Position numbers and translations under genes: made by a program
Shown here: positions 1 to 64,000 of the stretch, piece by piece
How positions within the stretch are numbered: the first letter of the stretch is position 1
Layout of the letters: the number at the start of each line of letters is the position of its first letter
Notes under the pieces: generated by a model
Seen by the model: the letters and a program-made list of their open reading frames with translations, nothing else
Database searches by the model: none
Told to the model about the DNA's origin: nothing
IMG/VR virus record: IMGVR_UViG_3300042691_005081
Span: 1-64,000 of that record
From: a virus
Reading direction: 5' to 3' (one strand)
Length of the DNA: 64,000 nt

Positions 1-10
1 TATAAACATT

Positions 11-274
11 ATGCAAAAACCAAATTATTATAAACAAATTCTACAAATACTAGAGAGAATACGTAAAGCTCATCCCTCTCATAATATGGGAAAACATCTT
101 TCTACAGCATTAGATGGTTCTGATGTTTGGGGAATTTCAGATAGAGCATTATTCTTCTCTCTACAAAAATATGAAATAGAATTAAACATAGATGCTCATC
201 ATGAAGATGAAATAGAAGACATAATAAAAAATTCAATGAACCTTTCCTCAGAAGATTTGTTAGAGGAAGAATAA
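11..274 (+). CDS. Small acidic protein upstream of the terminase genes
   Basis: This is an 87-residue soluble protein of unknown function. It has a central WGISD stretch (about residues 40-44) and an acidic C-terminus rich in Glu and Asp. No membrane segment or metal site is visible. It starts at the first ATG of the window, and the next gene begins only eight bases after its stop, so the two are probably co-transcribed. Its place two genes before the large terminase suggests a packaging or head accessory role, but that rests on position alone. The true start could lie upstream if the reading frame continues outside the window, although the ATG has a normal A-rich leader. Confidence 0.75.
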   Translation: MQKPNYYKQILQILERIRKAHPSHNMGKHLSTALDGSDVWGISDRALFFSLQKYEIELNIDAHHEDEIEDIIKNSMNLSSEDLLEEE

Positions 275-282
275 ACTACATA

Positions 283-603
283 ATGGCAATAAAGAAAAAT
301 AATTATATATCTGCAGAATTAGAATTTGCAGAAAAAAGTCTTCAGCAATGGAGAGATTATATAGAATCAAATCCTGTAGACCAAATACAGGATAGATGGG
401 GTAAAAAAGAAATGCCTAAGGGTGGATATGCACACGTAGTTACAGCTACAGCAGAATCTCAAATTAAATGTGTACAAGATACACTAACTAAATATCTTCA
501 ATTACTAGAAGTGGTAGATAAATTAAGAGAAAAAGAAGAAGCTAAACAAACTTTAGTTAGAGGACAACAAACTCTTTCCCCAATTGAAGCTGGAGATATA
601 TAA
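283..603 (+). CDS. Candidate small terminase subunit
   Basis: This 106-residue, mostly helical and charged protein lies directly upstream of the large terminase, with two bases between the genes. A long amphipathic helix at about residues 60-90 could oligomerise. Small terminase subunits are usually helical, 100-200 residues long and placed just before terL, so this is the best candidate in the window, but no helix-turn-helix can be read with confidence. The leader reads AACTACAT then A then ATGGC, a pattern shared with the genes at 5423 and 8962. It could equally be another small head-assembly factor. Confidence 0.6.
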   Translation: MAIKKNNYISAELEFAEKSLQQWRDYIESNPVDQIQDRWGKKEMPKGGYAHVVTATAESQIKCVQDTLTKYLQLLEVVDKLREKEEAKQTLVRGQQTLSPIEAGDI

Positions 604-605
604 TT

Positions 606-2693
606 ATGTACCAAAAAAACACAAAAAATATTTGGTTTCCTAATCAAAAGGAACCCCTCTATGATCCTTCTGATTTAGAGGTAATGAATATTTTTACTGA
701 ATATTGGAGAAAAGAAAAACAAAGATGCATACATGGTTTTGATATAGGGGGAGTACATATTCCAGGAAGATTATACTTTCATACAGTTTATTGGAGTATT
801 GCTGCTTACACTGAAAGAAAGGTTGGAAAAGAAACTAGAAAAATAAGAGAAATAATAACTCCTATATTAAGGGATATAGACTGGGATATATTTAATGATT
901 TAGAAAGGTGTGATATAGAAGGGAAATTTTATGATTTAGTGGGAAGTAGAGATTTTGGTAAATCAATTATTGCAGGGTCTTGTTCTGGTTGGCAATATAC
1001 ATTTTTTTCTAATTCAGAAGTAGTTATATCTGGGGGAGTAACAAACTATATTAAACTTGTTACAGATAAGATAGAAGATGGATTATTAAATCTACATCCT
1101 ATGTTCCAAAAACAAAGACTTACTTCTGATTGGAAGAAAGAAATAGTTGCAGGATGGAAAAATAAACAAACAAATTTAGCTGACCCTAAATCTTCTATGT
1201 CTTCTATTAAAGTTAGAAACTATGAGAATGGTACAAAAACAATGGCTGCTAATGGTACTCGTCCAGCTTTCCATTTAATAGATGAAATAGGAACTATTAA
1301 AAATCTAATTGGTTGTATTAAAGATAGTGATGGATGTTGGTGGTCTGGGGGTGGTTCTAAACCATCTTGTTTAGTTTTTAGAACAGGTACAGGTGGAGAT
1401 ATGGAAGTAGGAAAAGAAGCAGCGGAAGTTTTCTTTAACCCTTTTTCTTATAACTCATTAGAGTTTGATAATCCAGAAGCTCCTGGTAAAAAAATGGGAA
1501 GATTTGTTTCTGCTTTAAGGGCTAGAATGACATTTAAAAGAGAAGGAACTTTATATGAATATTTAACAGTAAATCTTGGAATGGATATTCCAGAAAATGA
1601 AGATTTAAAAAAAATAAAAATATTAATATCTGAAGAAGAAAGAGCTAAAGAAGAGTGGTGGGATATTGAATATGATAAAGCTGTTAAATCAGGAAACCCA
1701 AAAACAATATTAAAATTCAAAGCATATTGGCCATTAAAAGCTTCTGATTCATTTCTAATTTTAACTAGAAATGATTTTGATATAGAACTTGCTAAAAGAC
1801 ATCAATTTAGATTAAAATCTCAAGAAGCTAAAGGAAGTAATGTAGAATTATTTTTAAATGAAACAGGAACTATTTCTCATAGTTTTTCTGATAAATTAGT
1901 TATTACAGAATTTCCAGTAAAAACACAAAACAAAGATGCCCCTGTAGTTATATATGAATTCCCAATAGAAAATCCTCCATATGGTTTATATGTCTGCGGA
2001 GTTGACCCTTACAGACAAGGAAAGTCTGCTTATAGTGACTCATTAGGTGCTGTGTACATATACAAACGTATGAACTCTATAACAGGAGAAAAGTATCAAG
2101 ATATGTTTGTTGCTTCTTATGTTGCCAGACCAAATGATAAAACAAAATGGCATGAACAAGCAAGACTTTTAATAAAATATTATAATGCTAGAACGCTTGT
2201 AGAAAATGATGAAATATCTTTCATTGATTACATGGTTGCAAAAGGAGACTCACATTATTTAGAAAGACAACCACAATGGCTTACAGAAATAGTTCCTAAT
2301 ACAACAGTTAGAAGAGAGTTTGGAATACATCGTTCAGCAGAAAAAATTAGAACATTTCTACATGGATGTATTAAAAAATACATGGAAGAAATTGTACATA
2401 AAGAGACTGATAATGATGGTAATACAATAAAAGAAATTCAAGGTATTACTAAAATATTAGATCCAATGCTTTTAGAAGAAGTTATACAATTTGATGATGA
2501 TTTAAACGTAGATAGATTAGTAGCAGCAGAACTTGCCATAGCACTAGCTATGAAAATGGATCCGCTATATGGAGCTGTAGGAGTGAAGGAAGATGTTCGT
2601 ATAACATCGTTATATACAAAGAAAAAAAGAAACACATTATTCTCTGAATCATCAGGGATGTTTAATAATAACAAACGCAAATTATTTATATAA
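606..2693 (+). CDS. terL: Terminase large subunit (ATPase and nuclease)
   Basis: This 695-residue DNA-packaging motor has both expected domains. In the ATPase domain the Walker A motif reads GSRDFGKS (residues 113-120), with Walker B as FHLIDE (D226, E227). In the RNase H-like nuclease domain the first acidic motif is CGVDPYRQG (D467), a second acidic site lies in LVENDE, and a third lies in DDDLNVDRLVA (D636 is the best candidate). The length is normal for a crAss-like or T4-like TerL. The enzyme cuts concatemeric genomes and pumps DNA through the portal, which is the next gene and overlaps it by one base (TAATG). No intein or intron is visible. Confidence 0.95.
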   Translation: MYQKNTKNIWFPNQKEPLYDPSDLEVMNIFTEYWRKEKQRCIHGFDIGGVHIPGRLYFHTVYWSIAAYTERKVGKETRKIREIITPILRDIDWDIFNDLERCDIEGKFYDLVGSRDFGKSIIAGSCSGWQYTFFSNSEVVISGGVTNYIKLVTDKIEDGLLNLHPMFQKQRLTSDWKKEIVAGWKNKQTNLADPKSSMSSIKVRNYENGTKTMAANGTRPAFHLIDEIGTIKNLIGCIKDSDGCWWSGGGSKPSCLVFRTGTGGDMEVGKEAAEVFFNPFSYNSLEFDNPEAPGKKMGRFVSALRARMTFKREGTLYEYLTVNLGMDIPENEDLKKIKILISEEERAKEEWWDIEYDKAVKSGNPKTILKFKAYWPLKASDSFLILTRNDFDIELAKRHQFRLKSQEAKGSNVELFLNETGTISHSFSDKLVITEFPVKTQNKDAPVVIYEFPIENPPYGLYVCGVDPYRQGKSAYSDSLGAVYIYKRMNSITGEKYQDMFVASYVARPNDKTKWHEQARLLIKYYNARTLVENDEISFIDYMVAKGDSHYLERQPQWLTEIVPNTTVRREFGIHRSAEKIRTFLHGCIKKYMEEIVHKETDNDGNTIKEIQGITKILDPMLLEEVIQFDDDLNVDRLVAAELAIALAMKMDPLYGAVGVKEDVRITSLYTKKKRNTLFSESSGMFNNNKRKLFI

Positions 2694-5278
2694 TGGCTAT
2701 AATTAGGTATACTAAAGACGCAACAATCAGATACGCTTACCTCAATATCTTCCCTGATCAGTTTAAAACAGAGGAAGAAAAAAAAGATGAGAGTTGGATA
2801 AAAAATACAATGGATTATTTTTCCAATAAAGCATATGCTGAATACATTAAAAACAGAGATACATTTGTTCCTAATTATGATTTAATGAAGGGAATTCTTC
2901 GTATGGAAGATTTCTATCAAGAACCAGAAGTTAGAAGTTTTACAGATGTTCTTACAGCTGATTTAGAACTTCCTGCATACGTGAAGATGTATTCAATTAT
3001 CACCACTCCTGTAAATGAATTAGTAGGTGAAATATCTAAAAGACCTGATACATTTAGAGTGAAGGCTTTTGATGATGACAGTAAGGCAGAAGAGCTACAA
3101 TTTAAAACAGATACTCTTCAAGAATATGTCATTAATAAAGCAAAACAACAAATTCTTTCAAAAGCAGCTATAGCAGGAGAAGAAATTGATGAAGAACAAC
3201 TAGAACAAATGACAATGGAACAAGTGAAAGATCAACTTGACTCATATACTTCTATAGCTGAAAAATGGGCCAATCATGTTCTTACTTGTCAAAAAGCTGA
3301 ATTTAATTTAAAAGAAAAATCAGAAGATGCCTTTAGAGATATGTTAATATCTGGCAGAGAATTTTATCATATATATGAAGACAACTCAAAACTTGGATTT
3401 AATATTGAAGTGGCCAACCCAAAAAACACTTGGTTTCTTACTACTCCTGATAGAAAATACATATCAGATCCCACAGGGAGAGCTCAAGGTGCATATGCTG
3501 CTGGTACAGTACAAGTTATGGAGCTTTCGGAGATCATTGAAAGCATACCAGATCTTACAAAAGAGGAAATAGATCACCTCAGAAGTTCTCTTCAAGATTA
3601 TGGCTTAATTAATGTTAGAGAATCCAACCTTGGTAATCCAGATGCTATTCCAGGCCAAGACTCTGTAATGTATGATACATTTGATCCATTAGTGTTACAG
3701 ACACGTATGATTATTGAATCAGAAATGAAAGAGAATAATGATGGCCTTAAAGACTTTTTAGGACTCACAAATAATGTTAGCTCATTTGGTTATAAATATG
3801 TTGTTGTTAGAAGTTATTGGATTAGTAAAAGAAAAATAGGAAAGCTTATATACATAGATGAAATGGGTAATGAACAATCTATGCTTGTTGATGAAACCTA
3901 TAAATCAAAAACTATCCCTACACAACAATCATTAGAATGGGGATGGATAAATGAATGGTATCAAGGAACTAAAATAGGCCCAGACATCTATCACATAAAA
4001 CCATTTAAATTATTAAATTATTGTCCTATAATAGGAACAACATATGAAGTGAAGAATACAGAGGCTAAATCCCTGGTTGACTTAATGAAACCATTTCAAG
4101 TAATATATAATGTATGTATGAACCAATTATATAAACTCCTTGAAAAAGAAGTTGGTAAAGTACAACTTATGTCATTAAGACATATTCCTATTCCTAAAGA
4201 TGGAGATGCACAAGATGCTTTAGATTTATGGGAAATGGAAGCACGTAATAGAGGAGTAGTATTTATTGATGATAGTCCAGAAAATTTAAAATCTCCTAGT
4301 TCATTCAATCAATTTACATCTTTAGATCTTACACGTACATCAGAAATACAATCTCGTTATACATTAGCACAACAAATTAAAATTGAATGTTGGGAACTTA
4401 TAGGTATGTCTAAACAACGTATGGGATCTATATCAGCATCTGAAAGTGCGACAGGAACTAATACAGCAATGCAACAATCATATTCTCAAACAGAACCATT
4501 GTTTATTGCACACGAATATGTAATGGGACAACTATATCAAGGTATTATAGATGCTGCATTATATATAGCAAGTTCAAAACCACAAAGTACGCTATCATAT
4601 ATTACATCAGAGGGATTATCTGCATTTGTACAAGTGAATGGAGATGATTTAAAGTTTAGAGATCTTAAAGTGTTCCCTACTAATAGACCAGAAGATAAAC
4701 AAATGTTTGATGAGCTTAGAGCACTTGCACAACCTCTTATGCAGAATGGTGGTTCATTATATGATGTAATAGAACTATATAGCACTAAGTCTATGAGAGA
4801 AATGAAGAAAACATTCAAAGATCTTAGAGACAAACAAGAAGCACAGCAACAGCAGCAAATGCAAATGCAACAACAACAGCTTAATCAACAAAAAGAGCAG
4901 GCAGAAGCTCAATTGCAACAACAAATGCAAATGCAACAAGAGCAACAAGCTAATGATAATTATCAAAAAGAACTTGATAGAATATCTAAAGAAAAAATAG
5001 CTATTATACAAGCTACAGGATTTGGTAAAGTGGAATCAGAAGATGTTAATGATAATTTAGTTCCTGATGTATTAGAAATGAGTAGACTAGCAAGTGATCA
5101 GGATAAAGCTGCTAAAGATTACGGATTAAAAATGGCAGATATTCAATCTAAAAATAAACAAGCTGCAGATAAATTAGCTGTTGAAAAAGAAAAAATTGCT
5201 GTTGCAAGAGAAAATATGGCTAATGATTTACAAATAGCAAAGGAAAATGCCAAAGGGCGTAATAACAAAAAAAGTTAA
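2693..5278 (+). CDS. Portal protein
   Basis: This 861-residue protein sits directly after the large terminase with a TAATG overlap, the usual place for the portal. The body is mixed helix and strand and carries stretches seen in long portals, such as the segment with PVNELVGEISKRP near residue 105. At about residues 717-756 a Gln/Met-rich run gives a long coiled coil, followed by a charged helical tail. That tail resembles the extended C-terminal helical barrel of podovirus portals. At about 860 residues it is long, as is usual in crAss-like phages. It would form the dodecameric DNA channel and the docking site for terminase and neck proteins. The call rests on position, size and general character rather than one diagnostic motif. 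Confidence 0.85.
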   Translation: MAIIRYTKDATIRYAYLNIFPDQFKTEEEKKDESWIKNTMDYFSNKAYAEYIKNRDTFVPNYDLMKGILRMEDFYQEPEVRSFTDVLTADLELPAYVKMYSIITTPVNELVGEISKRPDTFRVKAFDDDSKAEELQFKTDTLQEYVINKAKQQILSKAAIAGEEIDEEQLEQMTMEQVKDQLDSYTSIAEKWANHVLTCQKAEFNLKEKSEDAFRDMLISGREFYHIYEDNSKLGFNIEVANPKNTWFLTTPDRKYISDPTGRAQGAYAAGTVQVMELSEIIESIPDLTKEEIDHLRSSLQDYGLINVRESNLGNPDAIPGQDSVMYDTFDPLVLQTRMIIESEMKENNDGLKDFLGLTNNVSSFGYKYVVVRSYWISKRKIGKLIYIDEMGNEQSMLVDETYKSKTIPTQQSLEWGWINEWYQGTKIGPDIYHIKPFKLLNYCPIIGTTYEVKNTEAKSLVDLMKPFQVIYNVCMNQLYKLLEKEVGKVQLMSLRHIPIPKDGDAQDALDLWEMEARNRGVVFIDDSPENLKSPSSFNQFTSLDLTRTSEIQSRYTLAQQIKIECWELIGMSKQRMGSISASESATGTNTAMQQSYSQTEPLFIAHEYVMGQLYQGIIDAALYIASSKPQSTLSYITSEGLSAFVQVNGDDLKFRDLKVFPTNRPEDKQMFDELRALAQPLMQNGGSLYDVIELYSTKSMREMKKTFKDLRDKQEAQQQQQMQMQQQQLNQQKEQAEAQLQQQMQMQQEQQANDNYQKELDRISKEKIAIIQATGFGKVESEDVNDNLVPDVLEMSRLASDQDKAAKDYGLKMADIQSKNKQAADKLAVEKEKIAVARENMANDLQIAKENAKGRNNKKS

Positions 5279-5358
5279 AAAAAGTTTTCTTTTTTACAGA
5301 AGAAAAAAACATTAATGCTATATTACCCAAAAAATTGAATGATATAGTGTAATAACTC

Positions 5359-5389
5359 TTTGATATTAGAAATTCTTATTATACTTTTA
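5359..5389 (+). promoter_or_regulatory. Bacteroidota-type promoter before the capsid block
   Basis: TTTG at 5359-5362 is followed after 19 bases by TACTTTTA at 5382-5389. This fits the Bacteroidota σ70 pattern of TTTG near -33 and TAnnTTTG near -7, with A in place of the final G. Transcription would start near 5395, about 28 bases before the ATG at 5423. It lies in a 144-base gap that also has a weak hairpin (TTTTCTT/AAGAAAA, about 5285-5306). No experimental support is available. Confidence 0.5.
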
Positions 5390-5422
5390 CATAAATAAAA
5401 CCAAACATTAATACAACTACAT

Positions 5423-6646
5423 ATGGCTAATGATTTAGATAACTTTAGTATCCAAGGTACTATGGAAATGGGAATGGGTAATCAAGAATTACTTCAAGGA
5501 CTTTTTGAACCTGAAACAGCATCATCTAATCCAGAAGATGTCACTCCTATTATAAAAGATGCAGAACCCACAACCCCTCCTGTTAAACCAGAAGTGCCGA
5601 AAGGCAAAGAAATAACACCAGTGGCAGAAGATGCTTCTGACAAAGAAAAAGGACAAGCTCTTATTTCAAATTTCTTAGGAGATGATGAAGAAGAAGAAGA
5701 AAATGAAGAACCTGCACCTATTGTTGAAAATTCAGAAGAAGAAGAAGAAGTAGAAACAACACAATTTACTGCTTTAACTAATGACCTTTACAAATTAGGA
5801 GTTTTTACAACTGATGAAGGAGAAACACCAGAACCAGTAAATACTCCAGAAGAATTTTTAGAAAGATTTACTAATGAAAAGAAAAAAGGTGCTCAAGAAA
5901 TTGTACAAAATTTCATAGGACAATTTGGAGAAGATTATCAAGATGCTTTTGATGCCATATTTGTAAAAGGAGTTAATCCAAAAGACTACTTCACTACATA
6001 TAATAATGTTGTTGGATTTGCTGAAATGGATTTATCCATAGAAGATAATCAAATTGTAATAATGAAACAAGCCTTAGCTAATCAAGGCTTTGATCCAGAA
6101 GATATAGAAACAGAAGTTGAAAGACTTAAAAATTATGGTGATTTAGAAAGTGTTGCTACTAAAAACCATAAAGTGTTAGTTAAAAAAGAAGCAGCTAAAT
6201 TACAAGAACTAGAAGCTAAATCTGAAGCTGAGTTACAACAAAAAACTCAAATTAGAAATAAGTATATAGAGAACGTACAAACCATTCTACAAGAAAAAGT
6301 TAAAACAAAAGAATTTGATGGTATTCCCATCAATCCAAAATTAGCAGGTGAACTACAAGATTTCTTATTAGTTGATAAATGGAAAACTCCATCAGGAGAA
6401 ACATTAACAGACTTTGATCGTGCTATTTTGGATATGAAAAGACCAGAAAATCATGCAATGAAAGTTAAACTAGGACTTATCATGAAAATGTTAGAAAAAG
6501 ATCCTACATTATCAACTATACAAAAAACAGGTGTTACCAAAAAATCCAATGAACTATTTGGAGAAGTAGCAAGACAAGTAACAAAAGTTAAAACAGGTGG
6601 TCCATCATCAACTGGTGGCACTAACACAAAATCATGGTTTTCATAA
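5423..6646 (+). CDS. Scaffolding-like capsid assembly protein
   Basis: This 407-residue, very acidic protein lies between portal and major capsid protein, where scaffolds are normally encoded. The first 120 residues are low-complexity and disordered, rich in Glu, Pro and Thr. The middle and C-terminal parts are helical, with a Lys/Glu coiled coil at about residues 235-300. The C-terminus is Gly/Ser/Thr-rich. Scaffolds are typically acidic, helical and weakly conserved, so the composition agrees. No protease catalytic triad is visible, so a prohead protease is less likely. A promoter candidate lies just upstream, and a shared A-rich leader ending in AACTACAT precedes the ATG. Confidence 0.65.
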   Translation: MANDLDNFSIQGTMEMGMGNQELLQGLFEPETASSNPEDVTPIIKDAEPTTPPVKPEVPKGKEITPVAEDASDKEKGQALISNFLGDDEEEEENEEPAPIVENSEEEEEVETTQFTALTNDLYKLGVFTTDEGETPEPVNTPEEFLERFTNEKKKGAQEIVQNFIGQFGEDYQDAFDAIFVKGVNPKDYFTTYNNVVGFAEMDLSIEDNQIVIMKQALANQGFDPEDIETEVERLKNYGDLESVATKNHKVLVKKEAAKLQELEAKSEAELQQKTQIRNKYIENVQTILQEKVKTKEFDGIPINPKLAGELQDFLLVDKWKTPSGETLTDFDRAILDMKRPENHAMKVKLGLIMKMLEKDPTLSTIQKTGVTKKSNELFGEVARQVTKVKTGGPSSTGGTNTKSWFS

Positions 6647-6681
6647 CAAATAAATTAATAATTAATAAAAACGAATAAAAA

Positions 6682-8244
6682 ATGGCAATTCAAACACTTC
6701 CTGGAGTAACGGGGTTTCAATATGCACGTGTAGCGTCAATGGACAAACGTGCTGTAGGAAAATTGACTGACTCTAATCACTTGGAGTCTTTCCACTCCAC
6801 TGAACCTGCAGACTATGATAAAAAAATTATCAGTTTGTATACACAGAGTTCATTGTATAGCAATGACTTTTTAGACATGATCAACAAAAGCACTCCTTAT
6901 TACATTGATAATAACAGTGATGCTTGGAAATGGCAAATAGCTGTTCCTTACAAATTCCCAAAAATTATTGATGTTCCTCAATCTACATTAGATTTAATGT
7001 CTTCTGGTAAAACAGGTGTAGATGGTCAAGAATTTAATTTAGTATTAGACACTAATGAATTCTCTAAAAATGCTATTGTATCTGTAGGTACACGTCAATA
7101 TGGTCCACGTTTCTATGTAATTAAAGATCCACAACCTTGGAACATGGGGTATTTATATACATTTACATTAGTAAGTGATAATCCTCAAATTGATTTTGTA
7201 AACCCTACATTTTTACAACATGGTATTGAACTAGAATTAGTTGATGCTGCTATTGGTGAGTTTGATCAAGATCTTTTAGGATTACCAAGATTGGGTGAAC
7301 AAATCACAATGTTTGAATCATTATCTAGTGCATATGGTTATGAGCACAAAATTACAGAATGGGCTGATGATAAAACAATGAGAGATGCTTCTGGTAAACC
7401 ATTAGATATTTTAGTATATGCTCCACAACGTAGAAATCAATTACCTTTAACACGTAATGATGTTAAATGGGAACCATTTATTGAGTTCTGGATGCGTAAA
7501 TCAATGTTAGAATTAAAAGTTAAACGTATGATCTGGGCTAAACCAGGTACAGTTAAAACTAATGGTTCTAAACAAGAATTAAAAAGAACATCTGCTGGTG
7601 TATATCACAGAATGCGTAACAATGGAAACTTGGTACAATATAATAGAGGGGAATTTTCTGCTAACTTGATTCGTTCAGTATTTGGAGATTTGTTCTATAG
7701 AAGAGTGGATGTAAAAGACCGTTCTGTAAAAATGTATACTAATGAAGCTGGATTCGATGTATTCCAACAAGCTTTGAAAAATGATGCATTAAATTCTGGT
7801 CTAACATTAATGGCAGATAGCGGAAATAGATTTATGCAAGGAGAAGGACAACACATCACTTATAACTTTGCATTTGATGCAATGGTTACACGTGAAACTG
7901 GTAGAGTTGAACTTATCCACTTAAAAGAATTAGATTTACCACAAACTAATTTAGAGTTTGGACAAAACAAAAAATCTACTCCTGTATTTATGGTGTTTGA
8001 TGTGTCTCCAATGTCTGATGGTTCAATGGTGAATAACATTAGAGAAGTGAGAATGAAAGGTGCTCCTTCTATGACATGGGGGTATATTGATGGTACTCGT
8101 CACCACTTAGGTTTTGCTAAGTCTCAAGGTATGAGTTCAGCTAATAAATTCCCAGGATACGAAATCTGGATGAAAGACAGATGTGATGTATTTATTGAAG
8201 ATTTATCTAGAACTGTGTTGATCGAGGAAATTCCACAATTCTAA
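6682..8244 (+). CDS. Major capsid protein
   Basis: This 520-residue protein follows the scaffold-like gene and has the size and place of a crAss-like major capsid protein. It is expected to adopt the HK97 fold. The sequence is rich in β-structure and aromatic residues with almost no low complexity, and it lacks a signal peptide and membrane segments. The early part is codon-biased toward common codons (for example repeated CGT for Arg and TTG for Leu near the start), which fits very high expression. It would form the hexamers and pentamers of the icosahedral head. The downstream 250 bases hold structured RNA rather than a gene, so its transcript may end or be processed there. Confidence 0.85.
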   Translation: MAIQTLPGVTGFQYARVASMDKRAVGKLTDSNHLESFHSTEPADYDKKIISLYTQSSLYSNDFLDMINKSTPYYIDNNSDAWKWQIAVPYKFPKIIDVPQSTLDLMSSGKTGVDGQEFNLVLDTNEFSKNAIVSVGTRQYGPRFYVIKDPQPWNMGYLYTFTLVSDNPQIDFVNPTFLQHGIELELVDAAIGEFDQDLLGLPRLGEQITMFESLSSAYGYEHKITEWADDKTMRDASGKPLDILVYAPQRRNQLPLTRNDVKWEPFIEFWMRKSMLELKVKRMIWAKPGTVKTNGSKQELKRTSAGVYHRMRNNGNLVQYNRGEFSANLIRSVFGDLFYRRVDVKDRSVKMYTNEAGFDVFQQALKNDALNSGLTLMADSGNRFMQGEGQHITYNFAFDAMVTRETGRVELIHLKELDLPQTNLEFGQNKKSTPVFMVFDVSPMSDGSMVNNIREVRMKGAPSMTWGYIDGTRHHLGFAKSQGMSSANKFPGYEIWMKDRCDVFIEDLSRTVLIEEIPQF

Positions 8245-8257
8245 TAATAGTAAAAGT

Positions 8258-8434
8258 AGTTACTACGCCAAGAAGAATAATTACTCATTTAGGAGTTGTA
8301 GGCGTACCAGAGTAACTCATTTATTCCGAGAAAAATCCCCTCACCTCCTCTCCCTCCTAGAGGGGATGATTCTCAACCCAGAGTGTTTGATATGGATAGT
8401 ATCCATGATCAGGTTCCTTCGGTGGAACCACTCT
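8258..8434 (+). ncRNA. Structured RNA island with three stem-loop units
   Basis: The 250-base gap after the capsid gene holds three consecutive foldable units. The first spans 8258-8317: AGTTACT pairs with AGTAACT outside and ACGCC with GGCGT inside. The second spans 8328-8374: GAGAA pairs with TTCTC, then ATCCCCTC with GAGGGGAT around a 17-base loop. The third spans 8380-8434: an outer AGAGTG/CACTCT stem closes two hairpins, GGAT-AGT-ATCC and GGTTCC-TTCGGT-GGAACC. By hand count about half of 8328-8434 is G+C, far above the flanking genes. None of the units has a U-tract, so they are not ordinary terminators. They could be one non-coding RNA, 3' UTR elements or tRNA remnants; no known family was recognised. 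Confidence 0.5.
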
Positions 8435-8440
8435 ACAAAT

Positions 8441-8480
8441 CGCGTGGTAGAGCAGTGGTAGCTCAGCAGGCTCATAACCT
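8441..8480 (+). pseudogene. 5' half of an initiator-type tRNA (CAT), cut in the anticodon stem
   Basis: The strand reads as a canonical tRNA 5' half. The acceptor strand is CGCGTGG (8441-8447), then TA, then a perfect D-arm GAGC-AGTGGTA-GCTC (8450-8464). An A is followed by the anticodon strand GCAGG (8466-8470), the loop CTCATAA with anticodon CAT (8471-8477), and only CCT of the return strand. After 8480 the tRNA pattern is lost and the HNH gene begins at 8495. The acceptor strand would pair with CCACGCA at 8923-8929 except for a C1/A72 mismatch, the hallmark of bacterial initiator tRNA. It is either a truncated remnant or the 5' exon of a split tRNA. Confidence 0.6.
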
Positions 8481-8494
8481 AATATAAACTAAAT

Positions 8495-8854
8495 GTGGCT
8501 TATAAAAATAAAAAAGACCAAGCAGAAGCAGCAAAGCGTCATTATGATTTAAATAAAGATAAAGTTAAAGCAAGAACAAAAGCAAATAATATTATATCTT
8601 TAGAAAGAAATCGTAATTTTGTTTGGAATTATTTAAAGAATAATCCATGTATAGATTGTGGAGAAATAGATCCAGTAGTTTTAGAATTTGATCATAGAGA
8701 TACTACAACAAAAAAGTTTTCTATTTCTAATGCTATAAGACAAAAAATTTCTATTAAATCTATAACAGAAGAAATAGAAAAGTGTGATGTTAGATGTGCA
8801 AATTGTCATAGAAGAAAAACAGCAATTCAATTTAACTATTACAAAATAAAATAA
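8495..8854 (+). CDS. HNH homing endonuclease (GTG start)
   Basis: This 119-residue HNH nuclease begins with GTG; an in-frame TAA at 8480 rules out a longer form, and the ATG at 8493 is in another frame. The N-terminal 40 residues are basic and helical. Zinc-binding pairs lie at C52/C55 and C101/C104, the catalytic region is LEFDHRD (H67), and the closing motif is CANCHRRKT (H105). This matches small free-standing phage HNH endonucleases, which cut recipient DNA and spread by repair. The gene lies between a tRNA 5' half and a complete tRNA(CAT)-like sequence, so a tRNA gene is the likely target site. The stop ends three bases before the downstream tRNA begins. Confidence 0.9.
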   Translation: MAYKNKKDQAEAAKRHYDLNKDKVKARTKANNIISLERNRNFVWNYLKNNPCIDCGEIDPVVLEFDHRDTTTKKFSISNAIRQKISIKSITEEIEKCDVRCANCHRRKTAIQFNYYKIK

Positions 8855-8856
8855 AT

Positions 8857-8930
8857 AGTGTGGTAGACTGGAGGGGTTCCAGCTCAGTCTCATAAACTGA
8901 AGTACGTTGGTTCGAGTCCAACCCACGCAA
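8857..8930 (+). tRNA. tRNA-like gene with anticodon CAT (Met/initiator type)
   Basis: The 74 bases fold as a tRNA. The acceptor strands are AGTGTGG and CCACGCA (8923-8929), with an A1/A72 mismatch and one G-U type pair. The anticodon stem TCAGT/ACTGA holds the loop CTCATAA (anticodon CAT), the variable loop is AGTAC, and the T-arm is GTTGG-TTCGAGT-CCAAC. A8930 is the discriminator, and CCA is not encoded. The D-arm is unusual: CTGG-AGGGGTT-CCAG is shifted by two bases, so four rather than two bases separate it from the acceptor. The 3' half fits the upstream initiator-type 5' half (8441-8480) better than its own 5' end. It could be a working tRNA or a repaired hybrid. Confidence 0.65.
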
Positions 8931-8961
8931 CAAATTAAAACCAAATATTAAAACTACATTT

Positions 8962-9930
8962 ATGGCAAAGACAGGCAAAATTTCTACTATTAAAAGAGAA
9001 TATAATAGTTCTCAATCACAAACAATGGATAGTGGGTTAGCACAAAAAGGAATGACAAGAATCCCTGGAACAGGTGTATTAAAACTTCCTTATAAAGAAT
9101 TGGATGGTAAATACAGAACAGGGTTAGACCCAGATGCTACTTACATTAAAAGAATTCAAGATCCAACTGAAAAACAGATTGAAATTGAAAGAGTAACTGC
9201 TCTTAGGAAAAAACTTGAAGATGCAATTGGAGATATTGATTTAGGCCCACGTTCTAAATTTTGGAATTATGGCTTATCTACTTCTACAAATGATCAAACT
9301 CATGTACAAGCAGTTAAATTATTAGATGGAGAAAACTATTTTGATTTATCAAATGCTTTTCAAGAAATAGCATTTTCTTGGCTTAGAGTACATCCAACTA
9401 TTGCAACATCTCTTCAAGCTTGGGAAAGAGGAGAATTTCCAGCAGAAACACAATTTTATGTTGTTGATGATGAAAGAGAGAATGAAGTGGTGTACAAGAA
9501 AAAACAATTAATTAACAAAGCAATTGTTAAATTTGATTCTATGAGTCCTGAGAAGAAGAAAAAAGTTGCAAGACTTTTAGGTCTTCCAGTAACAGAAAAC
9601 TCAAAAGAAGAAATGGTGTATAACTTAGTAGATAATGTATTAAAACAAACAGAATTTAAAAATGGAAAATATTCAGGATTAAATCCAGTTGAAGTGTTTA
9701 ATAGATTTGCTGATATGAAAGAGTCTTTGCTCCATATTAAAGATTTAGTAAAACAAGCTATAACTCATTCTATATATAGAATAAAACCTAGTGGAACTGT
9801 ATATGAAGGAGAGCATGAAATAGCTAAAGATGAAGAAGAATTAATTAAATTCTTAGCTGATGATGATAACCAAGATGAGTTATTAACATTAGAAGGAAAA
9901 TTAAAAACTAAAAAACTAGCTGCTATTTAG
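8962..9930 (+). CDS. Virion structural protein after the capsid gene
   Basis: This 322-residue soluble protein has a basic, disordered N-terminus (about 35 residues), then a mixed helical body and an acidic, Lys-rich C-terminal helix. No enzymatic motif is visible. Residues 195-215 (SPEKKKKVARLLGLPV onward) look like a short helical SAP- or HTH-like unit, but this is weak. It is the first gene after the tRNA/HNH island and heads a run of neck and tail genes, so a head-completion, auxiliary or internal-head role is likely. The leader ACCAAATATTAA-AACTACAT is close to that of the scaffold gene at 5423, hinting at matched translation of the two. Confidence 0.7.
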   Translation: MAKTGKISTIKREYNSSQSQTMDSGLAQKGMTRIPGTGVLKLPYKELDGKYRTGLDPDATYIKRIQDPTEKQIEIERVTALRKKLEDAIGDIDLGPRSKFWNYGLSTSTNDQTHVQAVKLLDGENYFDLSNAFQEIAFSWLRVHPTIATSLQAWERGEFPAETQFYVVDDERENEVVYKKKQLINKAIVKFDSMSPEKKKKVARLLGLPVTENSKEEMVYNLVDNVLKQTEFKNGKYSGLNPVEVFNRFADMKESLLHIKDLVKQAITHSIYRIKPSGTVYEGEHEIAKDEEELIKFLADDDNQDELLTLEGKLKTKKLAAI

Positions 9931-9954
9931 TAATTAGTTTTAAAAATATAAAAA

Positions 9955-10686
9955 ATGATACTAGTAGATAGTCTATTATATAAAATTGATCAAAGATTAA
10001 ATAAGCTATCTACTAATGATCATCAACAAATTCAATTAGAAGATAAAATATTGGCCCTCAATGAGGCCCAGATTAAATTAATAAAACAAAAAGTTGATGG
10101 TATTAGTACAGTTAGTCAATTAGGGCTTGATTCTTTTAAGAAAAGATATGAAGATTTACAAAATCTTATTATATCATATAATAGTGGTGAATTACCACTA
10201 ACACTTAAAAATGAAGAATTAAATCAATGGAAAGCTAATATTCATGAATTAGAACCAAAATATATGTTCTATATAGATTCATATGTTTTAGCTGATAAAG
10301 GAAGATGTAAAGATAGAAAGATTTGGATAAATAGAGATTTAGCTAAACATGGAGATTTACAATTCATTTTAAACAATGAACATTACAAACCTTCTTTTGA
10401 ATATCAAGAAACATTTAATTTTCTTTCTTCTGATGAAATAAGCATATTTACAGATGGTACATTTACACCAAAAAAAATATGTATAAGTTACATGAGGTAT
10501 CCAGTGTATATTGATAAAGAAGGATATGTTAAGTTTGATGGAACACCTTCTACTAATCAAGATTGTGAATTAGAAACATATTTAGAGGATGAATTGTTAG
10601 ATTTAACAGTACAAAATTTAGCAATGTTTACTGAAAATCAAGCAGCTGTACAAAGTGCAGCATATAGAATACAAACAAACGAATAA
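9955..10686 (+). CDS. Head-tail connector (ring/adaptor) candidate
   Basis: This 243-residue protein has a helical first half (coiled-coil character at about residues 15-75) and a β-rich second half with Asp and Tyr residues. It lies 24 bases after the previous gene and 26 before the next. crAss-like phages encode several ring or adaptor proteins between capsid and tail genes, and size and place fit that role. No specific motif proves it. The genes at 17706 and 18920 are similar in size and general make-up, so the three may together form the stacked neck rings. Confidence 0.55.
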   Translation: MILVDSLLYKIDQRLNKLSTNDHQQIQLEDKILALNEAQIKLIKQKVDGISTVSQLGLDSFKKRYEDLQNLIISYNSGELPLTLKNEELNQWKANIHELEPKYMFYIDSYVLADKGRCKDRKIWINRDLAKHGDLQFILNNEHYKPSFEYQETFNFLSSDEISIFTDGTFTPKKICISYMRYPVYIDKEGYVKFDGTPSTNQDCELETYLEDELLDLTVQNLAMFTENQAAVQSAAYRIQTNE

Positions 10687-10712
10687 ATTTTAACACTTAA
10701 TAAATAAACAAA

Positions 10713-11906
10713 ATGGCTGATTTTTCATTAACCACGTTATTCGTGGTTCCAGTAGGGCAGAGTGCTGTCCCTAGCTCTGGCTCAACACAAGACCTAACTG
10801 CAGGTACTGTGGGAATCTTTAAAAATGACTATGCTGTAGCTACCTCTGGTAACATTGCTGCTGCTCCTTATTTTTATATTGCACAAGGAAGACAAAACAC
10901 CTATCTTCAAGGATCTAAAAGATCTGATAAGATTGGAGTTCAAACAACTTCTTTAACAGGTAATGCTCAAACAATTACAACAAAAAATTCTAATGTAACA
11001 GAATGGTATAAAGTATCAGGATGTCCTACAGCTGCTAATCAAATTACTGATGTAAGCAATTTTACTGTACAATGTGGAGAAGTTATTACATTAACTTTGC
11101 GTGCTCACTCATCTTATATTGACACATTATATTTTAATGGATTTACACGTTCAGTAACTATACAAGCTCCATGCTGTAATTGTGGTGATAATCCTTGTGA
11201 TGATGTAAGTGATGATATAATTATCAATTCATTAATTACTAAATTAAGACAAGCTGCTCCAGGTAACAACCCTGATAACATTAGTTTTAATACTTTCTTT
11301 ACATTTGAAAACATAGGAGGTACAACTTTACGTATAACAGGAAAACCATTAACTAAATATGGTCAACCTTGTGATATTGCTGCATTCCCTTTTGAATACG
11401 ATAGATTAACATTTAGAACATTTGTTTTTTCTGGTCCTGCTACTACTGCTGACTTTATTGTTGATGACAATTGTAATCTAGTTGCCACTCCAACTATAAC
11501 TCAACGTTCTTCTTATCCTACAGGACAATCTGCAGAAATTGCTCAATTAGAGAAAAATTTCTACAGCTATCAAGCTGGTTACTTGAAGCATTTATATAGA
11601 ATGAATGGATATAATGAGAACTTTGAATCTTATGTATCTGATGGCCAAACTTATAATACTTTCTATATTAGATTTAATGAGTATGACAAATCTGCTTATC
11701 AATGGGGTGATTATATTGAACAAGATTCTACAGTAATCCTTGCTATTCCACAAGGAGGTAGTAATTTAACTTCTGCATTTGAAACAATTTTAGTAGCTGG
11801 TTTAGGCTCTGTTGTAGATCAAGGATTGCCTTGTATAAGTACAACAACTACAACTTCTACTGCTGCCCCATCAACTACCACTACTACAAGTACTAATATA
11901 CCATAG
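10713..11906 (+). CDS. Abundant virion surface protein with Thr-rich tail
   Basis: This 397-residue β-rich protein lacks a signal peptide. A cysteine cluster (CCNCGDNPC) lies near residues 153-161 and may form disulphides or bind metal. The last 30 residues are a Thr-rich linker interrupted by AAP and ending in NIP, with no folded domain after it. The first codons are well optimised, suggesting high expression, as for a head-decoration, head-fibre or tail protein. The C-terminal linker is the first of a series in this window (13018, 14527, 15409, 15695, 25641, 63230). A strong hairpin follows 22 bases after the stop. The specific role is unknown. Confidence 0.65.
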   Translation: MADFSLTTLFVVPVGQSAVPSSGSTQDLTAGTVGIFKNDYAVATSGNIAAAPYFYIAQGRQNTYLQGSKRSDKIGVQTTSLTGNAQTITTKNSNVTEWYKVSGCPTAANQITDVSNFTVQCGEVITLTLRAHSSYIDTLYFNGFTRSVTIQAPCCNCGDNPCDDVSDDIIINSLITKLRQAAPGNNPDNISFNTFFTFENIGGTTLRITGKPLTKYGQPCDIAAFPFEYDRLTFRTFVFSGPATTADFIVDDNCNLVATPTITQRSSYPTGQSAEIAQLEKNFYSYQAGYLKHLYRMNGYNENFESYVSDGQTYNTFYIRFNEYDKSAYQWGDYIEQDSTVILAIPQGGSNLTSAFETILVAGLGSVVDQGLPCISTTTTTSTAAPSTTTTTSTNIP

Positions 11907-11927
11907 TAAGTAGATAATTAATAAACC

Positions 11928-11970
11928 TATGCCAGAGGAAAGGGAATAAATCTCATATTCCTCTGGCATA
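11928..11970 (+). terminator. Strong 13-bp hairpin, possible terminator or processing site
   Basis: TATGCCAGAGGAA at 11928-11940 pairs perfectly with TTCCTCTGGCATA at 11958-11970 around a 17-base loop. It fills most of the gap between the genes at 10713 and 11988. The sequence after it (ATTATTTA) is AT-rich but is not a proper T-tract, so it may act as a partial terminator, an RNase stop that protects the abundant upstream message, or both. Confidence 0.6.
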
Positions 11971-11987
11971 ATTATTTAGAAACAAAT

Positions 11988-12551
11988 ATGCCAAACTTAC
12001 AATTAAATATATTAATAGTTCCTACATATGATGTTAACACTTTAGGTGTTACAGATGCTTCTATATATCCTACCAATCCCCCAGTAGTATTAGCACCTTC
12101 TGTTGAAATTGATGTTCCTGGATTTGGTATTAAAATATTACCATTTGTTCCTAATCAATTAAATGTATTTACATCATCTAATTTAGAAATATCAGAACCA
12201 GGATGTAATCAACCTCTTCCAGATGGTGTATATAGAATAAAATATTCTGTTGCTCCTGCATATACAAATTATGTAGAGAAAACAATATTACGTGTTGACA
12301 AACTTCAAGAAAAATTTGATAATGCGTTTTTACAATTAAATATGATGGAATGTGATAGAGCTTTAAAAACTCAATCTAGTATAACATTAAATACAATTAA
12401 CTTTTTTATACAAGGAGCTATTGCAGCAGCCAATAACTGTGCAGAGCAAGAATCAAATAGATTATATGCTCAAGCAGATAATATGTTAAATAACTTTTTA
12501 AAATCAAATTGTGGTTGTTCTGGTAACAACTATCAAATAAATTTTTATTAA
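11988..12551 (+). CDS. Virion protein of unknown role
   Basis: This 187-residue protein has a β-rich first half (about residues 1-100, an immunoglobulin-like pattern with PGFGIKILPF) and a helical second half. The last 25 residues carry two close cysteines (NCGCSG). No membrane segment is visible. It is separated from the previous gene by the 13-bp hairpin and followed by one base and then a tiny cysteine-rich gene. The series of small Cys-containing genes here looks like a set of virion surface or tail-tip proteins. Function is not recognised. Confidence 0.65.
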   Translation: MPNLQLNILIVPTYDVNTLGVTDASIYPTNPPVVLAPSVEIDVPGFGIKILPFVPNQLNVFTSSNLEISEPGCNQPLPDGVYRIKYSVAPAYTNYVEKTILRVDKLQEKFDNAFLQLNMMECDRALKTQSSITLNTINFFIQGAIAAANNCAEQESNRLYAQADNMLNNFLKSNCGCSGNNYQINFY

Positions 12552-12552
12552 T

Positions 12553-12651
12553 ATGAAAGCTCAGTGTTCAAATTGCCAAGCTAATGTAGGGTGTGGATGT
12601 CAGTTAATTAATGGATTATGTGCTCACTGTGCGGCTAATGTAAATAAATAA
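12553..12651 (+). CDS. 32-residue Cys-rich zinc-ribbon-like microprotein
   Basis: This short ORF starts with ATG one base after the stop of the previous gene and ends four bases before the next ATG, so it fits the operon exactly. It reads MKAQCSNCQANVGCGCQLIN and then a second half with CAHC. The C-x2-C (C5, C8), C-x-C (C14, C16) and C-x2-C (C23, C26) spacing suggests a tiny metal-binding knuckle. The codons match the neighbours. It may stabilise a virion structure or serve as an adaptor. The tight spacing makes translation likely, but no function is known. Confidence 0.65.
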   Translation: MKAQCSNCQANVGCGCQLINGLCAHCAANVNK

Positions 12652-12655
12652 TACT

Positions 12656-13018
12656 ATGTTATTACCAAGACTGACAAATTGTCCAGAATGTGCTAATATA
12701 CCTTCTCTACTTAGAAGTATAGATTGTAAATTAGCAGAACTTGGCAATAATTTATACAATAACATATCTTATATGTTAAATAAACCAGTACCTACTGATA
12801 ACATTTCTCAATTAATAGGGTATAGAAGAATATTACAATATAAATATATTAACCCAAACTATGCTCATAAATATTCTATAAATATGATTGCTAATAGAGT
12901 AGTACGTTTAACAGCAGGATGTGTTAGTAGATGTAATACACCAGAGCCTTGTATAGAGATTCCATGTGATATTACAATTGTACCAAATCCAACAACCACA
13001 ACAACAACAACAATATAA
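12656..13018 (+). CDS. Small virion protein ending in a poly-Thr tail
   Basis: This 120-residue protein begins with a Cys pair (TNCPECANI), then a helical middle (residues 18-60), a Tyr/Asn-rich stretch, and a second Cys group (GCVSRC...PCIEIPCD). It ends with NPTTTTTTTI. The final bases ACAACAATATAA recur at the end of the gene at 14171. Nothing folded follows the linker. The Cys pairs suggest a small metal- or disulphide-stabilised domain. It belongs to the run of Thr-tailed proteins that probably assemble on the tail or head surface; the exact role is unknown. Confidence 0.65.
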   Translation: MLLPRLTNCPECANIPSLLRSIDCKLAELGNNLYNNISYMLNKPVPTDNISQLIGYRRILQYKYINPNYAHKYSINMIANRVVRLTAGCVSRCNTPEPCIEIPCDITIVPNPTTTTTTTI

Positions 13019-13029
13019 AAATAAATAAT

Positions 13030-14157
13030 ATGTCTAATTGCTCAAATTGCTATGGAGGATGTACAGAGATTGTTTCTGACAGATGTGTTAAATATACAGG
13101 AATAGATGTTCCTGTCCTAGGAATACAAACAGGTGACTCACTGTCATTTGTAGAACAAGCATTAATTACATTTCTTACTTCTACATTAAATGGAGAAGGA
13201 ATAAAAATTAATCTAGCTCCTACAGTGATATGTGAGCTTGTACAACAATATCTTCCTACATGTGGGGATTTATCTGTTGTAGATGTATTAAAAGCCCTTG
13301 TAGATGCTGCATGTGATTTACAAACACAAGTAGGTGCAATTGATGTAGTGCTCACTACATTAAATGCTGATTACACATTACCAGCAAATTGTTTAACAGG
13401 AGTTACAGCTTCTTCAGATACACATGCTATTGTACAAGCTGTAATAAATAAACTTTGTTCAATAAATGCTGATTTTATTCAATTATTAATTGATCTTCCA
13501 AATACATATGTAGCTATTGCTGATATTGATACATTAATTCAAAATTATTTAAATAGTCAAAACTTTTTATCTCTAGCTAAAGATAGAATGATTCCTTATG
13601 CTCCAATTCCTTATTTTGGTCCTCTTTCAAATTATCCTGCTTCAGGAGATAGTTTTAGTATATCAGGAGTAGGATCAGGATATTGGGATAAAGTGTATTT
13701 ATGTAATGGATTAAATAGTACACCAGACTTAAGAGGAAGAACATTGGTTGGTGCTACAACAGGAATGGGTGGAGGTACATTTAATTCTGCTGTAAACCCA
13801 GCTATATCTGGTAATCCTAATTATGCATTAAATACTTTAGTAGGACTAAATCAAGTTGTTCTTACAACTCCAAATCTTCCTTCTCATACACACACAGCTA
13901 CAGTTACAATTAATGATCCTGGACATACACATACAGTAATTGGCTCTAATAATGACAATGGAGATATAGGAAGTTATTTTATAACTACAGGTATAGATAA
14001 TTATGGAAATGCTACTATTACTTCTAATGTTACAGGATTAAAAGGAACAGGTGTAGGACAAAATGTATTTGTATCTAATGCTTCTACAGGAGATAATGCT
14101 CCACACTTAAATATTCAACCTAGTATAGGATGTTATTATATAATGTATATACCATAA
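13030..14157 (+). CDS. Tail fibre/collar protein with HTHT domain
   Basis: This 375-residue protein has a phage tail-collar C-terminal domain. From about residue 198 it reads as a collar fold with LRGRTLVGA, then NLPSHTHTATV (H286, H288) and DPGHTHT (H299, H301), and it closes with NIQPSIGCYYIMYIP. That layout is known from short tail fibres such as T4 gp12 and the microcystin-dependent protein family, where the His pairs bind metal in a trimer. The N-terminal part (VKYTGIDVPVLGIQTGDSL) resembles the anchor of the neighbouring genes at 14171 and 14537. The protein probably attaches through its N-terminus and shows the collar domain as a trimeric receptor-contact or plug. Confidence 0.8.
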   Translation: MSNCSNCYGGCTEIVSDRCVKYTGIDVPVLGIQTGDSLSFVEQALITFLTSTLNGEGIKINLAPTVICELVQQYLPTCGDLSVVDVLKALVDAACDLQTQVGAIDVVLTTLNADYTLPANCLTGVTASSDTHAIVQAVINKLCSINADFIQLLIDLPNTYVAIADIDTLIQNYLNSQNFLSLAKDRMIPYAPIPYFGPLSNYPASGDSFSISGVGSGYWDKVYLCNGLNSTPDLRGRTLVGATTGMGGGTFNSAVNPAISGNPNYALNTLVGLNQVVLTTPNLPSHTHTATVTINDPGHTHTVIGSNNDNGDIGSYFITTGIDNYGNATITSNVTGLKGTGVGQNVFVSNASTGDNAPHLNIQPSIGCYYIMYIP

Positions 14158-14170
14158 ATAAATTAATAAA

Positions 14171-14527
14171 ATGTCACATTCTTTTTTACCAGTTAATCCT
14201 TGTTGTACAGATGTATTTCCAAACATTCCTTGTGAGTGTACTAATTGTAATAACAACTTATGTGGAACTAATGTAACTCTATCTAGTAATATAATTTATA
14301 ATGGACCTATATTAACTTGTACTACAATTGAGCCATGTGATAATCTTAATGTAGTGTTACAAAAAGTTGATGAAGTTATATGTAATCTATTATCTCAAAT
14401 AAATACATTAACTACACAAGTTAATACATTAACTGTTCAAATTGTAAATATTAATAGTGATGTTATTAATATTAATAATACATTAGGAACTTGTTGTCCA
14501 ACTACTACTACAACTACAACAATATAA
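14171..14527 (+). CDS. Short Cys-rich coiled-coil virion protein with poly-Thr tail
   Basis: This 118-residue protein has an N-terminal Cys cluster (CCTDVF...CECTNCNNNLC). Next comes an anchor domain with YNGPILTCTT and PCDNLNVVLQKVDEVIC, then a heptad coiled coil of Asn/Thr/Ile repeats (about residues 75-105). It ends with CCPTTTTTTTI. The anchor and coiled coil are closely similar to those of the next gene, so the two arose by duplication. A trimeric stalk that carries or docks surface modules is the likely form. It ends where a further domain would be expected after the linker. Confidence 0.65.
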   Translation: MSHSFLPVNPCCTDVFPNIPCECTNCNNNLCGTNVTLSSNIIYNGPILTCTTIEPCDNLNVVLQKVDEVICNLLSQINTLTTQVNTLTVQIVNINSDVININNTLGTCCPTTTTTTTI

Positions 14528-14536
14528 GTATAAGAT

Positions 14537-15409
14537 ATGTCTAATTGTCCTCAATCAAATAATGAAACAATAGAAACAAATACTATATCATACAATAGTA
14601 GCACACTCCCTTGTACAGATGTAGATACGTGTGATGATTTAAATACAATCCTTTCTAAATTTAATACTATTATATGTTCTGCTACAGAGAGTGTAAATAC
14701 AATAACAGAAAATGTAGAAAACATTACACAAGATATATCAAATATAACAAATAGTATAACTAATATAAATAATCAGTTAAATACATGCTGTCCCTCTTTT
14801 ACAACCACCACAACTACCACTACAGCACGAATAACTTGTTCAGTTTATAAACTAGGAACTTCTGGTCCTAGTGGTTCTCCTGGAGATAGTGATTTTTCTG
14901 CAACAAGATGTTTTGGAGGTACATTTTCAGACACAATTGTATTTCCTTTAAATGTTAGTACAGGGTGCATAGTTGATTCTTCTTTAGTATTAGGATCTAA
15001 AGTTATAGTAATTGAAGTAACTCCTTGTCCATCAACTACAACTACCACCACCACTATAACTCCAACAACAACTACAACAAGCACTAGTTCAACTACTACC
15101 ACAACTACTACTGTTGCTCCTACTACCACCACAACTAGCAGTAGCTCAACTACAACAACTAGTTCTTCAAGCACTACAACAACTACTAGTACAACTTCTA
15201 TTCCAACTACTACCACCACTACTACTCTTGGTTTATGTCAAGAGTTTTTAGCAGATGCTGATGGAATACCAGGTACAGTATATTATACAGATTGTACAGG
15301 TGTGCCACAAGAACTTTTTGTAACCACTACAGCTGGTTTTTGTGCAATACAGGGTACAGTATCATCAGGTGGACCTATAATAAGTATAATAGGACTTTGT
15401 CCAACTTAA
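14537..15409 (+). CDS. Thr-linker virion protein, paralogue of the preceding gene
   Basis: This 290-residue modular protein begins with the same anchor as the previous gene (YNSSTLPCTD...TCDDLNTILSKFNTIIC), then an Asn/Thr/Ile coiled coil ending in NTCCPS. A Thr linker leads to a compact domain (residues 97-165, TCSVYKLG... to EVTPC). A long Thr/Ser linker of about 65 residues, broken by ITP, VAP and SIP, leads to a last small domain (about residues 235-290, with two Cys and a closing GLCPT). This is a bead-on-string surface protein. The ACN-codon linker is imperfectly repetitive DNA and could change length. Attachment or decoration roles are plausible; none is shown. Confidence 0.65.
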   Translation: MSNCPQSNNETIETNTISYNSSTLPCTDVDTCDDLNTILSKFNTIICSATESVNTITENVENITQDISNITNSITNINNQLNTCCPSFTTTTTTTTARITCSVYKLGTSGPSGSPGDSDFSATRCFGGTFSDTIVFPLNVSTGCIVDSSLVLGSKVIVIEVTPCPSTTTTTTTITPTTTTTSTSSTTTTTTTVAPTTTTTSSSSTTTTSSSSTTTTTSTTSIPTTTTTTTLGLCQEFLADADGIPGTVYYTDCTGVPQELFVTTTAGFCAIQGTVSSGGPIISIIGLCPT

Positions 15410-15419
15410 AACCAATATT

Positions 15420-15695
15420 ATGACAGTATTAATAACATTAACAACAGCAGGAACATCCTCTGGCCCATTTAATTTATATTCAAATCTTGATGGATTTTTA
15501 ACTCCATTTGAAACAGGTGTATCTAAATCATCATTACTTGCAGGATATGCTTCTGCTCTTGTTCCTGATTTTACATCAGCCATAAGAATTTTATCAGGAG
15601 GAAGTTGTTCTAATTATATAGATGTTATATTACAAAACACAACTACAACTACAACAACTATAGCTCCTACTACTACAACCACAACAACAATTTAA
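15420..15695 (+). CDS. Small single-domain virion protein with poly-Thr tail
   Basis: This 91-residue protein is one compact β-rich domain (residues 1-70, with TSSGPFNLYSN and a closing GGSC) followed by a Thr linker TTTTTTIAPTTTTTTTI. The N-terminal domain resembles the first 60 residues of the gene at 25646 (TSGPFDIFTN ... SKGTC), which shows that this module is reused. It is the last gene before the strong terminator at 15727 and so closes the first late operon. Its role is unknown; it is probably a surface decoration or tail component. Confidence 0.65.
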   Translation: MTVLITLTTAGTSSGPFNLYSNLDGFLTPFETGVSKSSLLAGYASALVPDFTSAIRILSGGSCSNYIDVILQNTTTTTTTIAPTTTTTTTI

Positions 15696-15726
15696 AAAAT
15701 CATAGTTTATTGGTTTTCTATGTTTT

Positions 15727-15762
15727 CTCCCATTTACAAATTGTTTATGGGAGTTTTTGTTT
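15727..15762 (+). terminator. Rho-independent terminator
   Basis: CTCCCAT at 15727-15733 pairs with ATGGGAG at 15747-15753 around a 13-base loop and is followed by TTTTTGTTT. This is the clearest intrinsic terminator in the window. It ends the capsid/small-virion-protein operon, 32 bases after the stop at 15695. The rest of the 172-base gap is AT-rich and holds a promoter candidate. Confidence 0.85.
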
Positions 15763-15806
15763 ATAACTAATTTAATTATAAATAATTACAACTCTAACTA
15801 AAATTA

Positions 15807-15839
15807 TTTGGAATATATAAAAATTATTTTTTACCTTTA
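15807..15839 (+). promoter_or_regulatory. Bacteroidota-type promoter before the metallophosphoesterase operon
   Basis: TTTG at 15807-15810 is followed after 21 bases by TACCTTTA at 15832-15839. This matches the Bacteroidota σ70 elements with one change in the last base. The expected start, near 15845, lies about 23 bases before the ATG at 15868 and just after the terminator at 15727, a sensible place to begin a new transcript. Confidence 0.55.
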
Positions 15840-15867
15840 CAATATTTTTTAATTAAAAAAAACATAT

Positions 15868-17124
15868 ATGTCTGAAAACCAAACATTGTTAGAAGAATTA
15901 GAATTACTCTTAAAAAGAAAAAAATCAAACATTTATTATGCAGAAAAACTAAATATATCTGTAGAAGAAGTAGAAGATTTACGTAGAGAATTAAAAGAAT
16001 TAAAAAAAGAAAACCCTTTAATAAAAGAAGAATTATCAGGAGAGACAACAAAAAAAGTAAATGTAGAAAAAGGAACATTAGAAAGTACAATAACAAGTAA
16101 TTTTGAACCTAAAAATGATGTAGAATTAGCACAATTACATAAAATAGATTTAACAAAATATGTAATTACAAACTATTGGAGTAAAATGTTACCCTCTGGT
16201 AAGTTTACTTCTTCTGTATTTAGTAAGTTAATTTCTATAGAAGAAAAAAATAAAGAAAAATTAATAGAACAATTAGAAATTTTTTTTAATAATAACTATC
16301 CTGTTAGACAATATACTTTACCAAATAAAATTTCAAATAAAGCAATGTTTGTTTATATAGCAGATGATCATGCTGGAATTGATTTTAAAGAATCTTTATT
16401 TGACAGTCCTTACACAGGAGATATTTATTATGAAAGATTAGATAAATTAGCAGATAAAATATTATTTAATAATCAAGGAGCAGAAACTTTATATATAGTT
16501 AATTTAGGGGATGAATTAGATGGGTTTAATAAACAAACAACCAGAGGAGGACATGCTTTAGACTCTTTATCAAATAAAGAACAATTTGATATATACATAA
16601 AAGCTAGAAGAAATTTTTATGATAAAATTTTATATGAAAATACATATAAACAGGTAACTATTATTAATATTAATAACTCAAATCATACAGGAAATGATTA
16701 TTCTTATATAATAAATAAAGCCTTAGAATTTTATTTATTAGGACAATTTCCAAAAGTAAATTTTATTAATCAAGAAAAATTTATTGATTCTTATATATGG
16801 GGAGATCATAACATTTTACTTACGCATGGTAAAGATGAAAAATATATGAAGTTTGGATTTCCATTAAATCTAAATGAAAAAACAGATTTATGGTTATTAG
16901 ATTATTCTAAAAATCTTCCAGGAAAACATATATCAACTATAAAAGGAGACTTACACGCATACTCAGTTAATATAGGTAAATCAGGAAGATATATTAATGT
17001 CCCCTCTATATGTGGAGGTTCTAACTGGATAGAACACAATTATGGTTCTTCTAATGCAGGTGCATTACTAGAAGTAGTTGATAAAACAGATAAAAATATA
17101 ATATCAATACCTATCTGGTTTTAA
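15868..17124 (+). CDS. Calcineurin-like metallophosphoesterase with N-terminal helical domain
   Basis: This 418-residue protein has the full metallophosphoesterase motif series: DDH (166-168), GDELD (214-218), NNSNH (269-273), LTHG (H320) and GDLH (360-363, in place of the usual GHxH, with D for the first H). The first 50 residues (KKSNIYYAEKLNISVEEVEDLRRELKE) look like a short helix-turn-helix followed by a coil. Such enzymes cleave phosphodiesters in nucleic acids or nucleotides using two metal ions. It begins a new transcript. Lying inside the structural block, it may act on DNA ends, RNA or a host nucleotide during infection; the substrate cannot be read from the sequence. Confidence 0.85.
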   Translation: MSENQTLLEELELLLKRKKSNIYYAEKLNISVEEVEDLRRELKELKKENPLIKEELSGETTKKVNVEKGTLESTITSNFEPKNDVELAQLHKIDLTKYVITNYWSKMLPSGKFTSSVFSKLISIEEKNKEKLIEQLEIFFNNNYPVRQYTLPNKISNKAMFVYIADDHAGIDFKESLFDSPYTGDIYYERLDKLADKILFNNQGAETLYIVNLGDELDGFNKQTTRGGHALDSLSNKEQFDIYIKARRNFYDKILYENTYKQVTIININNSNHTGNDYSYIINKALEFYLLGQFPKVNFINQEKFIDSYIWGDHNILLTHGKDEKYMKFGFPLNLNEKTDLWLLDYSKNLPGKHISTIKGDLHAYSVNIGKSGRYINVPSICGGSNWIEHNYGSSNAGALLEVVDKTDKNIISIPIWF

Positions 17125-17133
17125 TAAAATATT

Positions 17134-17706
17134 ATGGCGAATTCTAAAATAACAATAGAAAGAAGTATAGAGATAAATTCTTTAGATTATTTACATCAGT
17201 GTACTAAATGTAATGAGTTTAAACCAAATTATGAATATTCCCCCAGTTTAAATAAAAGAGTAACAAATGGTTTAGGAAGAGCATTTGTATCTGAATGTAA
17301 GTCTTGCAGAAGAAAATATCACTCTTCTAGAGCAGTTTTAGATAGAAAAAAAGAACTAGCACCTATTCAAAGAAATAAACATAGACTTAGTTCAATTTTT
17401 TGGTCATCTAAACAAAACGCTAAAAAAAGAAATTTAGAACACAATATAGATTTAGAATACATTAAAGATTTATTTAAAATACAAAAAGGATTGTGTTATT
17501 ATACTGGTAAAGAAATGTTTATTGATACAAGAGAAAAAGATAATAATGAAGATTCTGTATCTTTAGATAGATTTGACTCTTCTAAAGGATATATAAAAGG
17601 AAACATTGTATTATGTAGATGGATAGTTAATAGAATGAAAAATGATATTAATTTCAAAGATTTTTTACAAATTGTTTCTGAAATAAATAAAAAACATAAT
17701 ATATAA
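17134..17706 (+). CDS. HNH endonuclease with N-terminal zinc finger
   Basis: This 190-residue protein carries a four-Cys zinc site (C23, C26, C55, C58) and a basic linker. The C-terminal HNH-type domain reads GLCYYTGKEM (C121), SVSLDRFDSSKGYIKGN (D145, N157) and NRMKND (N166). This matches phage HNH nucleases of the type with a conserved SLDRxDxxxGYxxGN block. It is probably a free-standing homing endonuclease inserted between the metallophosphoesterase and neck genes. Its stop overlaps the next start by one base (TAATG), so it is well embedded in the operon. It shows no clear similarity to the HNH at 8495 beyond Cys pairs. Confidence 0.85.
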   Translation: MANSKITIERSIEINSLDYLHQCTKCNEFKPNYEYSPSLNKRVTNGLGRAFVSECKSCRRKYHSSRAVLDRKKELAPIQRNKHRLSSIFWSSKQNAKKRNLEHNIDLEYIKDLFKIQKGLCYYTGKEMFIDTREKDNNEDSVSLDRFDSSKGYIKGNIVLCRWIVNRMKNDINFKDFLQIVSEINKKHNI

Positions 17707-18434
17707 TGGCAACACTTCGTAAATTAGTCAGTGATGTTAGGGCAATGCATAAAATATTATCAACTGATGCTTTAACAACAGATAGAGCAATTGCTTCTGA
17801 AATAAGAAATAACTCTTTATTACTAATTAAAAGAGAAACAAATCTTAGAAAGCTATGGGCTACAGATACACTTTTCACCACTATCCCTTGTCTAGAGATG
17901 GTGGAAGTTCCTATTTCTGAATGTTGTAATTATGTTGATGAATGTAGCATAGCTAGAACTAGATTTAAAATTCCTAGAATATCAGAAGGTAATTATCAAT
18001 ATGTTATACAAGGAGTCTATTCTATTAATGCTATGAGTGGTAAAGGGAGTAAACTAAAAGAAATAACAATCAATAGATATTTAAATCTATTAAAACTTCC
18101 TGTAATAAAAAAAGAAAATTATTTTTGGATTTCTAATGGATATTTATATGTAACTAATCCAATGGTTAAATCAATTAGATTTGTTGCATTTTTTGAAGAG
18201 GACGTTGATAATGATATTATGTATCCTGAATGTGGATGTGGAACTCCAGATTATACAAATGAACAATTATGTATAAACCCATTAGATAAAGAATTTCCTC
18301 TTCCAGGATACTTAGAACAGCAGGTACTAGAACTTACATCTAAGAAGTTACTATCCACCTACTTCAACATTAAGAGTGATATAAGTTCAGAAGGAATTGA
18401 TGGACAAGCACCAAATGCAAAACCAACTAATTAA
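17706..18434 (+). CDS. Neck/tail ring protein candidate
   Basis: This 242-residue protein has a helical N-terminus (residues 1-65), a β-rich middle and two Cys groups (ECCNYVDEC near residues 76-84 and ECGCGTPDYTNEQLC near 177-191). It overlaps its neighbours by one base on both sides. The place just before the tail-tube candidate and the nozzle suggests a connector ring, as in crAss-like virions, which have more than one ring protein. No motif settles the matter. The Asn/Ala-rich C-terminus is probably disordered. Confidence 0.5.
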   Translation: MATLRKLVSDVRAMHKILSTDALTTDRAIASEIRNNSLLLIKRETNLRKLWATDTLFTTIPCLEMVEVPISECCNYVDECSIARTRFKIPRISEGNYQYVIQGVYSINAMSGKGSKLKEITINRYLNLLKLPVIKKENYFWISNGYLYVTNPMVKSIRFVAFFEEDVDNDIMYPECGCGTPDYTNEQLCINPLDKEFPLPGYLEQQVLELTSKKLLSTYFNIKSDISSEGIDGQAPNAKPTN

Positions 18435-18916
18435 TGTGTAGAACAAAAATTGAATGGAGGTCTTCTAGTAAAGACAGTTATAATAACTTTTGTAAAAAAC
18501 ATCCATCTATAAAACTAACATATGATGAATGGAGAAATATATTATACACATACAATGAATTATTTAAAAAACATATATTAGAAACAGGGGAAAAAGGAAA
18601 ACTGCCTTTTGGATTTGGAGAGTTTTCTATTAATAAAAAGAAAAGAAGAAAATTAAAAATTAATGTAGAAGGAAAGGAATTTGTTAATCTTCCTATAGAT
18701 TGGCAAAAAACAAAAGAAAAGGGAAAAGTTATATATAACTTCAACTATCACACAGAAGGGTATTTTTTTGGATGGATGTGGTTTAAATCCACAGCAAGAT
18801 TTAAACATTCTGATTTATGGTATTTTAAACCTTCTAGACTCACATCAAGATTACTATCACACTACTTAAAAACCGATAATAAATATCAACACATTTATAA
18901 TCAATGGAAAACATAA
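18434..18916 (+). CDS. Conserved-looking basic protein of unknown function
   Basis: This 160-residue, strongly basic protein is rich in Trp, Tyr, Phe and Lys. A stretch GKLPFGFGEFSINKKKRR (about residues 56-73) faintly recalls the arm region of HU/IHF proteins, but the rest does not fit that fold, so no call is made. It lacks membrane segments. The next gene starts three bases after its stop, and it begins inside the previous stop. Given its charge and place between two neck/tail candidates, it may bind DNA or plug the neck. It starts ATGTGTAG with no alternative ATG nearby. Confidence 0.6.
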   Translation: MCRTKIEWRSSSKDSYNNFCKKHPSIKLTYDEWRNILYTYNELFKKHILETGEKGKLPFGFGEFSINKKKRRKLKINVEGKEFVNLPIDWQKTKEKGKVIYNFNYHTEGYFFGWMWFKSTARFKHSDLWYFKPSRLTSRLLSHYLKTDNKYQHIYNQWKT

Positions 18917-18919
18917 ACT

Positions 18920-19888
18920 ATGTCATATTACTATAAATACAATTTTGTTAGTCCTGAACCTGTATATAGTACAGTAAAAGAGGAATTAAAGTCATATTTT
19001 GATACAGCAGCGGTAGATGATTTATTATTCCCAACTTATTTAGATAAAGCTCTAAAGAAGCTGGGAAGAACTACATTTGTTATAAGTGAAGAAATTCTTT
19101 ATATAGAAGATTTTGAAGCAAGACTTCCTGATAATTTTTATGCTGTAAGAGAAGCATGGATGTGTACAGCAGTAAATGGTTTTCCATATCAAGATGCTAA
19201 TTCATTCTATTCTCAAGCAGCATCAGCTACTACAATACAAATAAGTCCTGTAACATCTAATGGAGTACCTTGTACTAATTCAGAGTGTACAACAGGATGT
19301 CCTGAATGTATGCCAAATTTGGTACAAGCTGTTTATAAAACAAATAATAGTACAGCTAGACAATTTACTCATGAATATTTACTAAGACCTGGTAATATAT
19401 CTGCAAGACAAAACTGTGGTGTAGATTATACAAACAATTGGGAAATGTATGCTCAAGCTCCTCCTATTCATGAATTCACTCCTGGAGCTGCTAGTTATGA
19501 CTCATTTGATATTAGAGATAATAAATTTGTTACTAACTTTAGAAATGGAATAGTTCATTTATTATTTTATGCCACAGAATATGATGAGATAGGAAATCAA
19601 TTAATTCCTGATAATTATAGAATAAGAGAGTATGTAGAAGCATTTATTAAATATAAAGTATTTGAAATGCTTACAAATCAAACTAATGATGAAACTTTCA
19701 ACCAGCTTCAACAAAAAATGATGTTTTATAAACAACAATATGAAGAAGCTTACATCATGGCTGAAATAGAAATGAAAAAGCAAACTCCTTGGGAAAAACA
19801 AAGAAGAGTTAAAAATGATTTAAGAAGATTTAATATGTATGAACTCCCCAATCGTACTAATAGATATGGAAGAAGAAGAAACAATTAA
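18920..19888 (+). CDS. Tail adaptor/tube protein candidate
   Basis: This 322-residue protein opens with an aromatic-rich segment (MSYYYKYNFVSPEP), then a helical part with a DNFYAVREAWM stretch. A Cys-rich loop follows (CTNSECTTGCPEC, near residues 115-127). The C-terminal third is strongly helical (about residues 230-290) and ends in a basic, Arg-rich tail. It directly precedes the nozzle-like gene, the usual place for a podovirus adaptor or tail-tube protein. The fold and place fit a gatekeeper or ring between portal and nozzle. The exact position in the neck is not decided by the sequence. Confidence 0.55.
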   Translation: MSYYYKYNFVSPEPVYSTVKEELKSYFDTAAVDDLLFPTYLDKALKKLGRTTFVISEEILYIEDFEARLPDNFYAVREAWMCTAVNGFPYQDANSFYSQAASATTIQISPVTSNGVPCTNSECTTGCPECMPNLVQAVYKTNNSTARQFTHEYLLRPGNISARQNCGVDYTNNWEMYAQAPPIHEFTPGAASYDSFDIRDNKFVTNFRNGIVHLLFYATEYDEIGNQLIPDNYRIREYVEAFIKYKVFEMLTNQTNDETFNQLQQKMMFYKQQYEEAYIMAEIEMKKQTPWEKQRRVKNDLRRFNMYELPNRTNRYGRRRNN

Positions 19889-19896
19889 TTAAGATT

Positions 19897-22800
19897 ATGG
19901 CAGATAATCAAGAACAATCTCAAGGTAATATAAAAACCGATTATAATGTTGCACAAACTGGTCTTAATATGGACCAAACCCTTAATCAAGTTAAGAAAGG
20001 GCAACTTACCTATGCATTAAACGCTTCTGTTGAAAACTTTGATGCTAGTTCTGTTAATTATCAAAATGAACCTGGAAATGAATTTTGTTTAACATTTCCA
20101 GATGAGTATGTTCTAATAGGAGATTATTTTATACAAGAAAAAAATAAACATATATTCTTTATTACAAATCCAAATACAGGAGACAGTGAAATAGGATATA
20201 TGGATAATAATGATTGTCAGTATAAAACATTAGTTAATGCTAAATGTTTAAATTTTAATATTAACTATCCTATACACAAAACAGCACATAAGATTACAAA
20301 TTGTACAACAGAAATATATTGGACAGATGGATATAATTCTAGAAGATATTTAGATATTGAAAATATTCCTTATTTATTAAAACCTAATGCAGATTTGTGT
20401 AATCCAGAATATACAAATCAACTAGACTGTAATCAATTAAAATTACAACCTAATTTTAGTATTCCTTTATTAAATGTTTCTGATATAACAACAGGAGGAG
20501 ATTTAACAGCAGGAACTTATCAGTTTGCTATCCAATATTCAGACCCTGCTGGTAATCCATATACATCTTACTACTCTGTAACAAATCCTACACCTATAGC
20601 TGATATATCATTAGCTACAGTTAATTTTAATTATCAAGTAGGTAAATCTATTATAATTGATGTAAACAATTTAGATGTTACAGGACAGTTTCAATATTTT
20701 AATTTAGCTGTAATTAAAACTATTAATAATATTACTTCTGTTGAATTAGTAGGAACATACTTTATTGAAGAAGCTAATAACAAAATAACATATACAGGAC
20801 AGATAGTAGATAATATACGTCTTTCTATAAATGATATATTTGAAAAATTTCCACATTATGAACTAGCAGATGATTTAACAGCTGTACAAGATGTTTTAGT
20901 TTGGAAAGGACTTACATCTATAGACAGAGTTAATTATCAGTCTATAGCTTCTCAAATTAGCTTACAGTGGGTAACATATAAAATTCCTGCTTCAGAAAAC
21001 TATGCAGATGAATTAAACGCTACAAATCTTAGAGGATATTTAAGAGATGAAGTATATGCATTTGAGTTTGTTCCAATATTAGCTAGTGGTAAACAAATGG
21101 ATGGTTTTCATATTCCAGGAAGAATAGCAAATTCTTCAGATTTATTTCCTGTTTATAAGAATACAAATGATGATTTTATAGGGGATGAATTACAAGCTCC
21201 TACGTGGCAAATATATAATACAGCTTCTGTAATAGGAGATGCTTTAGGAGAAAACATAGGAAATGCCACCCCTTATCAATATGGAGAGTTTGCTTATTGG
21301 GAATCAACAGAGGAATACCCTTGTAATACAAATGTATGGGGAGAGTTAGCAGGGCAAAAAATAAGACATCATAAATTTCCAGATGTATTAGTTAGTCCTA
21401 TAAATGAAACAGCTATATTCTCTACATTAAATACAGCAACAATGGGTAATACAGCTGTATTTCCTATAGGAGTAAAAATAGATACACAACAAGTTATTTC
21501 TTTAATACAAAGTTCATCTCTTACAGCAGAACAAAAAGCAGACATTGTAGGGTATAAAATAGTAAGAGGAGATAGATCTACAAATAAATCTATTGTAGGA
21601 AAAGGAATTCTTCGTAATGTAAATGAATATAAAAGAGAAGAACAAACTTTTTATTTTCCTAATTACCCTTATAATGATTTAAATGAAGATGCTTTTTTAA
21701 ATTCAAATAATAATGCTTGGGCACAAATATGTGAAACATGGCTTTTATACATTAGATTTTTAAATGATGATCCTAATGGTGGAGCTCCTTTTGTTGAAAT
21801 AGATTATGTAGACTGTAATACAAATAAATCAAGTAGACAAAAGTTTTACACATTAGGAGAAATAGAATTTTGTGCTATAGGAAAACCTATTTTTATAGGA
21901 GAAACAACAAGAGTAAATACAGGATTTCCTTTTCCTACAATTATAAGAAATGAAATTGGATATGCTAATTATGATGGATGGTTAATTGCATCAACAGGTG
22001 TTTGTAGAGGATGGAGAGCAGAGTATAATGATGCAATAAATGGAATTACTACTCAATGGTTAGGAGGGTTTGGTGGTTCTACTAGATCCTTTGAAATACA
22101 AGTTGTAGTAGGGAGTGCTCCTACATGTATAGAATATTGTGATAGATGTGGTATTACTATTGAACGTAGACCAGGAAAAGATAGAAGATCTACTATCAAA
22201 TGTAATGAATCAACTTCTCTTCCTGGTTTAAATACTAATCTAGCAAAAAGACAAGTATTTAATTCTCCAGAAACTTCTTTTGGACAACCTTTTTTAGGAA
22301 ATGTTCTTAAACTAGAAAATGTAATATTTGGAAAAGGACAAGCTCACTTTGTACAAGTAAAAGACAATGCTAAATATAGATTATTAACTAAAGAAGCTCA
22401 AAGAGATGCTTTAGATAGTTCTAGTAGACTAGGAAACATAAGTTCTCCTTTTAGTGCTGCTGCAATGTTTGCTACATATCAAGCATATTTAACTATTTAT
22501 TTAAATGGAATAACAAGAAAAAATTATGCTTATAGTTATAATTCTATAGCTGATTATAATTATAATGTTAGTGTTCCTAATAATGGATTTAAACAAAGAA
22601 TGCTGGATATTAAAAAATATTTAATTCCTGCAGTTCAGAATGTTGGAGATACACATAATATTAATAATTTTCAAAGAGAAAGTTCTGTATTTTTAAAAAC
22701 AAAAGAACTTTTATCAGCATTACCCTTTCCTAGTGCTAGTGCTAATATGGCTTCTATAGGAATTACAGATAAATCTAGATTTACTATAGGTGAAAGTAAT

Positions 22801-25641
22801 GCTTGTGCAACACCAGCTAAAGAACAAGATATTAGTGTAGTTTCTTATTATGCTTCATTAAAGAATATATTTGTAAATCAATGGGGACAAATGTATTCTT
22901 ATAAAACAATTGATACAGGGTTTCAAGTAGATTTAAATAGCTCTTCTCAACCAACAACAATATTTGGAGGAGATACATTTATCTCTAGATTTACATTTAA
23001 AACTAAACTTCCATTCTTTATAGATAATAGAGTAAATGCTCCAGATGATAGTGATGTATTTTATGATGAGATTGGTAATATTGCCTATCCAAAATTCTGG
23101 CATTCTGCTAGAAGTATTTTAGAAGATTATTCTGGAAATGGTTCTGGTGTTATAACTAATATTGTTTCATATAAAGCACATAATTTTGATTGTCCTAATA
23201 GTCAATTACCTGCACCACCAGCTAGTAATCCTAATAGAACATTTTATGATGGATATTTTTATTTGTTTGCATATGGAATTCCTAATTTTTATTGTGAATC
23301 AAGTTATAACACAGATTTAAGACAAGCGTTTAATAATAGAGAAGGAGATTTTTGGCCACATGTTTCTACAGGTATTCCTGATGATTGGGTACAAGAAAGT
23401 TTTGTTTCTATAGCAAATGATAATACATATAACTATAATGTAACATATTCTAAACAAAATAAAGAAAACTTCTTTTCACATCTTCCTCCAGATTGGGAAG
23501 ATAAATTATGTTTTACAAATTATCCATTTAGAGCAATATACTCTGATTTACAAAATATAGACTCTGACAACAGAGTAAATAATTGGTTAATATATAGAGC
23601 AACATCATATTTTGATTTTCCACAAAACTATGGAAATTTTATATCTATTGATGGTATTCAAAACAAAGCAGTATTAGCAAGATTTGAAAACAAATCATTA
23701 ATGTATAATAATCTATTAACATTAGATACAAGTAATCCACAAGCTGCTTATTTAGGAAATCCTAGTTTATTTAAAGGTGCTCCTCCAATTGATTTTGCTG
23801 AAACAGATTTAGGATATGTTGGTAGTCAAAATAAATTTTTATTAAAAATACCACAAGGACAAATTACAATAGATGCAAAAAGAGGTCAGATATTTTTAAT
23901 TGAAGGAACACAAGCTGTAGATTTAACAGCATTTGGTTCTGGTGTAAATAGATTTATGACAGATCACTTAGCTTTTGAAATATTAAGGTATTTTCCAGAA
24001 ATAAATACAGATAATCATTTTAATGGTATAGGAATACATGGTGTATATGATAGTAAGTTTGATAGAGTTATAATAACTAAATTAGATTATATTCCGCAGT
24101 CTAATGATGTTAAATACAATAAAGAAGATAATGAATTCTATGTAGAGACAATTATAAATAATACTCCTATTAAAACACAAGTGTATTTAACAGATACAGA
24201 TTTTTTCTGTAATAAATCTTGGACAATATCATTTAATTTTAATACAAAATCATGGACATCATTTCATAGTTATATTCCTAATTGGTATATAGGAGAAAAT
24301 AATTTCTTTTATTCTGGAATAAATGGATGTTGTACATCTTTTGATGGAAGTATTGAACTATTAACTGGTGTAGTAAATCGTCTTATAACAACAACAACTA
24401 CATCTACAATACCAATTACTACTACTACCACATCAAGTACAATATCACCAAAATGTTTATTAGAAGGAACAGCAGTGGCTACATCTTGTGAATTAGTAGG
24501 AACAGGAATAATTACAGTTCCTTCTCCAACTACAACAACTACTACTACACCTTGTTCTAGACCTCCTGGCTTAAGTACATTTGGATTCTTTACTGGTTAT
24601 CAAGTAGATGGGGAGTCTCCAGTTGATTCAACAGGAAATCTCACTGATGTTTGTAATGCAATTGCATTTACAGGATCTGCTTTTGTAACAATGTTTGGTT
24701 TTGAGGTTATGACTTCTAGTCTTTCTATTAATAGTGTAGTTTATAATGGATTAGGAATTAGTTGTACATTAGCTCCTGATGGATGGTATTTTACAGATGA
24801 AAGTCAATCAGATGGAATTGCTTATCATGTAGTTGGAGGAGTAATTGTAGAAATTGCTAGTTGTGATTGTAGCACCACCACTACCACCACTAATATCTCT
24901 CCTAATATAGAAGAATGCTGTGGTATATTACTTAATACAAATGACACTGTTTATTATACAACATTAGAGAATACTATTTTGAATACATTAAATGTCCCAG
25001 GATTTACTTCTATATATGGAATAGCTATGACAGCTAATTATTTATGGAGTGTAACAACATCATTTTTACAATGGGATATTACAACAACCCCATTCACTGC
25101 TACATATAATACAGCAATTCCTTTTCCTGGAACATTTACAACATCTTCAGGAATAGTTGCAATTAGTGATAGTGTAATTATAGCTGTTGATGATTCTGTT
25201 ACCCCTCCAAATATTGTAGAATTAGAAATTGATAATCCTATTGGACCAACATCAATGACTCTTTCTATACAATTTGCTCTACAAACAGATAGAGTGGCTA
25301 TTACTAATATGTTGTATACAACAGAAGGAAAATTAATTGTAGTAAATCAAGATACTACATCTAGTGATTATTATATAACACAATATAATTATTCTACAGG
25401 AAGTATAGAATTAGACTTAAATATAGAATCAATAGTTCCAACATCAATTTTCCAATGTGATTGTATAATATACATCACTACAAGTTTAGGAATTATGTAT
25501 TCTATAGAAAGAACAGCTCCTTATTCTTTAGTAGAGGTAGAAACAATAACAAATTTATTACTTTCTGCAACACAAATAGCAACATGTGTAACAACAGGAT
25601 TACTTGAAATTACAACTACCACTACTACTACAACAGTATAA
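19897..25641 (+). CDS. Giant tail nozzle/muzzle-like protein with Thr-linked modules
   Basis: This 1914-residue β-rich protein follows the tail adaptor candidate. Residues 1-1490 read like a large nozzle (β-propeller-type, P22 gp10 or crAss muzzle class), with early YFIQEKNKHIFFITNP-type strands and a late SWTSFHSYIPNWY segment. This assignment is by size, place and general pattern. After about residue 1497 come poly-Thr linkers (near 1497-1515, 1545-1550 and 1660-1666). They separate two extra domains: a Cys-bounded domain of about 115 residues and a β-propeller-like end. The chain finishes in TTTTTTTTV. The extra modules are probably displayed at the tail tip for host contact. The next gene may hold the original C-terminal part. 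Confidence 0.6.
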   Translation: MADNQEQSQGNIKTDYNVAQTGLNMDQTLNQVKKGQLTYALNASVENFDASSVNYQNEPGNEFCLTFPDEYVLIGDYFIQEKNKHIFFITNPNTGDSEIGYMDNNDCQYKTLVNAKCLNFNINYPIHKTAHKITNCTTEIYWTDGYNSRRYLDIENIPYLLKPNADLCNPEYTNQLDCNQLKLQPNFSIPLLNVSDITTGGDLTAGTYQFAIQYSDPAGNPYTSYYSVTNPTPIADISLATVNFNYQVGKSIIIDVNNLDVTGQFQYFNLAVIKTINNITSVELVGTYFIEEANNKITYTGQIVDNIRLSINDIFEKFPHYELADDLTAVQDVLVWKGLTSIDRVNYQSIASQISLQWVTYKIPASENYADELNATNLRGYLRDEVYAFEFVPILASGKQMDGFHIPGRIANSSDLFPVYKNTNDDFIGDELQAPTWQIYNTASVIGDALGENIGNATPYQYGEFAYWESTEEYPCNTNVWGELAGQKIRHHKFPDVLVSPINETAIFSTLNTATMGNTAVFPIGVKIDTQQVISLIQSSSLTAEQKADIVGYKIVRGDRSTNKSIVGKGILRNVNEYKREEQTFYFPNYPYNDLNEDAFLNSNNNAWAQICETWLLYIRFLNDDPNGGAPFVEIDYVDCNTNKSSRQKFYTLGEIEFCAIGKPIFIGETTRVNTGFPFPTIIRNEIGYANYDGWLIASTGVCRGWRAEYNDAINGITTQWLGGFGGSTRSFEIQVVVGSAPTCIEYCDRCGITIERRPGKDRRSTIKCNESTSLPGLNTNLAKRQVFNSPETSFGQPFLGNVLKLENVIFGKGQAHFVQVKDNAKYRLLTKEAQRDALDSSSRLGNISSPFSAAAMFATYQAYLTIYLNGITRKNYAYSYNSIADYNYNVSVPNNGFKQRMLDIKKYLIPAVQNVGDTHNINNFQRESSVFLKTKELLSALPFPSASANMASIGITDKSRFTIGESNACATPAKEQDISVVSYYASLKNIFVNQWGQMYSYKTIDTGFQVDLNSSSQPTTIFGGDTFISRFTFKTKLPFFIDNRVNAPDDSDVFYDEIGNIAYPKFWHSARSILEDYSGNGSGVITNIVSYKAHNFDCPNSQLPAPPASNPNRTFYDGYFYLFAYGIPNFYCESSYNTDLRQAFNNREGDFWPHVSTGIPDDWVQESFVSIANDNTYNYNVTYSKQNKENFFSHLPPDWEDKLCFTNYPFRAIYSDLQNIDSDNRVNNWLIYRATSYFDFPQNYGNFISIDGIQNKAVLARFENKSLMYNNLLTLDTSNPQAAYLGNPSLFKGAPPIDFAETDLGYVGSQNKFLLKIPQGQITIDAKRGQIFLIEGTQAVDLTAFGSGVNRFMTDHLAFEILRYFPEINTDNHFNGIGIHGVYDSKFDRVIITKLDYIPQSNDVKYNKEDNEFYVETIINNTPIKTQVYLTDTDFFCNKSWTISFNFNTKSWTSFHSYIPNWYIGENNFFYSGINGCCTSFDGSIELLTGVVNRLITTTTTSTIPITTTTTSSTISPKCLLEGTAVATSCELVGTGIITVPSPTTTTTTTPCSRPPGLSTFGFFTGYQVDGESPVDSTGNLTDVCNAIAFTGSAFVTMFGFEVMTSSLSINSVVYNGLGISCTLAPDGWYFTDESQSDGIAYHVVGGVIVEIASCDCSTTTTTTNISPNIEECCGILLNTNDTVYYTTLENTILNTLNVPGFTSIYGIAMTANYLWSVTTSFLQWDITTTPFTATYNTAIPFPGTFTTSSGIVAISDSVIIAVDDSVTPPNIVELEIDNPIGPTSMTLSIQFALQTDRVAITNMLYTTEGKLIVVNQDTTSSDYYITQYNYSTGSIELDLNIESIVPTSIFQCDCIIYITTSLGIMYSIERTAPYSLVEVETITNLLLSATQIATCVTTGLLEITTTTTTTTV

Positions 25642-25645
25642 TATT

Positions 25646-26512
25646 ATGTCAAAAGTAATTATCATAAAGTTAACAAAAGCTAGTCCTACATCAGGACCAT
25701 TTGACATCTTTACTAATAAAAGAGATGTTATTGCAAATGATGTTCCTAGAAGAGACCTTATTATTGGTAGAAATTTTACTGTTGATAGCAATGTAACAAG
25801 TATAATATTAGAATCTAAAGGAACTTGTAAAACATCAAAAGTATTTCAATTAAATAATATTAACACTGTTCAACTAGCAGAATCTACATACAAACAATCT
25901 ATAACAGGATGTTTATGGAGACACCTTACTAATATACAATTATATAATTCTTACTATGGAATTACACATGACTATATAATTGATTATCCCTTTGCTTATC
26001 AATTCCAAGATGAAATATTACAAAATGTAAAAGATTATACAAAAGCATTTGAATACCTTCCTATATTAGATGGGGTATTTAATGATAATACAAGAATAGA
26101 AGTTGATAATAAATGGTTTACACATGCTGTATTATATAATGGACAACAATCATCTGGTTTATTAAAACTTGTTCCTAAACCAAAAAACAATTTACAAGCA
26201 TATAATCAATACCCAATATTTAATATAGATAGTAAAACAATAACATATACTAAGAGTGATAACTTTTATCAATACAATACATTCTGGGCTCTAAACAAAA
26301 GTCCATACATTCCATTATTCTATACACCATGTACATCACTTTCTATTGATAAAGAAATAAATCAAGACAATATGGATTACAGCCAACGTTCTTTTAAGAA
26401 AGCTCCATTAAGAGCTAAAGATTTACGTATAAGACATATCCTTAAAGATAATTGCACCACGCATCTAGTAAGCCAATTCACTACTATAAACTCTCAAATC
26501 TCATACAAATAA
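25646..26512 (+). CDS. Tail protein joining a reused small domain to a nozzle-type C-terminal part
   Basis: The ATG at 25646 is chosen over an in-frame start at 25604, which lies inside the previous gene. The product has 288 residues. Residues 1-65 form a small domain with TSGPFDIFTN and SKGTC, like the domain of the gene at 15420. The rest (from about residue 75, LWRHLTNIQLYNSYYG) is an aromatic β/helical part with LYNGQQSSGLLKL and a basic end (RAKDLRIRHI). In my recollection of related phages such a part follows the SFHSY segment of the nozzle directly, so this gene may be its detached C-terminal piece. It starts five bases after the nozzle stop. Confidence 0.6.
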   Translation: MSKVIIIKLTKASPTSGPFDIFTNKRDVIANDVPRRDLIIGRNFTVDSNVTSIILESKGTCKTSKVFQLNNINTVQLAESTYKQSITGCLWRHLTNIQLYNSYYGITHDYIIDYPFAYQFQDEILQNVKDYTKAFEYLPILDGVFNDNTRIEVDNKWFTHAVLYNGQQSSGLLKLVPKPKNNLQAYNQYPIFNIDSKTITYTKSDNFYQYNTFWALNKSPYIPLFYTPCTSLSIDKEINQDNMDYSQRSFKKAPLRAKDLRIRHILKDNCTTHLVSQFTTINSQISYK

Positions 26513-26513
26513 T

Positions 26514-29378
26514 ATGAAAGGAAAAGTAACATGCACATGTGGATGGAGCTGGAACAAATCTGATTCCAGTAAGAAAGATATGTATATATGTCATGAGTGT
26601 GGTAGAGATAATTCTAACAACATGAAGAATGGTGGTTGGTTAGACAATTATGGTGAAGAAGAAAATACAAATGATTCCTCTGTATCATTACCAGAAGGAT
26701 TTGTAGGAGAAGGATATAATACAAAAGGAAGAGATTATTCTCCTGCATGGGGAGGACAATTTCAAGAAGGAGGAGAAATTCCTAATGCTCAAACAGGGAA
26801 AAAAGTTAAATATGTAGAATCAAAAAATGATCCTAGATATAAAGCTTATCAAGATAGTTTATCAGATTATAAATGGTCATCTGAGATTTTAAATAAAGTA
26901 TTAAAAGATAAAAAATCTCCAAATAAAAAACCTATTGATGTAACTAAAGTTGTAGATAAAACACCAAAACAAGTTTTATCAGAAAGAATATCAAGATATA
27001 ATAAATTAGGAATTTCTCCATCTATTATAAAACAAGATATGATAGAAACAGACCCTATAAACAAAGGTACTAATAAAAGAAATAGAGCTGTTTCTTATAA
27101 ACAATTTCCTTATATTGGTCAAGATAAATCTTTAGGAAGTTATGATTTAGCACAATATAAAAAACCACAACAACCAGTAATAGTAAAAAAACAAGAAAAA
27201 AGAAAACCTATACAAGCAATAGAAAACAACTTACAACCAATAGGAATACAAAATGATTTTAATATAGAAGTAGATGTTCCACAAATAAGACAACAATTTA
27301 CTGCTCCAGAATATTATGATGTAGAAGATATTGTAAATAATGGAAAAAGTCAAACTAACTATCAATGGTATCCTGCAAACGGTGAAGCTTTAAGAGAATT
27401 ATCTGAAGAGTCAGGAGATAGAAGAACAATGGTTCCTCGTTATCAGACAGGAGGTTCTCTTCCTGGATCTGTAGGATTTACATACGCACGTACGAAAGGT
27501 ATTCCATCAGAAGGACCATATTCAAAGAAAACAATGCCTAGTGCACAGAATGGTCAAGAGATGAGATACTACCAAAATGGACTTGATTGGAAACCAAAAA
27601 CAATTAGTAGAGATGGTGCATGGTTAGATGGATATGAGAAAGCCCAGACTGGATACACCACAGGAGATAAAGTTGAATATGGAACTCCTGAATACACAGA
27701 AGCATACAATAGAGGTGAAGTAGTTACAGATAAAGGTGTAAGATCTCCTATTGCTCTTGATGAAGTTGTAATACAAAACAACTACAAAAGACCTAGAGGT
27801 GTATGGGAACAATATGCAGATAAAATTGCAGAAGAAAATAAAGACGCTGGGTTGCTTGGTGCAATAATTGGTACACCTATTTCTGCTATAACAAGTCTTC
27901 CACAATTAATGGGAATGAAAGCTTTAACAGGAGAAATGCAAAGACCTTCTGAAGCAATGGATATACAAAATCCTTATGGAGCTTTTGCTGTAGATGCTTT
28001 AGCAGATCCTGCAAATTTAATTGGAGTAGGTGAACTAACAGCATTAGGAAGAGCAGCTAAAGCAGAATCTTTAGCAACATTAGGAAAAGGAGTAAATGTT
28101 GCAGGGCAAATATCTAAACAAGGTTTAAGAGAAGGTGTAGATTTAATTCATCCTGTAGGAAGAACATTAGCACAAATAGAAAAAGAAGGTATAGCAAATG
28201 GATTATCTCCACAAGAAATAAAAAAATTACAACTAGAAAAAGTAGGCATAACTTCTGCACAAAGAGAAGCATATTTTCCTGGTGTTTCTGAAATAGTTAC
28301 AGAATACATCACACCATATAGTTATGATAATCCAGGAGCAAGAATTAAAGATATACCAAGAAGAATTATAAAAGGAGAAAAAAATTCTAAAAACTTAGTT
28401 GATGTTGATAATGATTTTGTATTTGATTTTGAAGCTAAAAATTTAGTGTCAAAACCAAGATATGATGCTTTTAGAATGTATTCAGGTATGCCACAAAAAA
28501 ATAATACTTTTAGAATAGCAGAAACAGTTCCTATAGATCATCCTAGTTATTCTGCTGAGCAATTAAATAACTTAGAAAAGTTTTCATTAAATCAAGAAAA
28601 AGATTTACTCAGTACTTTACCTAGTGAGTTTGATTTAGCTTATTTAAAATATGGAGAACCACAAGATTTAGTTGAATCATTACCTAGGTTAAAAACTGAA
28701 TTACAAAAAATTCAAGATATAAAAAACAAAGGAATAGATATAGGAAATGATTTTAGGCAAACTAATGTAATGGGAGGTTACAATAGAAGATATTTTGATA
28801 ATAAAATGGAATACAATGATATTTGGGACTTAGATTTAAAGGGAACTAAAGTAGAAAAATATTTTGGAAAACCATTTTTATCGCATGGACAATTAGATTA
28901 TTCTTTTTTACCTGCAGAAAAAGAGCTTACTAAGTTAATAGAAAAAGCAGAATATTATAGTAAAAATATTAATAAAATTAAAAAACCAGAAACAGAATAT
29001 CTTGATACTAAAGATTTTATTAATCATATAAATCAATTAAAAATACAAGATATAACAATAAATAAAAAACAAAAAGATGGAGGAATCATTAAAGATGATA
29101 GAGGACAATGGGATCATCCAGGAGAGATAACAGAAATAGGAAGTAATGATATAACTATGGAAGGAGTTTCATATCCTGTTCTTGGAATATCAGACACTGG
29201 AGACACAAAGATAATGAAGCCAGGAGGTAAATATAAATTCAAAGGAAAGAAGGTGACAGAGTTTCCTATGGCTAAAAATGGATTAAGACAAGAACAAAAA
29301 GGACTACAAAACCTAGAGGATTTAACAAATTTTACAAACTACAACAAACCATCAGATTGGTTGAACAAATATAATTAA
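26514..29378 (+). CDS. Large structural/ejection protein with N-terminal zinc ribbon
   Basis: This 954-residue protein begins with a zinc ribbon: C7, C9, C26 and C29 in TCTCGWSW and YICHECGRD, followed by NMKNGGWLDNYG. A low-complexity, Lys/Gln/Pro-rich region follows. Residues 440-530 are hydrophobic and Ala/Gly-rich, with helices that could contact membranes. The C-terminal 120 residues include KDDRGQWDHPGEIT and MKPGGKYKFKGKKVTEFPM, a compact domain that looks conserved in this kind of phage. The mix of zinc ribbon, membrane-active helices and linkers fits an internal or tail-tip protein delivered on infection. The middle (residues 590-830) has no recognised fold. Confidence 0.6.
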   Translation: MKGKVTCTCGWSWNKSDSSKKDMYICHECGRDNSNNMKNGGWLDNYGEEENTNDSSVSLPEGFVGEGYNTKGRDYSPAWGGQFQEGGEIPNAQTGKKVKYVESKNDPRYKAYQDSLSDYKWSSEILNKVLKDKKSPNKKPIDVTKVVDKTPKQVLSERISRYNKLGISPSIIKQDMIETDPINKGTNKRNRAVSYKQFPYIGQDKSLGSYDLAQYKKPQQPVIVKKQEKRKPIQAIENNLQPIGIQNDFNIEVDVPQIRQQFTAPEYYDVEDIVNNGKSQTNYQWYPANGEALRELSEESGDRRTMVPRYQTGGSLPGSVGFTYARTKGIPSEGPYSKKTMPSAQNGQEMRYYQNGLDWKPKTISRDGAWLDGYEKAQTGYTTGDKVEYGTPEYTEAYNRGEVVTDKGVRSPIALDEVVIQNNYKRPRGVWEQYADKIAEENKDAGLLGAIIGTPISAITSLPQLMGMKALTGEMQRPSEAMDIQNPYGAFAVDALADPANLIGVGELTALGRAAKAESLATLGKGVNVAGQISKQGLREGVDLIHPVGRTLAQIEKEGIANGLSPQEIKKLQLEKVGITSAQREAYFPGVSEIVTEYITPYSYDNPGARIKDIPRRIIKGEKNSKNLVDVDNDFVFDFEAKNLVSKPRYDAFRMYSGMPQKNNTFRIAETVPIDHPSYSAEQLNNLEKFSLNQEKDLLSTLPSEFDLAYLKYGEPQDLVESLPRLKTELQKIQDIKNKGIDIGNDFRQTNVMGGYNRRYFDNKMEYNDIWDLDLKGTKVEKYFGKPFLSHGQLDYSFLPAEKELTKLIEKAEYYSKNINKIKKPETEYLDTKDFINHINQLKIQDITINKKQKDGGIIKDDRGQWDHPGEITEIGSNDITMEGVSYPVLGISDTGDTKIMKPGGKYKFKGKKVTEFPMAKNGLRQEQKGLQNLEDLTNFTNYNKPSDWLNKYN

Positions 29379-29380
29379 TC

Positions 29381-32300
29381 ATGAGAAATCAAATTTTAAA
29401 AATAGCTGGTGTTAAAGATGATAAAAGTTTCTATGCTCTCTACCCTACAGAAGAAGCATTTATGAAAAAGCATGGTAAAGCTTTTAAAAAAGCACAATTT
29501 GGTTTTAATGCTCCTGGTATTCCACAAGAAGGGTATTATATGCCACAACAACAGACAATGTTACAAGGACCAATGAATCAGTCTAATAATTATTATCAAA
29601 ATAATAATCCATTCTTTACTACAAATCCTGGGGCAACATCATTAAATAATCCAGCAGTAGCTGCTCCAGAAACTGTAGGAGGAGGTATGTCAGAAGCTAT
29701 GCCTTACATACAAGCTGGTACAGATGTATTGCAAGGACTATCTATGATTAAAGGTCAAAAGAATAAAGTGAAACAAGCTAAACAAAATGCTATGGTTACT
29801 GATGTACAAGCCAAAGCAGCTGAAAGTAGAGATGTAGATACACGTAGACAACAACAAGATTATTTTGGAAGAAAAAGAAATGCTTTAATGCGTCCTATTA
29901 ATGGAGAAGAATTGTTTCCTGTTAATGGTGTAGGTACAAATGTTCTTGCAAAGAATGGAACAGAAATACAAAATACATATGCTCCTAATACATTATATGA
30001 TGATTTAGGATATGAACCACTAGAAGATCAAGTTAAACAATACCAATATGGTGGAAGTATGTTTCCTTTTAATATGAATAGTAACCAAGGTAATATGTTT
30101 CAATATGGAGATATGGCTACACAATTAAGTAATAGATTTATTAATCAAGGAGGACAACAAGATGCTGGTTCTATGATTGGTGGTGGTGTTGGTGCAGGAA
30201 TAGGTACAGCTATAGGTGGTCCAATAGGCGGAGCTATTGGTAAATTTGCAGGAAGTACAATAGGGGGGCTTATAGATACAGCAGATAAAAAAATTAAAAA
30301 ATACAATGCACAAACAGATAAAAACATAGGAAGAATAACAGGACAAGCATTTTCTCAAAACTTACAAGAACAAAATCAATCTTATATGGAAGATGGAGGA
30401 TGGGTGAGTAATGATTGGCAACCACAAGTTATAGCTAAGTTTGGAGAACTTGATGCTCAAGATTATTACAATTTTGCACACAAAGATGAATTTAGAGCTG
30501 GAGGACATTTAAAATCATATACTGCCCCAAGTGAAAGAGCTATGGAAACATATGCTATGGGTGGTGAACTTAAAACTCATTGGGGAGGAGAAGCAGAAAC
30601 CCTATCTTATAATCCTTATCTTCCAGGCCAAGGAGAAACAATTATGTTTAGAGGACAGTCACATGATGAAAGTGATGGACAAGGTAATACAGGTATAGGT
30701 ATTACATATGGTGACAATCCTGTTGAAGTAGAAAGAGGAGAACCAGCGGTTAAACTTAAAGATGGTGGAGAAGAAAATTTAACAGTGTATGGTAATTTAA
30801 TGATTCCTTTTGGAGACGGTAAAGGTAAAAAGTTTAAAAATTATATAGCTGAAATTTCTAAAGGAGAAGCAAAACAAAATAAACTTATAGAAAAAACAAC
30901 AAAAGAATTAGATGGATTTACACCTCTAACATCATTTGATAAACTTAAAATGACATCATTAGAAGCTAACATGAAAGGAGCTAATATGAAATTAAAATCT
31001 ATTGCAGAAAAGAAACAAAATGCTGCTTATTTACAAAATGCTATTAATGATACAGCAAAAGAACACGGACTAGTTGCAGATGATTTAGCTAAAGGTAAAA
31101 TTAAACAAGACAAACACGCTATGAAAGAATATGCTGAATATGGAACAACATTTCCTACAGCTGAATCTGGTATAACTACTGATGATGGTAAAAAAATTAC
31201 TAAAGCTGAAAAAGAAAGATTATTAAAATCTGGTGAGTATAAAATAGATCCATCTAATCCTAAAAGAATTTATAAAGTAAAATCTAAAGCTGCTACAAGT
31301 GAACAAAAGAAATCTGCAAGTGCTATGGATAATATTCCTAAGCAGTCTAAAGATACTAAAACAGGATTGTATGGTGGAGTAACTCCAGAACAATTTGAAG
31401 AATACAAAAAGAAAAATGCTTGGTTTCCTGATTGGGATACTTTTGATCCAAATGATCCTGAAGATGTAAACAATTATGCAAAGGCATATAATATTGAGGC
31501 TGAAAAAAGAGGGTCTAAAGCACGTATACTTCCAGACAAACAAACTCCTGGTAAAACAACTCTTGTAGGTAAACAAGTTACAAGTGCTTTTCTTGATGAT
31601 GTTAAAAAAGAAACTCCAGCATCTATTGAATCAGATTATTTAGAAGTAGAAGATGAGGCAGTTCCTACAGAACCAATTCCATATAAAAGAAACATGTTAA
31701 TGGATATATACAATCAAGCATTTCCATATATAAGAAGAATGCCTGATGAACAATTAGACCCTAGACAATTAATGGGAGAAATGTATGGCCTTTCTAATAA
31801 TCAATTAGAACCTGTTCAAGCACAATTTTATAATCCACAACTTGATGTTCCTTTTGATATTTCTTTACAAGATCAAAGAAATGAAGTGACAGCTCAATCA
31901 AGAGCTGCACAAAGGATGGTTGGATATAATCCTGCAGCTCAAGCAATGATAGCTAGTCAAGCATATGAACCTTTAAATAAAATTACAGGAGAAGAGTTTA
32001 GACTTAATCAAGCTATGAAAGATAAAGTTTATTCTGGAAACAGAGCTACATTAAATGATGCTCAATTAAAAAACCTAGCTATAGCTGATCAACAATACAC
32101 AAGACAAGCTTTAGCTAAATCAAATACAAAAGCAATAGCACAAGCAGCTCTTCAATCCATAGGAGATAAATATGTACAAAATGCTTTAGAGAATAGAAAA
32201 GAAAGAATTCAATCTAATCTCTATCCTCAATTTTCATTTGATAGTGAAGGAAGAGCTATTAACACAGGACAATTTTCACAATTTAATATTCCTACAGTAG

Positions 32301-32491
32301 GAAGTAAACAAGGAACACAAAGACAAGTTCCTGTATATAAGAATGGAAAATTAGACCATTATCAATTAGAAGAATATTATGACCCATCAGCAAATGATGG
32401 TGTAGGTAGTCCTCCTTTAATACCTCTTAAAAATGGAAAATCTATTAAACCTAAAAATGGTTCAATTGTTAAATCTTATAAAAATCTATAA
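29381..32491 (+). CDS. Large cargo/ejection protein with glycine-zipper membrane segment
   Basis: This 1036-residue protein has a Gln/Asn/Met-rich, disordered N-terminal third. At about residues 264-299 lies a striking glycine zipper (MIGGGVGAGIGTAIGG and on), able to insert in membranes as packed helices. Charged helical regions and a Pro-rich part follow. A segment with FRGQSHDESDGQGNTGIGI and NPVEVERGEPAVKL lies near residues 420-460. The C-terminal 300 residues are Gln-rich helices. This is the expected make-up of an ejected virion protein that forms part of a trans-envelope channel. It starts three bases after the previous stop and is followed by an AT-rich gap with a promoter and an inverted repeat. 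Confidence 0.6.
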   Translation: MRNQILKIAGVKDDKSFYALYPTEEAFMKKHGKAFKKAQFGFNAPGIPQEGYYMPQQQTMLQGPMNQSNNYYQNNNPFFTTNPGATSLNNPAVAAPETVGGGMSEAMPYIQAGTDVLQGLSMIKGQKNKVKQAKQNAMVTDVQAKAAESRDVDTRRQQQDYFGRKRNALMRPINGEELFPVNGVGTNVLAKNGTEIQNTYAPNTLYDDLGYEPLEDQVKQYQYGGSMFPFNMNSNQGNMFQYGDMATQLSNRFINQGGQQDAGSMIGGGVGAGIGTAIGGPIGGAIGKFAGSTIGGLIDTADKKIKKYNAQTDKNIGRITGQAFSQNLQEQNQSYMEDGGWVSNDWQPQVIAKFGELDAQDYYNFAHKDEFRAGGHLKSYTAPSERAMETYAMGGELKTHWGGEAETLSYNPYLPGQGETIMFRGQSHDESDGQGNTGIGITYGDNPVEVERGEPAVKLKDGGEENLTVYGNLMIPFGDGKGKKFKNYIAEISKGEAKQNKLIEKTTKELDGFTPLTSFDKLKMTSLEANMKGANMKLKSIAEKKQNAAYLQNAINDTAKEHGLVADDLAKGKIKQDKHAMKEYAEYGTTFPTAESGITTDDGKKITKAEKERLLKSGEYKIDPSNPKRIYKVKSKAATSEQKKSASAMDNIPKQSKDTKTGLYGGVTPEQFEEYKKKNAWFPDWDTFDPNDPEDVNNYAKAYNIEAEKRGSKARILPDKQTPGKTTLVGKQVTSAFLDDVKKETPASIESDYLEVEDEAVPTEPIPYKRNMLMDIYNQAFPYIRRMPDEQLDPRQLMGEMYGLSNNQLEPVQAQFYNPQLDVPFDISLQDQRNEVTAQSRAAQRMVGYNPAAQAMIASQAYEPLNKITGEEFRLNQAMKDKVYSGNRATLNDAQLKNLAIADQQYTRQALAKSNTKAIAQAALQSIGDKYVQNALENRKERIQSNLYPQFSFDSEGRAINTGQFSQFNIPTVGSKQGTQRQVPVYKNGKLDHYQLEEYYDPSANDGVGSPPLIPLKNGKSIKPKNGSIVKSYKNL

Positions 32492-32514
32492 CTAATTCAA
32501 TTATAAAAAATTAC

Positions 32515-32544
32515 TAGAATTAATTATTAATTTTGGTAATTCTA
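32515..32544 (+). repeat. Inverted repeat overlapping the promoter of the giant genes
   Basis: TAGAATTA at 32515-32522 is the inverted match of TAATTCTA at 32537-32544, with 14 bases between them. The TTTG -33 element at 32532-32535 lies inside the repeat. It might be an operator for a regulator, a weak transcript end for the upstream gene, or both. AT-rich DNA makes chance repeats more likely. Confidence 0.4.
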
Positions 32545-32563
32545 ATTATTTAAATTAAATTTG
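32532..32563 (+). promoter_or_regulatory. Bacteroidota-type promoter before the giant genes
   Basis: TTTG at 32532-32535 and TAAATTTG at 32556-32563, separated by 20 bases, are a full match to the Bacteroidota σ70 consensus. Transcription would begin near 32569, about 30 bases before the ATG at 32600. It would drive the 933-, 4346- and 2056-residue genes, a 22-kb unit without another obvious promoter. Confidence 0.6.
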
Positions 32564-32599
32564 CTAACCTACATTTATAATGTATAAATACATAAGCTA

Positions 32600-35401
32600 A
32601 TGGCTTCATTTACAGACAATTTACAATACTTAACAAACTTTAATCCCTACAGACAACAAGTGCCACTTGATGAAATGAGGCAAGTTGGTATGTACAAACA
32701 AGCAAAGTATGAAGAAGGTGTACAAAGAATTCAAACAGCAATAGATAATATTGCTGGCCTTGATATAGCTAAAGATGTAGATAAAACATATTTACAATCA
32801 AAACTTAATCAACTTGGCAATAATTTAAAGACAGTGGCTGCTGGAGATTTTTCTAATTTCCAATTAGTTAATTCTATAAATGGAATGACTAATCAACTTG
32901 TAAAAGATAGTAATGTTCAAAATGCGGTAGCATCCACATCTATATTAAGAAAAGAAAATCAAAGAAAAGAAAAAGCAATACAAGATGGTAAATCTTCTCC
33001 AGGAAATGAATATTTTTTTAATAATCAAGTTGGAGAGTATTTAAATAGTTCAGAGATAGGACAATCTTTTAATGGTAAATACATAGAATACTTTGATATA
33101 GATAAATTTGCTAAAGAAACATTTGATGCTGTAAAGCCTGATGAATATTCTTATGATCAAATTTATCAATTAGGTTCTGATGGAAGACCTATGAAAGATG
33201 GTAGAGGTAATCTTATTTATTCTCCTACAATGACTAGATTAGAAAAAGAGGGAAGATTTCCTCCTAAAGTTAAAGCAACGTTAGAACAAATCTTTTCAGA
33301 TCCAAGAGTAGGTCAACAATTAAACATTACAGGTCAATACAATTATCGTGGGTTAGATACTAATCAACTTGTACAAAAAATTTCATCTCAAAGAGCTAGT
33401 GTATTGAGTGGATATGAAGATCAATTAAATGATCTAGTTCTTAAAAAAAGTATGGGTAAAGATGTGCAAGCTGACATTGATGTTATTGAATCAAAAATAG
33501 CAACAGTGAATTCTGCATATGACAGTTATGTTAATTTAGCTTTTGAAGATCCAAAAACTGTTAGAGGGTCTTTATATAAAGATGATGTGAATTCTAGGTA
33601 CACAACTATGTTTGGGCAGATGAAAGAAAAAACTCAAGTAATGGAAAACCCAGGTTGGAATCAAAACTTTAAACTACAACAAGAAGCTAATGAACAATCT
33701 AGATTTGCTCAAACATTACGTCAGCAAAAGATTGCTCATAAAGATGACATGGACTATAAGTATACTGCATTAGCACAAGCTAAAGAACTTGCTATAATTG
33801 CAGCCAATGCTAAGGGTAAAGGTAAAACACTTGGTGGAGGTGATCTTGATGATGGTGCAGGACCTGGAGGAGATCCTACAGAACAAGCAGCTCAATCTGC
33901 AGCTATTGAAATTATTCGTGTACAAAATGCTAAATTTGAAGAAGCTGCTAGTAATTTCTCTAATGCATCTGATGGATTTATGTGGGAAACTATTTTCTCA
34001 AAAATTCCTAAAAATGATGTTACTCTTAAAGGATTAATGAATAAAGGAATGAAACGTGATGATGCTATTTCATTAATGATAAATAATGCTGCTAAAGCAG
34101 CTGGCCAAAGCCCAGAGCAATATAAAACACATTGGGCAAATAGAGCAACTACGGAATATAATAAATTAACACCAGAAGAAAAAGCAGCACGGCCAATCAT
34201 CTCAGATACATATCATAAATATAGAGATAGTAAACGTATATTTGATAGTGAGTTTATTGTTAAGAAAAAAATTGATACTCAAAGACAACAAGAGCTTGGA
34301 GAAGTTGGTAAGAAGATTGCAATGACAGACTTCAAACCACAAACAATAACATGGCAAGATAAAAAATATACACTTACTAAAGATGATATATTAGATCTTG
34401 CTATATACAAAAAAGGTAATACAGGAATATTAAGTGAATGGTTTGGTGGAGAAGATGCCAGAGCTCTTAAACAAGATTCAAACATGGCTCTTTCTAGATT
34501 AACCAAAAGAGGTAAAGCAGCATTAGCAGAAGCTTATCTTAATGATGAAAATATGCAAAAAGATGAAGGATTTTATAATATTGTAAAAGGAGTAATGGAT
34601 CTTCCTAATAGAATTAGGTATCAATCTGAAGGATGGGGAGGAACTACTAGAGATTGGTCTCAAGTTAAGAAAGCAGAAAATATAATGAATAATCAAGCTT
34701 ATACAGAAGGGATTAAAAAATCAGCTGAAATTATACAACAACATTATAACATTGCTCCAAACAGAAATATTGATGTAATGACAGGAGATAATGAAATTGA
34801 TAGAGGTACATTAGCTAAACTTAAACGTTGGGGTGCTGAGGCTGTAAATGGAGCAGGAAACTTATCTCCAGATTATGAAGACTTTAATGAAAGTTTATCT
34901 AATAACCCTAATGAAAATAATATAGGTGCTCGTACTATTTTTGATGAAAACAATAACCCTATGGTTGAGGTAATATCTTATGATAGTACAGGTAAACGAA
35001 AAGCTGGTATTACATTACAACCTGATCAAGCTACTAAGATTGATATTGATCTAGGAACCTTGTATGAAAATAAAGAAGCTTCTGCAGCTAGAAATAAAAT
35101 GAATTTTAATAATAATCAAACTTCTGCTGAAGATCCTTCACAGACATCTACATATATTTCTGGAGATTCATGGTATGATAAAACTGATTTTCCAGGAATG
35201 AAGGGTAATAAAAACTTTGATGTTCAAGCAAATATTGTATACAGTCGTGGAAAGTATTATCCATTTGTATATGTATCAGATGGTTCTAAACAAACTGTAA
35301 AACAATTAAATGGCGATGAAAACTTAGAAAATTTATTAACAGCTCTTAAAACTGTAGTTACACCTACCTTTGCTAAAGGTTTAATAACAACACCAAACTA
35401 A
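32600..35401 (+). CDS. Virion cargo/ejection protein of the giant operon
   Basis: This 933-residue soluble protein has a helical N-terminus starting MASFTDNLQYLTNFNPYRQQ, a form I associate with crAss-like cargo proteins. Helical regions alternate with short charged loops. A Gly/Asp-rich hinge (GGGDLDDGAGPGGD) lies near residues 411-424, and the C-terminal 130 residues are more β-rich. No catalytic motif is visible. It is the first gene of the operon that encodes the RNA-polymerase-like and nuclease-like giants, with 20 bases to the next start. It is therefore likely to be packed with them, perhaps to hold or guide them through the portal. Confidence 0.6.
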   Translation: MASFTDNLQYLTNFNPYRQQVPLDEMRQVGMYKQAKYEEGVQRIQTAIDNIAGLDIAKDVDKTYLQSKLNQLGNNLKTVAAGDFSNFQLVNSINGMTNQLVKDSNVQNAVASTSILRKENQRKEKAIQDGKSSPGNEYFFNNQVGEYLNSSEIGQSFNGKYIEYFDIDKFAKETFDAVKPDEYSYDQIYQLGSDGRPMKDGRGNLIYSPTMTRLEKEGRFPPKVKATLEQIFSDPRVGQQLNITGQYNYRGLDTNQLVQKISSQRASVLSGYEDQLNDLVLKKSMGKDVQADIDVIESKIATVNSAYDSYVNLAFEDPKTVRGSLYKDDVNSRYTTMFGQMKEKTQVMENPGWNQNFKLQQEANEQSRFAQTLRQQKIAHKDDMDYKYTALAQAKELAIIAANAKGKGKTLGGGDLDDGAGPGGDPTEQAAQSAAIEIIRVQNAKFEEAASNFSNASDGFMWETIFSKIPKNDVTLKGLMNKGMKRDDAISLMINNAAKAAGQSPEQYKTHWANRATTEYNKLTPEEKAARPIISDTYHKYRDSKRIFDSEFIVKKKIDTQRQQELGEVGKKIAMTDFKPQTITWQDKKYTLTKDDILDLAIYKKGNTGILSEWFGGEDARALKQDSNMALSRLTKRGKAALAEAYLNDENMQKDEGFYNIVKGVMDLPNRIRYQSEGWGGTTRDWSQVKKAENIMNNQAYTEGIKKSAEIIQQHYNIAPNRNIDVMTGDNEIDRGTLAKLKRWGAEAVNGAGNLSPDYEDFNESLSNNPNENNIGARTIFDENNNPMVEVISYDSTGKRKAGITLQPDQATKIDIDLGTLYENKEASAARNKMNFNNNQTSAEDPSQTSTYISGDSWYDKTDFPGMKGNKNFDVQANIVYSRGKYYPFVYVSDGSKQTVKQLNGDENLENLLTALKTVVTPTFAKGLITTPN

Positions 35402-35421
35402 AAACACCAAATTTAATAATT

Positions 35422-38400
35422 ATGCTTCAACCAGATAAAGAAAATTATATAAATAGAAAAGCAGTTTCTTTAGGTCTTCCAGTTACACCAATTGTTGGGG
35501 ATGTAGATTTTCAAAGAAATCAATCTGAACCAGGTCAAAGTATATCTGCCCTTGATATGTGGGATAGAGCATTAGCTACTCCTAGACATTTAGGTGTAGC
35601 AGATATTCCATTGTCTTCTTTTTATATAGGTAATAGATATAAACAAACTTTACCTGGAACAGACTATGAAGAGATGGCTGCTAGTGGTCAGAGTGCTGGT
35701 GAAAGATGGACCAATGGTTCATTAAAACTATTAGGTACTGCTGCTACTTCTTTTGTATCTGGTACTTTAGGACTTGTGAATGGTATAGGTGCATCTATTG
35801 CAGAACAAAGACTTGCTTCTTTGATTGATAATGATACTACAAGAAGAATGGATGAGGTAATGCGAAATATGGAAGATTTTGCTCCTAACTATTATTCACA
35901 TGAAGAACAAAATGCTGAGTGGTATTCTACAAAAAATATACTTACAGCAAATTTTTGGTCTGATAAAGTATTGAAAAATCTTGGATACTCTGTTGGAGCT
36001 ATAGGAGGTGGAGTTGCATGGGGATCTTTATTCAGATCTATTGGACTTACTAATAGATTAGTTCAAGCTGGTAGAGGAATGGAAGCTGCTACAGCTATTG
36101 AAACATCAATGTCTGCTGTACCAAACATGCAAAAGCTTAATGCATTTGAAAGTGCATTAAACTCTATGGCACAAAAATATATTAAGTCTCCAATATCTGC
36201 TGTATTAAAAGACTCTGATAGAATTCTTACATCTACTATGGGTACATTTGGTGAAGCTTCTATGGAAGGTCTTCAAGGAATGAATGAATATAGAAAAAGT
36301 GCTATAGAAGAATACAAAAAAATATATGGAGAAGAACCTACAGGAGCAGCATTAGATAAAATCAATGAGTCTGCTGATCAAGTTGGTATGTATATTTGGG
36401 GAGCTAACAGTCTTTTATTAACTGGTACAAACTACATTCAGTTACCAAAGATATTAGGAAGCTCAAGAAAAGCTGATAAAGCTTTAATCAATGAGATAAC
36501 AAAAGATGCTGAGACTGGTTTATATAAACAAGTAGTTCCAAAAACTACGTTTGGAAGACTTACACAAAGAGCTAAAGGATTAAGTCAAGTATTATTTGCT
36601 CCTTCAGAAGCATTTGAAGAAGGAATGCAGTCATCTATTCAAATAGGTGTAACTAATTACTTCCAACGTGCCCAAGAAAATAAACAAGATACTAAAGAAT
36701 TCCTAAGCACATTAAGTGGGGCTATGGGTAATGTATTTGGTGAAGGTATTTATGAAACATTAACTACTAAAGAAGGACTAGAAAGTATTCTTATTGGTGG
36801 TATATCAGGAGGAATTCAACAAGGTGGTATTGTTGGTACATACAAAAATAAACAAGGTAAAACAAGACTGGGTATTGGTAAATCAGGAGTAATAGGTGAA
36901 CAAGGTTTATTTGGCCTTGGTGGAGAAAGACAAGCTAATACTAAAGAGGCTATTGAAATTCTTAATAAAACAACTCTTGAGAAACAACTTAAAGATGGTG
37001 TTAAGTATTTAGGGATAGGGATAGGTTCTCAAAAATTAAGACAGGCTGCAATTGCTGGTAATGATGTGCTTTCTGAAAAAGATTATGAAGCTGATTTTAC
37101 ACTTTCTTATTTGATGCCTAGAATTAAGTATGGAAAAATTGATGCTGTAAAAGAAGAACTTGATCTGTATAGAAATCAAGCAATGGATGCAGAGGGGTTT
37201 AGAGAATTAGTAAGAGGAGGAATTGCTAATGAAAATGAAACCAATGCTCAATTTATAAATAGGATAGATAATTTACAGAAATTATCAAAAGATTTAGAAA
37301 TATTATATGATAAAATAAATGATAAATATGAAAATGAGCTTAATAGTAAAGGAGAAATTAAATATTCTAGTGATGTAATAGATAAACTTGTTTATGCTGC
37401 TTCAAAAATTAGAGATTATGACAAGCGTATACCAGAAGTAAATAATTCTATTATTGGTTCAGGTGTTAATTCACAATCTTTTTTAAATGCTTTATTGTTA
37501 GAAGAAAATCCTAATGTTAATGATATTAAAGATGCATTACTCACTATTGATACATTAGATATAACTGATGATGAAAAACAAGATTTTAAAAATAGTTTAT
37601 ATGATTTAGCAGAACTTTCTTTAAGAAGAAAAGAAATGATTAATCAATATAATAGTATATTAAATACACCAGAAAATTTCTTAGATAAAGAAGAACCATC
37701 TGTAGATAAAGATGGAAATATAATTCCTAAAGAAACCATTACAGTTAAAGTTAAAGATGGTAAAACAGGACAAGTAGTAGATAAAAAAATCGAAATAGGT
37801 ACTGAATATTTAGTAGGTAGAGTTGTTAAATATGATAAAGATGGGAATGAAGTTATTCAAGCTCCTACACTTAGTATACTAGCTGATAATGGTGATGGTA
37901 CATATAAAATTAAAGATGCTAATGGTATAAGAAATGTATCTGCACAAGTTCTTGAAGATTATCAATTATCTAAATTATCTGATATAACATCTGATAAAAA
38001 GAAAAACTATGTATATGTAAATAGAAATAATCTTTTTTCAAACAAATTAATAAAAGATATTAATGGTAATCCTGTTATAGGAAGACTTGAATACTCTTCT
38101 AATGAAGATAGACTTACATTTGTATATAAAAATGAAAAAGGAAAAGTTATAAGAAGAGAGGTTTATAATAATATGTTTAAAGCTAAAGAAGGTTTTAAAG
38201 AAGCTATTATTACACAAGTAGGACAAGTTACTGCTGAAGCTGCAAAAGCTACAGAAGAGTTTGTTAATGCTCCAACCACTATATCTCAAAGATTACAAAC
38301 ACGTAATAATATTATATTAAACTTATATGAAAAAAGTACAAAAAGATTAGATGAGATAACTAAAAAACTAAACACTAGTAAAGAAAGAGCAGAAAAAGCT

Positions 38401-41400
38401 GTTGAAGCATTAGAAGATCAACTTGCAAAAGAAAGTCTTACAAAAGCAGGAAAACCTAGAAAGAATCAAACTCCTGCAATGAAAAGGATAATTAATGAAC
38501 TATCTTCTTTAAGAGCTACATTAATTAAAGAAAATGAACAATTACAAAGTGAAAAAGAAGAATTAGAATCCAACATTCCATTTTTTAAAGATTTCTTAGA
38601 TAATCTTGAAACTCTTCCTGAATCAGGAAGAGAGATGATTAAATTATTAAAATCTGATATTAACACTCTTGAAGATTTAATTGATATAACTAATAAAGCT
38701 ATTAAAGATAATGATAGTTTATTAAAACAAATAGAAGATGCTTTAATGAAAGCTCTTAGTATATTTAATGATTATATTAAAAGACTTCAGGAAGATAATC
38801 CAGGTGTTCCATTATTTATAGATGATTTAAGAACCTACCTTGAAAATACATTAAAAGATAAAGGAATAGAAGAACTTAATAATATTTCTTCAGAGTTTTT
38901 AGCAAAAGCAGTAGAACTAGATTCCGATATAAATGACTTCTCACAAGAATTAAAAATACCTTCATTAAATAAAAAAGCAGAAGAACTTGTTAAAGACATT
39001 AAAGATTTAAAAGAAGGACTTGATAAACTTATTAGTGAACAAATAGCTAAGAGAGAAATATTAAATGCTTTTGAACAATTTGCAGAAGATGTAAAGAGAC
39101 AAGAAGAAGAAGCTAAACAAATGCAACGTAATGTAACATTAGGGCAAGAACTTCTTGGTACATTAACAGGTAGTGTTCAAAACTTCTTTGGCACAAAACC
39201 ATATGAACAAGAAGCTAAGAAAGATAAACTTGCTGTTGTAGGAAGTACTAAACCTACAACAGAAGATAGTGAAGAAAGACCTTTACCTAGTTATGCATCT
39301 AGAGTTAATCACTTTGGAGCTAGAGTGTCTGATATGGACAACGTAGATGATTTAAGAGGAACAATTGTAACAGCTGAAACAGAAGATCAAATACTTTCAG
39401 GACTAGTAGATAACTTCTTAAATGAAGACACAAGAGCAATTACTCCAGCTAGAAGAGAAGAGATTAAGAAAGAAGTTATATTCTTAGTTGTAACAGAGAA
39501 TGGACAACTTGTAGATAAAGATGGAAAACTTATTCCTGGAAAATCTGCTGAAGAAACACAGGAAGCTTATAACAAAAGACTTTATAATAATGCAATATTT
39601 CAAGTGTTTCCTTCTGCCAGTCTTACATCTAAGATAAAAGAAAAAGATGGAAAAGAAAAAACAGTTTCTATGTTTAGAGATACTGTTCCTGGATATGAAA
39701 GAGATAGTTTAAAAGAACAATACAAAGCATGGAGAACTACGCAATTAGCTAATAAAACATTAGATAAAAAAGGACAGAAGTTCAAAACATCTTTTGGTAA
39801 TTTAGAGTTTGTTAAGGTGTGGGATGATGCAAAGAAAGAATTTGTTAATAATACTGCTACAAGAACTTCTGCACAAGATGCTGGATTATTAGCTAAGGGT
39901 ATTCTTAACAGAGATGCTGTCATCACTGTTGCTACAACTAATGATGATAAGTCTGAAGGAAGTGTTTCTTTTAAATCTCCTAAAGGTAGAGTGTTTTTAC
40001 GTGTTCCTGGACAAGGACTTGTCAGATTACAGAATAAAAAATTCACTAAAGAAGAAGCAGAAACAATATTTAGTGCTATGTTAAACTTAGCAAAAAATGC
40101 TTCTGAAAATGGTTCATTATATGGTGGTGAAAAAGAAGAAGTTAATAAAAATATTTTAAACTGGTTAAAGAGTGTTGTATATTGGGGAATTGCTAAATAC
40201 CCTGATGGTACAAGAAAAGATGCTGGGTATAATAATATTTGGTTTGAAGATGTATTAATAGATGGTAAACAAGTTAAGAAGTTATTTTTATCTGGTTTAC
40301 AAAAAGAATCTCAAAAATATTTTGATTTTACACCTCAAGGTTTAACTAATAGTAAACAAGATATTCTTGGATTATTAACACAAATGTATGCTAATACAGA
40401 TGCTAAAAAAGTAAACATTGATAATTATAATGCTCCATACGATGAAATATTAAGATTTGATAATTTAGGAAATCCTGTTACAAGAACATGGCCTAATTAT
40501 CAAACATATTTATTATCTGCAAACATTGTAGATAAAGATGGAAATGTAATAGGTAAAAGAACAGGAAAAGAAATTCCTCTTACAACACAAGTTAGACCTC
40601 TTACATCACCAGAAGATACAAATAGAAAAGGAATATATTTCACATTAAACAGTTCAGTGGAATACACTGTACCTGCTGCTCCTGTAGTAGTTGCACCAGC
40701 ACCTGTTGTTTCTACACCAACTGCTCAAGCTCCTGTAGCTGCACCAGTTGCTAAACAGCAACAACCTACAGCTTCTGGGCAATATGATTTAAATGGAACA
40801 GCAGAAAATAGTATTACTATAGGTGGTGGCTCTGATGGTAAGGGTGGTACTAGAAAAATATATAATTTAACTTTTACATTTGATATTAGTAAAATATCCG
40901 ATTATTTAAAAGGATTAACAGATTTCACTAGTCTATATAATGATAAAGGTGTATTAACAACAGAGTTTTTAACTGTATTAAAAGAAAATAAAGCAGTAAC
41001 ATTTTCTGATGTAGAAGGAAATACAAATGGTATTATGCAGTTTAAAGCTGATGTACCTAATTCTTTTGAAGGTATTGCTTTAAATAAAATATTTGAAGCT
41101 GTTGCTCCACAAATTGTAGCAGAAATGATTCCTGTTCAACCAGCAATAGCTGATGAAGCTCCTGTAGTTGAAGAAGAAATAGTTACTCCTGAAGAAGTAA
41201 TATCAACAACTGAAGTTTCTGAAGATGAAATTAATATAGATGATTTAGATACTGATGATGTAGATCCAACTCAAATGAGGGTTGCTCAACTTATTGATAA
41301 ACTTGATCAATTTAAACCAGAACAATGGAGTAAAGTGGAAGAAGCAATACGTAAAATGCTCCCTAATATTCCTTTCTATAGAGTAAAAAATATAATTAAA

Positions 41401-44400
41401 GGTACTAATGGTAGACAAGCCTGGGGTATGCTTCATGATGCTGCTATATACGTATATGAAGGAGCAGAAGAAGGAACAGCTTATCATGAGGTGTTTGAAG
41501 CTGTATGGAAAATGTTTGCTGGACCAGCTCAGAAACAAGCTATAATTAATGAGTTTAAATCAAGAAAAGGATCTTTTACTGATAGAGAGTCTGGTAAAAT
41601 TATAGAATATAAAAACGCTACTGCATATCAAATCAAAGAACAACTTGCTGAAGAGTTTAGAGATGCAGTTCTTAATGATAAGTTAGGTAAACCATTAGAA
41701 TCAAAAACTTTAATAGGTAGATTGTTCTCTCAATTGATTGATGCCATTAAAGCTTTTTTTACAGGAGAGAATGCTCAACGTAATACTAAAGAGTTATTTA
41801 ATAATATTGGTAATGGCTATTATGCACAATTTAATCCTTATCAAACACAATTATCTTATGCTAATAGAGGCATAATAGATATTGAAAATGCTCAAGCTAA
41901 TGCTGACTCTGAAATGAGATCAACAACAATTCCTGAGATTGAAATGCATGATATTATTCAACACATGACATTCTTAACATTGACTAAACTATCTCTTAAT
42001 AACAAGAGTGTATTCACTGTTAATGAGCAAAAAGAATCTGAATTATATCCAGAACTTAAACTTAGTATATTAAAACTTCTTGCTAAACAAAACAAGTTAA
42101 TAGATAAATTAGTAGTAGATGGTAAAACAACATTAGAAAAAGCTACAAGATTAAAAAATAATAATAAAACTTTATCTAGTAATATTCAGAAAGAATGGGA
42201 AGAAATTAAAAAGAACCATAAGGCACATTTAAAAACATTTGATGTTCAGTTTGATGAGAATGATGAAGGATTATTAAATAGTGATGAAAATACTGGTAGA
42301 GGAGAGTTTGAGGCAGCTAATAAAATAGACTCATTTAGAAAAGCTAATGCTGCATTAAAACTTGTATTAAGTACACTTCCTGTTACACAAATAGTAGATG
42401 GGAGTATAAATTGGTTTCCTTCTTCTATAGGAGGAGTTACACTTATTCCTGCAGAACAAATACACATTGATTTAAAAAGTAAACTACATAGCTCTATGGA
42501 TATAGAAGACATGTTATTTGGTCTTAAAACAATGGCAGAAAACAATCCTAATTACAATGCTTTATTTAGAAGACTTACAGGTAATTCCGCTAGTGTAGGA
42601 CTGGATATTAACACTATTGAAGAACATGATTTTCAATTAGCAACAGCATTATGGAAATCTATTAGTATGCAGAATCCTGATGTTATCACTGTATTTTTAC
42701 AAGAAGATGGGGATGTAGTTGTTAGTAATTCTACACTTAGTAGTGCAGCTAAATCAGCTAAAAAAGAAATGATTAATGATATAATATCTACACTAAAAGC
42801 AGATCAATCTAAATATTTTAGATATGTACCAGCTACAGGTAGATATTATGCTAAAGATAACTTAAAGGCTCTTTCATTTGATGGTAGCACTTTAAAACCT
42901 TATATTGATTTTCTTAAATCTATTGGTATAAATTTTAATGAAAGAGAAATAGAAGATTTAAAACCAGACCAAATTACAGCATTTAAAAAATCAGTAAGTG
43001 ATATTAAAAATGAACTTTCTAAAGTTGGAGATACTAAAATAGTAAAAGATGCTAACAATAATGATGTTGAAGAGGATGGTGGTATAAGAACGATTAATAC
43101 TAAAACATTAAATATTGATGGAGACTTATTAAGACTTGCTATTGTAAAAGCTGTTATTGAAAATACAGAATTTCAATCTACATATTTTAATATTAATGGA
43201 GAACGTACACAATCATTTATTGGTACAAATCTTATTAGTGCATTACACAATACCCTATCTAAATTAAAGAATATAGAAGAATTACAAAATGATGCTAGAT
43301 ATAAAAGGTTTGCTTATTTAGCTGCAAACAATGATGTATTTGTACAAGGAAGTCAAGTATTAAAGAAAATGTTTGATATAGTGGGAGTAGATAGTACAGG
43401 TAAACGTAGAGCAGGTACAGAAGAAATATTAAAACCTGTTATTATAGATGGAATTGTAGATGAAGAAACTGGTAAAAAAAGAGAAGCTTCTAAAGTTACA
43501 TACAGACAAAGACTTATACAAGAAATAAATCTTAACCTATCTGGTATATTTATGAACCTTGTTCCTGGGGATGCTTCATTAGAACATGCTATTAGAATGT
43601 ATAATGCTAAAGATCCATTTGTATCAGAAGATGAACTATCTAATAAAAATTACTTAGACATATTCAAAGACTATTTTATTTCTGAAGTAGAACTTGTTAA
43701 AGAAAATAGAAATACAGCAAAGGATAATGGTAAAGATTTACGTTTCTTTAAAGCTATTCTAGGAGAAGAGATGCACAAGAAAATTGCTACTAGAATTAAA
43801 AAGGATACTGATGCTGCACAATTATATGAAGATAATAAACAAGCTATAAACTCTGCAGTAGAAGAATTTATTAAAAAAGAAACAGCAGATACAGAAGCTT
43901 TATTAAGAACTTATGATATTATAACAACAGAAGATAATGTAGTTAAAGTAGACAAAGTAGATTTATTTAAAAAAGGAGAAACAGTTACACAAGCTGGTTT
44001 AAATACAAAATTAAAAGCATTAACTATTAACTACATGATAGCTAACATAGAAATGCATAAAGTTTTATATTCAGATCCTTATCAATACAGTGATGAGCTT
44101 AAACGTATTAAAAACTTTACATCTCCTGGACAACCATTAGTTCCTAGTTCACAAGCAATAGATGCTAGACTTAATGAGATTTATAACAAAGGATTTAAAC
44201 CTGCTGACATTGGATATACAGATATGACTCAAGATCATTTTAGATCTATAGCTTTACAAGATGTATTAAGTACAAATGAAAATATTGGATATGATGTTCC
44301 TTATGAAGAAACAGATGGTGGAGGATTAATAACATTAAAAGGAGCTAGAATATTTGCTTTAAGAGCTGGTACATGGACTGCTAATAATGAGAAGCAATAT

Positions 44401-47400
44401 AGATTTGATGTAGCATTTGAAGAACTTGTTAAATCTGGTGCTGATGAAACTACTATTAAAAAATTCTTAAAAGGTAATCCAGGAATTAAAGATACATATA
44501 CACCTGTTAAACCTATTGTTAGAGGTAATAAAGAGAACGGTAGAAGTTATAATGATATTGTATTACATAAGTTTGCACTTGCCCCATTATCATTTAGAAT
44601 TCTTTATGAGTTAAATCCTAATTCTAATGCAATCAAGTTGTATAACAAGATGCAAAAAGAAAATATTGATTATGCTGTATTTGCTTCTGGTAGTAAAGTG
44701 GGAACAGAAAAAATATCTCCTTTGTATAATGCAAAAGGTGAGTTTGATAATACACCATTTGAAGATGCTAGAGAGAAAAAGGGTAATCTTCCAGATAATG
44801 TTAAAAGAGCTGTAACTAATATACCATTTACTATTGTAGCTGTACAGTCAGAAGTTCCTTCTAAAGATGCTCCAGTTGTTACACAGGGATCTCAGATTAC
44901 CAAACTTGCTACTATGGATTATTTAGAATCTGGTGTTCCTGTAGACTTTATGCCTGGTAAAGAATTTGAAGATAGATTCATTGAATGGTTAGCTCTTGAT
45001 GATAAATCAAGTTACAATGGTGGTAATAATATTTATAATGAAATTGTAAATAATCAAAAACTTTTAGAAGCTAGAATTGAAGATGGTATACAATCTTTAT
45101 ATAAGAAACTTGGTATTGTAGAAACTACAAATGATGAAGGAGATAAACAATGGGTAATAGAAGATAGAAATAAATTAGTTAACACTCTTACAGAAGAGAT
45201 TGGTAAAAGAGAGATCAATTATAACATTACAGATGCATTTGAAGGATTTGTGAAAGGTGATGTTATATTAGAAGCTACTCCTGTATATCAACAAGTAAGA
45301 AACATTCTTTATTCTATTGCTGATAAAACTATTGTACGTCCTAAAATATCAGGAGGTATGAAAGTGCAAGTATCTTCTGCATTATTAGAATCTGTAAGAG
45401 CAGAAGGAAAACCTGTATTAGATAGTAAAGGTAATCCAACATTTAATAAAGATGGTAGTCCTAAACTTACATATGAATCTAATGAACTAAAATTCTATAA
45501 GAATAAAGATGGTGAGAGAGTATGTGAGATAATGATTGGTAGATGGTTTAAATCTAATAAAACAAATGAAGAACTTATGGATTATTTTAACAATGATCCA
45601 GAAGGTAAAAAAGAACTTGCAGCTATTACAGGTGTAGCATTTCGTATTCCTACACAAAAACAAAACTCTATTGATGTATTCAAGATAAAACAATTCCTTC
45701 CTAAAGACTTTGGTGACTCAGTAATTATTCCTTCAGCTCTTGTTAAGAAAGCAGGATCGGATTTTGATATTGATAAATTATCTATTTATCTAAAAAACTT
45801 ATTTACAGAAAATTCTGGAAGATTAAAAAGAATTCCTTTTTATGGTATAGGAGAAGATGCTAAAAAAGAATTTGGAAAACTATATGATGTTGGATATTTT
45901 GATAAGTATATATCACAAATAAAAGATTCTCTATCTTTAGAAACTGCTGAAGATAGATTAATGGAAAGTATATTTCCTGAAGAATATTCTTTACAAAAAG
46001 AAAATATTATAGGTGAGTTATATAAAGCATCATTAGAAAATGCCTACATACAATCATTAGAAAATCTTATATCCCATCCATTAAACTATGATAACTTAGT
46101 TAAGCCTAATGATGCTGATCCATTAAAGAAACTATCAGAGGATATTCAAAAAGAGATGGGGTATGAAAAAGCAGATTTTGGTAATGTAGGTAATATGTTA
46201 AGTAGAGGATTTATGTCTAATTTAAGACAATCTTTTGTTGGTGGTAAAAAAGCATTAGGTATTGCTGCTCAAGGACAAACAGGACATGCTCAAAGACAGC
46301 GTAGTGTTACATATATAGATGTAGATAGACTAGAAGGAGATTTAATAAATGAGCAAGACAAAATTATTCTTGGTTACAAACCAAACTCTTCTTTGTTTGC
46401 TACAGATACAAACATTAACTTCCAAGAATATAATTCTGCAATTATAAATGGTGTACGTAGACCAATGCTTTCTTGGATTAAGAATAAAGCAGGTGAATAC
46501 ATATCAGATATTAATGGAATGTTTATTGATGGGTATGTAGATATTTCTAAAGGTGACTGGATTATAAAACTTGGAGCAACTACTAATGTAGCTTCTACAT
46601 GGTTGTTTCTTGCAGATTTAGGTGTTCCTATTAAAACTGTGGCTTATTTTATGAACCAACCTATTATCAAAGATTACTTACGTGCTATTGAAAATAAAGG
46701 ATATTCATGGTTGTACAATGATTCTATATTAGAAGACAAACTAGATGCTTATAATCCCAGCCCTAGTTTTTTAAAACAAGGTACATCTATAAAAGGTATT
46801 CCTTCAGAAACAGATTTATTTGAAATGCTTAAATATAATAACGCTGCTCCTAAAAAAGATATGTCAGATCTTCAAAAGCTACAACAACAATATATGTTAA
46901 AAGAGTTTTTGAAATATTCTAAAATAGCTTCTCATATGTTTAATATATCTCAAGCATCTAACTATGATACAGCTAATCTTAATGATCCATATTTAGTATT
47001 TAAGAAAATAATTCAATTAGAGAAAGCAAGGAAAACCATTATATCTTCTGTAGATGATATTATTTCAGGATCTTTTGTAAAAGAATTAAAAAATAAAATA
47101 TTTGATTATAGAGATGCATTCTCTGAAATATTAATGTCAGATAGAGGTAATGTTAGACAAGTGATGCAAAATGTTTTAGAGCCATATACAGATATGCCAG
47201 ATAGAGATTTTGTTAAACTCTCACAAAAAGCTGTAAATGATCTTTTTGATTGGGCAGTACAAACAAATTCAAATGTTAATACAAAAATTTCTTCTATATT
47301 ACTAGGAACAGAAACAGAAAAATCTGCAGCTGAACAAATCATTGACTATAGAGATTCTATATTAGGTAATCCTGTAAAAGGAATAGCTCCTAAGCCAGAA

Positions 47401-48462
47401 CATAAATTGTTCAATAACATCATTCTTAATTCTTTGTCTATAGATCAAAATGATAAACAAGGAGGTAAAAAAGGTGCTCCTATTAATCTTGTATTAAATA
47501 ATAGAGATAATAAAGTGTATGATCAAAACTTAACCATATATGGATTCAATGAGTTAAGAGAAACATTAAAGGAGGAAAACAATTTAAAACTGTATGGTAA
47601 ACTAACTAGACTTGCTTTATTACAATCAGGATTAACCAATTCTCCTATATCATTCACTAACCTTCTTCCTTATGAAGATTTTAAAGGAATATACAATGAA
47701 ACCTTGTCTATATTAGAAAAACTTCCTAACTTAGCACAATTTCAAGAATTAAATGTTTTTGAAAGAAATAACTGGAATAATAGTGATGTAGTTACATATA
47801 AAAGAGCTACATTATATTTTGGGGAAGATAAAGATGGTACTAAGTATGTATCTAATTTAGATAGAGATACATTAATTAAACCATTAAAAACTGCTGTAAA
47901 AAATAATGTTATTCCTAAGTTAGTTGGACTTAGCCCTATGACAGAAGCTGGTAGATCAGATTTTATTGTTTATTCTTATGAAGATGTCATTTCTTCACAA
48001 CAAAGAATTCTAAGAAGAAAAAATGGAGACACACAACATCAACATAAAATGTTAATGCAGAAGGTGTATACAACAGATGCTAATAATAAAAGAGTTCCTC
48101 TTCTTCACATCACTGAAAAGAAAAATAAAAAAGGAGAAATGGTTATTTACACTAAACATGTGTACAAAGCAATTAATGCATGGGGTGATTCATTCAGAGC
48201 ACAAGAGTTCTACACAACAAACCAACAATCAGTATTAGATAATGGATTTGATAAAGTGAATGAAGTGGAAGACGATGTTATTGTAAACATATATAAAGGT
48301 GGTGGTGTCACTGCTACAGCTGATGTTGCTATTACTCCTACAGAAAATATCAAACTGAAAGATGGTAATGAATATAACAAAGCTGATATTAATTCAGAGA
48401 TGCTAGAAGCAATGGGTTATACACCAAAAGAAATAGGTAAAATTTTAAAATCAATATGTTAA
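35422..48462 (+). CDS. 4346-residue giant virion protein with RNA polymerase and zincin-like domains
   Basis: This single uninterrupted ORF of 13 kb encodes a multi-domain virion protein. Residues 1-480 are Gly/Ala-rich helices like ejection proteins (with APSEAFEEGMQ). About 850-1250 is coiled coil. A Pro/Ala linker starts at V1750 and an acidic linker near 1910. A zincin-like site, GTAYHEVFEAVW (H2022, E2023, E2026), is followed by EQLAEEF. The polymerase signature is RIPTQ (3408-3412), then SDFDIDK with D3447, D3449 and D3451. It matches the β' pattern RAPT...NADFDGDQ and the crAss-like virion polymerase motif. An upstream SGSKVG (K3092) may belong to the partner barrel. The protein would enter the host and transcribe early genes. 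Confidence 0.85.
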   Translation: MLQPDKENYINRKAVSLGLPVTPIVGDVDFQRNQSEPGQSISALDMWDRALATPRHLGVADIPLSSFYIGNRYKQTLPGTDYEEMAASGQSAGERWTNGSLKLLGTAATSFVSGTLGLVNGIGASIAEQRLASLIDNDTTRRMDEVMRNMEDFAPNYYSHEEQNAEWYSTKNILTANFWSDKVLKNLGYSVGAIGGGVAWGSLFRSIGLTNRLVQAGRGMEAATAIETSMSAVPNMQKLNAFESALNSMAQKYIKSPISAVLKDSDRILTSTMGTFGEASMEGLQGMNEYRKSAIEEYKKIYGEEPTGAALDKINESADQVGMYIWGANSLLLTGTNYIQLPKILGSSRKADKALINEITKDAETGLYKQVVPKTTFGRLTQRAKGLSQVLFAPSEAFEEGMQSSIQIGVTNYFQRAQENKQDTKEFLSTLSGAMGNVFGEGIYETLTTKEGLESILIGGISGGIQQGGIVGTYKNKQGKTRLGIGKSGVIGEQGLFGLGGERQANTKEAIEILNKTTLEKQLKDGVKYLGIGIGSQKLRQAAIAGNDVLSEKDYEADFTLSYLMPRIKYGKIDAVKEELDLYRNQAMDAEGFRELVRGGIANENETNAQFINRIDNLQKLSKDLEILYDKINDKYENELNSKGEIKYSSDVIDKLVYAASKIRDYDKRIPEVNNSIIGSGVNSQSFLNALLLEENPNVNDIKDALLTIDTLDITDDEKQDFKNSLYDLAELSLRRKEMINQYNSILNTPENFLDKEEPSVDKDGNIIPKETITVKVKDGKTGQVVDKKIEIGTEYLVGRVVKYDKDGNEVIQAPTLSILADNGDGTYKIKDANGIRNVSAQVLEDYQLSKLSDITSDKKKNYVYVNRNNLFSNKLIKDINGNPVIGRLEYSSNEDRLTFVYKNEKGKVIRREVYNNMFKAKEGFKEAIITQVGQVTAEAAKATEEFVNAPTTISQRLQTRNNIILNLYEKSTKRLDEITKKLNTSKERAEKAVEALEDQLAKESLTKAGKPRKNQTPAMKRIINELSSLRATLIKENEQLQSEKEELESNIPFFKDFLDNLETLPESGREMIKLLKSDINTLEDLIDITNKAIKDNDSLLKQIEDALMKALSIFNDYIKRLQEDNPGVPLFIDDLRTYLENTLKDKGIEELNNISSEFLAKAVELDSDINDFSQELKIPSLNKKAEELVKDIKDLKEGLDKLISEQIAKREILNAFEQFAEDVKRQEEEAKQMQRNVTLGQELLGTLTGSVQNFFGTKPYEQEAKKDKLAVVGSTKPTTEDSEERPLPSYASRVNHFGARVSDMDNVDDLRGTIVTAETEDQILSGLVDNFLNEDTRAITPARREEIKKEVIFLVVTENGQLVDKDGKLIPGKSAEETQEAYNKRLYNNAIFQVFPSASLTSKIKEKDGKEKTVSMFRDTVPGYERDSLKEQYKAWRTTQLANKTLDKKGQKFKTSFGNLEFVKVWDDAKKEFVNNTATRTSAQDAGLLAKGILNRDAVITVATTNDDKSEGSVSFKSPKGRVFLRVPGQGLVRLQNKKFTKEEAETIFSAMLNLAKNASENGSLYGGEKEEVNKNILNWLKSVVYWGIAKYPDGTRKDAGYNNIWFEDVLIDGKQVKKLFLSGLQKESQKYFDFTPQGLTNSKQDILGLLTQMYANTDAKKVNIDNYNAPYDEILRFDNLGNPVTRTWPNYQTYLLSANIVDKDGNVIGKRTGKEIPLTTQVRPLTSPEDTNRKGIYFTLNSSVEYTVPAAPVVVAPAPVVSTPTAQAPVAAPVAKQQQPTASGQYDLNGTAENSITIGGGSDGKGGTRKIYNLTFTFDISKISDYLKGLTDFTSLYNDKGVLTTEFLTVLKENKAVTFSDVEGNTNGIMQFKADVPNSFEGIALNKIFEAVAPQIVAEMIPVQPAIADEAPVVEEEIVTPEEVISTTEVSEDEINIDDLDTDDVDPTQMRVAQLIDKLDQFKPEQWSKVEEAIRKMLPNIPFYRVKNIIKGTNGRQAWGMLHDAAIYVYEGAEEGTAYHEVFEAVWKMFAGPAQKQAIINEFKSRKGSFTDRESGKIIEYKNATAYQIKEQLAEEFRDAVLNDKLGKPLESKTLIGRLFSQLIDAIKAFFTGENAQRNTKELFNNIGNGYYAQFNPYQTQLSYANRGIIDIENAQANADSEMRSTTIPEIEMHDIIQHMTFLTLTKLSLNNKSVFTVNEQKESELYPELKLSILKLLAKQNKLIDKLVVDGKTTLEKATRLKNNNKTLSSNIQKEWEEIKKNHKAHLKTFDVQFDENDEGLLNSDENTGRGEFEAANKIDSFRKANAALKLVLSTLPVTQIVDGSINWFPSSIGGVTLIPAEQIHIDLKSKLHSSMDIEDMLFGLKTMAENNPNYNALFRRLTGNSASVGLDINTIEEHDFQLATALWKSISMQNPDVITVFLQEDGDVVVSNSTLSSAAKSAKKEMINDIISTLKADQSKYFRYVPATGRYYAKDNLKALSFDGSTLKPYIDFLKSIGINFNEREIEDLKPDQITAFKKSVSDIKNELSKVGDTKIVKDANNNDVEEDGGIRTINTKTLNIDGDLLRLAIVKAVIENTEFQSTYFNINGERTQSFIGTNLISALHNTLSKLKNIEELQNDARYKRFAYLAANNDVFVQGSQVLKKMFDIVGVDSTGKRRAGTEEILKPVIIDGIVDEETGKKREASKVTYRQRLIQEINLNLSGIFMNLVPGDASLEHAIRMYNAKDPFVSEDELSNKNYLDIFKDYFISEVELVKENRNTAKDNGKDLRFFKAILGEEMHKKIATRIKKDTDAAQLYEDNKQAINSAVEEFIKKETADTEALLRTYDIITTEDNVVKVDKVDLFKKGETVTQAGLNTKLKALTINYMIANIEMHKVLYSDPYQYSDELKRIKNFTSPGQPLVPSSQAIDARLNEIYNKGFKPADIGYTDMTQDHFRSIALQDVLSTNENIGYDVPYEETDGGGLITLKGARIFALRAGTWTANNEKQYRFDVAFEELVKSGADETTIKKFLKGNPGIKDTYTPVKPIVRGNKENGRSYNDIVLHKFALAPLSFRILYELNPNSNAIKLYNKMQKENIDYAVFASGSKVGTEKISPLYNAKGEFDNTPFEDAREKKGNLPDNVKRAVTNIPFTIVAVQSEVPSKDAPVVTQGSQITKLATMDYLESGVPVDFMPGKEFEDRFIEWLALDDKSSYNGGNNIYNEIVNNQKLLEARIEDGIQSLYKKLGIVETTNDEGDKQWVIEDRNKLVNTLTEEIGKREINYNITDAFEGFVKGDVILEATPVYQQVRNILYSIADKTIVRPKISGGMKVQVSSALLESVRAEGKPVLDSKGNPTFNKDGSPKLTYESNELKFYKNKDGERVCEIMIGRWFKSNKTNEELMDYFNNDPEGKKELAAITGVAFRIPTQKQNSIDVFKIKQFLPKDFGDSVIIPSALVKKAGSDFDIDKLSIYLKNLFTENSGRLKRIPFYGIGEDAKKEFGKLYDVGYFDKYISQIKDSLSLETAEDRLMESIFPEEYSLQKENIIGELYKASLENAYIQSLENLISHPLNYDNLVKPNDADPLKKLSEDIQKEMGYEKADFGNVGNMLSRGFMSNLRQSFVGGKKALGIAAQGQTGHAQRQRSVTYIDVDRLEGDLINEQDKIILGYKPNSSLFATDTNINFQEYNSAIINGVRRPMLSWIKNKAGEYISDINGMFIDGYVDISKGDWIIKLGATTNVASTWLFLADLGVPIKTVAYFMNQPIIKDYLRAIENKGYSWLYNDSILEDKLDAYNPSPSFLKQGTSIKGIPSETDLFEMLKYNNAAPKKDMSDLQKLQQQYMLKEFLKYSKIASHMFNISQASNYDTANLNDPYLVFKKIIQLEKARKTIISSVDDIISGSFVKELKNKIFDYRDAFSEILMSDRGNVRQVMQNVLEPYTDMPDRDFVKLSQKAVNDLFDWAVQTNSNVNTKISSILLGTETEKSAAEQIIDYRDSILGNPVKGIAPKPEHKLFNNIILNSLSIDQNDKQGGKKGAPINLVLNNRDNKVYDQNLTIYGFNELRETLKEENNLKLYGKLTRLALLQSGLTNSPISFTNLLPYEDFKGIYNETLSILEKLPNLAQFQELNVFERNNWNNSDVVTYKRATLYFGEDKDGTKYVSNLDRDTLIKPLKTAVKNNVIPKLVGLSPMTEAGRSDFIVYSYEDVISSQQRILRRKNGDTQHQHKMLMQKVYTTDANNKRVPLLHITEKKNKKGEMVIYTKHVYKAINAWGDSFRAQEFYTTNQQSVLDNGFDKVNEVEDDVIVNIYKGGGVTATADVAITPTENIKLKDGNEYNKADINSEMLEAMGYTPKEIGKILKSIC

Positions 48463-48463
48463 T

Positions 48464-51400
48464 ATGGCAACTTGTCCAAATAAAAATACAGAAGCTTGGC
48501 AACTACTAGTATCTTCTAGAGGAGAAGATGTAGCTCATTACCTATGGGATAAATATGATGGTCTTGTTCCTGAATCAGAAAGTGGAGAACAGATAGTGAA
48601 AAGTGGATTGAAAGCTACAAACATTTTACAATCTGCTAAAGCTGATCAGTTTTTTAATACTGTTTCTAAGAATAAAATATCTGGTGATTTTTTCTGGAAG
48701 AAAATGCAAGCTGATCTTGGTATTCCTAAAGATCAATTAGAAATATTAAAATCATTTGATACAGAGGATAAAGGAGAACTAATCTCCTCTCTTCTTGCTA
48801 ATTATAGTTATGCTATTGAGATTAATACTGCTAAAAATAAAATAGCAACTAGAGGAACAGAAGACAGTCCATCATTTGATCAATATGGAGAATTAATAGA
48901 ACAAGTTAAAGAAGCTGAGTTTGAAAATACACCAACAAAATACTATTCTAACCTAACAGTTCCAGGAGGAACTAATTATACAGAGAATGAAATAGCTACA
49001 CCAGCTATTACACCTTCTATTAAAGGACATGCTCAGTTTGCTACTGATAATGGCATAGGATGGTTTCGTAGCGATGATAAATCTATTATAGAAACTCCTG
49101 AAAATGTTGAAGATGAAATAGATTTATGGACAGCGAAAGAGGTTAATGGTAAAGTAATAGTACCTACTAACAAATCTACTAAAACTCGTAGAATATTAGA
49201 AGTACAATCTGACTTATTTCAGAAAGGTAGAGACGAAAAAAAAATAGTTAAAGAAGAATATAATAAAGATGAAGTTTTTAAAAGTGAACAATTTAAAAAT
49301 GCAGAAGATGATGATGTAATAGATATAAAGTTATCTAATGGTAAAAATGTAAAAATACAAAAAACATCTGACTTTGGATTTAAAGACTTAGACTTTAAAA
49401 AGTATATAACTGATTCTAATAATCAATTCCTTCAATTATTAAACCAAGGATCTAACTGGGTAACATTCTTTGTTAAATCTATTGTACAAGATAGTTCTAA
49501 GAAAGGATATGAGAAAGTGTTATTCCCTTCTGGTGATACAGCTAGTAAAGTGGAAGGACACACAACATTAGAGCAGTTTAAAAAACAGAAAGAAGATAGG
49601 TTAAAAGAGCTTGAGGATAAAGTTAATAAAGGTAGATATGTACTTACTGATAGCACTGGGTTTCCAATGGGTATAGCTCCAATAGATTCTGACATCAATG
49701 TATTAAAAAGTAATAATCCAACATTAAAAATTGAAAAAGAGTCTTTGACGCAAAAAGAATTAGATGATACAAATAATGAAATAAACCAACTTAAACAAGA
49801 ACTTGAGAGAGTAGAAGGTCCAGAAGGATTTGGTGCTCTTAAACCTATATATAACTTCTATGAAAACACTGTAAAGAATGTTCTTAACAAACAATATGGT
49901 AAAGAAAATATAAAACAAGTTACTGATGAGTATGGTAATACATGGAATGAAGTAGAGATTGTTGCTGAGAGAGAACAACAAACTATATTATTTCAATCAG
50001 AAGATATGGCTGCATCTAAAGCTTCAGATGAAACTGTATCTATGATGAGACAAGCTGCTGAGCAAATGGGTATTGATATTCAAGACTTACTTGATTACGC
50101 TAAAGCTAATCCTAATGTAGATGTTAAGAATGTAAATGGACTTGCTGATCTTATGAAAGGAGCAGTAGCTATTGCACAAGGAAAAGAAGGTGTAGCATTG
50201 ATTGAGGAGATTGTTCACATAACAACAGCTATATTAGAACAAACTGATCCAAAACTTATAACAGAACTTATCAGTAAGATAGATAGATTTAAAATCTATA
50301 AGCAAGTGTTAGAGGTTTATAGTAAGAAGAAAGAGTATCAGCTTGCTAATGGAAAACCTAACATTAGAAAGATTAAAAAAGAAGCTGTGGATAAACTTAT
50401 ATCTGAGGTGGTAGTTTATCAATCTGAGGGCTCTACAGAATATCCTGAGCTGATGGAAGAGGAAACAAGAAATTGGGTTCAAAGTTTGTGGGATATGATT
50501 CTAGATAAACTTAGAGGTGTGTATAGAAAATCTAATATTGATATATTCCAAACAGCAGGAACAATAGTTAAATCTGGTAAAGCTGGTACAGTGGCTGATA
50601 TAAAAACTGAAGGAATTTATTTTCAAGTAGATGGAAGTGTTAAAGCTAAAATAGATAACTTTTATAATAAAGTAAAAGGTTATGCTAAAGAAATGGTTTA
50701 TATTCCTGAAATAAAAGATGCTCAAGGTAATATAACTCAAAAAAGAGGTTATACATTTAAAGGACAATCTGTAGCTACAACTATTACAGAAAAAATAAAA
50801 AAGAATAAAAAATTTCCAGAAAGAACAGCTGAACAAGAAGCTACAGATAATGAAAAAAAAGATTGGGGAAATGAAGGACACAGATTTTTAGAAAGATATT
50901 TTGTTACAAATCTTATTGATCAAGATGGTTATAGAAAACCAGTATTTGAGGACAATCCTATAAATTCTACATTAAGTTTAGGTTTACAAAAACAATTAAA
51001 AAACTTTGCAAAAGAACTTATTGCATCATATCCTCCTGGAACGAGATTTCTTATAGAAGAAATGGTTGTTAACTTAAAGGAAAAAGGAATGATTGGTTCT
51101 AGAGTGGACTTTAAAGCTGTATATCCTTTCCAAAAGAAGGATGGAACTTATGATATGAAAATCGATACTCTTGACTGGAAGTTTACTACAGTGGATAAAA
51201 CTAGATATGACGATATATCAAGAGACAAAATAAAAGACTGGGTTCCTCAAATGGGACAATTTGTTGCTATTGATTATACATATGGTGCTTCACAAAATCA
51301 AATTGGTAAAGCACGTATGATTCCTTTTATAGTTAATTATGATTATAGGATAGCAGGAGATAAGAAATCTGGATTAGTTCCAACAGAATTAGAAATAGGT

Positions 51401-54400
51401 AAATTAGACTCTCTTAAGGAAACTAATCTTTACTTACTTCCTGTTCCAATCTTATCTGAAACAACAGGTAATGAACAAGTAGATAAATTAATTAATTCAT
51501 TACAAGCTCAATGGGATAAGTTATATAGTAAGCCTGTAGTTTTTGAAAATAAAGATAAAAGAATTGCTGATTTAGCAGAACTTAGTAAAGCTATTCGATT
51601 CTTACATTTAAGACTTGATTTTGAACCATTAGTTAATGTTGGTAAAACATTTTTAAATAATGCTGCAGATACATTAAAAGAATTTAAAAATATAAAGTTT
51701 GCAGAATTAAGTGATGTAGAATTAAATAAAAAATTAGAAGATTTAATTGCTTATGAAGAGGGAGCAAAAAAATATGGAGATTTAGATGAAACATTTCTTT
51801 CATACTATCCTAGAAAAGAATTAACTAAAGAAGGCCAAAAAATAGTTGATGATCTTACAAATATCTCTAGAGCTACAGATAATATGCTTAAGGTGATAGA
51901 TAATCTTCAAAAACAATTTGTTGTAGAAATAGCTTTAAGAGAAAAGTTTACAACAGAAGATACACAATTATCTGTACTAGATGCTGAAGCTACTATTGTA
52001 GGAATGTCAAAATCTTTTTCTGAAGGAAGTAAATTATCTTCTAAAATAATAAACTTAGCTACTAATCTTATAATGGTTGCTAAAAAAGTAACAGATGGTA
52101 AGATTAATAAACAAATTAAAGAGTTTGGAGAGTTATTAATACCATTAGAAAAAGAAGCAAGAGCTAGAGGAATAAAAGCTTTTGATATGATAGCTATAAA
52201 ATCTGATAAAGAATTATCTTTAATTAAAAAAATTAATCCAGAATTTTGGAAAATAGTTAACAAAGCTAAAGAAGACAAGAATAAAAAATTCTTTTTAGAA
52301 AATTTAGATTTAGATAAATATAATGCTCTTGCTAAAACAGCTATGGAGCAAAGAATAATTGATGCTAGTAAAAGACAATATTCATCAGATGAAGAAACTA
52401 ATGAAAGATATAAAGAGTATGCTATACAAGCTGTAAAGAATGCATTAGATATAACTAGTGATTCTTTTAATGGGTATAATGATAGAACATTTGGTTATTT
52501 ATTTAATAAATCTTTCAAAGAAGAAAAAAATTATTCAAAAGAATATTTAGAAATGTCTAAGAGCAAAGCTGCTTTAGATGTTTGGAATTATTTTACACAA
52601 TTAAATCAAAGAGCTGAAGGTTTAGGATATATACCAGAATATCAAGACTCCTTCTTTCCTCTAATAGAAGCTACAATATTAAATAAGTTTTATCAAACTA
52701 CTAGTATAACAGGACAAACAAAAGATTTCTTTCAAGATTTTTATAAAATAAAAGTCAATGAAGAACAGCAGTTTTCTAAACTCGATCCTGAAACAGGTAA
52801 AGTTAAAAAAATTATTCCTAAATTCTTTACAAGAACAGATAAGGCAGTTGAACAACTTTCTACAGATCTTAATAAAGTTGGGGCTCTTTGGATTAAATCA
52901 TTGGAAGAATATGAAAGTAAAAAGAATTTAGAAAGTACATTAATTACATTACAATCTGTTGAAAAAGCTAAAGGAAGTCTTATAATAGAAAATGGTAAAG
53001 TGGTATTTGAAAACAGAATACCAAAAGTTAATCTTGCTGAAAATAAAAATGCTGATTTATTACAAGTAATTATAGATGATGAACTTTATGGCTTAAAAGA
53101 AAATCAAAGTTCATTAGGTAATATTGCTATTTCTTCTCTATCTTCTAAATTAGGAAAAACAGATGAAGGTAAAGAAAAATATGAAGTGGCTACAAAAAAA
53201 TTAATATCTACAGCAGATACATGGGTTCAATCATTAGCTGTAGGACTTAAACCAGCTATTTCAATTGCTAACTGGTTTGGTAATCAATTTAATGCATTTA
53301 TACAAGCAGGAGGTTATTATAACTTCTGGGGTGATTTTGAAAAAAATAATTTAAAAGTTACTACAGGTAAAATATCTACAATAGAAAGAGGGCTATTAGA
53401 TTTAATACATCCTTTAAATGAAGATGTTACTCAAGAAGAAAGAAGAAAACTTGCTTGGAAACAAGGATATATTGAATATCTTTCTACATGGACTTTTACA
53501 GATGTTATGCAAATTACTAACTCTTTTCCTGAGAGAAAACTACAATTTGCTAATGCATTAAGTTTTATTGATAATTCAATTGTAATTGATGGTGAAATTA
53601 GAAACATAAGAAAGTATTTAAAAGAACAAGATAGACAAACTAAATATAATTTATCTGTTAGTGAAAGAAAAGCATTAGAAAATACCTTTGAAAAAAGAGT
53701 AGAAGAATTAAAAAAAGATCCTAGAGCATTAAAAAATATTGCTAAGATAGAGAATGGAGAAACAGTTATACCAGGTGTAAGTGATTTAAATGTTGCTAAA
53801 TTTAGTTTACAAGTAACAGAATATGGTAGAACACTAAATGGTCAAATGAGTCTTACTAACAAAGCTGATTATAGACGAGATACAATGTTCAGTTCATTTA
53901 TGATGTTCAAAAACTGGATTCCTAAACTTGTTACAGCAAGAGGAATGGATATTAAAAAGAATGTTGAACTCGATACATGGGAATATGGTAGAACAAGAGC
54001 ATTCTTTAAAACAGCAGCATTTTTAGGAGCAGCTAATATTACATCAATGATTGATATTATTAATGGAACTGAAAAAGGCCTTAAAATATTAGATGAATTA
54101 TTAGAAGCTAAAAAAATAGAACATTACAAAAAAACTGGACAAGAACTAGAAATAACCCAAGAAGAGTTTTATGATTTAATGAGAGAACAATTAGTTAATC
54201 AATCAAAAGAATTTGCTTTATTATTTGGAACATTAGCTTTAGTGTTAGCAGCAGCTGCAGCTGAACCACCAGAGGATGCAACAGATGCTGAAAAAAATAG
54301 ATATAAATGGTGGGCTAAAACTATTAATAAAATATCTGATGAGGTGTCATTCTATTACAATCCTATATCATTTGAATCTATAACTAAAGGAAGTTTACTT

Positions 54401-54634
54401 CCATCTGTAGGGCTTTTATCTAAAGGATTAAAAATTATACAACAAGTAGGAAGTGAAGGAATAGGAATAGCTACAGATGATGAAGAAATGATGAAAAAAG
54501 CACATGGTTTAAAATATACATTTAATATAATTCCAGGGTTATCTCAAGCTCAAAATGAAGTTCTTCCTTACTTATATCCTGAACTTGCAAAAGAAATGGG
54601 TATTAGAGTTACAAAAGAATCAAGAAGTAGATAG
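48464..54634 (+). CDS. 2056-residue giant virion protein with RecB/Cas4-like nuclease signature
   Basis: This protein begins one base after the polymerase gene. Residues 242-370 hold a domain with RILEVQSDLFQK and NWVTFFVKSIVQDSSKKGYE, typical of large polyvalent phage proteins. A zincin-like EEIVH lies at 581-585, with Glu where the first His of HExxH would be. The nuclease signature follows: NEGHRFLERYF (H806), IGSRVDFKAVY (D882), TLDWKF (D904, K906), the PD-(D/E)XK pattern of RecB and Cas4 families. Long helical regions follow. A hydrophobic stretch LLFGTLALVLAAAAA lies near 1917-1931. It is probably packed and ejected, and it could process DNA ends or degrade host DNA. Activity is inferred from motifs only. 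Confidence 0.8.
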   Translation: MATCPNKNTEAWQLLVSSRGEDVAHYLWDKYDGLVPESESGEQIVKSGLKATNILQSAKADQFFNTVSKNKISGDFFWKKMQADLGIPKDQLEILKSFDTEDKGELISSLLANYSYAIEINTAKNKIATRGTEDSPSFDQYGELIEQVKEAEFENTPTKYYSNLTVPGGTNYTENEIATPAITPSIKGHAQFATDNGIGWFRSDDKSIIETPENVEDEIDLWTAKEVNGKVIVPTNKSTKTRRILEVQSDLFQKGRDEKKIVKEEYNKDEVFKSEQFKNAEDDDVIDIKLSNGKNVKIQKTSDFGFKDLDFKKYITDSNNQFLQLLNQGSNWVTFFVKSIVQDSSKKGYEKVLFPSGDTASKVEGHTTLEQFKKQKEDRLKELEDKVNKGRYVLTDSTGFPMGIAPIDSDINVLKSNNPTLKIEKESLTQKELDDTNNEINQLKQELERVEGPEGFGALKPIYNFYENTVKNVLNKQYGKENIKQVTDEYGNTWNEVEIVAEREQQTILFQSEDMAASKASDETVSMMRQAAEQMGIDIQDLLDYAKANPNVDVKNVNGLADLMKGAVAIAQGKEGVALIEEIVHITTAILEQTDPKLITELISKIDRFKIYKQVLEVYSKKKEYQLANGKPNIRKIKKEAVDKLISEVVVYQSEGSTEYPELMEEETRNWVQSLWDMILDKLRGVYRKSNIDIFQTAGTIVKSGKAGTVADIKTEGIYFQVDGSVKAKIDNFYNKVKGYAKEMVYIPEIKDAQGNITQKRGYTFKGQSVATTITEKIKKNKKFPERTAEQEATDNEKKDWGNEGHRFLERYFVTNLIDQDGYRKPVFEDNPINSTLSLGLQKQLKNFAKELIASYPPGTRFLIEEMVVNLKEKGMIGSRVDFKAVYPFQKKDGTYDMKIDTLDWKFTTVDKTRYDDISRDKIKDWVPQMGQFVAIDYTYGASQNQIGKARMIPFIVNYDYRIAGDKKSGLVPTELEIGKLDSLKETNLYLLPVPILSETTGNEQVDKLINSLQAQWDKLYSKPVVFENKDKRIADLAELSKAIRFLHLRLDFEPLVNVGKTFLNNAADTLKEFKNIKFAELSDVELNKKLEDLIAYEEGAKKYGDLDETFLSYYPRKELTKEGQKIVDDLTNISRATDNMLKVIDNLQKQFVVEIALREKFTTEDTQLSVLDAEATIVGMSKSFSEGSKLSSKIINLATNLIMVAKKVTDGKINKQIKEFGELLIPLEKEARARGIKAFDMIAIKSDKELSLIKKINPEFWKIVNKAKEDKNKKFFLENLDLDKYNALAKTAMEQRIIDASKRQYSSDEETNERYKEYAIQAVKNALDITSDSFNGYNDRTFGYLFNKSFKEEKNYSKEYLEMSKSKAALDVWNYFTQLNQRAEGLGYIPEYQDSFFPLIEATILNKFYQTTSITGQTKDFFQDFYKIKVNEEQQFSKLDPETGKVKKIIPKFFTRTDKAVEQLSTDLNKVGALWIKSLEEYESKKNLESTLITLQSVEKAKGSLIIENGKVVFENRIPKVNLAENKNADLLQVIIDDELYGLKENQSSLGNIAISSLSSKLGKTDEGKEKYEVATKKLISTADTWVQSLAVGLKPAISIANWFGNQFNAFIQAGGYYNFWGDFEKNNLKVTTGKISTIERGLLDLIHPLNEDVTQEERRKLAWKQGYIEYLSTWTFTDVMQITNSFPERKLQFANALSFIDNSIVIDGEIRNIRKYLKEQDRQTKYNLSVSERKALENTFEKRVEELKKDPRALKNIAKIENGETVIPGVSDLNVAKFSLQVTEYGRTLNGQMSLTNKADYRRDTMFSSFMMFKNWIPKLVTARGMDIKKNVELDTWEYGRTRAFFKTAAFLGAANITSMIDIINGTEKGLKILDELLEAKKIEHYKKTGQELEITQEEFYDLMREQLVNQSKEFALLFGTLALVLAAAAAEPPEDATDAEKNRYKWWAKTINKISDEVSFYYNPISFESITKGSLLPSVGLLSKGLKIIQQVGSEGIGIATDDEEMMKKAHGLKYTFNIIPGLSQAQNEVLPYLYPELAKEMGIRVTKESRSR

Positions 54635-54670
54635 AAACGCTATATTATCCCAATTATTTAATAATCCCCC

Positions 54671-54701
54671 TTTCAAAATACATAATTAATAATTAACTTT
54701 G
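54671..54701 (+). promoter_or_regulatory. Bacteroidota-type promoter before the lysis/fibre block
   Basis: TTTC at 54671-54674 (one change from TTTG) and TAACTTTG at 54694-54701 are 19 bases apart; the second is a full TAnnTTTG match. The expected start falls at about 54707, on or next to the ATG of the following gene, so the message may have little or no leader. The 72-base gap also holds GCTATATTATCCCAA (54639-54653), close to a string at 5317-5330. Confidence 0.6.
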
Positions 54702-54706
54702 CTCAC

Positions 54707-55096
54707 ATGAGAACAGCTGCAATTTGCCCAACATGTGCCACATATGAAAATGCTAAATGCATTTTATATAATGGCTCTTTTCTTTCTAATATTAATGTTG
54801 CTCCTTTAGATGATTTAGAGACAATATTAGAAAAAATAAATACTAGATTAGTACCGCTATCTGGATCTTTAGCTCCTAGTACATCCGCTACATATTTAGG
54901 ACAACTGTATTTAAATACAGCTAAATCTGTATTATATTTTGCTAAATCTGTAGGAACAGGAGCTTCTGATTGGAGTGTTGTATTAACTACTCCTGTTATC
55001 CCTCCTCAATATGCTAATAACTCTGCTGCATTATTAGCGGGATTAGTTGCTGGTCAAATTTATCGTACAGGAGATGTTCTTAAAATAGTTCATTAA
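54707..55096 (+). CDS. Small virion/fibre protein with short trimeric-type C-terminus
   Basis: This 129-residue protein has an N-terminal Cys pair (CPTCATYENAKC) and an anchor stretch ILYNGSFLSNINVAPLDDLETILEKI like that of the genes at 14171 and 14537. Its C-terminus, PPQYANNSAALLAGLVAGQIYRT followed by GDVLKIVH, is a type I recall as common at the ends of phage tail proteins. It lies directly at a promoter, which would place its start codon at or next to the transcript start. It is probably a small tail or fibre component; its partner is unknown. Confidence 0.65.
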   Translation: MRTAAICPTCATYENAKCILYNGSFLSNINVAPLDDLETILEKINTRLVPLSGSLAPSTSATYLGQLYLNTAKSVLYFAKSVGTGASDWSVVLTTPVIPPQYANNSAALLAGLVAGQIYRTGDVLKIVH

Positions 55097-55115
55097 TATA
55101 TTTAAATAAAAAGAA

Positions 55116-55607
55116 ATGAATTGGTTTTTAGAAAATTGGCAAGCAATAGTTGGTACTGGAACATTAACTACTATTATTAATTATTTAATAAACAAACAAC
55201 AACAAAAACAACTTCTAAAAAAAGGAGATGTAGAGATTGATTCTGCAGAAGTAGATTACGCTGTTAAAGTGAGAGAGCTTTACGAAAGTTTGCTTGTACA
55301 AGCTAATACAGATAAAGATGCTCTTAAATCAGATAAAGATGCTATTGTTAATGAATTTAAAGCAGAAAAAGAATATTTTAGAAAACAAATTGATGAACTT
55401 CGTTCTCAAGCATCTTTAATGCAAGAACAATTTAACTCTATACAAATTGCCTATGCAAAGGAGGTTGAGCAGTCGCAAAACTGGGAAAAATTGCATAGAG
55501 AATTAGCCAAAGAAAATGAAGAATTAAAACGTCTTTATGAAGATTTAAAATCTCTTTATGATAAACTGAAAGCTGAATTCGAGAAACATAAAAAACAAAA
55601 ACAATAA
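55116..55607 (+). CDS. Membrane-anchored coiled-coil protein (lysis cassette candidate)
   Basis: This 163-residue protein has a weak N-terminal membrane segment (NWQAIVGTGTLTTIINYLI, residues 7-25) followed by a long, highly charged coiled coil (about residues 60-160) ending in Lys-rich sequence. That layout, one N-terminal anchor and a long helix, is shared by some holin-like and i-spanin proteins. It is followed two bases later by a second anchored protein and then an M15 peptidase, so a role in lysis is likely. It could also be a structural coiled coil. Confidence 0.55.
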   Translation: MNWFLENWQAIVGTGTLTTIINYLINKQQQKQLLKKGDVEIDSAEVDYAVKVRELYESLLVQANTDKDALKSDKDAIVNEFKAEKEYFRKQIDELRSQASLMQEQFNSIQIAYAKEVEQSQNWEKLHRELAKENEELKRLYEDLKSLYDKLKAEFEKHKKQKQ

Positions 55608-55608
55608 T

Positions 55609-56193
55609 ATGAAATTTGATTATAAATATATTTTAATTATAATTCTTATAGTTATAATTATTTTAATGAGAGGTTGTGATTCTAAATTTATTCCTAAAGA
55701 TCCTATTATTACAACTCAATATGACACTGTATTTAAAGAAACACATGACACTGTATTTAAAAAAGTAACAGTTACAGATGTAAAATATATTACACAAGAC
55801 ATTCCTATATTTACAGATATAGATAGTTGTAATAAACAATATAATAGACAAACTACATATAAGGATACAATTAAACTAGATAGTTTAGGTGTAATTACAG
55901 TGATAGATACAGTGTATCAAAACAAGTTAAAAGAAAGAACCATATTTAAAAACTATAAAATACCTCTTGTCACTAAGACAATTACAATTATAAAACAACC
56001 AGATCCTAAAAGACAATTGTATATAGGAGGTAATTTGTTTGGTGACAAGACAAGTATACAATTATTTACTCCTGGTCTTTTATATAAGGATAGAAAAGAT
56101 AGAATATATCAAGCTAATGTTGGCGTAAATTTTGATGGCTCACTAACATATGGTGCAGGAATGTATTGGAAAATCAATTTAAATAAAAAATAA
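55609..56193 (+). CDS. Membrane-anchored β-rich protein, spanin-like candidate
   Basis: This 194-residue protein has a strong N-terminal membrane segment (YILIIILIVIIILM, residues 7-20) followed by RGCDSK. The Cys at about 23 sits where a lipobox would be, but the Arg makes lipidation doubtful. The rest is β-rich with repeated DTVFK segments (about residues 40-52) and a C-terminal half with alternating strands (LYIGGNLFGDKTS). It would face the periplasm. Between a coiled-coil protein and a peptidoglycan peptidase, a spanin-like or envelope-disrupting role is reasonable, but not shown. Confidence 0.55.
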   Translation: MKFDYKYILIIILIVIIILMRGCDSKFIPKDPIITTQYDTVFKETHDTVFKKVTVTDVKYITQDIPIFTDIDSCNKQYNRQTTYKDTIKLDSLGVITVIDTVYQNKLKERTIFKNYKIPLVTKTITIIKQPDPKRQLYIGGNLFGDKTSIQLFTPGLLYKDRKDRIYQANVGVNFDGSLTYGAGMYWKINLNKK

Positions 56194-56196
56194 CCA

Positions 56197-56625
56197 ATGG
56201 TGACAAGTAAACAATGTTTTGATAAATGGGGAGATCCATTAACTACACATGATGAAGGAACTTATATGGTTATGTGGGATGTTCCATCTAATTTAGAAAT
56301 TGGCGTTATACCAAAAAGATTATATTGTAATAAAGCAATGATAACACCATTAACAAATGCATTTAAGAATTTAATTTCTAGAGGATTTGTAAATGAACTT
56401 AAAACATGGGATGGATGTTTTAATATTAGAAAAAAAAGAGGACTTAGCTCTCAATCATTACATTCTTGGGGTGTAGCAATAGATGTTAATGCATTTGAAA
56501 ATGGATTAGGTGTTACACCAAAACTTTCATCAGGGTTTGTAAAATGTTTTATTGATGCTGGTTTTGATTGGGGAGGAACTTGGACTCGTCGAGACGGTAT
56601 GCACTTCCAATTAAATAAAATATAA
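56197..56625 (+). CDS. M15-type peptidoglycan peptidase (endolysin)
   Basis: This 142-residue enzyme has the zinc-site pattern of the M15 family (D-Ala-D-Ala or L-Ala-D-Glu peptidases): SLHSWGVAIDVN with H89 and D96, a later AGFDWGG, and RDGMHFQL with H136. It lacks a signal peptide, so export probably needs a holin. It would cut peptide cross-links or stems in the host wall for lysis. It starts three bases after the spanin-like gene, and its stop overlaps the next start (TAATG). The size equals the catalytic domain alone, without a wall-binding domain. Confidence 0.9.
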   Translation: MVTSKQCFDKWGDPLTTHDEGTYMVMWDVPSNLEIGVIPKRLYCNKAMITPLTNAFKNLISRGFVNELKTWDGCFNIRKKRGLSSQSLHSWGVAIDVNAFENGLGVTPKLSSGFVKCFIDAGFDWGGTWTRRDGMHFQLNKI

Positions 56626-56765
56626 TGGCAAAAGTAACTAACACTATAGAAAATAAAATTACATCAAGTGTTAATCGTCCTGGTGTACATGCTAAAGCTA
56701 AAACTTCTAGTTTAAAAACTAGTAAAAATTATAAAAAGAAAAATGTTGGTCAAGGTAGAATATAA
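56625..56765 (+). CDS. 46-residue basic microprotein
   Basis: This short ORF overlaps the peptidase stop and the next start by one base each (TAATG at both ends), a strong sign that it is translated. It is very basic, with RPGVHAKAKTSSLK and a Lys-rich NYKKKNVGQGR ending. It lacks hydrophobic segments. The sequence style (RPGVHAK...SKNYKKK...GQGR) is one I associate with a recurring small protein of Bacteroidota phages, whose function is not known to me. Nucleic-acid binding is plausible from its charge. Confidence 0.7.
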   Translation: MAKVTNTIENKITSSVNRPGVHAKAKTSSLKTSKNYKKKNVGQGRI

Positions 56766-57064
56766 TGAATGTAGTATATCAAGGAAAAATTGCATTAGAT
56801 GGAAGTACAAGAATTAATTGTACAGCTTCTTCTATGGAAATTTCTCTAATTATTATAAACAATATAAGTTCTAATTATACGTTAACAGTTAGTAGATTTG
56901 AAACTGGTCCAGGTATTCATGAAATTCCTATTTATAGGTTTGATTTAGATGCTGGAGACACTGTAAGAGATACAACTATTTATACACTCTCTCAAGGAGA
57001 TTATATTCGTTTAGAGTCTACTCAAATTAATACAACATATTATATTTCAGCAGAAACTACATGA
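56765..57064 (+). CDS. Small β-rich virion protein
   Basis: This 99-residue protein is almost entirely β-strand, with alternating hydrophobic and polar residues (SMEISLIIINNISSNYTLTVSR) and no Cys cluster or membrane segment. It reads as one small jelly-roll or immunoglobulin-like domain. It begins in the stop of the basic microprotein, and its stop overlaps the next gene by four bases (ATGA), so coupled translation with the large fibre protein is likely. A tail or fibre accessory role is inferred from that pairing. Confidence 0.65.
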   Translation: MNVVYQGKIALDGSTRINCTASSMEISLIIINNISSNYTLTVSRFETGPGIHEIPIYRFDLDAGDTVRDTTIYTLSQGDYIRLESTQINTTYYISAETT

Positions 57065-58539
57065 TACAAGTATATGATAAATATGGAAAGATAAAGTCTT
57101 CAGGACTTCCTGGAACTGGTACTGTTACAAGTTTTTCTGCTGGTAATTTGTCTCCTTTATTTAATTCTATAGTTACCTCTCCAACAAGTACACCTAATAT
57201 TTCATTCTCTAAAATATCCCAAGCACAAAATTTATTTTATGCTAGTCCAAATGGAGTTTCTGGAGTTCCAACATTTAGAGCATTAGTAGCTGCAGATATT
57301 CCTACATTAACAAATTATGTCCCTACAAGTAGAACATTAACAATAAATGGAGTAACATTTGATTTATCTGCAAATAGAACTTGGACAGTTTCAGGAGCTA
57401 CTTGGGGAAGTATAACAGGAACAATAACAGCACAAACAGATTTAACTACATATCTTTCTACAAATTACTTTCCTAAACCAACAGGAACAACTGGTCAATA
57501 TATTAGAGGTGATGGTTCTTTAGCAACTTTTCCAACTATACCAACTGTAGGAACATGGGGAGCATTAAATTATCCATCATGGACTACAGGTACACCATTT
57601 GTAAAAATGACTGCTGTTGGTACATTTGTTTTAGACACTAATACATATTTAACTACAGCTGTTACTTCGGTAGGATTATCAATGCCTTCTGCATTTAATG
57701 TAACAAGTAGTCCTGTAACAGGTACAGGAACATTAACTGTTACAGGTGCTGGTGTAGTGTCTCAATATATAAGAGGTGATGGAACACTTGCTAATTTTCC
57801 AACCTCAACAGGGGGTGGTGCTTCTTTATCTTATTATTTAAATGGAAGTGTATCACAAGGAACATTTGGTGGTGTTTCGTTTAGAGAAATGGATAGAACA
57901 CCAATATTAGGAGCAGGTACAGACTTTACAATAGCAACAAATGGATATATTCAATCATTTATAACTGATGCAGGAGTTCCAAATTTATTAGAAATACCAG
58001 CAGGTAATTGGAACTTTGAAACTTATTTTAGTGCATCAAGTGGAGGAGGAACTCCATCATTTTATATAGAATTATATAAATGGGATGGAACAACTCTATC
58101 ATTACTAGCATCTAATTCAATAAACCCTGAAGCTATAACAGGTGGAACAGTTGTAGATTTATATATAAGTGCATTAGCAGTTCCACAAACAACATTGTTA
58201 ACAACTGATAGATTAGCAGTTAGAATATATGTTAATAATAGTGGTAGAACTATTACACTTCATACAGAAGATAGTAATTTATGTCAAGTTATAACTACAT
58301 TTTCAACAGGAATAACTGCATTAAATGGTTTAACTGTACAAGTACAAAACTTTGCTAATGACACTAATGTTACTATGGTTTCCTCTGGAACAACGCACAC
58401 TATTACATGGGCAGGAACATTAGCAGATGCTAGAATAACAAGTGCTAGTGTATGGAACAGTAAACAAAAAGAAATAACATCAGGAACAGCAGCTCCATCA
58501 GGAGGAGTAGATGGAGATATTTATTTACAATACATTTAA
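57061..58539 (+). CDS. Tail fibre protein
   Basis: This 492-residue protein has a typical phage-fibre composition: Gly, Thr and Ser rich, β-rich and without Cys clusters. Repeated units near the N-terminus include two copies of QYIRGDG(S/T)LA (about residues 141-149 and 236-244), each opening with a Gly-Thr-rich stretch. That is a common shaft repeat of fibres. From about residue 255 a jelly-roll-like domain follows (FNFETYFSASSGGGTPSFYIEL). The C-terminus (SGTAAPSGGVDGDIYLQYI) is a common end of phage fibre proteins. The protein probably forms a trimeric fibre. Confidence 0.75.
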   Translation: MIQVYDKYGKIKSSGLPGTGTVTSFSAGNLSPLFNSIVTSPTSTPNISFSKISQAQNLFYASPNGVSGVPTFRALVAADIPTLTNYVPTSRTLTINGVTFDLSANRTWTVSGATWGSITGTITAQTDLTTYLSTNYFPKPTGTTGQYIRGDGSLATFPTIPTVGTWGALNYPSWTTGTPFVKMTAVGTFVLDTNTYLTTAVTSVGLSMPSAFNVTSSPVTGTGTLTVTGAGVVSQYIRGDGTLANFPTSTGGGASLSYYLNGSVSQGTFGGVSFREMDRTPILGAGTDFTIATNGYIQSFITDAGVPNLLEIPAGNWNFETYFSASSGGGTPSFYIELYKWDGTTLSLLASNSINPEAITGGTVVDLYISALAVPQTTLLTTDRLAVRIYVNNSGRTITLHTEDSNLCQVITTFSTGITALNGLTVQVQNFANDTNVTMVSSGTTHTITWAGTLADARITSASVWNSKQKEITSGTAAPSGGVDGDIYLQYI

Positions 58540-58550
58540 AAATAAAAATT

Positions 58551-58973
58551 ATGGCAGATAATGTAGGATATACACCAGGAACAGGTGCAATAGTAGCGGC
58601 AGATGAAATAGATGGCGTTTTATATCAAAGAATTAAACCCACTGTTGGCGCAAATGGTATAGCAATAGATGTAAGCGAAGAAAACCCTATGCCAGTTCAA
58701 GAGGCAAGAGTAGAAGATTTATTGGCAATTATTCAGCGACTTGTAAAGGTTTGTGAATCATTGCAAGTTGTAGACTCCGCCCAAAGACAAAGAGTAACAA
58801 TAGATGCAATTACAGGTAACTTAACACTAGCCACAGTTTCTACAGTTTCTACAGTATCATCAGTCACTAACGTGGCTGCTCAAACCTCTCTTGCAGGAAT
58901 GGATAGAGAAATGTACATAAACATAGCAAGACAAACATATGAGAATTCAATTCGTTCAAAACTAACTTTTTAA
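58551..58973 (+). CDS. Small structural protein opening the fibre module
   Basis: This 140-residue protein has an N-terminal β-rich part (YTPGTGAIVAADEIDGVLYQRIKP), then a helical segment (about residues 53-73) and a Thr/Val/Ser repeat (LATVSTVSTVSSVTNV). The start VGYTPGTGA...DEIDGVLYQR is a form I have seen in phage structural proteins. Its base composition is richer in GCG, GGC and CGC-type strings than the upstream genes, and that shift continues into the next gene. It probably anchors or chaperones the following fibre/adhesin protein. Function is not otherwise known. Confidence 0.65.
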   Translation: MADNVGYTPGTGAIVAADEIDGVLYQRIKPTVGANGIAIDVSEENPMPVQEARVEDLLAIIQRLVKVCESLQVVDSAQRQRVTIDAITGNLTLATVSTVSTVSSVTNVAAQTSLAGMDREMYINIARQTYENSIRSKLTF

Positions 58974-58989
58974 TAATTAAAAAATAATT

Positions 58990-61623
58990 ATGCCAGCATT
59001 AACAAATAATACATTAACAAAACAAGTAGATTTACCTGTATGGGAGTGGACAAGATTTGCACCTGCAGTAAGTTCAGCAATATCAAGTTCTTGTTCAGCA
59101 GATAATGGTAATTTTATGCCAGAAGAGCACGGTAGATACATCTATTATTTAATTTCTGCAACTTCGTTTGTAAAACACGATACTTGGACTGATATGTATT
59201 TGCCAGTATCTACACCTCCAATAGCTCCTGTTAACTTTAGTGCTATGAAGTATAGCGGTGCATTAGGCATAGATGGAAACGTTATTGCAGCAACAGCAAA
59301 CACGCTTACTATTCCGTCAATTACAATGCAATCTTTAAAAGGATATGATGTTGAAATTGTTTCAGGCACAGGTGCAGGACAACGTAGAACTATCACAGGA
59401 GTAGCAGAACCAGTTATTGCAGATAGCGGAATAGTTACAGCAGTCAACAACGTAGCAGGAGCTTTAAATATTACAGATACATTAAAAGCATTTTCTGGTA
59501 ATCAATACGCTGGTTACACTTTGCGTATTGCAGGAAACGCAGGAGTTTCTCAAATTAGAAGAATATTATCTAATACTGCTACTCAAATTGTTTTGGCAGA
59601 TACTACCCAAATGAATGAAACTTGGAATAACCCTGCAATATTTAACCCTGCAATTAACGCAACAGCGGGTTCACAAGCTGTTTATTCTATTGAATCGCAA
59701 GTTATAACACTTGACTCGGCTTGGGGTGTAACTCCTGATGCTACTTCTGTTTTCAGAGTACAATCAGGATTGGTGATATTAGTTTCTAATAATACAAGTG
59801 CGCCATTTTTTACGATGCAAGCATACGATCAAATTTCAGATACTTGGTACGTCATGCCAGCAATGCAAAATATTTTTGCAGCAGCAGGAAATGATCTTAG
59901 TATTGAAAGAACTACCGAAAACTCATCTATTTGGGAAAGAGGTATTGCAGCGGCAGCAAGTACAACAACAACGCTTGTAGATGCTTCACAAGGAGTTGAT
60001 AGAGCGGCTTGGACTACAGATCAATGGAAAGATTATTGGGTTTACATTTATTCGGGAACAGGTGCAGGACAAATTAGACGAATTGCTTCCAATACAGCAA
60101 ACACACTTACTTGGGCAACCGCTGGTACTGCTCCAACTGCAACTAGTCGTTATTTTATAATTGGTTTTGATGCGGGAATTGCTACAGCAGGAGCATCTAC
60201 AACAATAACAGATAGTACAAAATCTTGGGAGGTTAACAGATGGAGAAATTATGCTGTTAGAATATTAGCAGGAACAGGAGCAGGACAGCTTAGACCTATT
60301 GCTTCTAATACAGCTACAGCATTAACCATTGTAGGAACTTGGGCAACTACTCCAGATAACACTTCTGTTTTTGCTATACAAGGCGACCCAAACAAACTAT
60401 ACATTCAATTAGGGGGTGTTAATGCTTTAGCAATACACAATATAGATTCGCAAGTACCAACTTTTGGAAGACAGCAAGACTTCGGTATTGCTAGAAATGC
60501 GGCTGCAACAGTTGAAGGACATAACCCTGTTGCTATTGCTTCTTTTGCAAATGCTACAAGTACAGCAACAGCTACCACAGCTCATCCGCATCAATTCAAA
60601 GTGGGGCAATTAGTAACTGTAAGAGGCGCAACAGATGCTAACTTTAACGTAACAAATGTGGCTATTGCTACCGTTCCATCAGCAACTACTTTTACTTATG
60701 TAATGGCAGGAACTCCAGCATCAACTACAATTGTTTCATCTCAATCAACTACTGTATTGGTAGATGCTACAAAGAACTGGACTGTCAATCAATGGGCAGG
60801 ACAAACTGTTTATATGTACACAGGTGCGGTTACTGCTGCAAATGGTAGTACAGCTGGTCAAGCGTTTAGAATAGCAAGTAACACAGCCACTACTTTAACT
60901 CTTGTGGCAGTTGGTACTGCTCCGACAAACGGAGTAAGTAGATACGCTATATCAACTTCAACAGCTATTGGTGCTGCTGACTTTGGAGTAGCAACAGGAA
61001 CGCAGTCAGCTACAACTTTACAAGATACAACTAAATCTTGGGCAAATAATATTTGGGCAGGAAAAAGATTGAGAATATTAACTACGACAGGTTTTAGTGC
61101 AGAAGTGAATATTACTTCTAATACTGCCAATACACTTACTTTTCCAGCAATTACTGCACCAACTACATTAGTAACAGAATATGTAATTTTAGAACAAGCA
61201 CAAAAAAATCAAGGAACTAATGTTAACTGGGCATTTGGTACAAGTGATTTAGCCACAAGAGGAAAGTATATGTTTGTTGTTCGTGGCGGTGGTGCTATAG
61301 GATTTGACAGATTTGACTTAACTACTGATAGATGCAATCAAATGTTTACTTCGCCACTAACCGAAACTTTATCTACAGGAACAATGACTGCTTATGATGG
61401 AGCTGATAATATATTCTTTCACAAGGATGCCACGCAGAGGGTAATGTCCTTAAATGTGGTAACTGGTAGAGTAAATGGTGCTTCTATGTACCCTTACGCT
61501 CCGCCAACGGCAGTTATAGGAAACAGAATGGAAATATTTACAACTAAGGATGGATTAAAATATATATGGTTAAATCGTGCATCTTTTGCAGAATGTTTCC
61601 GTTGCTTAATTTTTTGGACATAA
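58990..61623 (+). CDS. Tail protein with tandem GTGAGQ-type modules
   Basis: This 877-residue protein is built of about six imperfect tandem modules. Each has an aromatic or β strand, a GTGAGQxRxI-like turn, SNTATxLT, and an end of the type TSxFxI. Clear copies run DVEIVSGTGAGQRRTI, WVYIYSGTGAGQIRRI, YAVRILAGTGAGQLRPI and a divergent YMYTGAV...AGQAFRI. The modules repeat over roughly residues 115-725. The C-terminal 150 residues are different (NWAFGTSDLATRGKYMFVV and a Cys near the end). The form is that of a fibre or baseplate-like protein with repeated β-sandwiches. The base composition differs from the left part of the window, suggesting recent acquisition. Confidence 0.75.
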   Translation: MPALTNNTLTKQVDLPVWEWTRFAPAVSSAISSSCSADNGNFMPEEHGRYIYYLISATSFVKHDTWTDMYLPVSTPPIAPVNFSAMKYSGALGIDGNVIAATANTLTIPSITMQSLKGYDVEIVSGTGAGQRRTITGVAEPVIADSGIVTAVNNVAGALNITDTLKAFSGNQYAGYTLRIAGNAGVSQIRRILSNTATQIVLADTTQMNETWNNPAIFNPAINATAGSQAVYSIESQVITLDSAWGVTPDATSVFRVQSGLVILVSNNTSAPFFTMQAYDQISDTWYVMPAMQNIFAAAGNDLSIERTTENSSIWERGIAAAASTTTTLVDASQGVDRAAWTTDQWKDYWVYIYSGTGAGQIRRIASNTANTLTWATAGTAPTATSRYFIIGFDAGIATAGASTTITDSTKSWEVNRWRNYAVRILAGTGAGQLRPIASNTATALTIVGTWATTPDNTSVFAIQGDPNKLYIQLGGVNALAIHNIDSQVPTFGRQQDFGIARNAAATVEGHNPVAIASFANATSTATATTAHPHQFKVGQLVTVRGATDANFNVTNVAIATVPSATTFTYVMAGTPASTTIVSSQSTTVLVDATKNWTVNQWAGQTVYMYTGAVTAANGSTAGQAFRIASNTATTLTLVAVGTAPTNGVSRYAISTSTAIGAADFGVATGTQSATTLQDTTKSWANNIWAGKRLRILTTTGFSAEVNITSNTANTLTFPAITAPTTLVTEYVILEQAQKNQGTNVNWAFGTSDLATRGKYMFVVRGGGAIGFDRFDLTTDRCNQMFTSPLTETLSTGTMTAYDGADNIFFHKDATQRVMSLNVVTGRVNGASMYPYAPPTAVIGNRMEIFTTKDGLKYIWLNRASFAECFRCLIFWT

Positions 61624-61640
61624 TTTTAATATTATAAAAA

Positions 61641-61802
61641 ATGACAATAGATATATTAATTAATCAATGTGAGATAAGACTAGAATATCTTAAATCTCAA
61701 AAACATTCTAATATCCAATTATCTAATTTAGATTTGGTTAATAAAATAGATATAGAAATCATACAAGTTGAACAAACAATTGAAAAGTTAAAAAATAAAT
61801 AA
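61641..61802 (+). CDS. 53-residue helical microprotein
   Basis: This short ORF starts 17 bases after the previous stop, and its stop overlaps the next ATG by one base (TAATG). It is predicted to be two amphipathic helices (INQCEIRLEYLKSQKH and IDIEIIQVEQTIEKLKNK), a form fit for a coiled-coil hairpin. One Cys at residue 10. It lies between fibre genes and may be a fibre chaperone or a small assembly factor. The overlap with the next gene supports translation. Confidence 0.6.
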   Translation: MTIDILINQCEIRLEYLKSQKHSNIQLSNLDLVNKIDIEIIQVEQTIEKLKNK

Positions 61803-61957
61803 TGTTATTAACGCTTTTACAAAGTAATACTCCTGTTACTACAAAAGCATGGATTAAAGTTTCAGGCGTTTGGAAAATAGCTATTGTATATATAAAAGTG
61901 GGAGGAGTATGGAAAATAGCAACACCAAATATAAAGGTTGCAGGAGTTTGGAAATAA
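61802..61957 (+). CDS. 51-residue protein of three GVWK repeats
   Basis: After a short N-terminus (MLLTLLQSNTPVTTKA) the whole protein consists of three copies of a 13- to 14-residue unit: WIKVSGVWKIAIVY, IKVGGVWKIATPN and IKVAGVWK. Each has a central GVWK with Ile/Val strands on both sides, so a β-prism or β-solenoid with exposed Trp is likely once oligomerised. The ATG overlaps the stop of the preceding microprotein. Such VWK repeats are, in my memory, a feature of phage tail-tip and adhesin ends. It could be the tip of the preceding fibre encoded as a separate gene. Confidence 0.65.
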   Translation: MLLTLLQSNTPVTTKAWIKVSGVWKIAIVYIKVGGVWKIATPNIKVAGVWK

Positions 61958-61981
61958 TTATAATTATAAAATAATAATAAA

Positions 61982-62365
61982 ATGAGAAAAACGTACCATC
62001 AATTTAGAAACGTAATGCACGTAGTGGGGTTTTTAACACTTGCTTACAAAGGATTAGGGTTACTTGACTTGGACTTATGGACTTGGCAAAAAATAGTTTT
62101 AGGATTTGTACTAAGTGCGATTGGCTACGGATTAGGTCACGCATACGAGGGAGTAAGATATATGCTTTTTGGTGACCCTGTAAGCAAAAGTGATGGTAAT
62201 TTGTCGTGGATTGGATTTACTGCTGGAGCATTTTTAGTAATGTTTATTCCAAACATAAATTTTATAAATACCTATTTATTCTATTTCTGTTTGAGTTTGT
62301 TTGTTTTGGATAATGTTTTAGCTGTTAGAAAAAAAAATAATAAAAATATAATCAATTATAAATAA
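61982..62365 (+). CDS. Small polytopic membrane protein
   Basis: This 127-residue protein has about four hydrophobic segments (near residues 11-27, 36-52, 77-92 and 95-113) and a basic, Asn-rich C-terminus. It begins 24 bases after the GVWK gene. Holin, superinfection-exclusion and envelope-modifying proteins can all look like this. Its distance from the peptidase (56197) makes a holin possible but unproved. GC-rich codons (GGCTACGG, TCGTGG) follow the composition of the previous genes. Confidence 0.65.
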   Translation: MRKTYHQFRNVMHVVGFLTLAYKGLGLLDLDLWTWQKIVLGFVLSAIGYGLGHAYEGVRYMLFGDPVSKSDGNLSWIGFTAGAFLVMFIPNINFINTYLFYFCLSLFVLDNVLAVRKKNNKNIINYK

Positions 62366-62401
62366 ATATTAATATATTTGTATAATTAAAATAAAATCAT
62401 T

Positions 62402-63118
62402 ATGGCAATAGGCAGAAAACAAATAGGATGGAGTAATGAAAGTAATTTACTTTGGCAAATTTCTAAGTTAATAGATAGATTAATAAAAACTATTGCTTCA
62501 AGCGGTGGAGTTCCAACACTTCAACAGGTTTTAGATAATAACCACGATTTAGTTGATAACAATAATTTTCAAGGTACAGAAGCTGGTGTAAGGAACGAAG
62601 GAGCTTATGTAAATGCTTTTGGGCAACAAGCAGCACAAGATAATACAGGCACAAGTATTAACGCTTTTGGCTTATCTTCTGCTCGTGAAAATACAGGAAA
62701 TGATGTAAATGCTATTGGTTATTACGCTGCAAATAATAACTCAGGAGATAATGTTAATGCCATAGGTGCAGATTCGGGTAGTGGAAATTCAGGAGTACAC
62801 GTAAACGCTTTTGGTAATAGCGCAGGAAAAAACAATACTTATAAGAACGTCAATCTTTTTGGATATAACGCTACTGCAGATGCTGATAATCAAACAGTAT
62901 TTTCAAAGTGGTTAGGTGGTGTAAATAAATATTTAGGTAGATTATCATTTAACAATATCACAGATGATAGAACTTGGAAGTTGCCTAATCAAAGTGGAAC
63001 ATTAACTGTTTTAGAAACTTCAAGTAATTATGCATCAGATGCTTTAGCAGCAGCAGGAGGAATACCTGTTGGAGGATTATATCATACAGCAGGAGTTGTA
63101 AAAATTAGACTTGTATAA
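62402..63118 (+). CDS. Tail fibre with YadA-like β-roll repeats
   Basis: This 238-residue protein begins with KQIGWSNESNLLWQISKLIDR, an anchor shared with the next gene. Residues 57-150 contain about five repeats of roughly 17-18 residues of the form NTGxxVNAFGxxAAxx (with VNAFGQQAA, INAFGLSSA, VNAIGYYAA, VNAIGADSG, VNAFGNSAG), like the left-handed β-roll of YadA-type trimeric adhesin heads. The end RTWKLPNQSGTLTV is a common fibre motif, followed by a small C-terminal part (GGLYHTAGVVKIRLV). A trimeric receptor-binding fibre is the most likely form. Confidence 0.75.
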   Translation: MAIGRKQIGWSNESNLLWQISKLIDRLIKTIASSGGVPTLQQVLDNNHDLVDNNNFQGTEAGVRNEGAYVNAFGQQAAQDNTGTSINAFGLSSARENTGNDVNAIGYYAANNNSGDNVNAIGADSGSGNSGVHVNAFGNSAGKNNTYKNVNLFGYNATADADNQTVFSKWLGGVNKYLGRLSFNNITDDRTWKLPNQSGTLTVLETSSNYASDALAAAGGIPVGGLYHTAGVVKIRLV

Positions 63119-63120
63119 TT

Positions 63121-63516
63121 ATGGGAACATCAAATGCACAAATAGGATGGAGTCAAGAAGCCAAACTATTACAGGAAATAACAAAACAATTACAGAGAGC
63201 TGTACAAGTTGCAGGTAATCCCCCAATCACTACAACTACTACCACTACTACTGCTCCATTAGTTTTAATAAATGGTAACTACTATTCTGGAGGTTGTGTA
63301 CCTTGTGAATCTGCTTGTATTTCTACACCAGTTAATTTATACATGGAACAAGCATGTATTGATATTATTACTATTGGATGTCATATATATCTTGATTTGG
63401 AAAGAACAACTAATGCTTCTGAAGGATATTATGATAGATGGGATGGAGTGGGAGGAATACTATATGTTGATGCTAATGGATTAGTATTAAATATAGATGT
63501 ATGTCCACAACCTTAG
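63121..63516 (+). CDS. Modular fibre/decoration protein with Thr linker
   Basis: This 131-residue protein starts with the anchor QIGWSQEAKLLQEITKQLQR, nearly the same as the previous gene. A Thr linker (ITTTTTTTTAP) follows, then a Cys-rich globular part (NGNYYSGGCVPCESAC and later CIDIITIGC) ending in DVCPQP. The anchor probably fits the same virion site as the fibre before it, and the linker presents a different head, so the two genes may be alternative or partner surface proteins. Four or more Cys in the head suggest disulphides or metal. Confidence 0.7.
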   Translation: MGTSNAQIGWSQEAKLLQEITKQLQRAVQVAGNPPITTTTTTTTAPLVLINGNYYSGGCVPCESACISTPVNLYMEQACIDIITIGCHIYLDLERTTNASEGYYDRWDGVGGILYVDANGLVLNIDVCPQP

Positions 63517-63552
63517 AATAAAAAATAACAATAAAACTCTACAGGAAATTTT

Positions 63553-64000
63553 ATGAAAAAAGATGTTATATTATGCACAGCTCAACCGACAGACACCTAT
63601 TTTGTATGGCAAAATCATTTATTTATAGAGTCTTGTTTAGAACAAGGATTTACAGAAGATCAAATACATATTCTTTTATATAATCCTATAGGAAGACCAC
63701 ATAACTCTAATTGGGATAAACTAAAAGAATGTTATCCTAATATAAACATATTTACTTATCAAGATAGGGGAATTCAACAACATTTAGGAACTTATATTCC
63801 TATATTAAGACCACATATTCTTTGGCAACATTTTGAAGCTTTTCCAGAATTACAAGATAGAACAATTATATATACAGATAGTGATATTCTTTGGTTAAAA
63901 TCATTAAATATAAATCATTTATTAGAAGATGATGTTAATTATGTTAGTGATGCTAATTCTTATTTAAATAACTCTTATTTTGAAAGTAAAATAAAAGATG
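63553..64000 (+). CDS. Glycosyltransferase-like protein, cut by the window end
   Basis: The ORF starts at ATG 63553 and stays open to the end of the window (149 full codons). It starts MKKDVILCTAQPTDTYFVWQ with a Rossmann-like strand and has IYTDSDILWLKS (D109, D111), the DxD metal/sugar-nucleotide motif of GT-A glycosyltransferases, in the expected place. There is no signal peptide. It is likely to modify virion proteins or host glycans; the genes before it encode fibres. The rest of the gene lies outside the window, so family and completeness are unknown. Confidence 0.7.
   Translation, partial: MKKDVILCTAQPTDTYFVWQNHLFIESCLEQGFTEDQIHILLYNPIGRPHNSNWDKLKECYPNINIFTYQDRGIQQHLGTYIPILRPHILWQHFEAFPELQDRTIIYTDSDILWLKSLNINHLLEDDVNYVSDANSYLNNSYFESKIKD

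Follow-up and report, generated by a model that had tools for sequence, protein, structure and literature searches.

The window, a stretch of 64,000 nucleotides from a 65,606-bp IMG/VR fragment, carries an ORF of 4346 codons that is open throughout, its sole stop being the terminal one (the reverse strand has 310 stops). It is flanked by a 933-aa ORF and a 2056-aa ORF (Table 1). PHROG matches elsewhere in the window identify TerL (4e-74), portal (3e-97) and MCP (1e-35), all of them crAss-type. The nearest TerL is that of Leptolyngbya phage Lbo-JY46 (35% identity), followed by those of Crassvirales-type and other phages, and the nearest named head protein is also that of Lbo-JY46 (25% identity); these identities imply a lineage that is uncultured and only distantly related to the crAss phages of the gut. 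With crAss-type TerL, portal, MCP and transcription block all present, the sequence points to an uncultured Crassvirales phage. A tRNA-Met gene stands alone between structural genes (8857-8931). The 933-aa ORF matches the protein at the same place in Lbo-JY46 (E=9e-48) and is probably a further virion or cargo protein.

Table 1. Features in and around the giant ORF, with positions in the window
Feature	Position	Strand	Basis
Upstream ORF, 933 aa, before the giant	32600..35401	+	homologues upstream in related loci
Fused cargo protein and virion RNA polymerase, 4346 aa	35422..48462	+	ATG ORF
crAss001 gp47-like N-terminal region (virion cargo), residues 64-758	35611..37695	+	blastp, profile
Pro/Ala-rich linker, residues about 1745-1800	40654..40821	+	sequence
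Acidic linker, residues about 1905-1950	41134..41271	+	sequence
Zincin-like domain, residues about 1990-2140	41389..41841	+	profile matches to gp47-type proteins
Single-chain two-barrel virion RNA polymerase, residues about 2140-4346	41839..48459	+	profile, fold searches
K3092 of SGSKVG, candidate partner-barrel catalytic lysine	44695..44697	+	invariance, alignment to gp66
RIPTQ, residues 3408-3412	45643..45657	+	aligned with RIPNQ of gp66
SDFDIDK, residues 3446-3452, metal-binding Asp triad	45757..45777	+	aligned with gp66 D1361/D1363/D1365
Third chain of the transcription block (gp65/gp49 position), 2056 aa	48464..54634	+	profile, synteny
N-terminal CPN module, 39 aa, candidate cargo tag	48464..48580	+	profile

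The layout that the earlier note had proposed for the giant is largely borne out. The Gly-rich N-terminal part is there (32% Gly at residues 451-500), as are two linkers read from the sequence (Pro/Ala near 1750-1790, acidic near 1905-1950), a zincin-like part (YHEVFEAVW at 2021-2029), and the RIPTQ and SDFDIDK motifs at the residues assigned to them. What had been called an ejection-type N-terminus is a homologue of crAss001 gp47, a known virion cargo protein. (Mass spectrometry has detected gp47, gp49 and gp50 in virions of crAss001; PMC10172136.) Homology to gp47 is found by blastp for residues 107-758 (E=1.5e-23) and 1887-2129 (E=7e-8). By profile it covers both the N-terminal ~750 residues (E=1.4e-73 to crAss001 gp47, 6.7e-72 to cr128_1 gp51) and the zincin region (E=7e-17 to crAss001 gp47). 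The front ~2,100 residues are thus homologous to gp47 and end in the zincin-like domain.

In the cyanobacterial phage Lbo-JY46 a protein of 1552 aa is homologous to this front part (E=1.5e-68), and the virion polymerase is not matched there in a search whose query does find phi14:2, crAss001 and cr50_1. Since the front occurs there alone, with no polymerase detected, it does not in itself belong to the enzyme; we infer that it performs a separate function in the virion and does not act as a catalytic subunit of the polymerase. (The Lbo-JY46 locus, PP438436.1, 62354-75260, has a crAss-like terminase, head protein and gp47-like protein, polymerase not being detected; the last gene of its block encodes a 2748-aa protein that starts with MSNC and has two HExxH motifs.)

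From residue ~2140 to its end at 4346 the giant is a whole two-barrel polymerase of the phi14:2 gp66 type, and the catalytic residues expected of one are in place. In a tblastn search of 50,697 phage records with the last 2187 residues, phi14:2 gp66 is the best match (E=8e-15) and all 58 records matched are crAss-type. The clade profile aligns with residues 141-1748 of gp66 (E=4.3e-37), and this homology over nearly full length supports the suggestion that the C-terminal ~2,200 residues are the whole enzyme. A profile search of the PDB with the polymerase part returns one match, the gp66 structure 6VR4 (E=1e-34), with GSDFDIDK placed on GSDFDIDK, RIPTQ on RIPNQ and SGrKVG on DGVKVG; 6VR4 is reached by profile only, single-sequence phmmer of the giant against the PDB giving no match. 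The DxDxD motif of RNAP β' type, SDFDIDK, is invariant in the 72-row alignment, as are, individually, D3447, D3449, D3451, R3408, P3410, K3092 and K3161. A lysine of the partner barrel had been guessed near 3092; it falls exactly on the invariant K3092, which aligns with the KVG of gp66 and is the candidate catalytic lysine of that barrel.

Structure prediction leads to the same enzyme. The AlphaFold model of residues 2895-3815 (pLDDT 87.6, pTM 0.87) has 6VR4 as its only significant match in a fold search of the PDB (E=4.2e-26), and the less confident model of residues 1890-2900 (pLDDT 74.8) again matches 6VR4 alone (E=1.5e-13). The comparison with the gp66 structure that had been proposed as a check thus comes out positive over 1890-3815, and, on the sequence and fold matches together, the enzyme is taken to run from about 2140 to the end. 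Covering both motif regions, the predicted structure of 2895-3815 is consistent with two double-psi barrels in one polypeptide, and D3447, D3449 and D3451 should meet, judging by their alignment to 6VR4. Conservation of DFDID is not circular, because the motif was absent from the patterns that retrieved the first scan's 14 relatives, and all 14 carry it (the patterns of the second scan included GSDFDID and hence do select for it).

The combination of these parts in a single chain had been considered unusual. It is not: front and polymerase form one ORF in 70 of 71 distinct related contigs and the same fused layout is seen in named Suoliviridae, namely cr118_1 (gp14, 4946 aa), cr50_1 (gp59, 4774 aa), cr114_1 (4272 aa), cr113_1 (4328 aa) and, longer still, cr130_1 (5801 aa) and cr272_1 (over 6000 aa). 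CrAss RNA polymerase genes of up to about 6000 aa have been described (PMC10136315; PMC7886860). The exception is L017 (L065 and L103 are the same contig), in which two overlapping genes are split at about residue 2081; the split is judged to be derived because the nearest relatives (63-68% identical) are fused. Triple fusions that add the third protein occur in L074 (6409 aa) and L119 (5491 aa). The latter ORF (gp47-like, zincin, polymerase and third chain; Chitinophaga sp. YR573, NZ_FOJF01000001.1, 309-16784) lies in a 4.8-Mb chromosome contig. A TerL 38% identical to that of the window lies about 30-40 kb away, which gives the locus the look of a crAss-like element integrated into the genome of an isolate. 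In cr108_1 (L003, 21101-21392) the polymerase reading frame is interrupted in the catalytic motif itself: gp54 ends at the equivalent of window residue 3447, gp53 begins with YDID, and some 290 bp, probably an intron, separate the two.

The zincin-like domain of the giant has H2022-E2023-V-F-E2026, that is HExxE in place of the HExxH with downstream Glu ligand that is the zincin metalloprotease signature, together with a conserved E2073. HExxH is found in 13 relatives of the giant, and profile alignment places HEAFH or HESFH at the matching position of crAss001 gp47, cr128_1, cr118_1, cr50_1 and cr108_1. Residue 2026 (41497-41499) is Glu in 59 rows (L065, which is without the domain, being counted among them), His in 13, and nothing else, with at least 6 changes between the two on the tree. 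Exchange confined to two zinc ligands, as opposed to drift, suggests retention of metal binding, and the domain is probably metal-binding on this sequence evidence. Pfam and NCBIfam assign no zincin or protease family to the giant, nor does Pfam to the HExxH members. In the model of 1890-2900 the predicted strands, motif helix and Glu helix follow in the right order for a zincin; the fold search with this model returned no zincin fold, the polymerase dominating the match.

Three other accounts of the giant ORF have to be weighed. That a DxDxD motif arose by chance in an unrelated giant structural protein might be argued from the failure of Pfam, PHROGs and NCBIfam to name any domain above cut-off, and from a second DxDxD (DLDTD) at 1941, on account of which the motif alone is weak evidence. 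However, one sequence search and two fold searches each single out 6VR4 as the only significant match, and the catalytic residues are invariant over 72 rows; the chance reading is already refuted by these observations and retains practically no probability. A further possibility, which we consider unlikely, is that the fused chain is a precursor that the zincin-like domain, or some other protease, cuts near 2080-2140 into gp47-like and gp66-like proteins, so that the particle would be the same as with separate genes. The position of the zincin-like domain directly before the polymerase would fit such processing, as would the restriction of residue 2026 to metal ligands over at least 6 changes and the lack of a recognisable zincin in the split relative L017 and in phi14:2 gp67. 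Yet crAss001 and cr128_1, whose genes are separate, still keep HEAFH, HExxE is not standard for an active zincin, and the junction (2101-2200) is conserved as much as the enzyme instead of forming a variable cleavable linker. The more specific proposal that the zincin is the obligatory self-cleavage enzyme of fused chains is weakened by its retention in crAss001-type split proteins.

The remaining account, which appears equally doubtful, has the front part forming a DNA-ejection channel with the polymerase tethered at the membrane and transcribing DNA during its entry, along the lines suggested for ejection in P23-45 and N4-type phages. The Gly-rich N-terminus, the homology of the front to a virion cargo protein and the P23-45 precedent of an RNAP fused to the tail tape (PMC10770324) all lend it something. 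On the other hand, the front part yields no transmembrane or channel feature by Kyte-Doolittle analysis, which finds only weak hydrophobic segments (the best has a mean of 1.32, at 101-119) and no strong hydrophobic helix, and the authors of the crAss001 work attribute the channel to gp45 and gp46 rather than to gp47 (PMC10172136).

The third chain of the block matches cr108_1 gp52 by profile (E=2.9e-33) and, by synteny, occupies the gp65/gp49 position. Among its homologues a PD-(D/E)XK-type nuclease domain is recognised (PF12705, above gathering score in L095), and since this homologue carries the domain, a nuclease may be ejected together with the polymerase. The ORF starts MATCPNKNTEAWQLLVSSRGEDVAHYLWDKYDGLVPE, and its first ~39 residues follow the pattern 'CPN...EW..LV..GE..AYYLW'. 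The profile of this CPN module is found at the N-terminus of the third protein across the clade, in cr108_1 also, and in Suoliviridae (E 1e-8 to 1e-14). When the first ATG is taken as the start, a Cys lies within residues 2-6 of the third chain in 65 of 66 ORFs, the remaining one showing MATCPN at an ATG further on, and none of 63 fused giants has a Cys-containing N-terminus. The polymerase of L017, the sole case of a free polymerase, does begin with the module (7727-7843); at the internal junction of the triple fusions (L074 and L119) it is missing, the third-protein profile beginning at column 81. The simplest reading that we can propose is a tag needed by free chains: all free chains of the polymerase block would have to carry it for loading or ejection, and chains placed behind the front would need none. 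This role is put forward tentatively, the split-polymerase evidence coming from one lineage (L017), and the module may have another function, for example in the assembly of free subunits.

Specificity for the module lies in the 39-aa profile and not in a Cys near the start. The notion that any Cys at residues 2-6 marks cargo was discarded, tail-fibre N-terminal domains of the CPVILNATCVFYEG type sharing this feature, and hhalign detects homology of the module to the Suoliviridae starts and none to the M-x-C starts of phi14:2 gp66 and gp65 or crAss001 gp50 and gp49. Two further proteins of the window (13030-14157 and 14537-15409) have a Cys-rich N-terminus (C..C...CV.Y.G) resembling the starts of ORFs that lie downstream of the third chain in relatives; this is probably a shared tail-fibre attachment domain.

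The order of the block in the window is that of phi14:2, cr118_1 and cr50_1. Gp66, gp67 and gp65 of phi14:2 resemble the giant in the ~2,200-aa homology, the catalytic motifs and the gene order, and differ from it in that the genes are separate and gp67 gives no zincin match. In crAss001, gp47 matches the front of the giant and gp50 the back; unlike the giant, gp47, gp50 and gp49 are encoded by three separate genes on two strands. The Suoliviridae giants likewise have a zincin-like domain and a GSDFDID polymerase in one chain of 4.3-6.4 kaa, with the CPN-module protein coming next. They are set apart by HEAFH or a diverged zincin, by identities of about 20-25%, by the use of TAG as a sense codon in several of them, and by a gp47-like front that is too diverged to detect. 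The N4-type virion RNA polymerase has a T7-like single-subunit fold and is not a two-barrel enzyme. It is a giant (~3,500-residue) protein that is ejected (PMC12633501). P23-45 gp96 also joins a virion polymerase to a non-polymerase virion protein in one chain, whereas in this siphovirus the polymerase is N-terminal and its partner is the tape measure (PMC10770324).

The ORF is best explained, with a probability of about 0.9, as coding for an RNA polymerase that an uncultured Crassvirales phage packages in its virion and that is fused to the C-terminal side of a virion cargo protein of gp47 type. From its homology and architecture we infer packaging, ejection and transcription by the giant, which would be carried in the particle as one chain. 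The chain would be loaded into the capsid and would thread the tail partly unfolded, ahead of the DNA (partly unfolded exit through the tail has been argued for crAss001 cargo; PMC10172136). In the host the polymerase would refold and transcribe early genes without the host polymerase; transcription of early genes has been shown for phi14:2, according to the summaries in PMC10136315 and PMC7886860. Packaging and exit would be the task of the gp47-like front, and fusion to it would deliver the polymerase as a C-terminal passenger.

The giant is a well-supported further member of the known crAss virion polymerase group, in which fusion is normal. For the environmental crAss-like clade to which it belongs, one-chain delivery of the virion polymerase would be the rule. 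The persistence of a gp47-type protein by itself where no polymerase is detectable, in Lbo-JY46, links this protein to delivery and not to catalysis. If the tag reading of the CPN module is true, gene fusion and tag would be interchangeable routes for bringing the polymerase into the particle, and the module is a candidate, open to testing, for a tag that loads very large proteins into phage heads.
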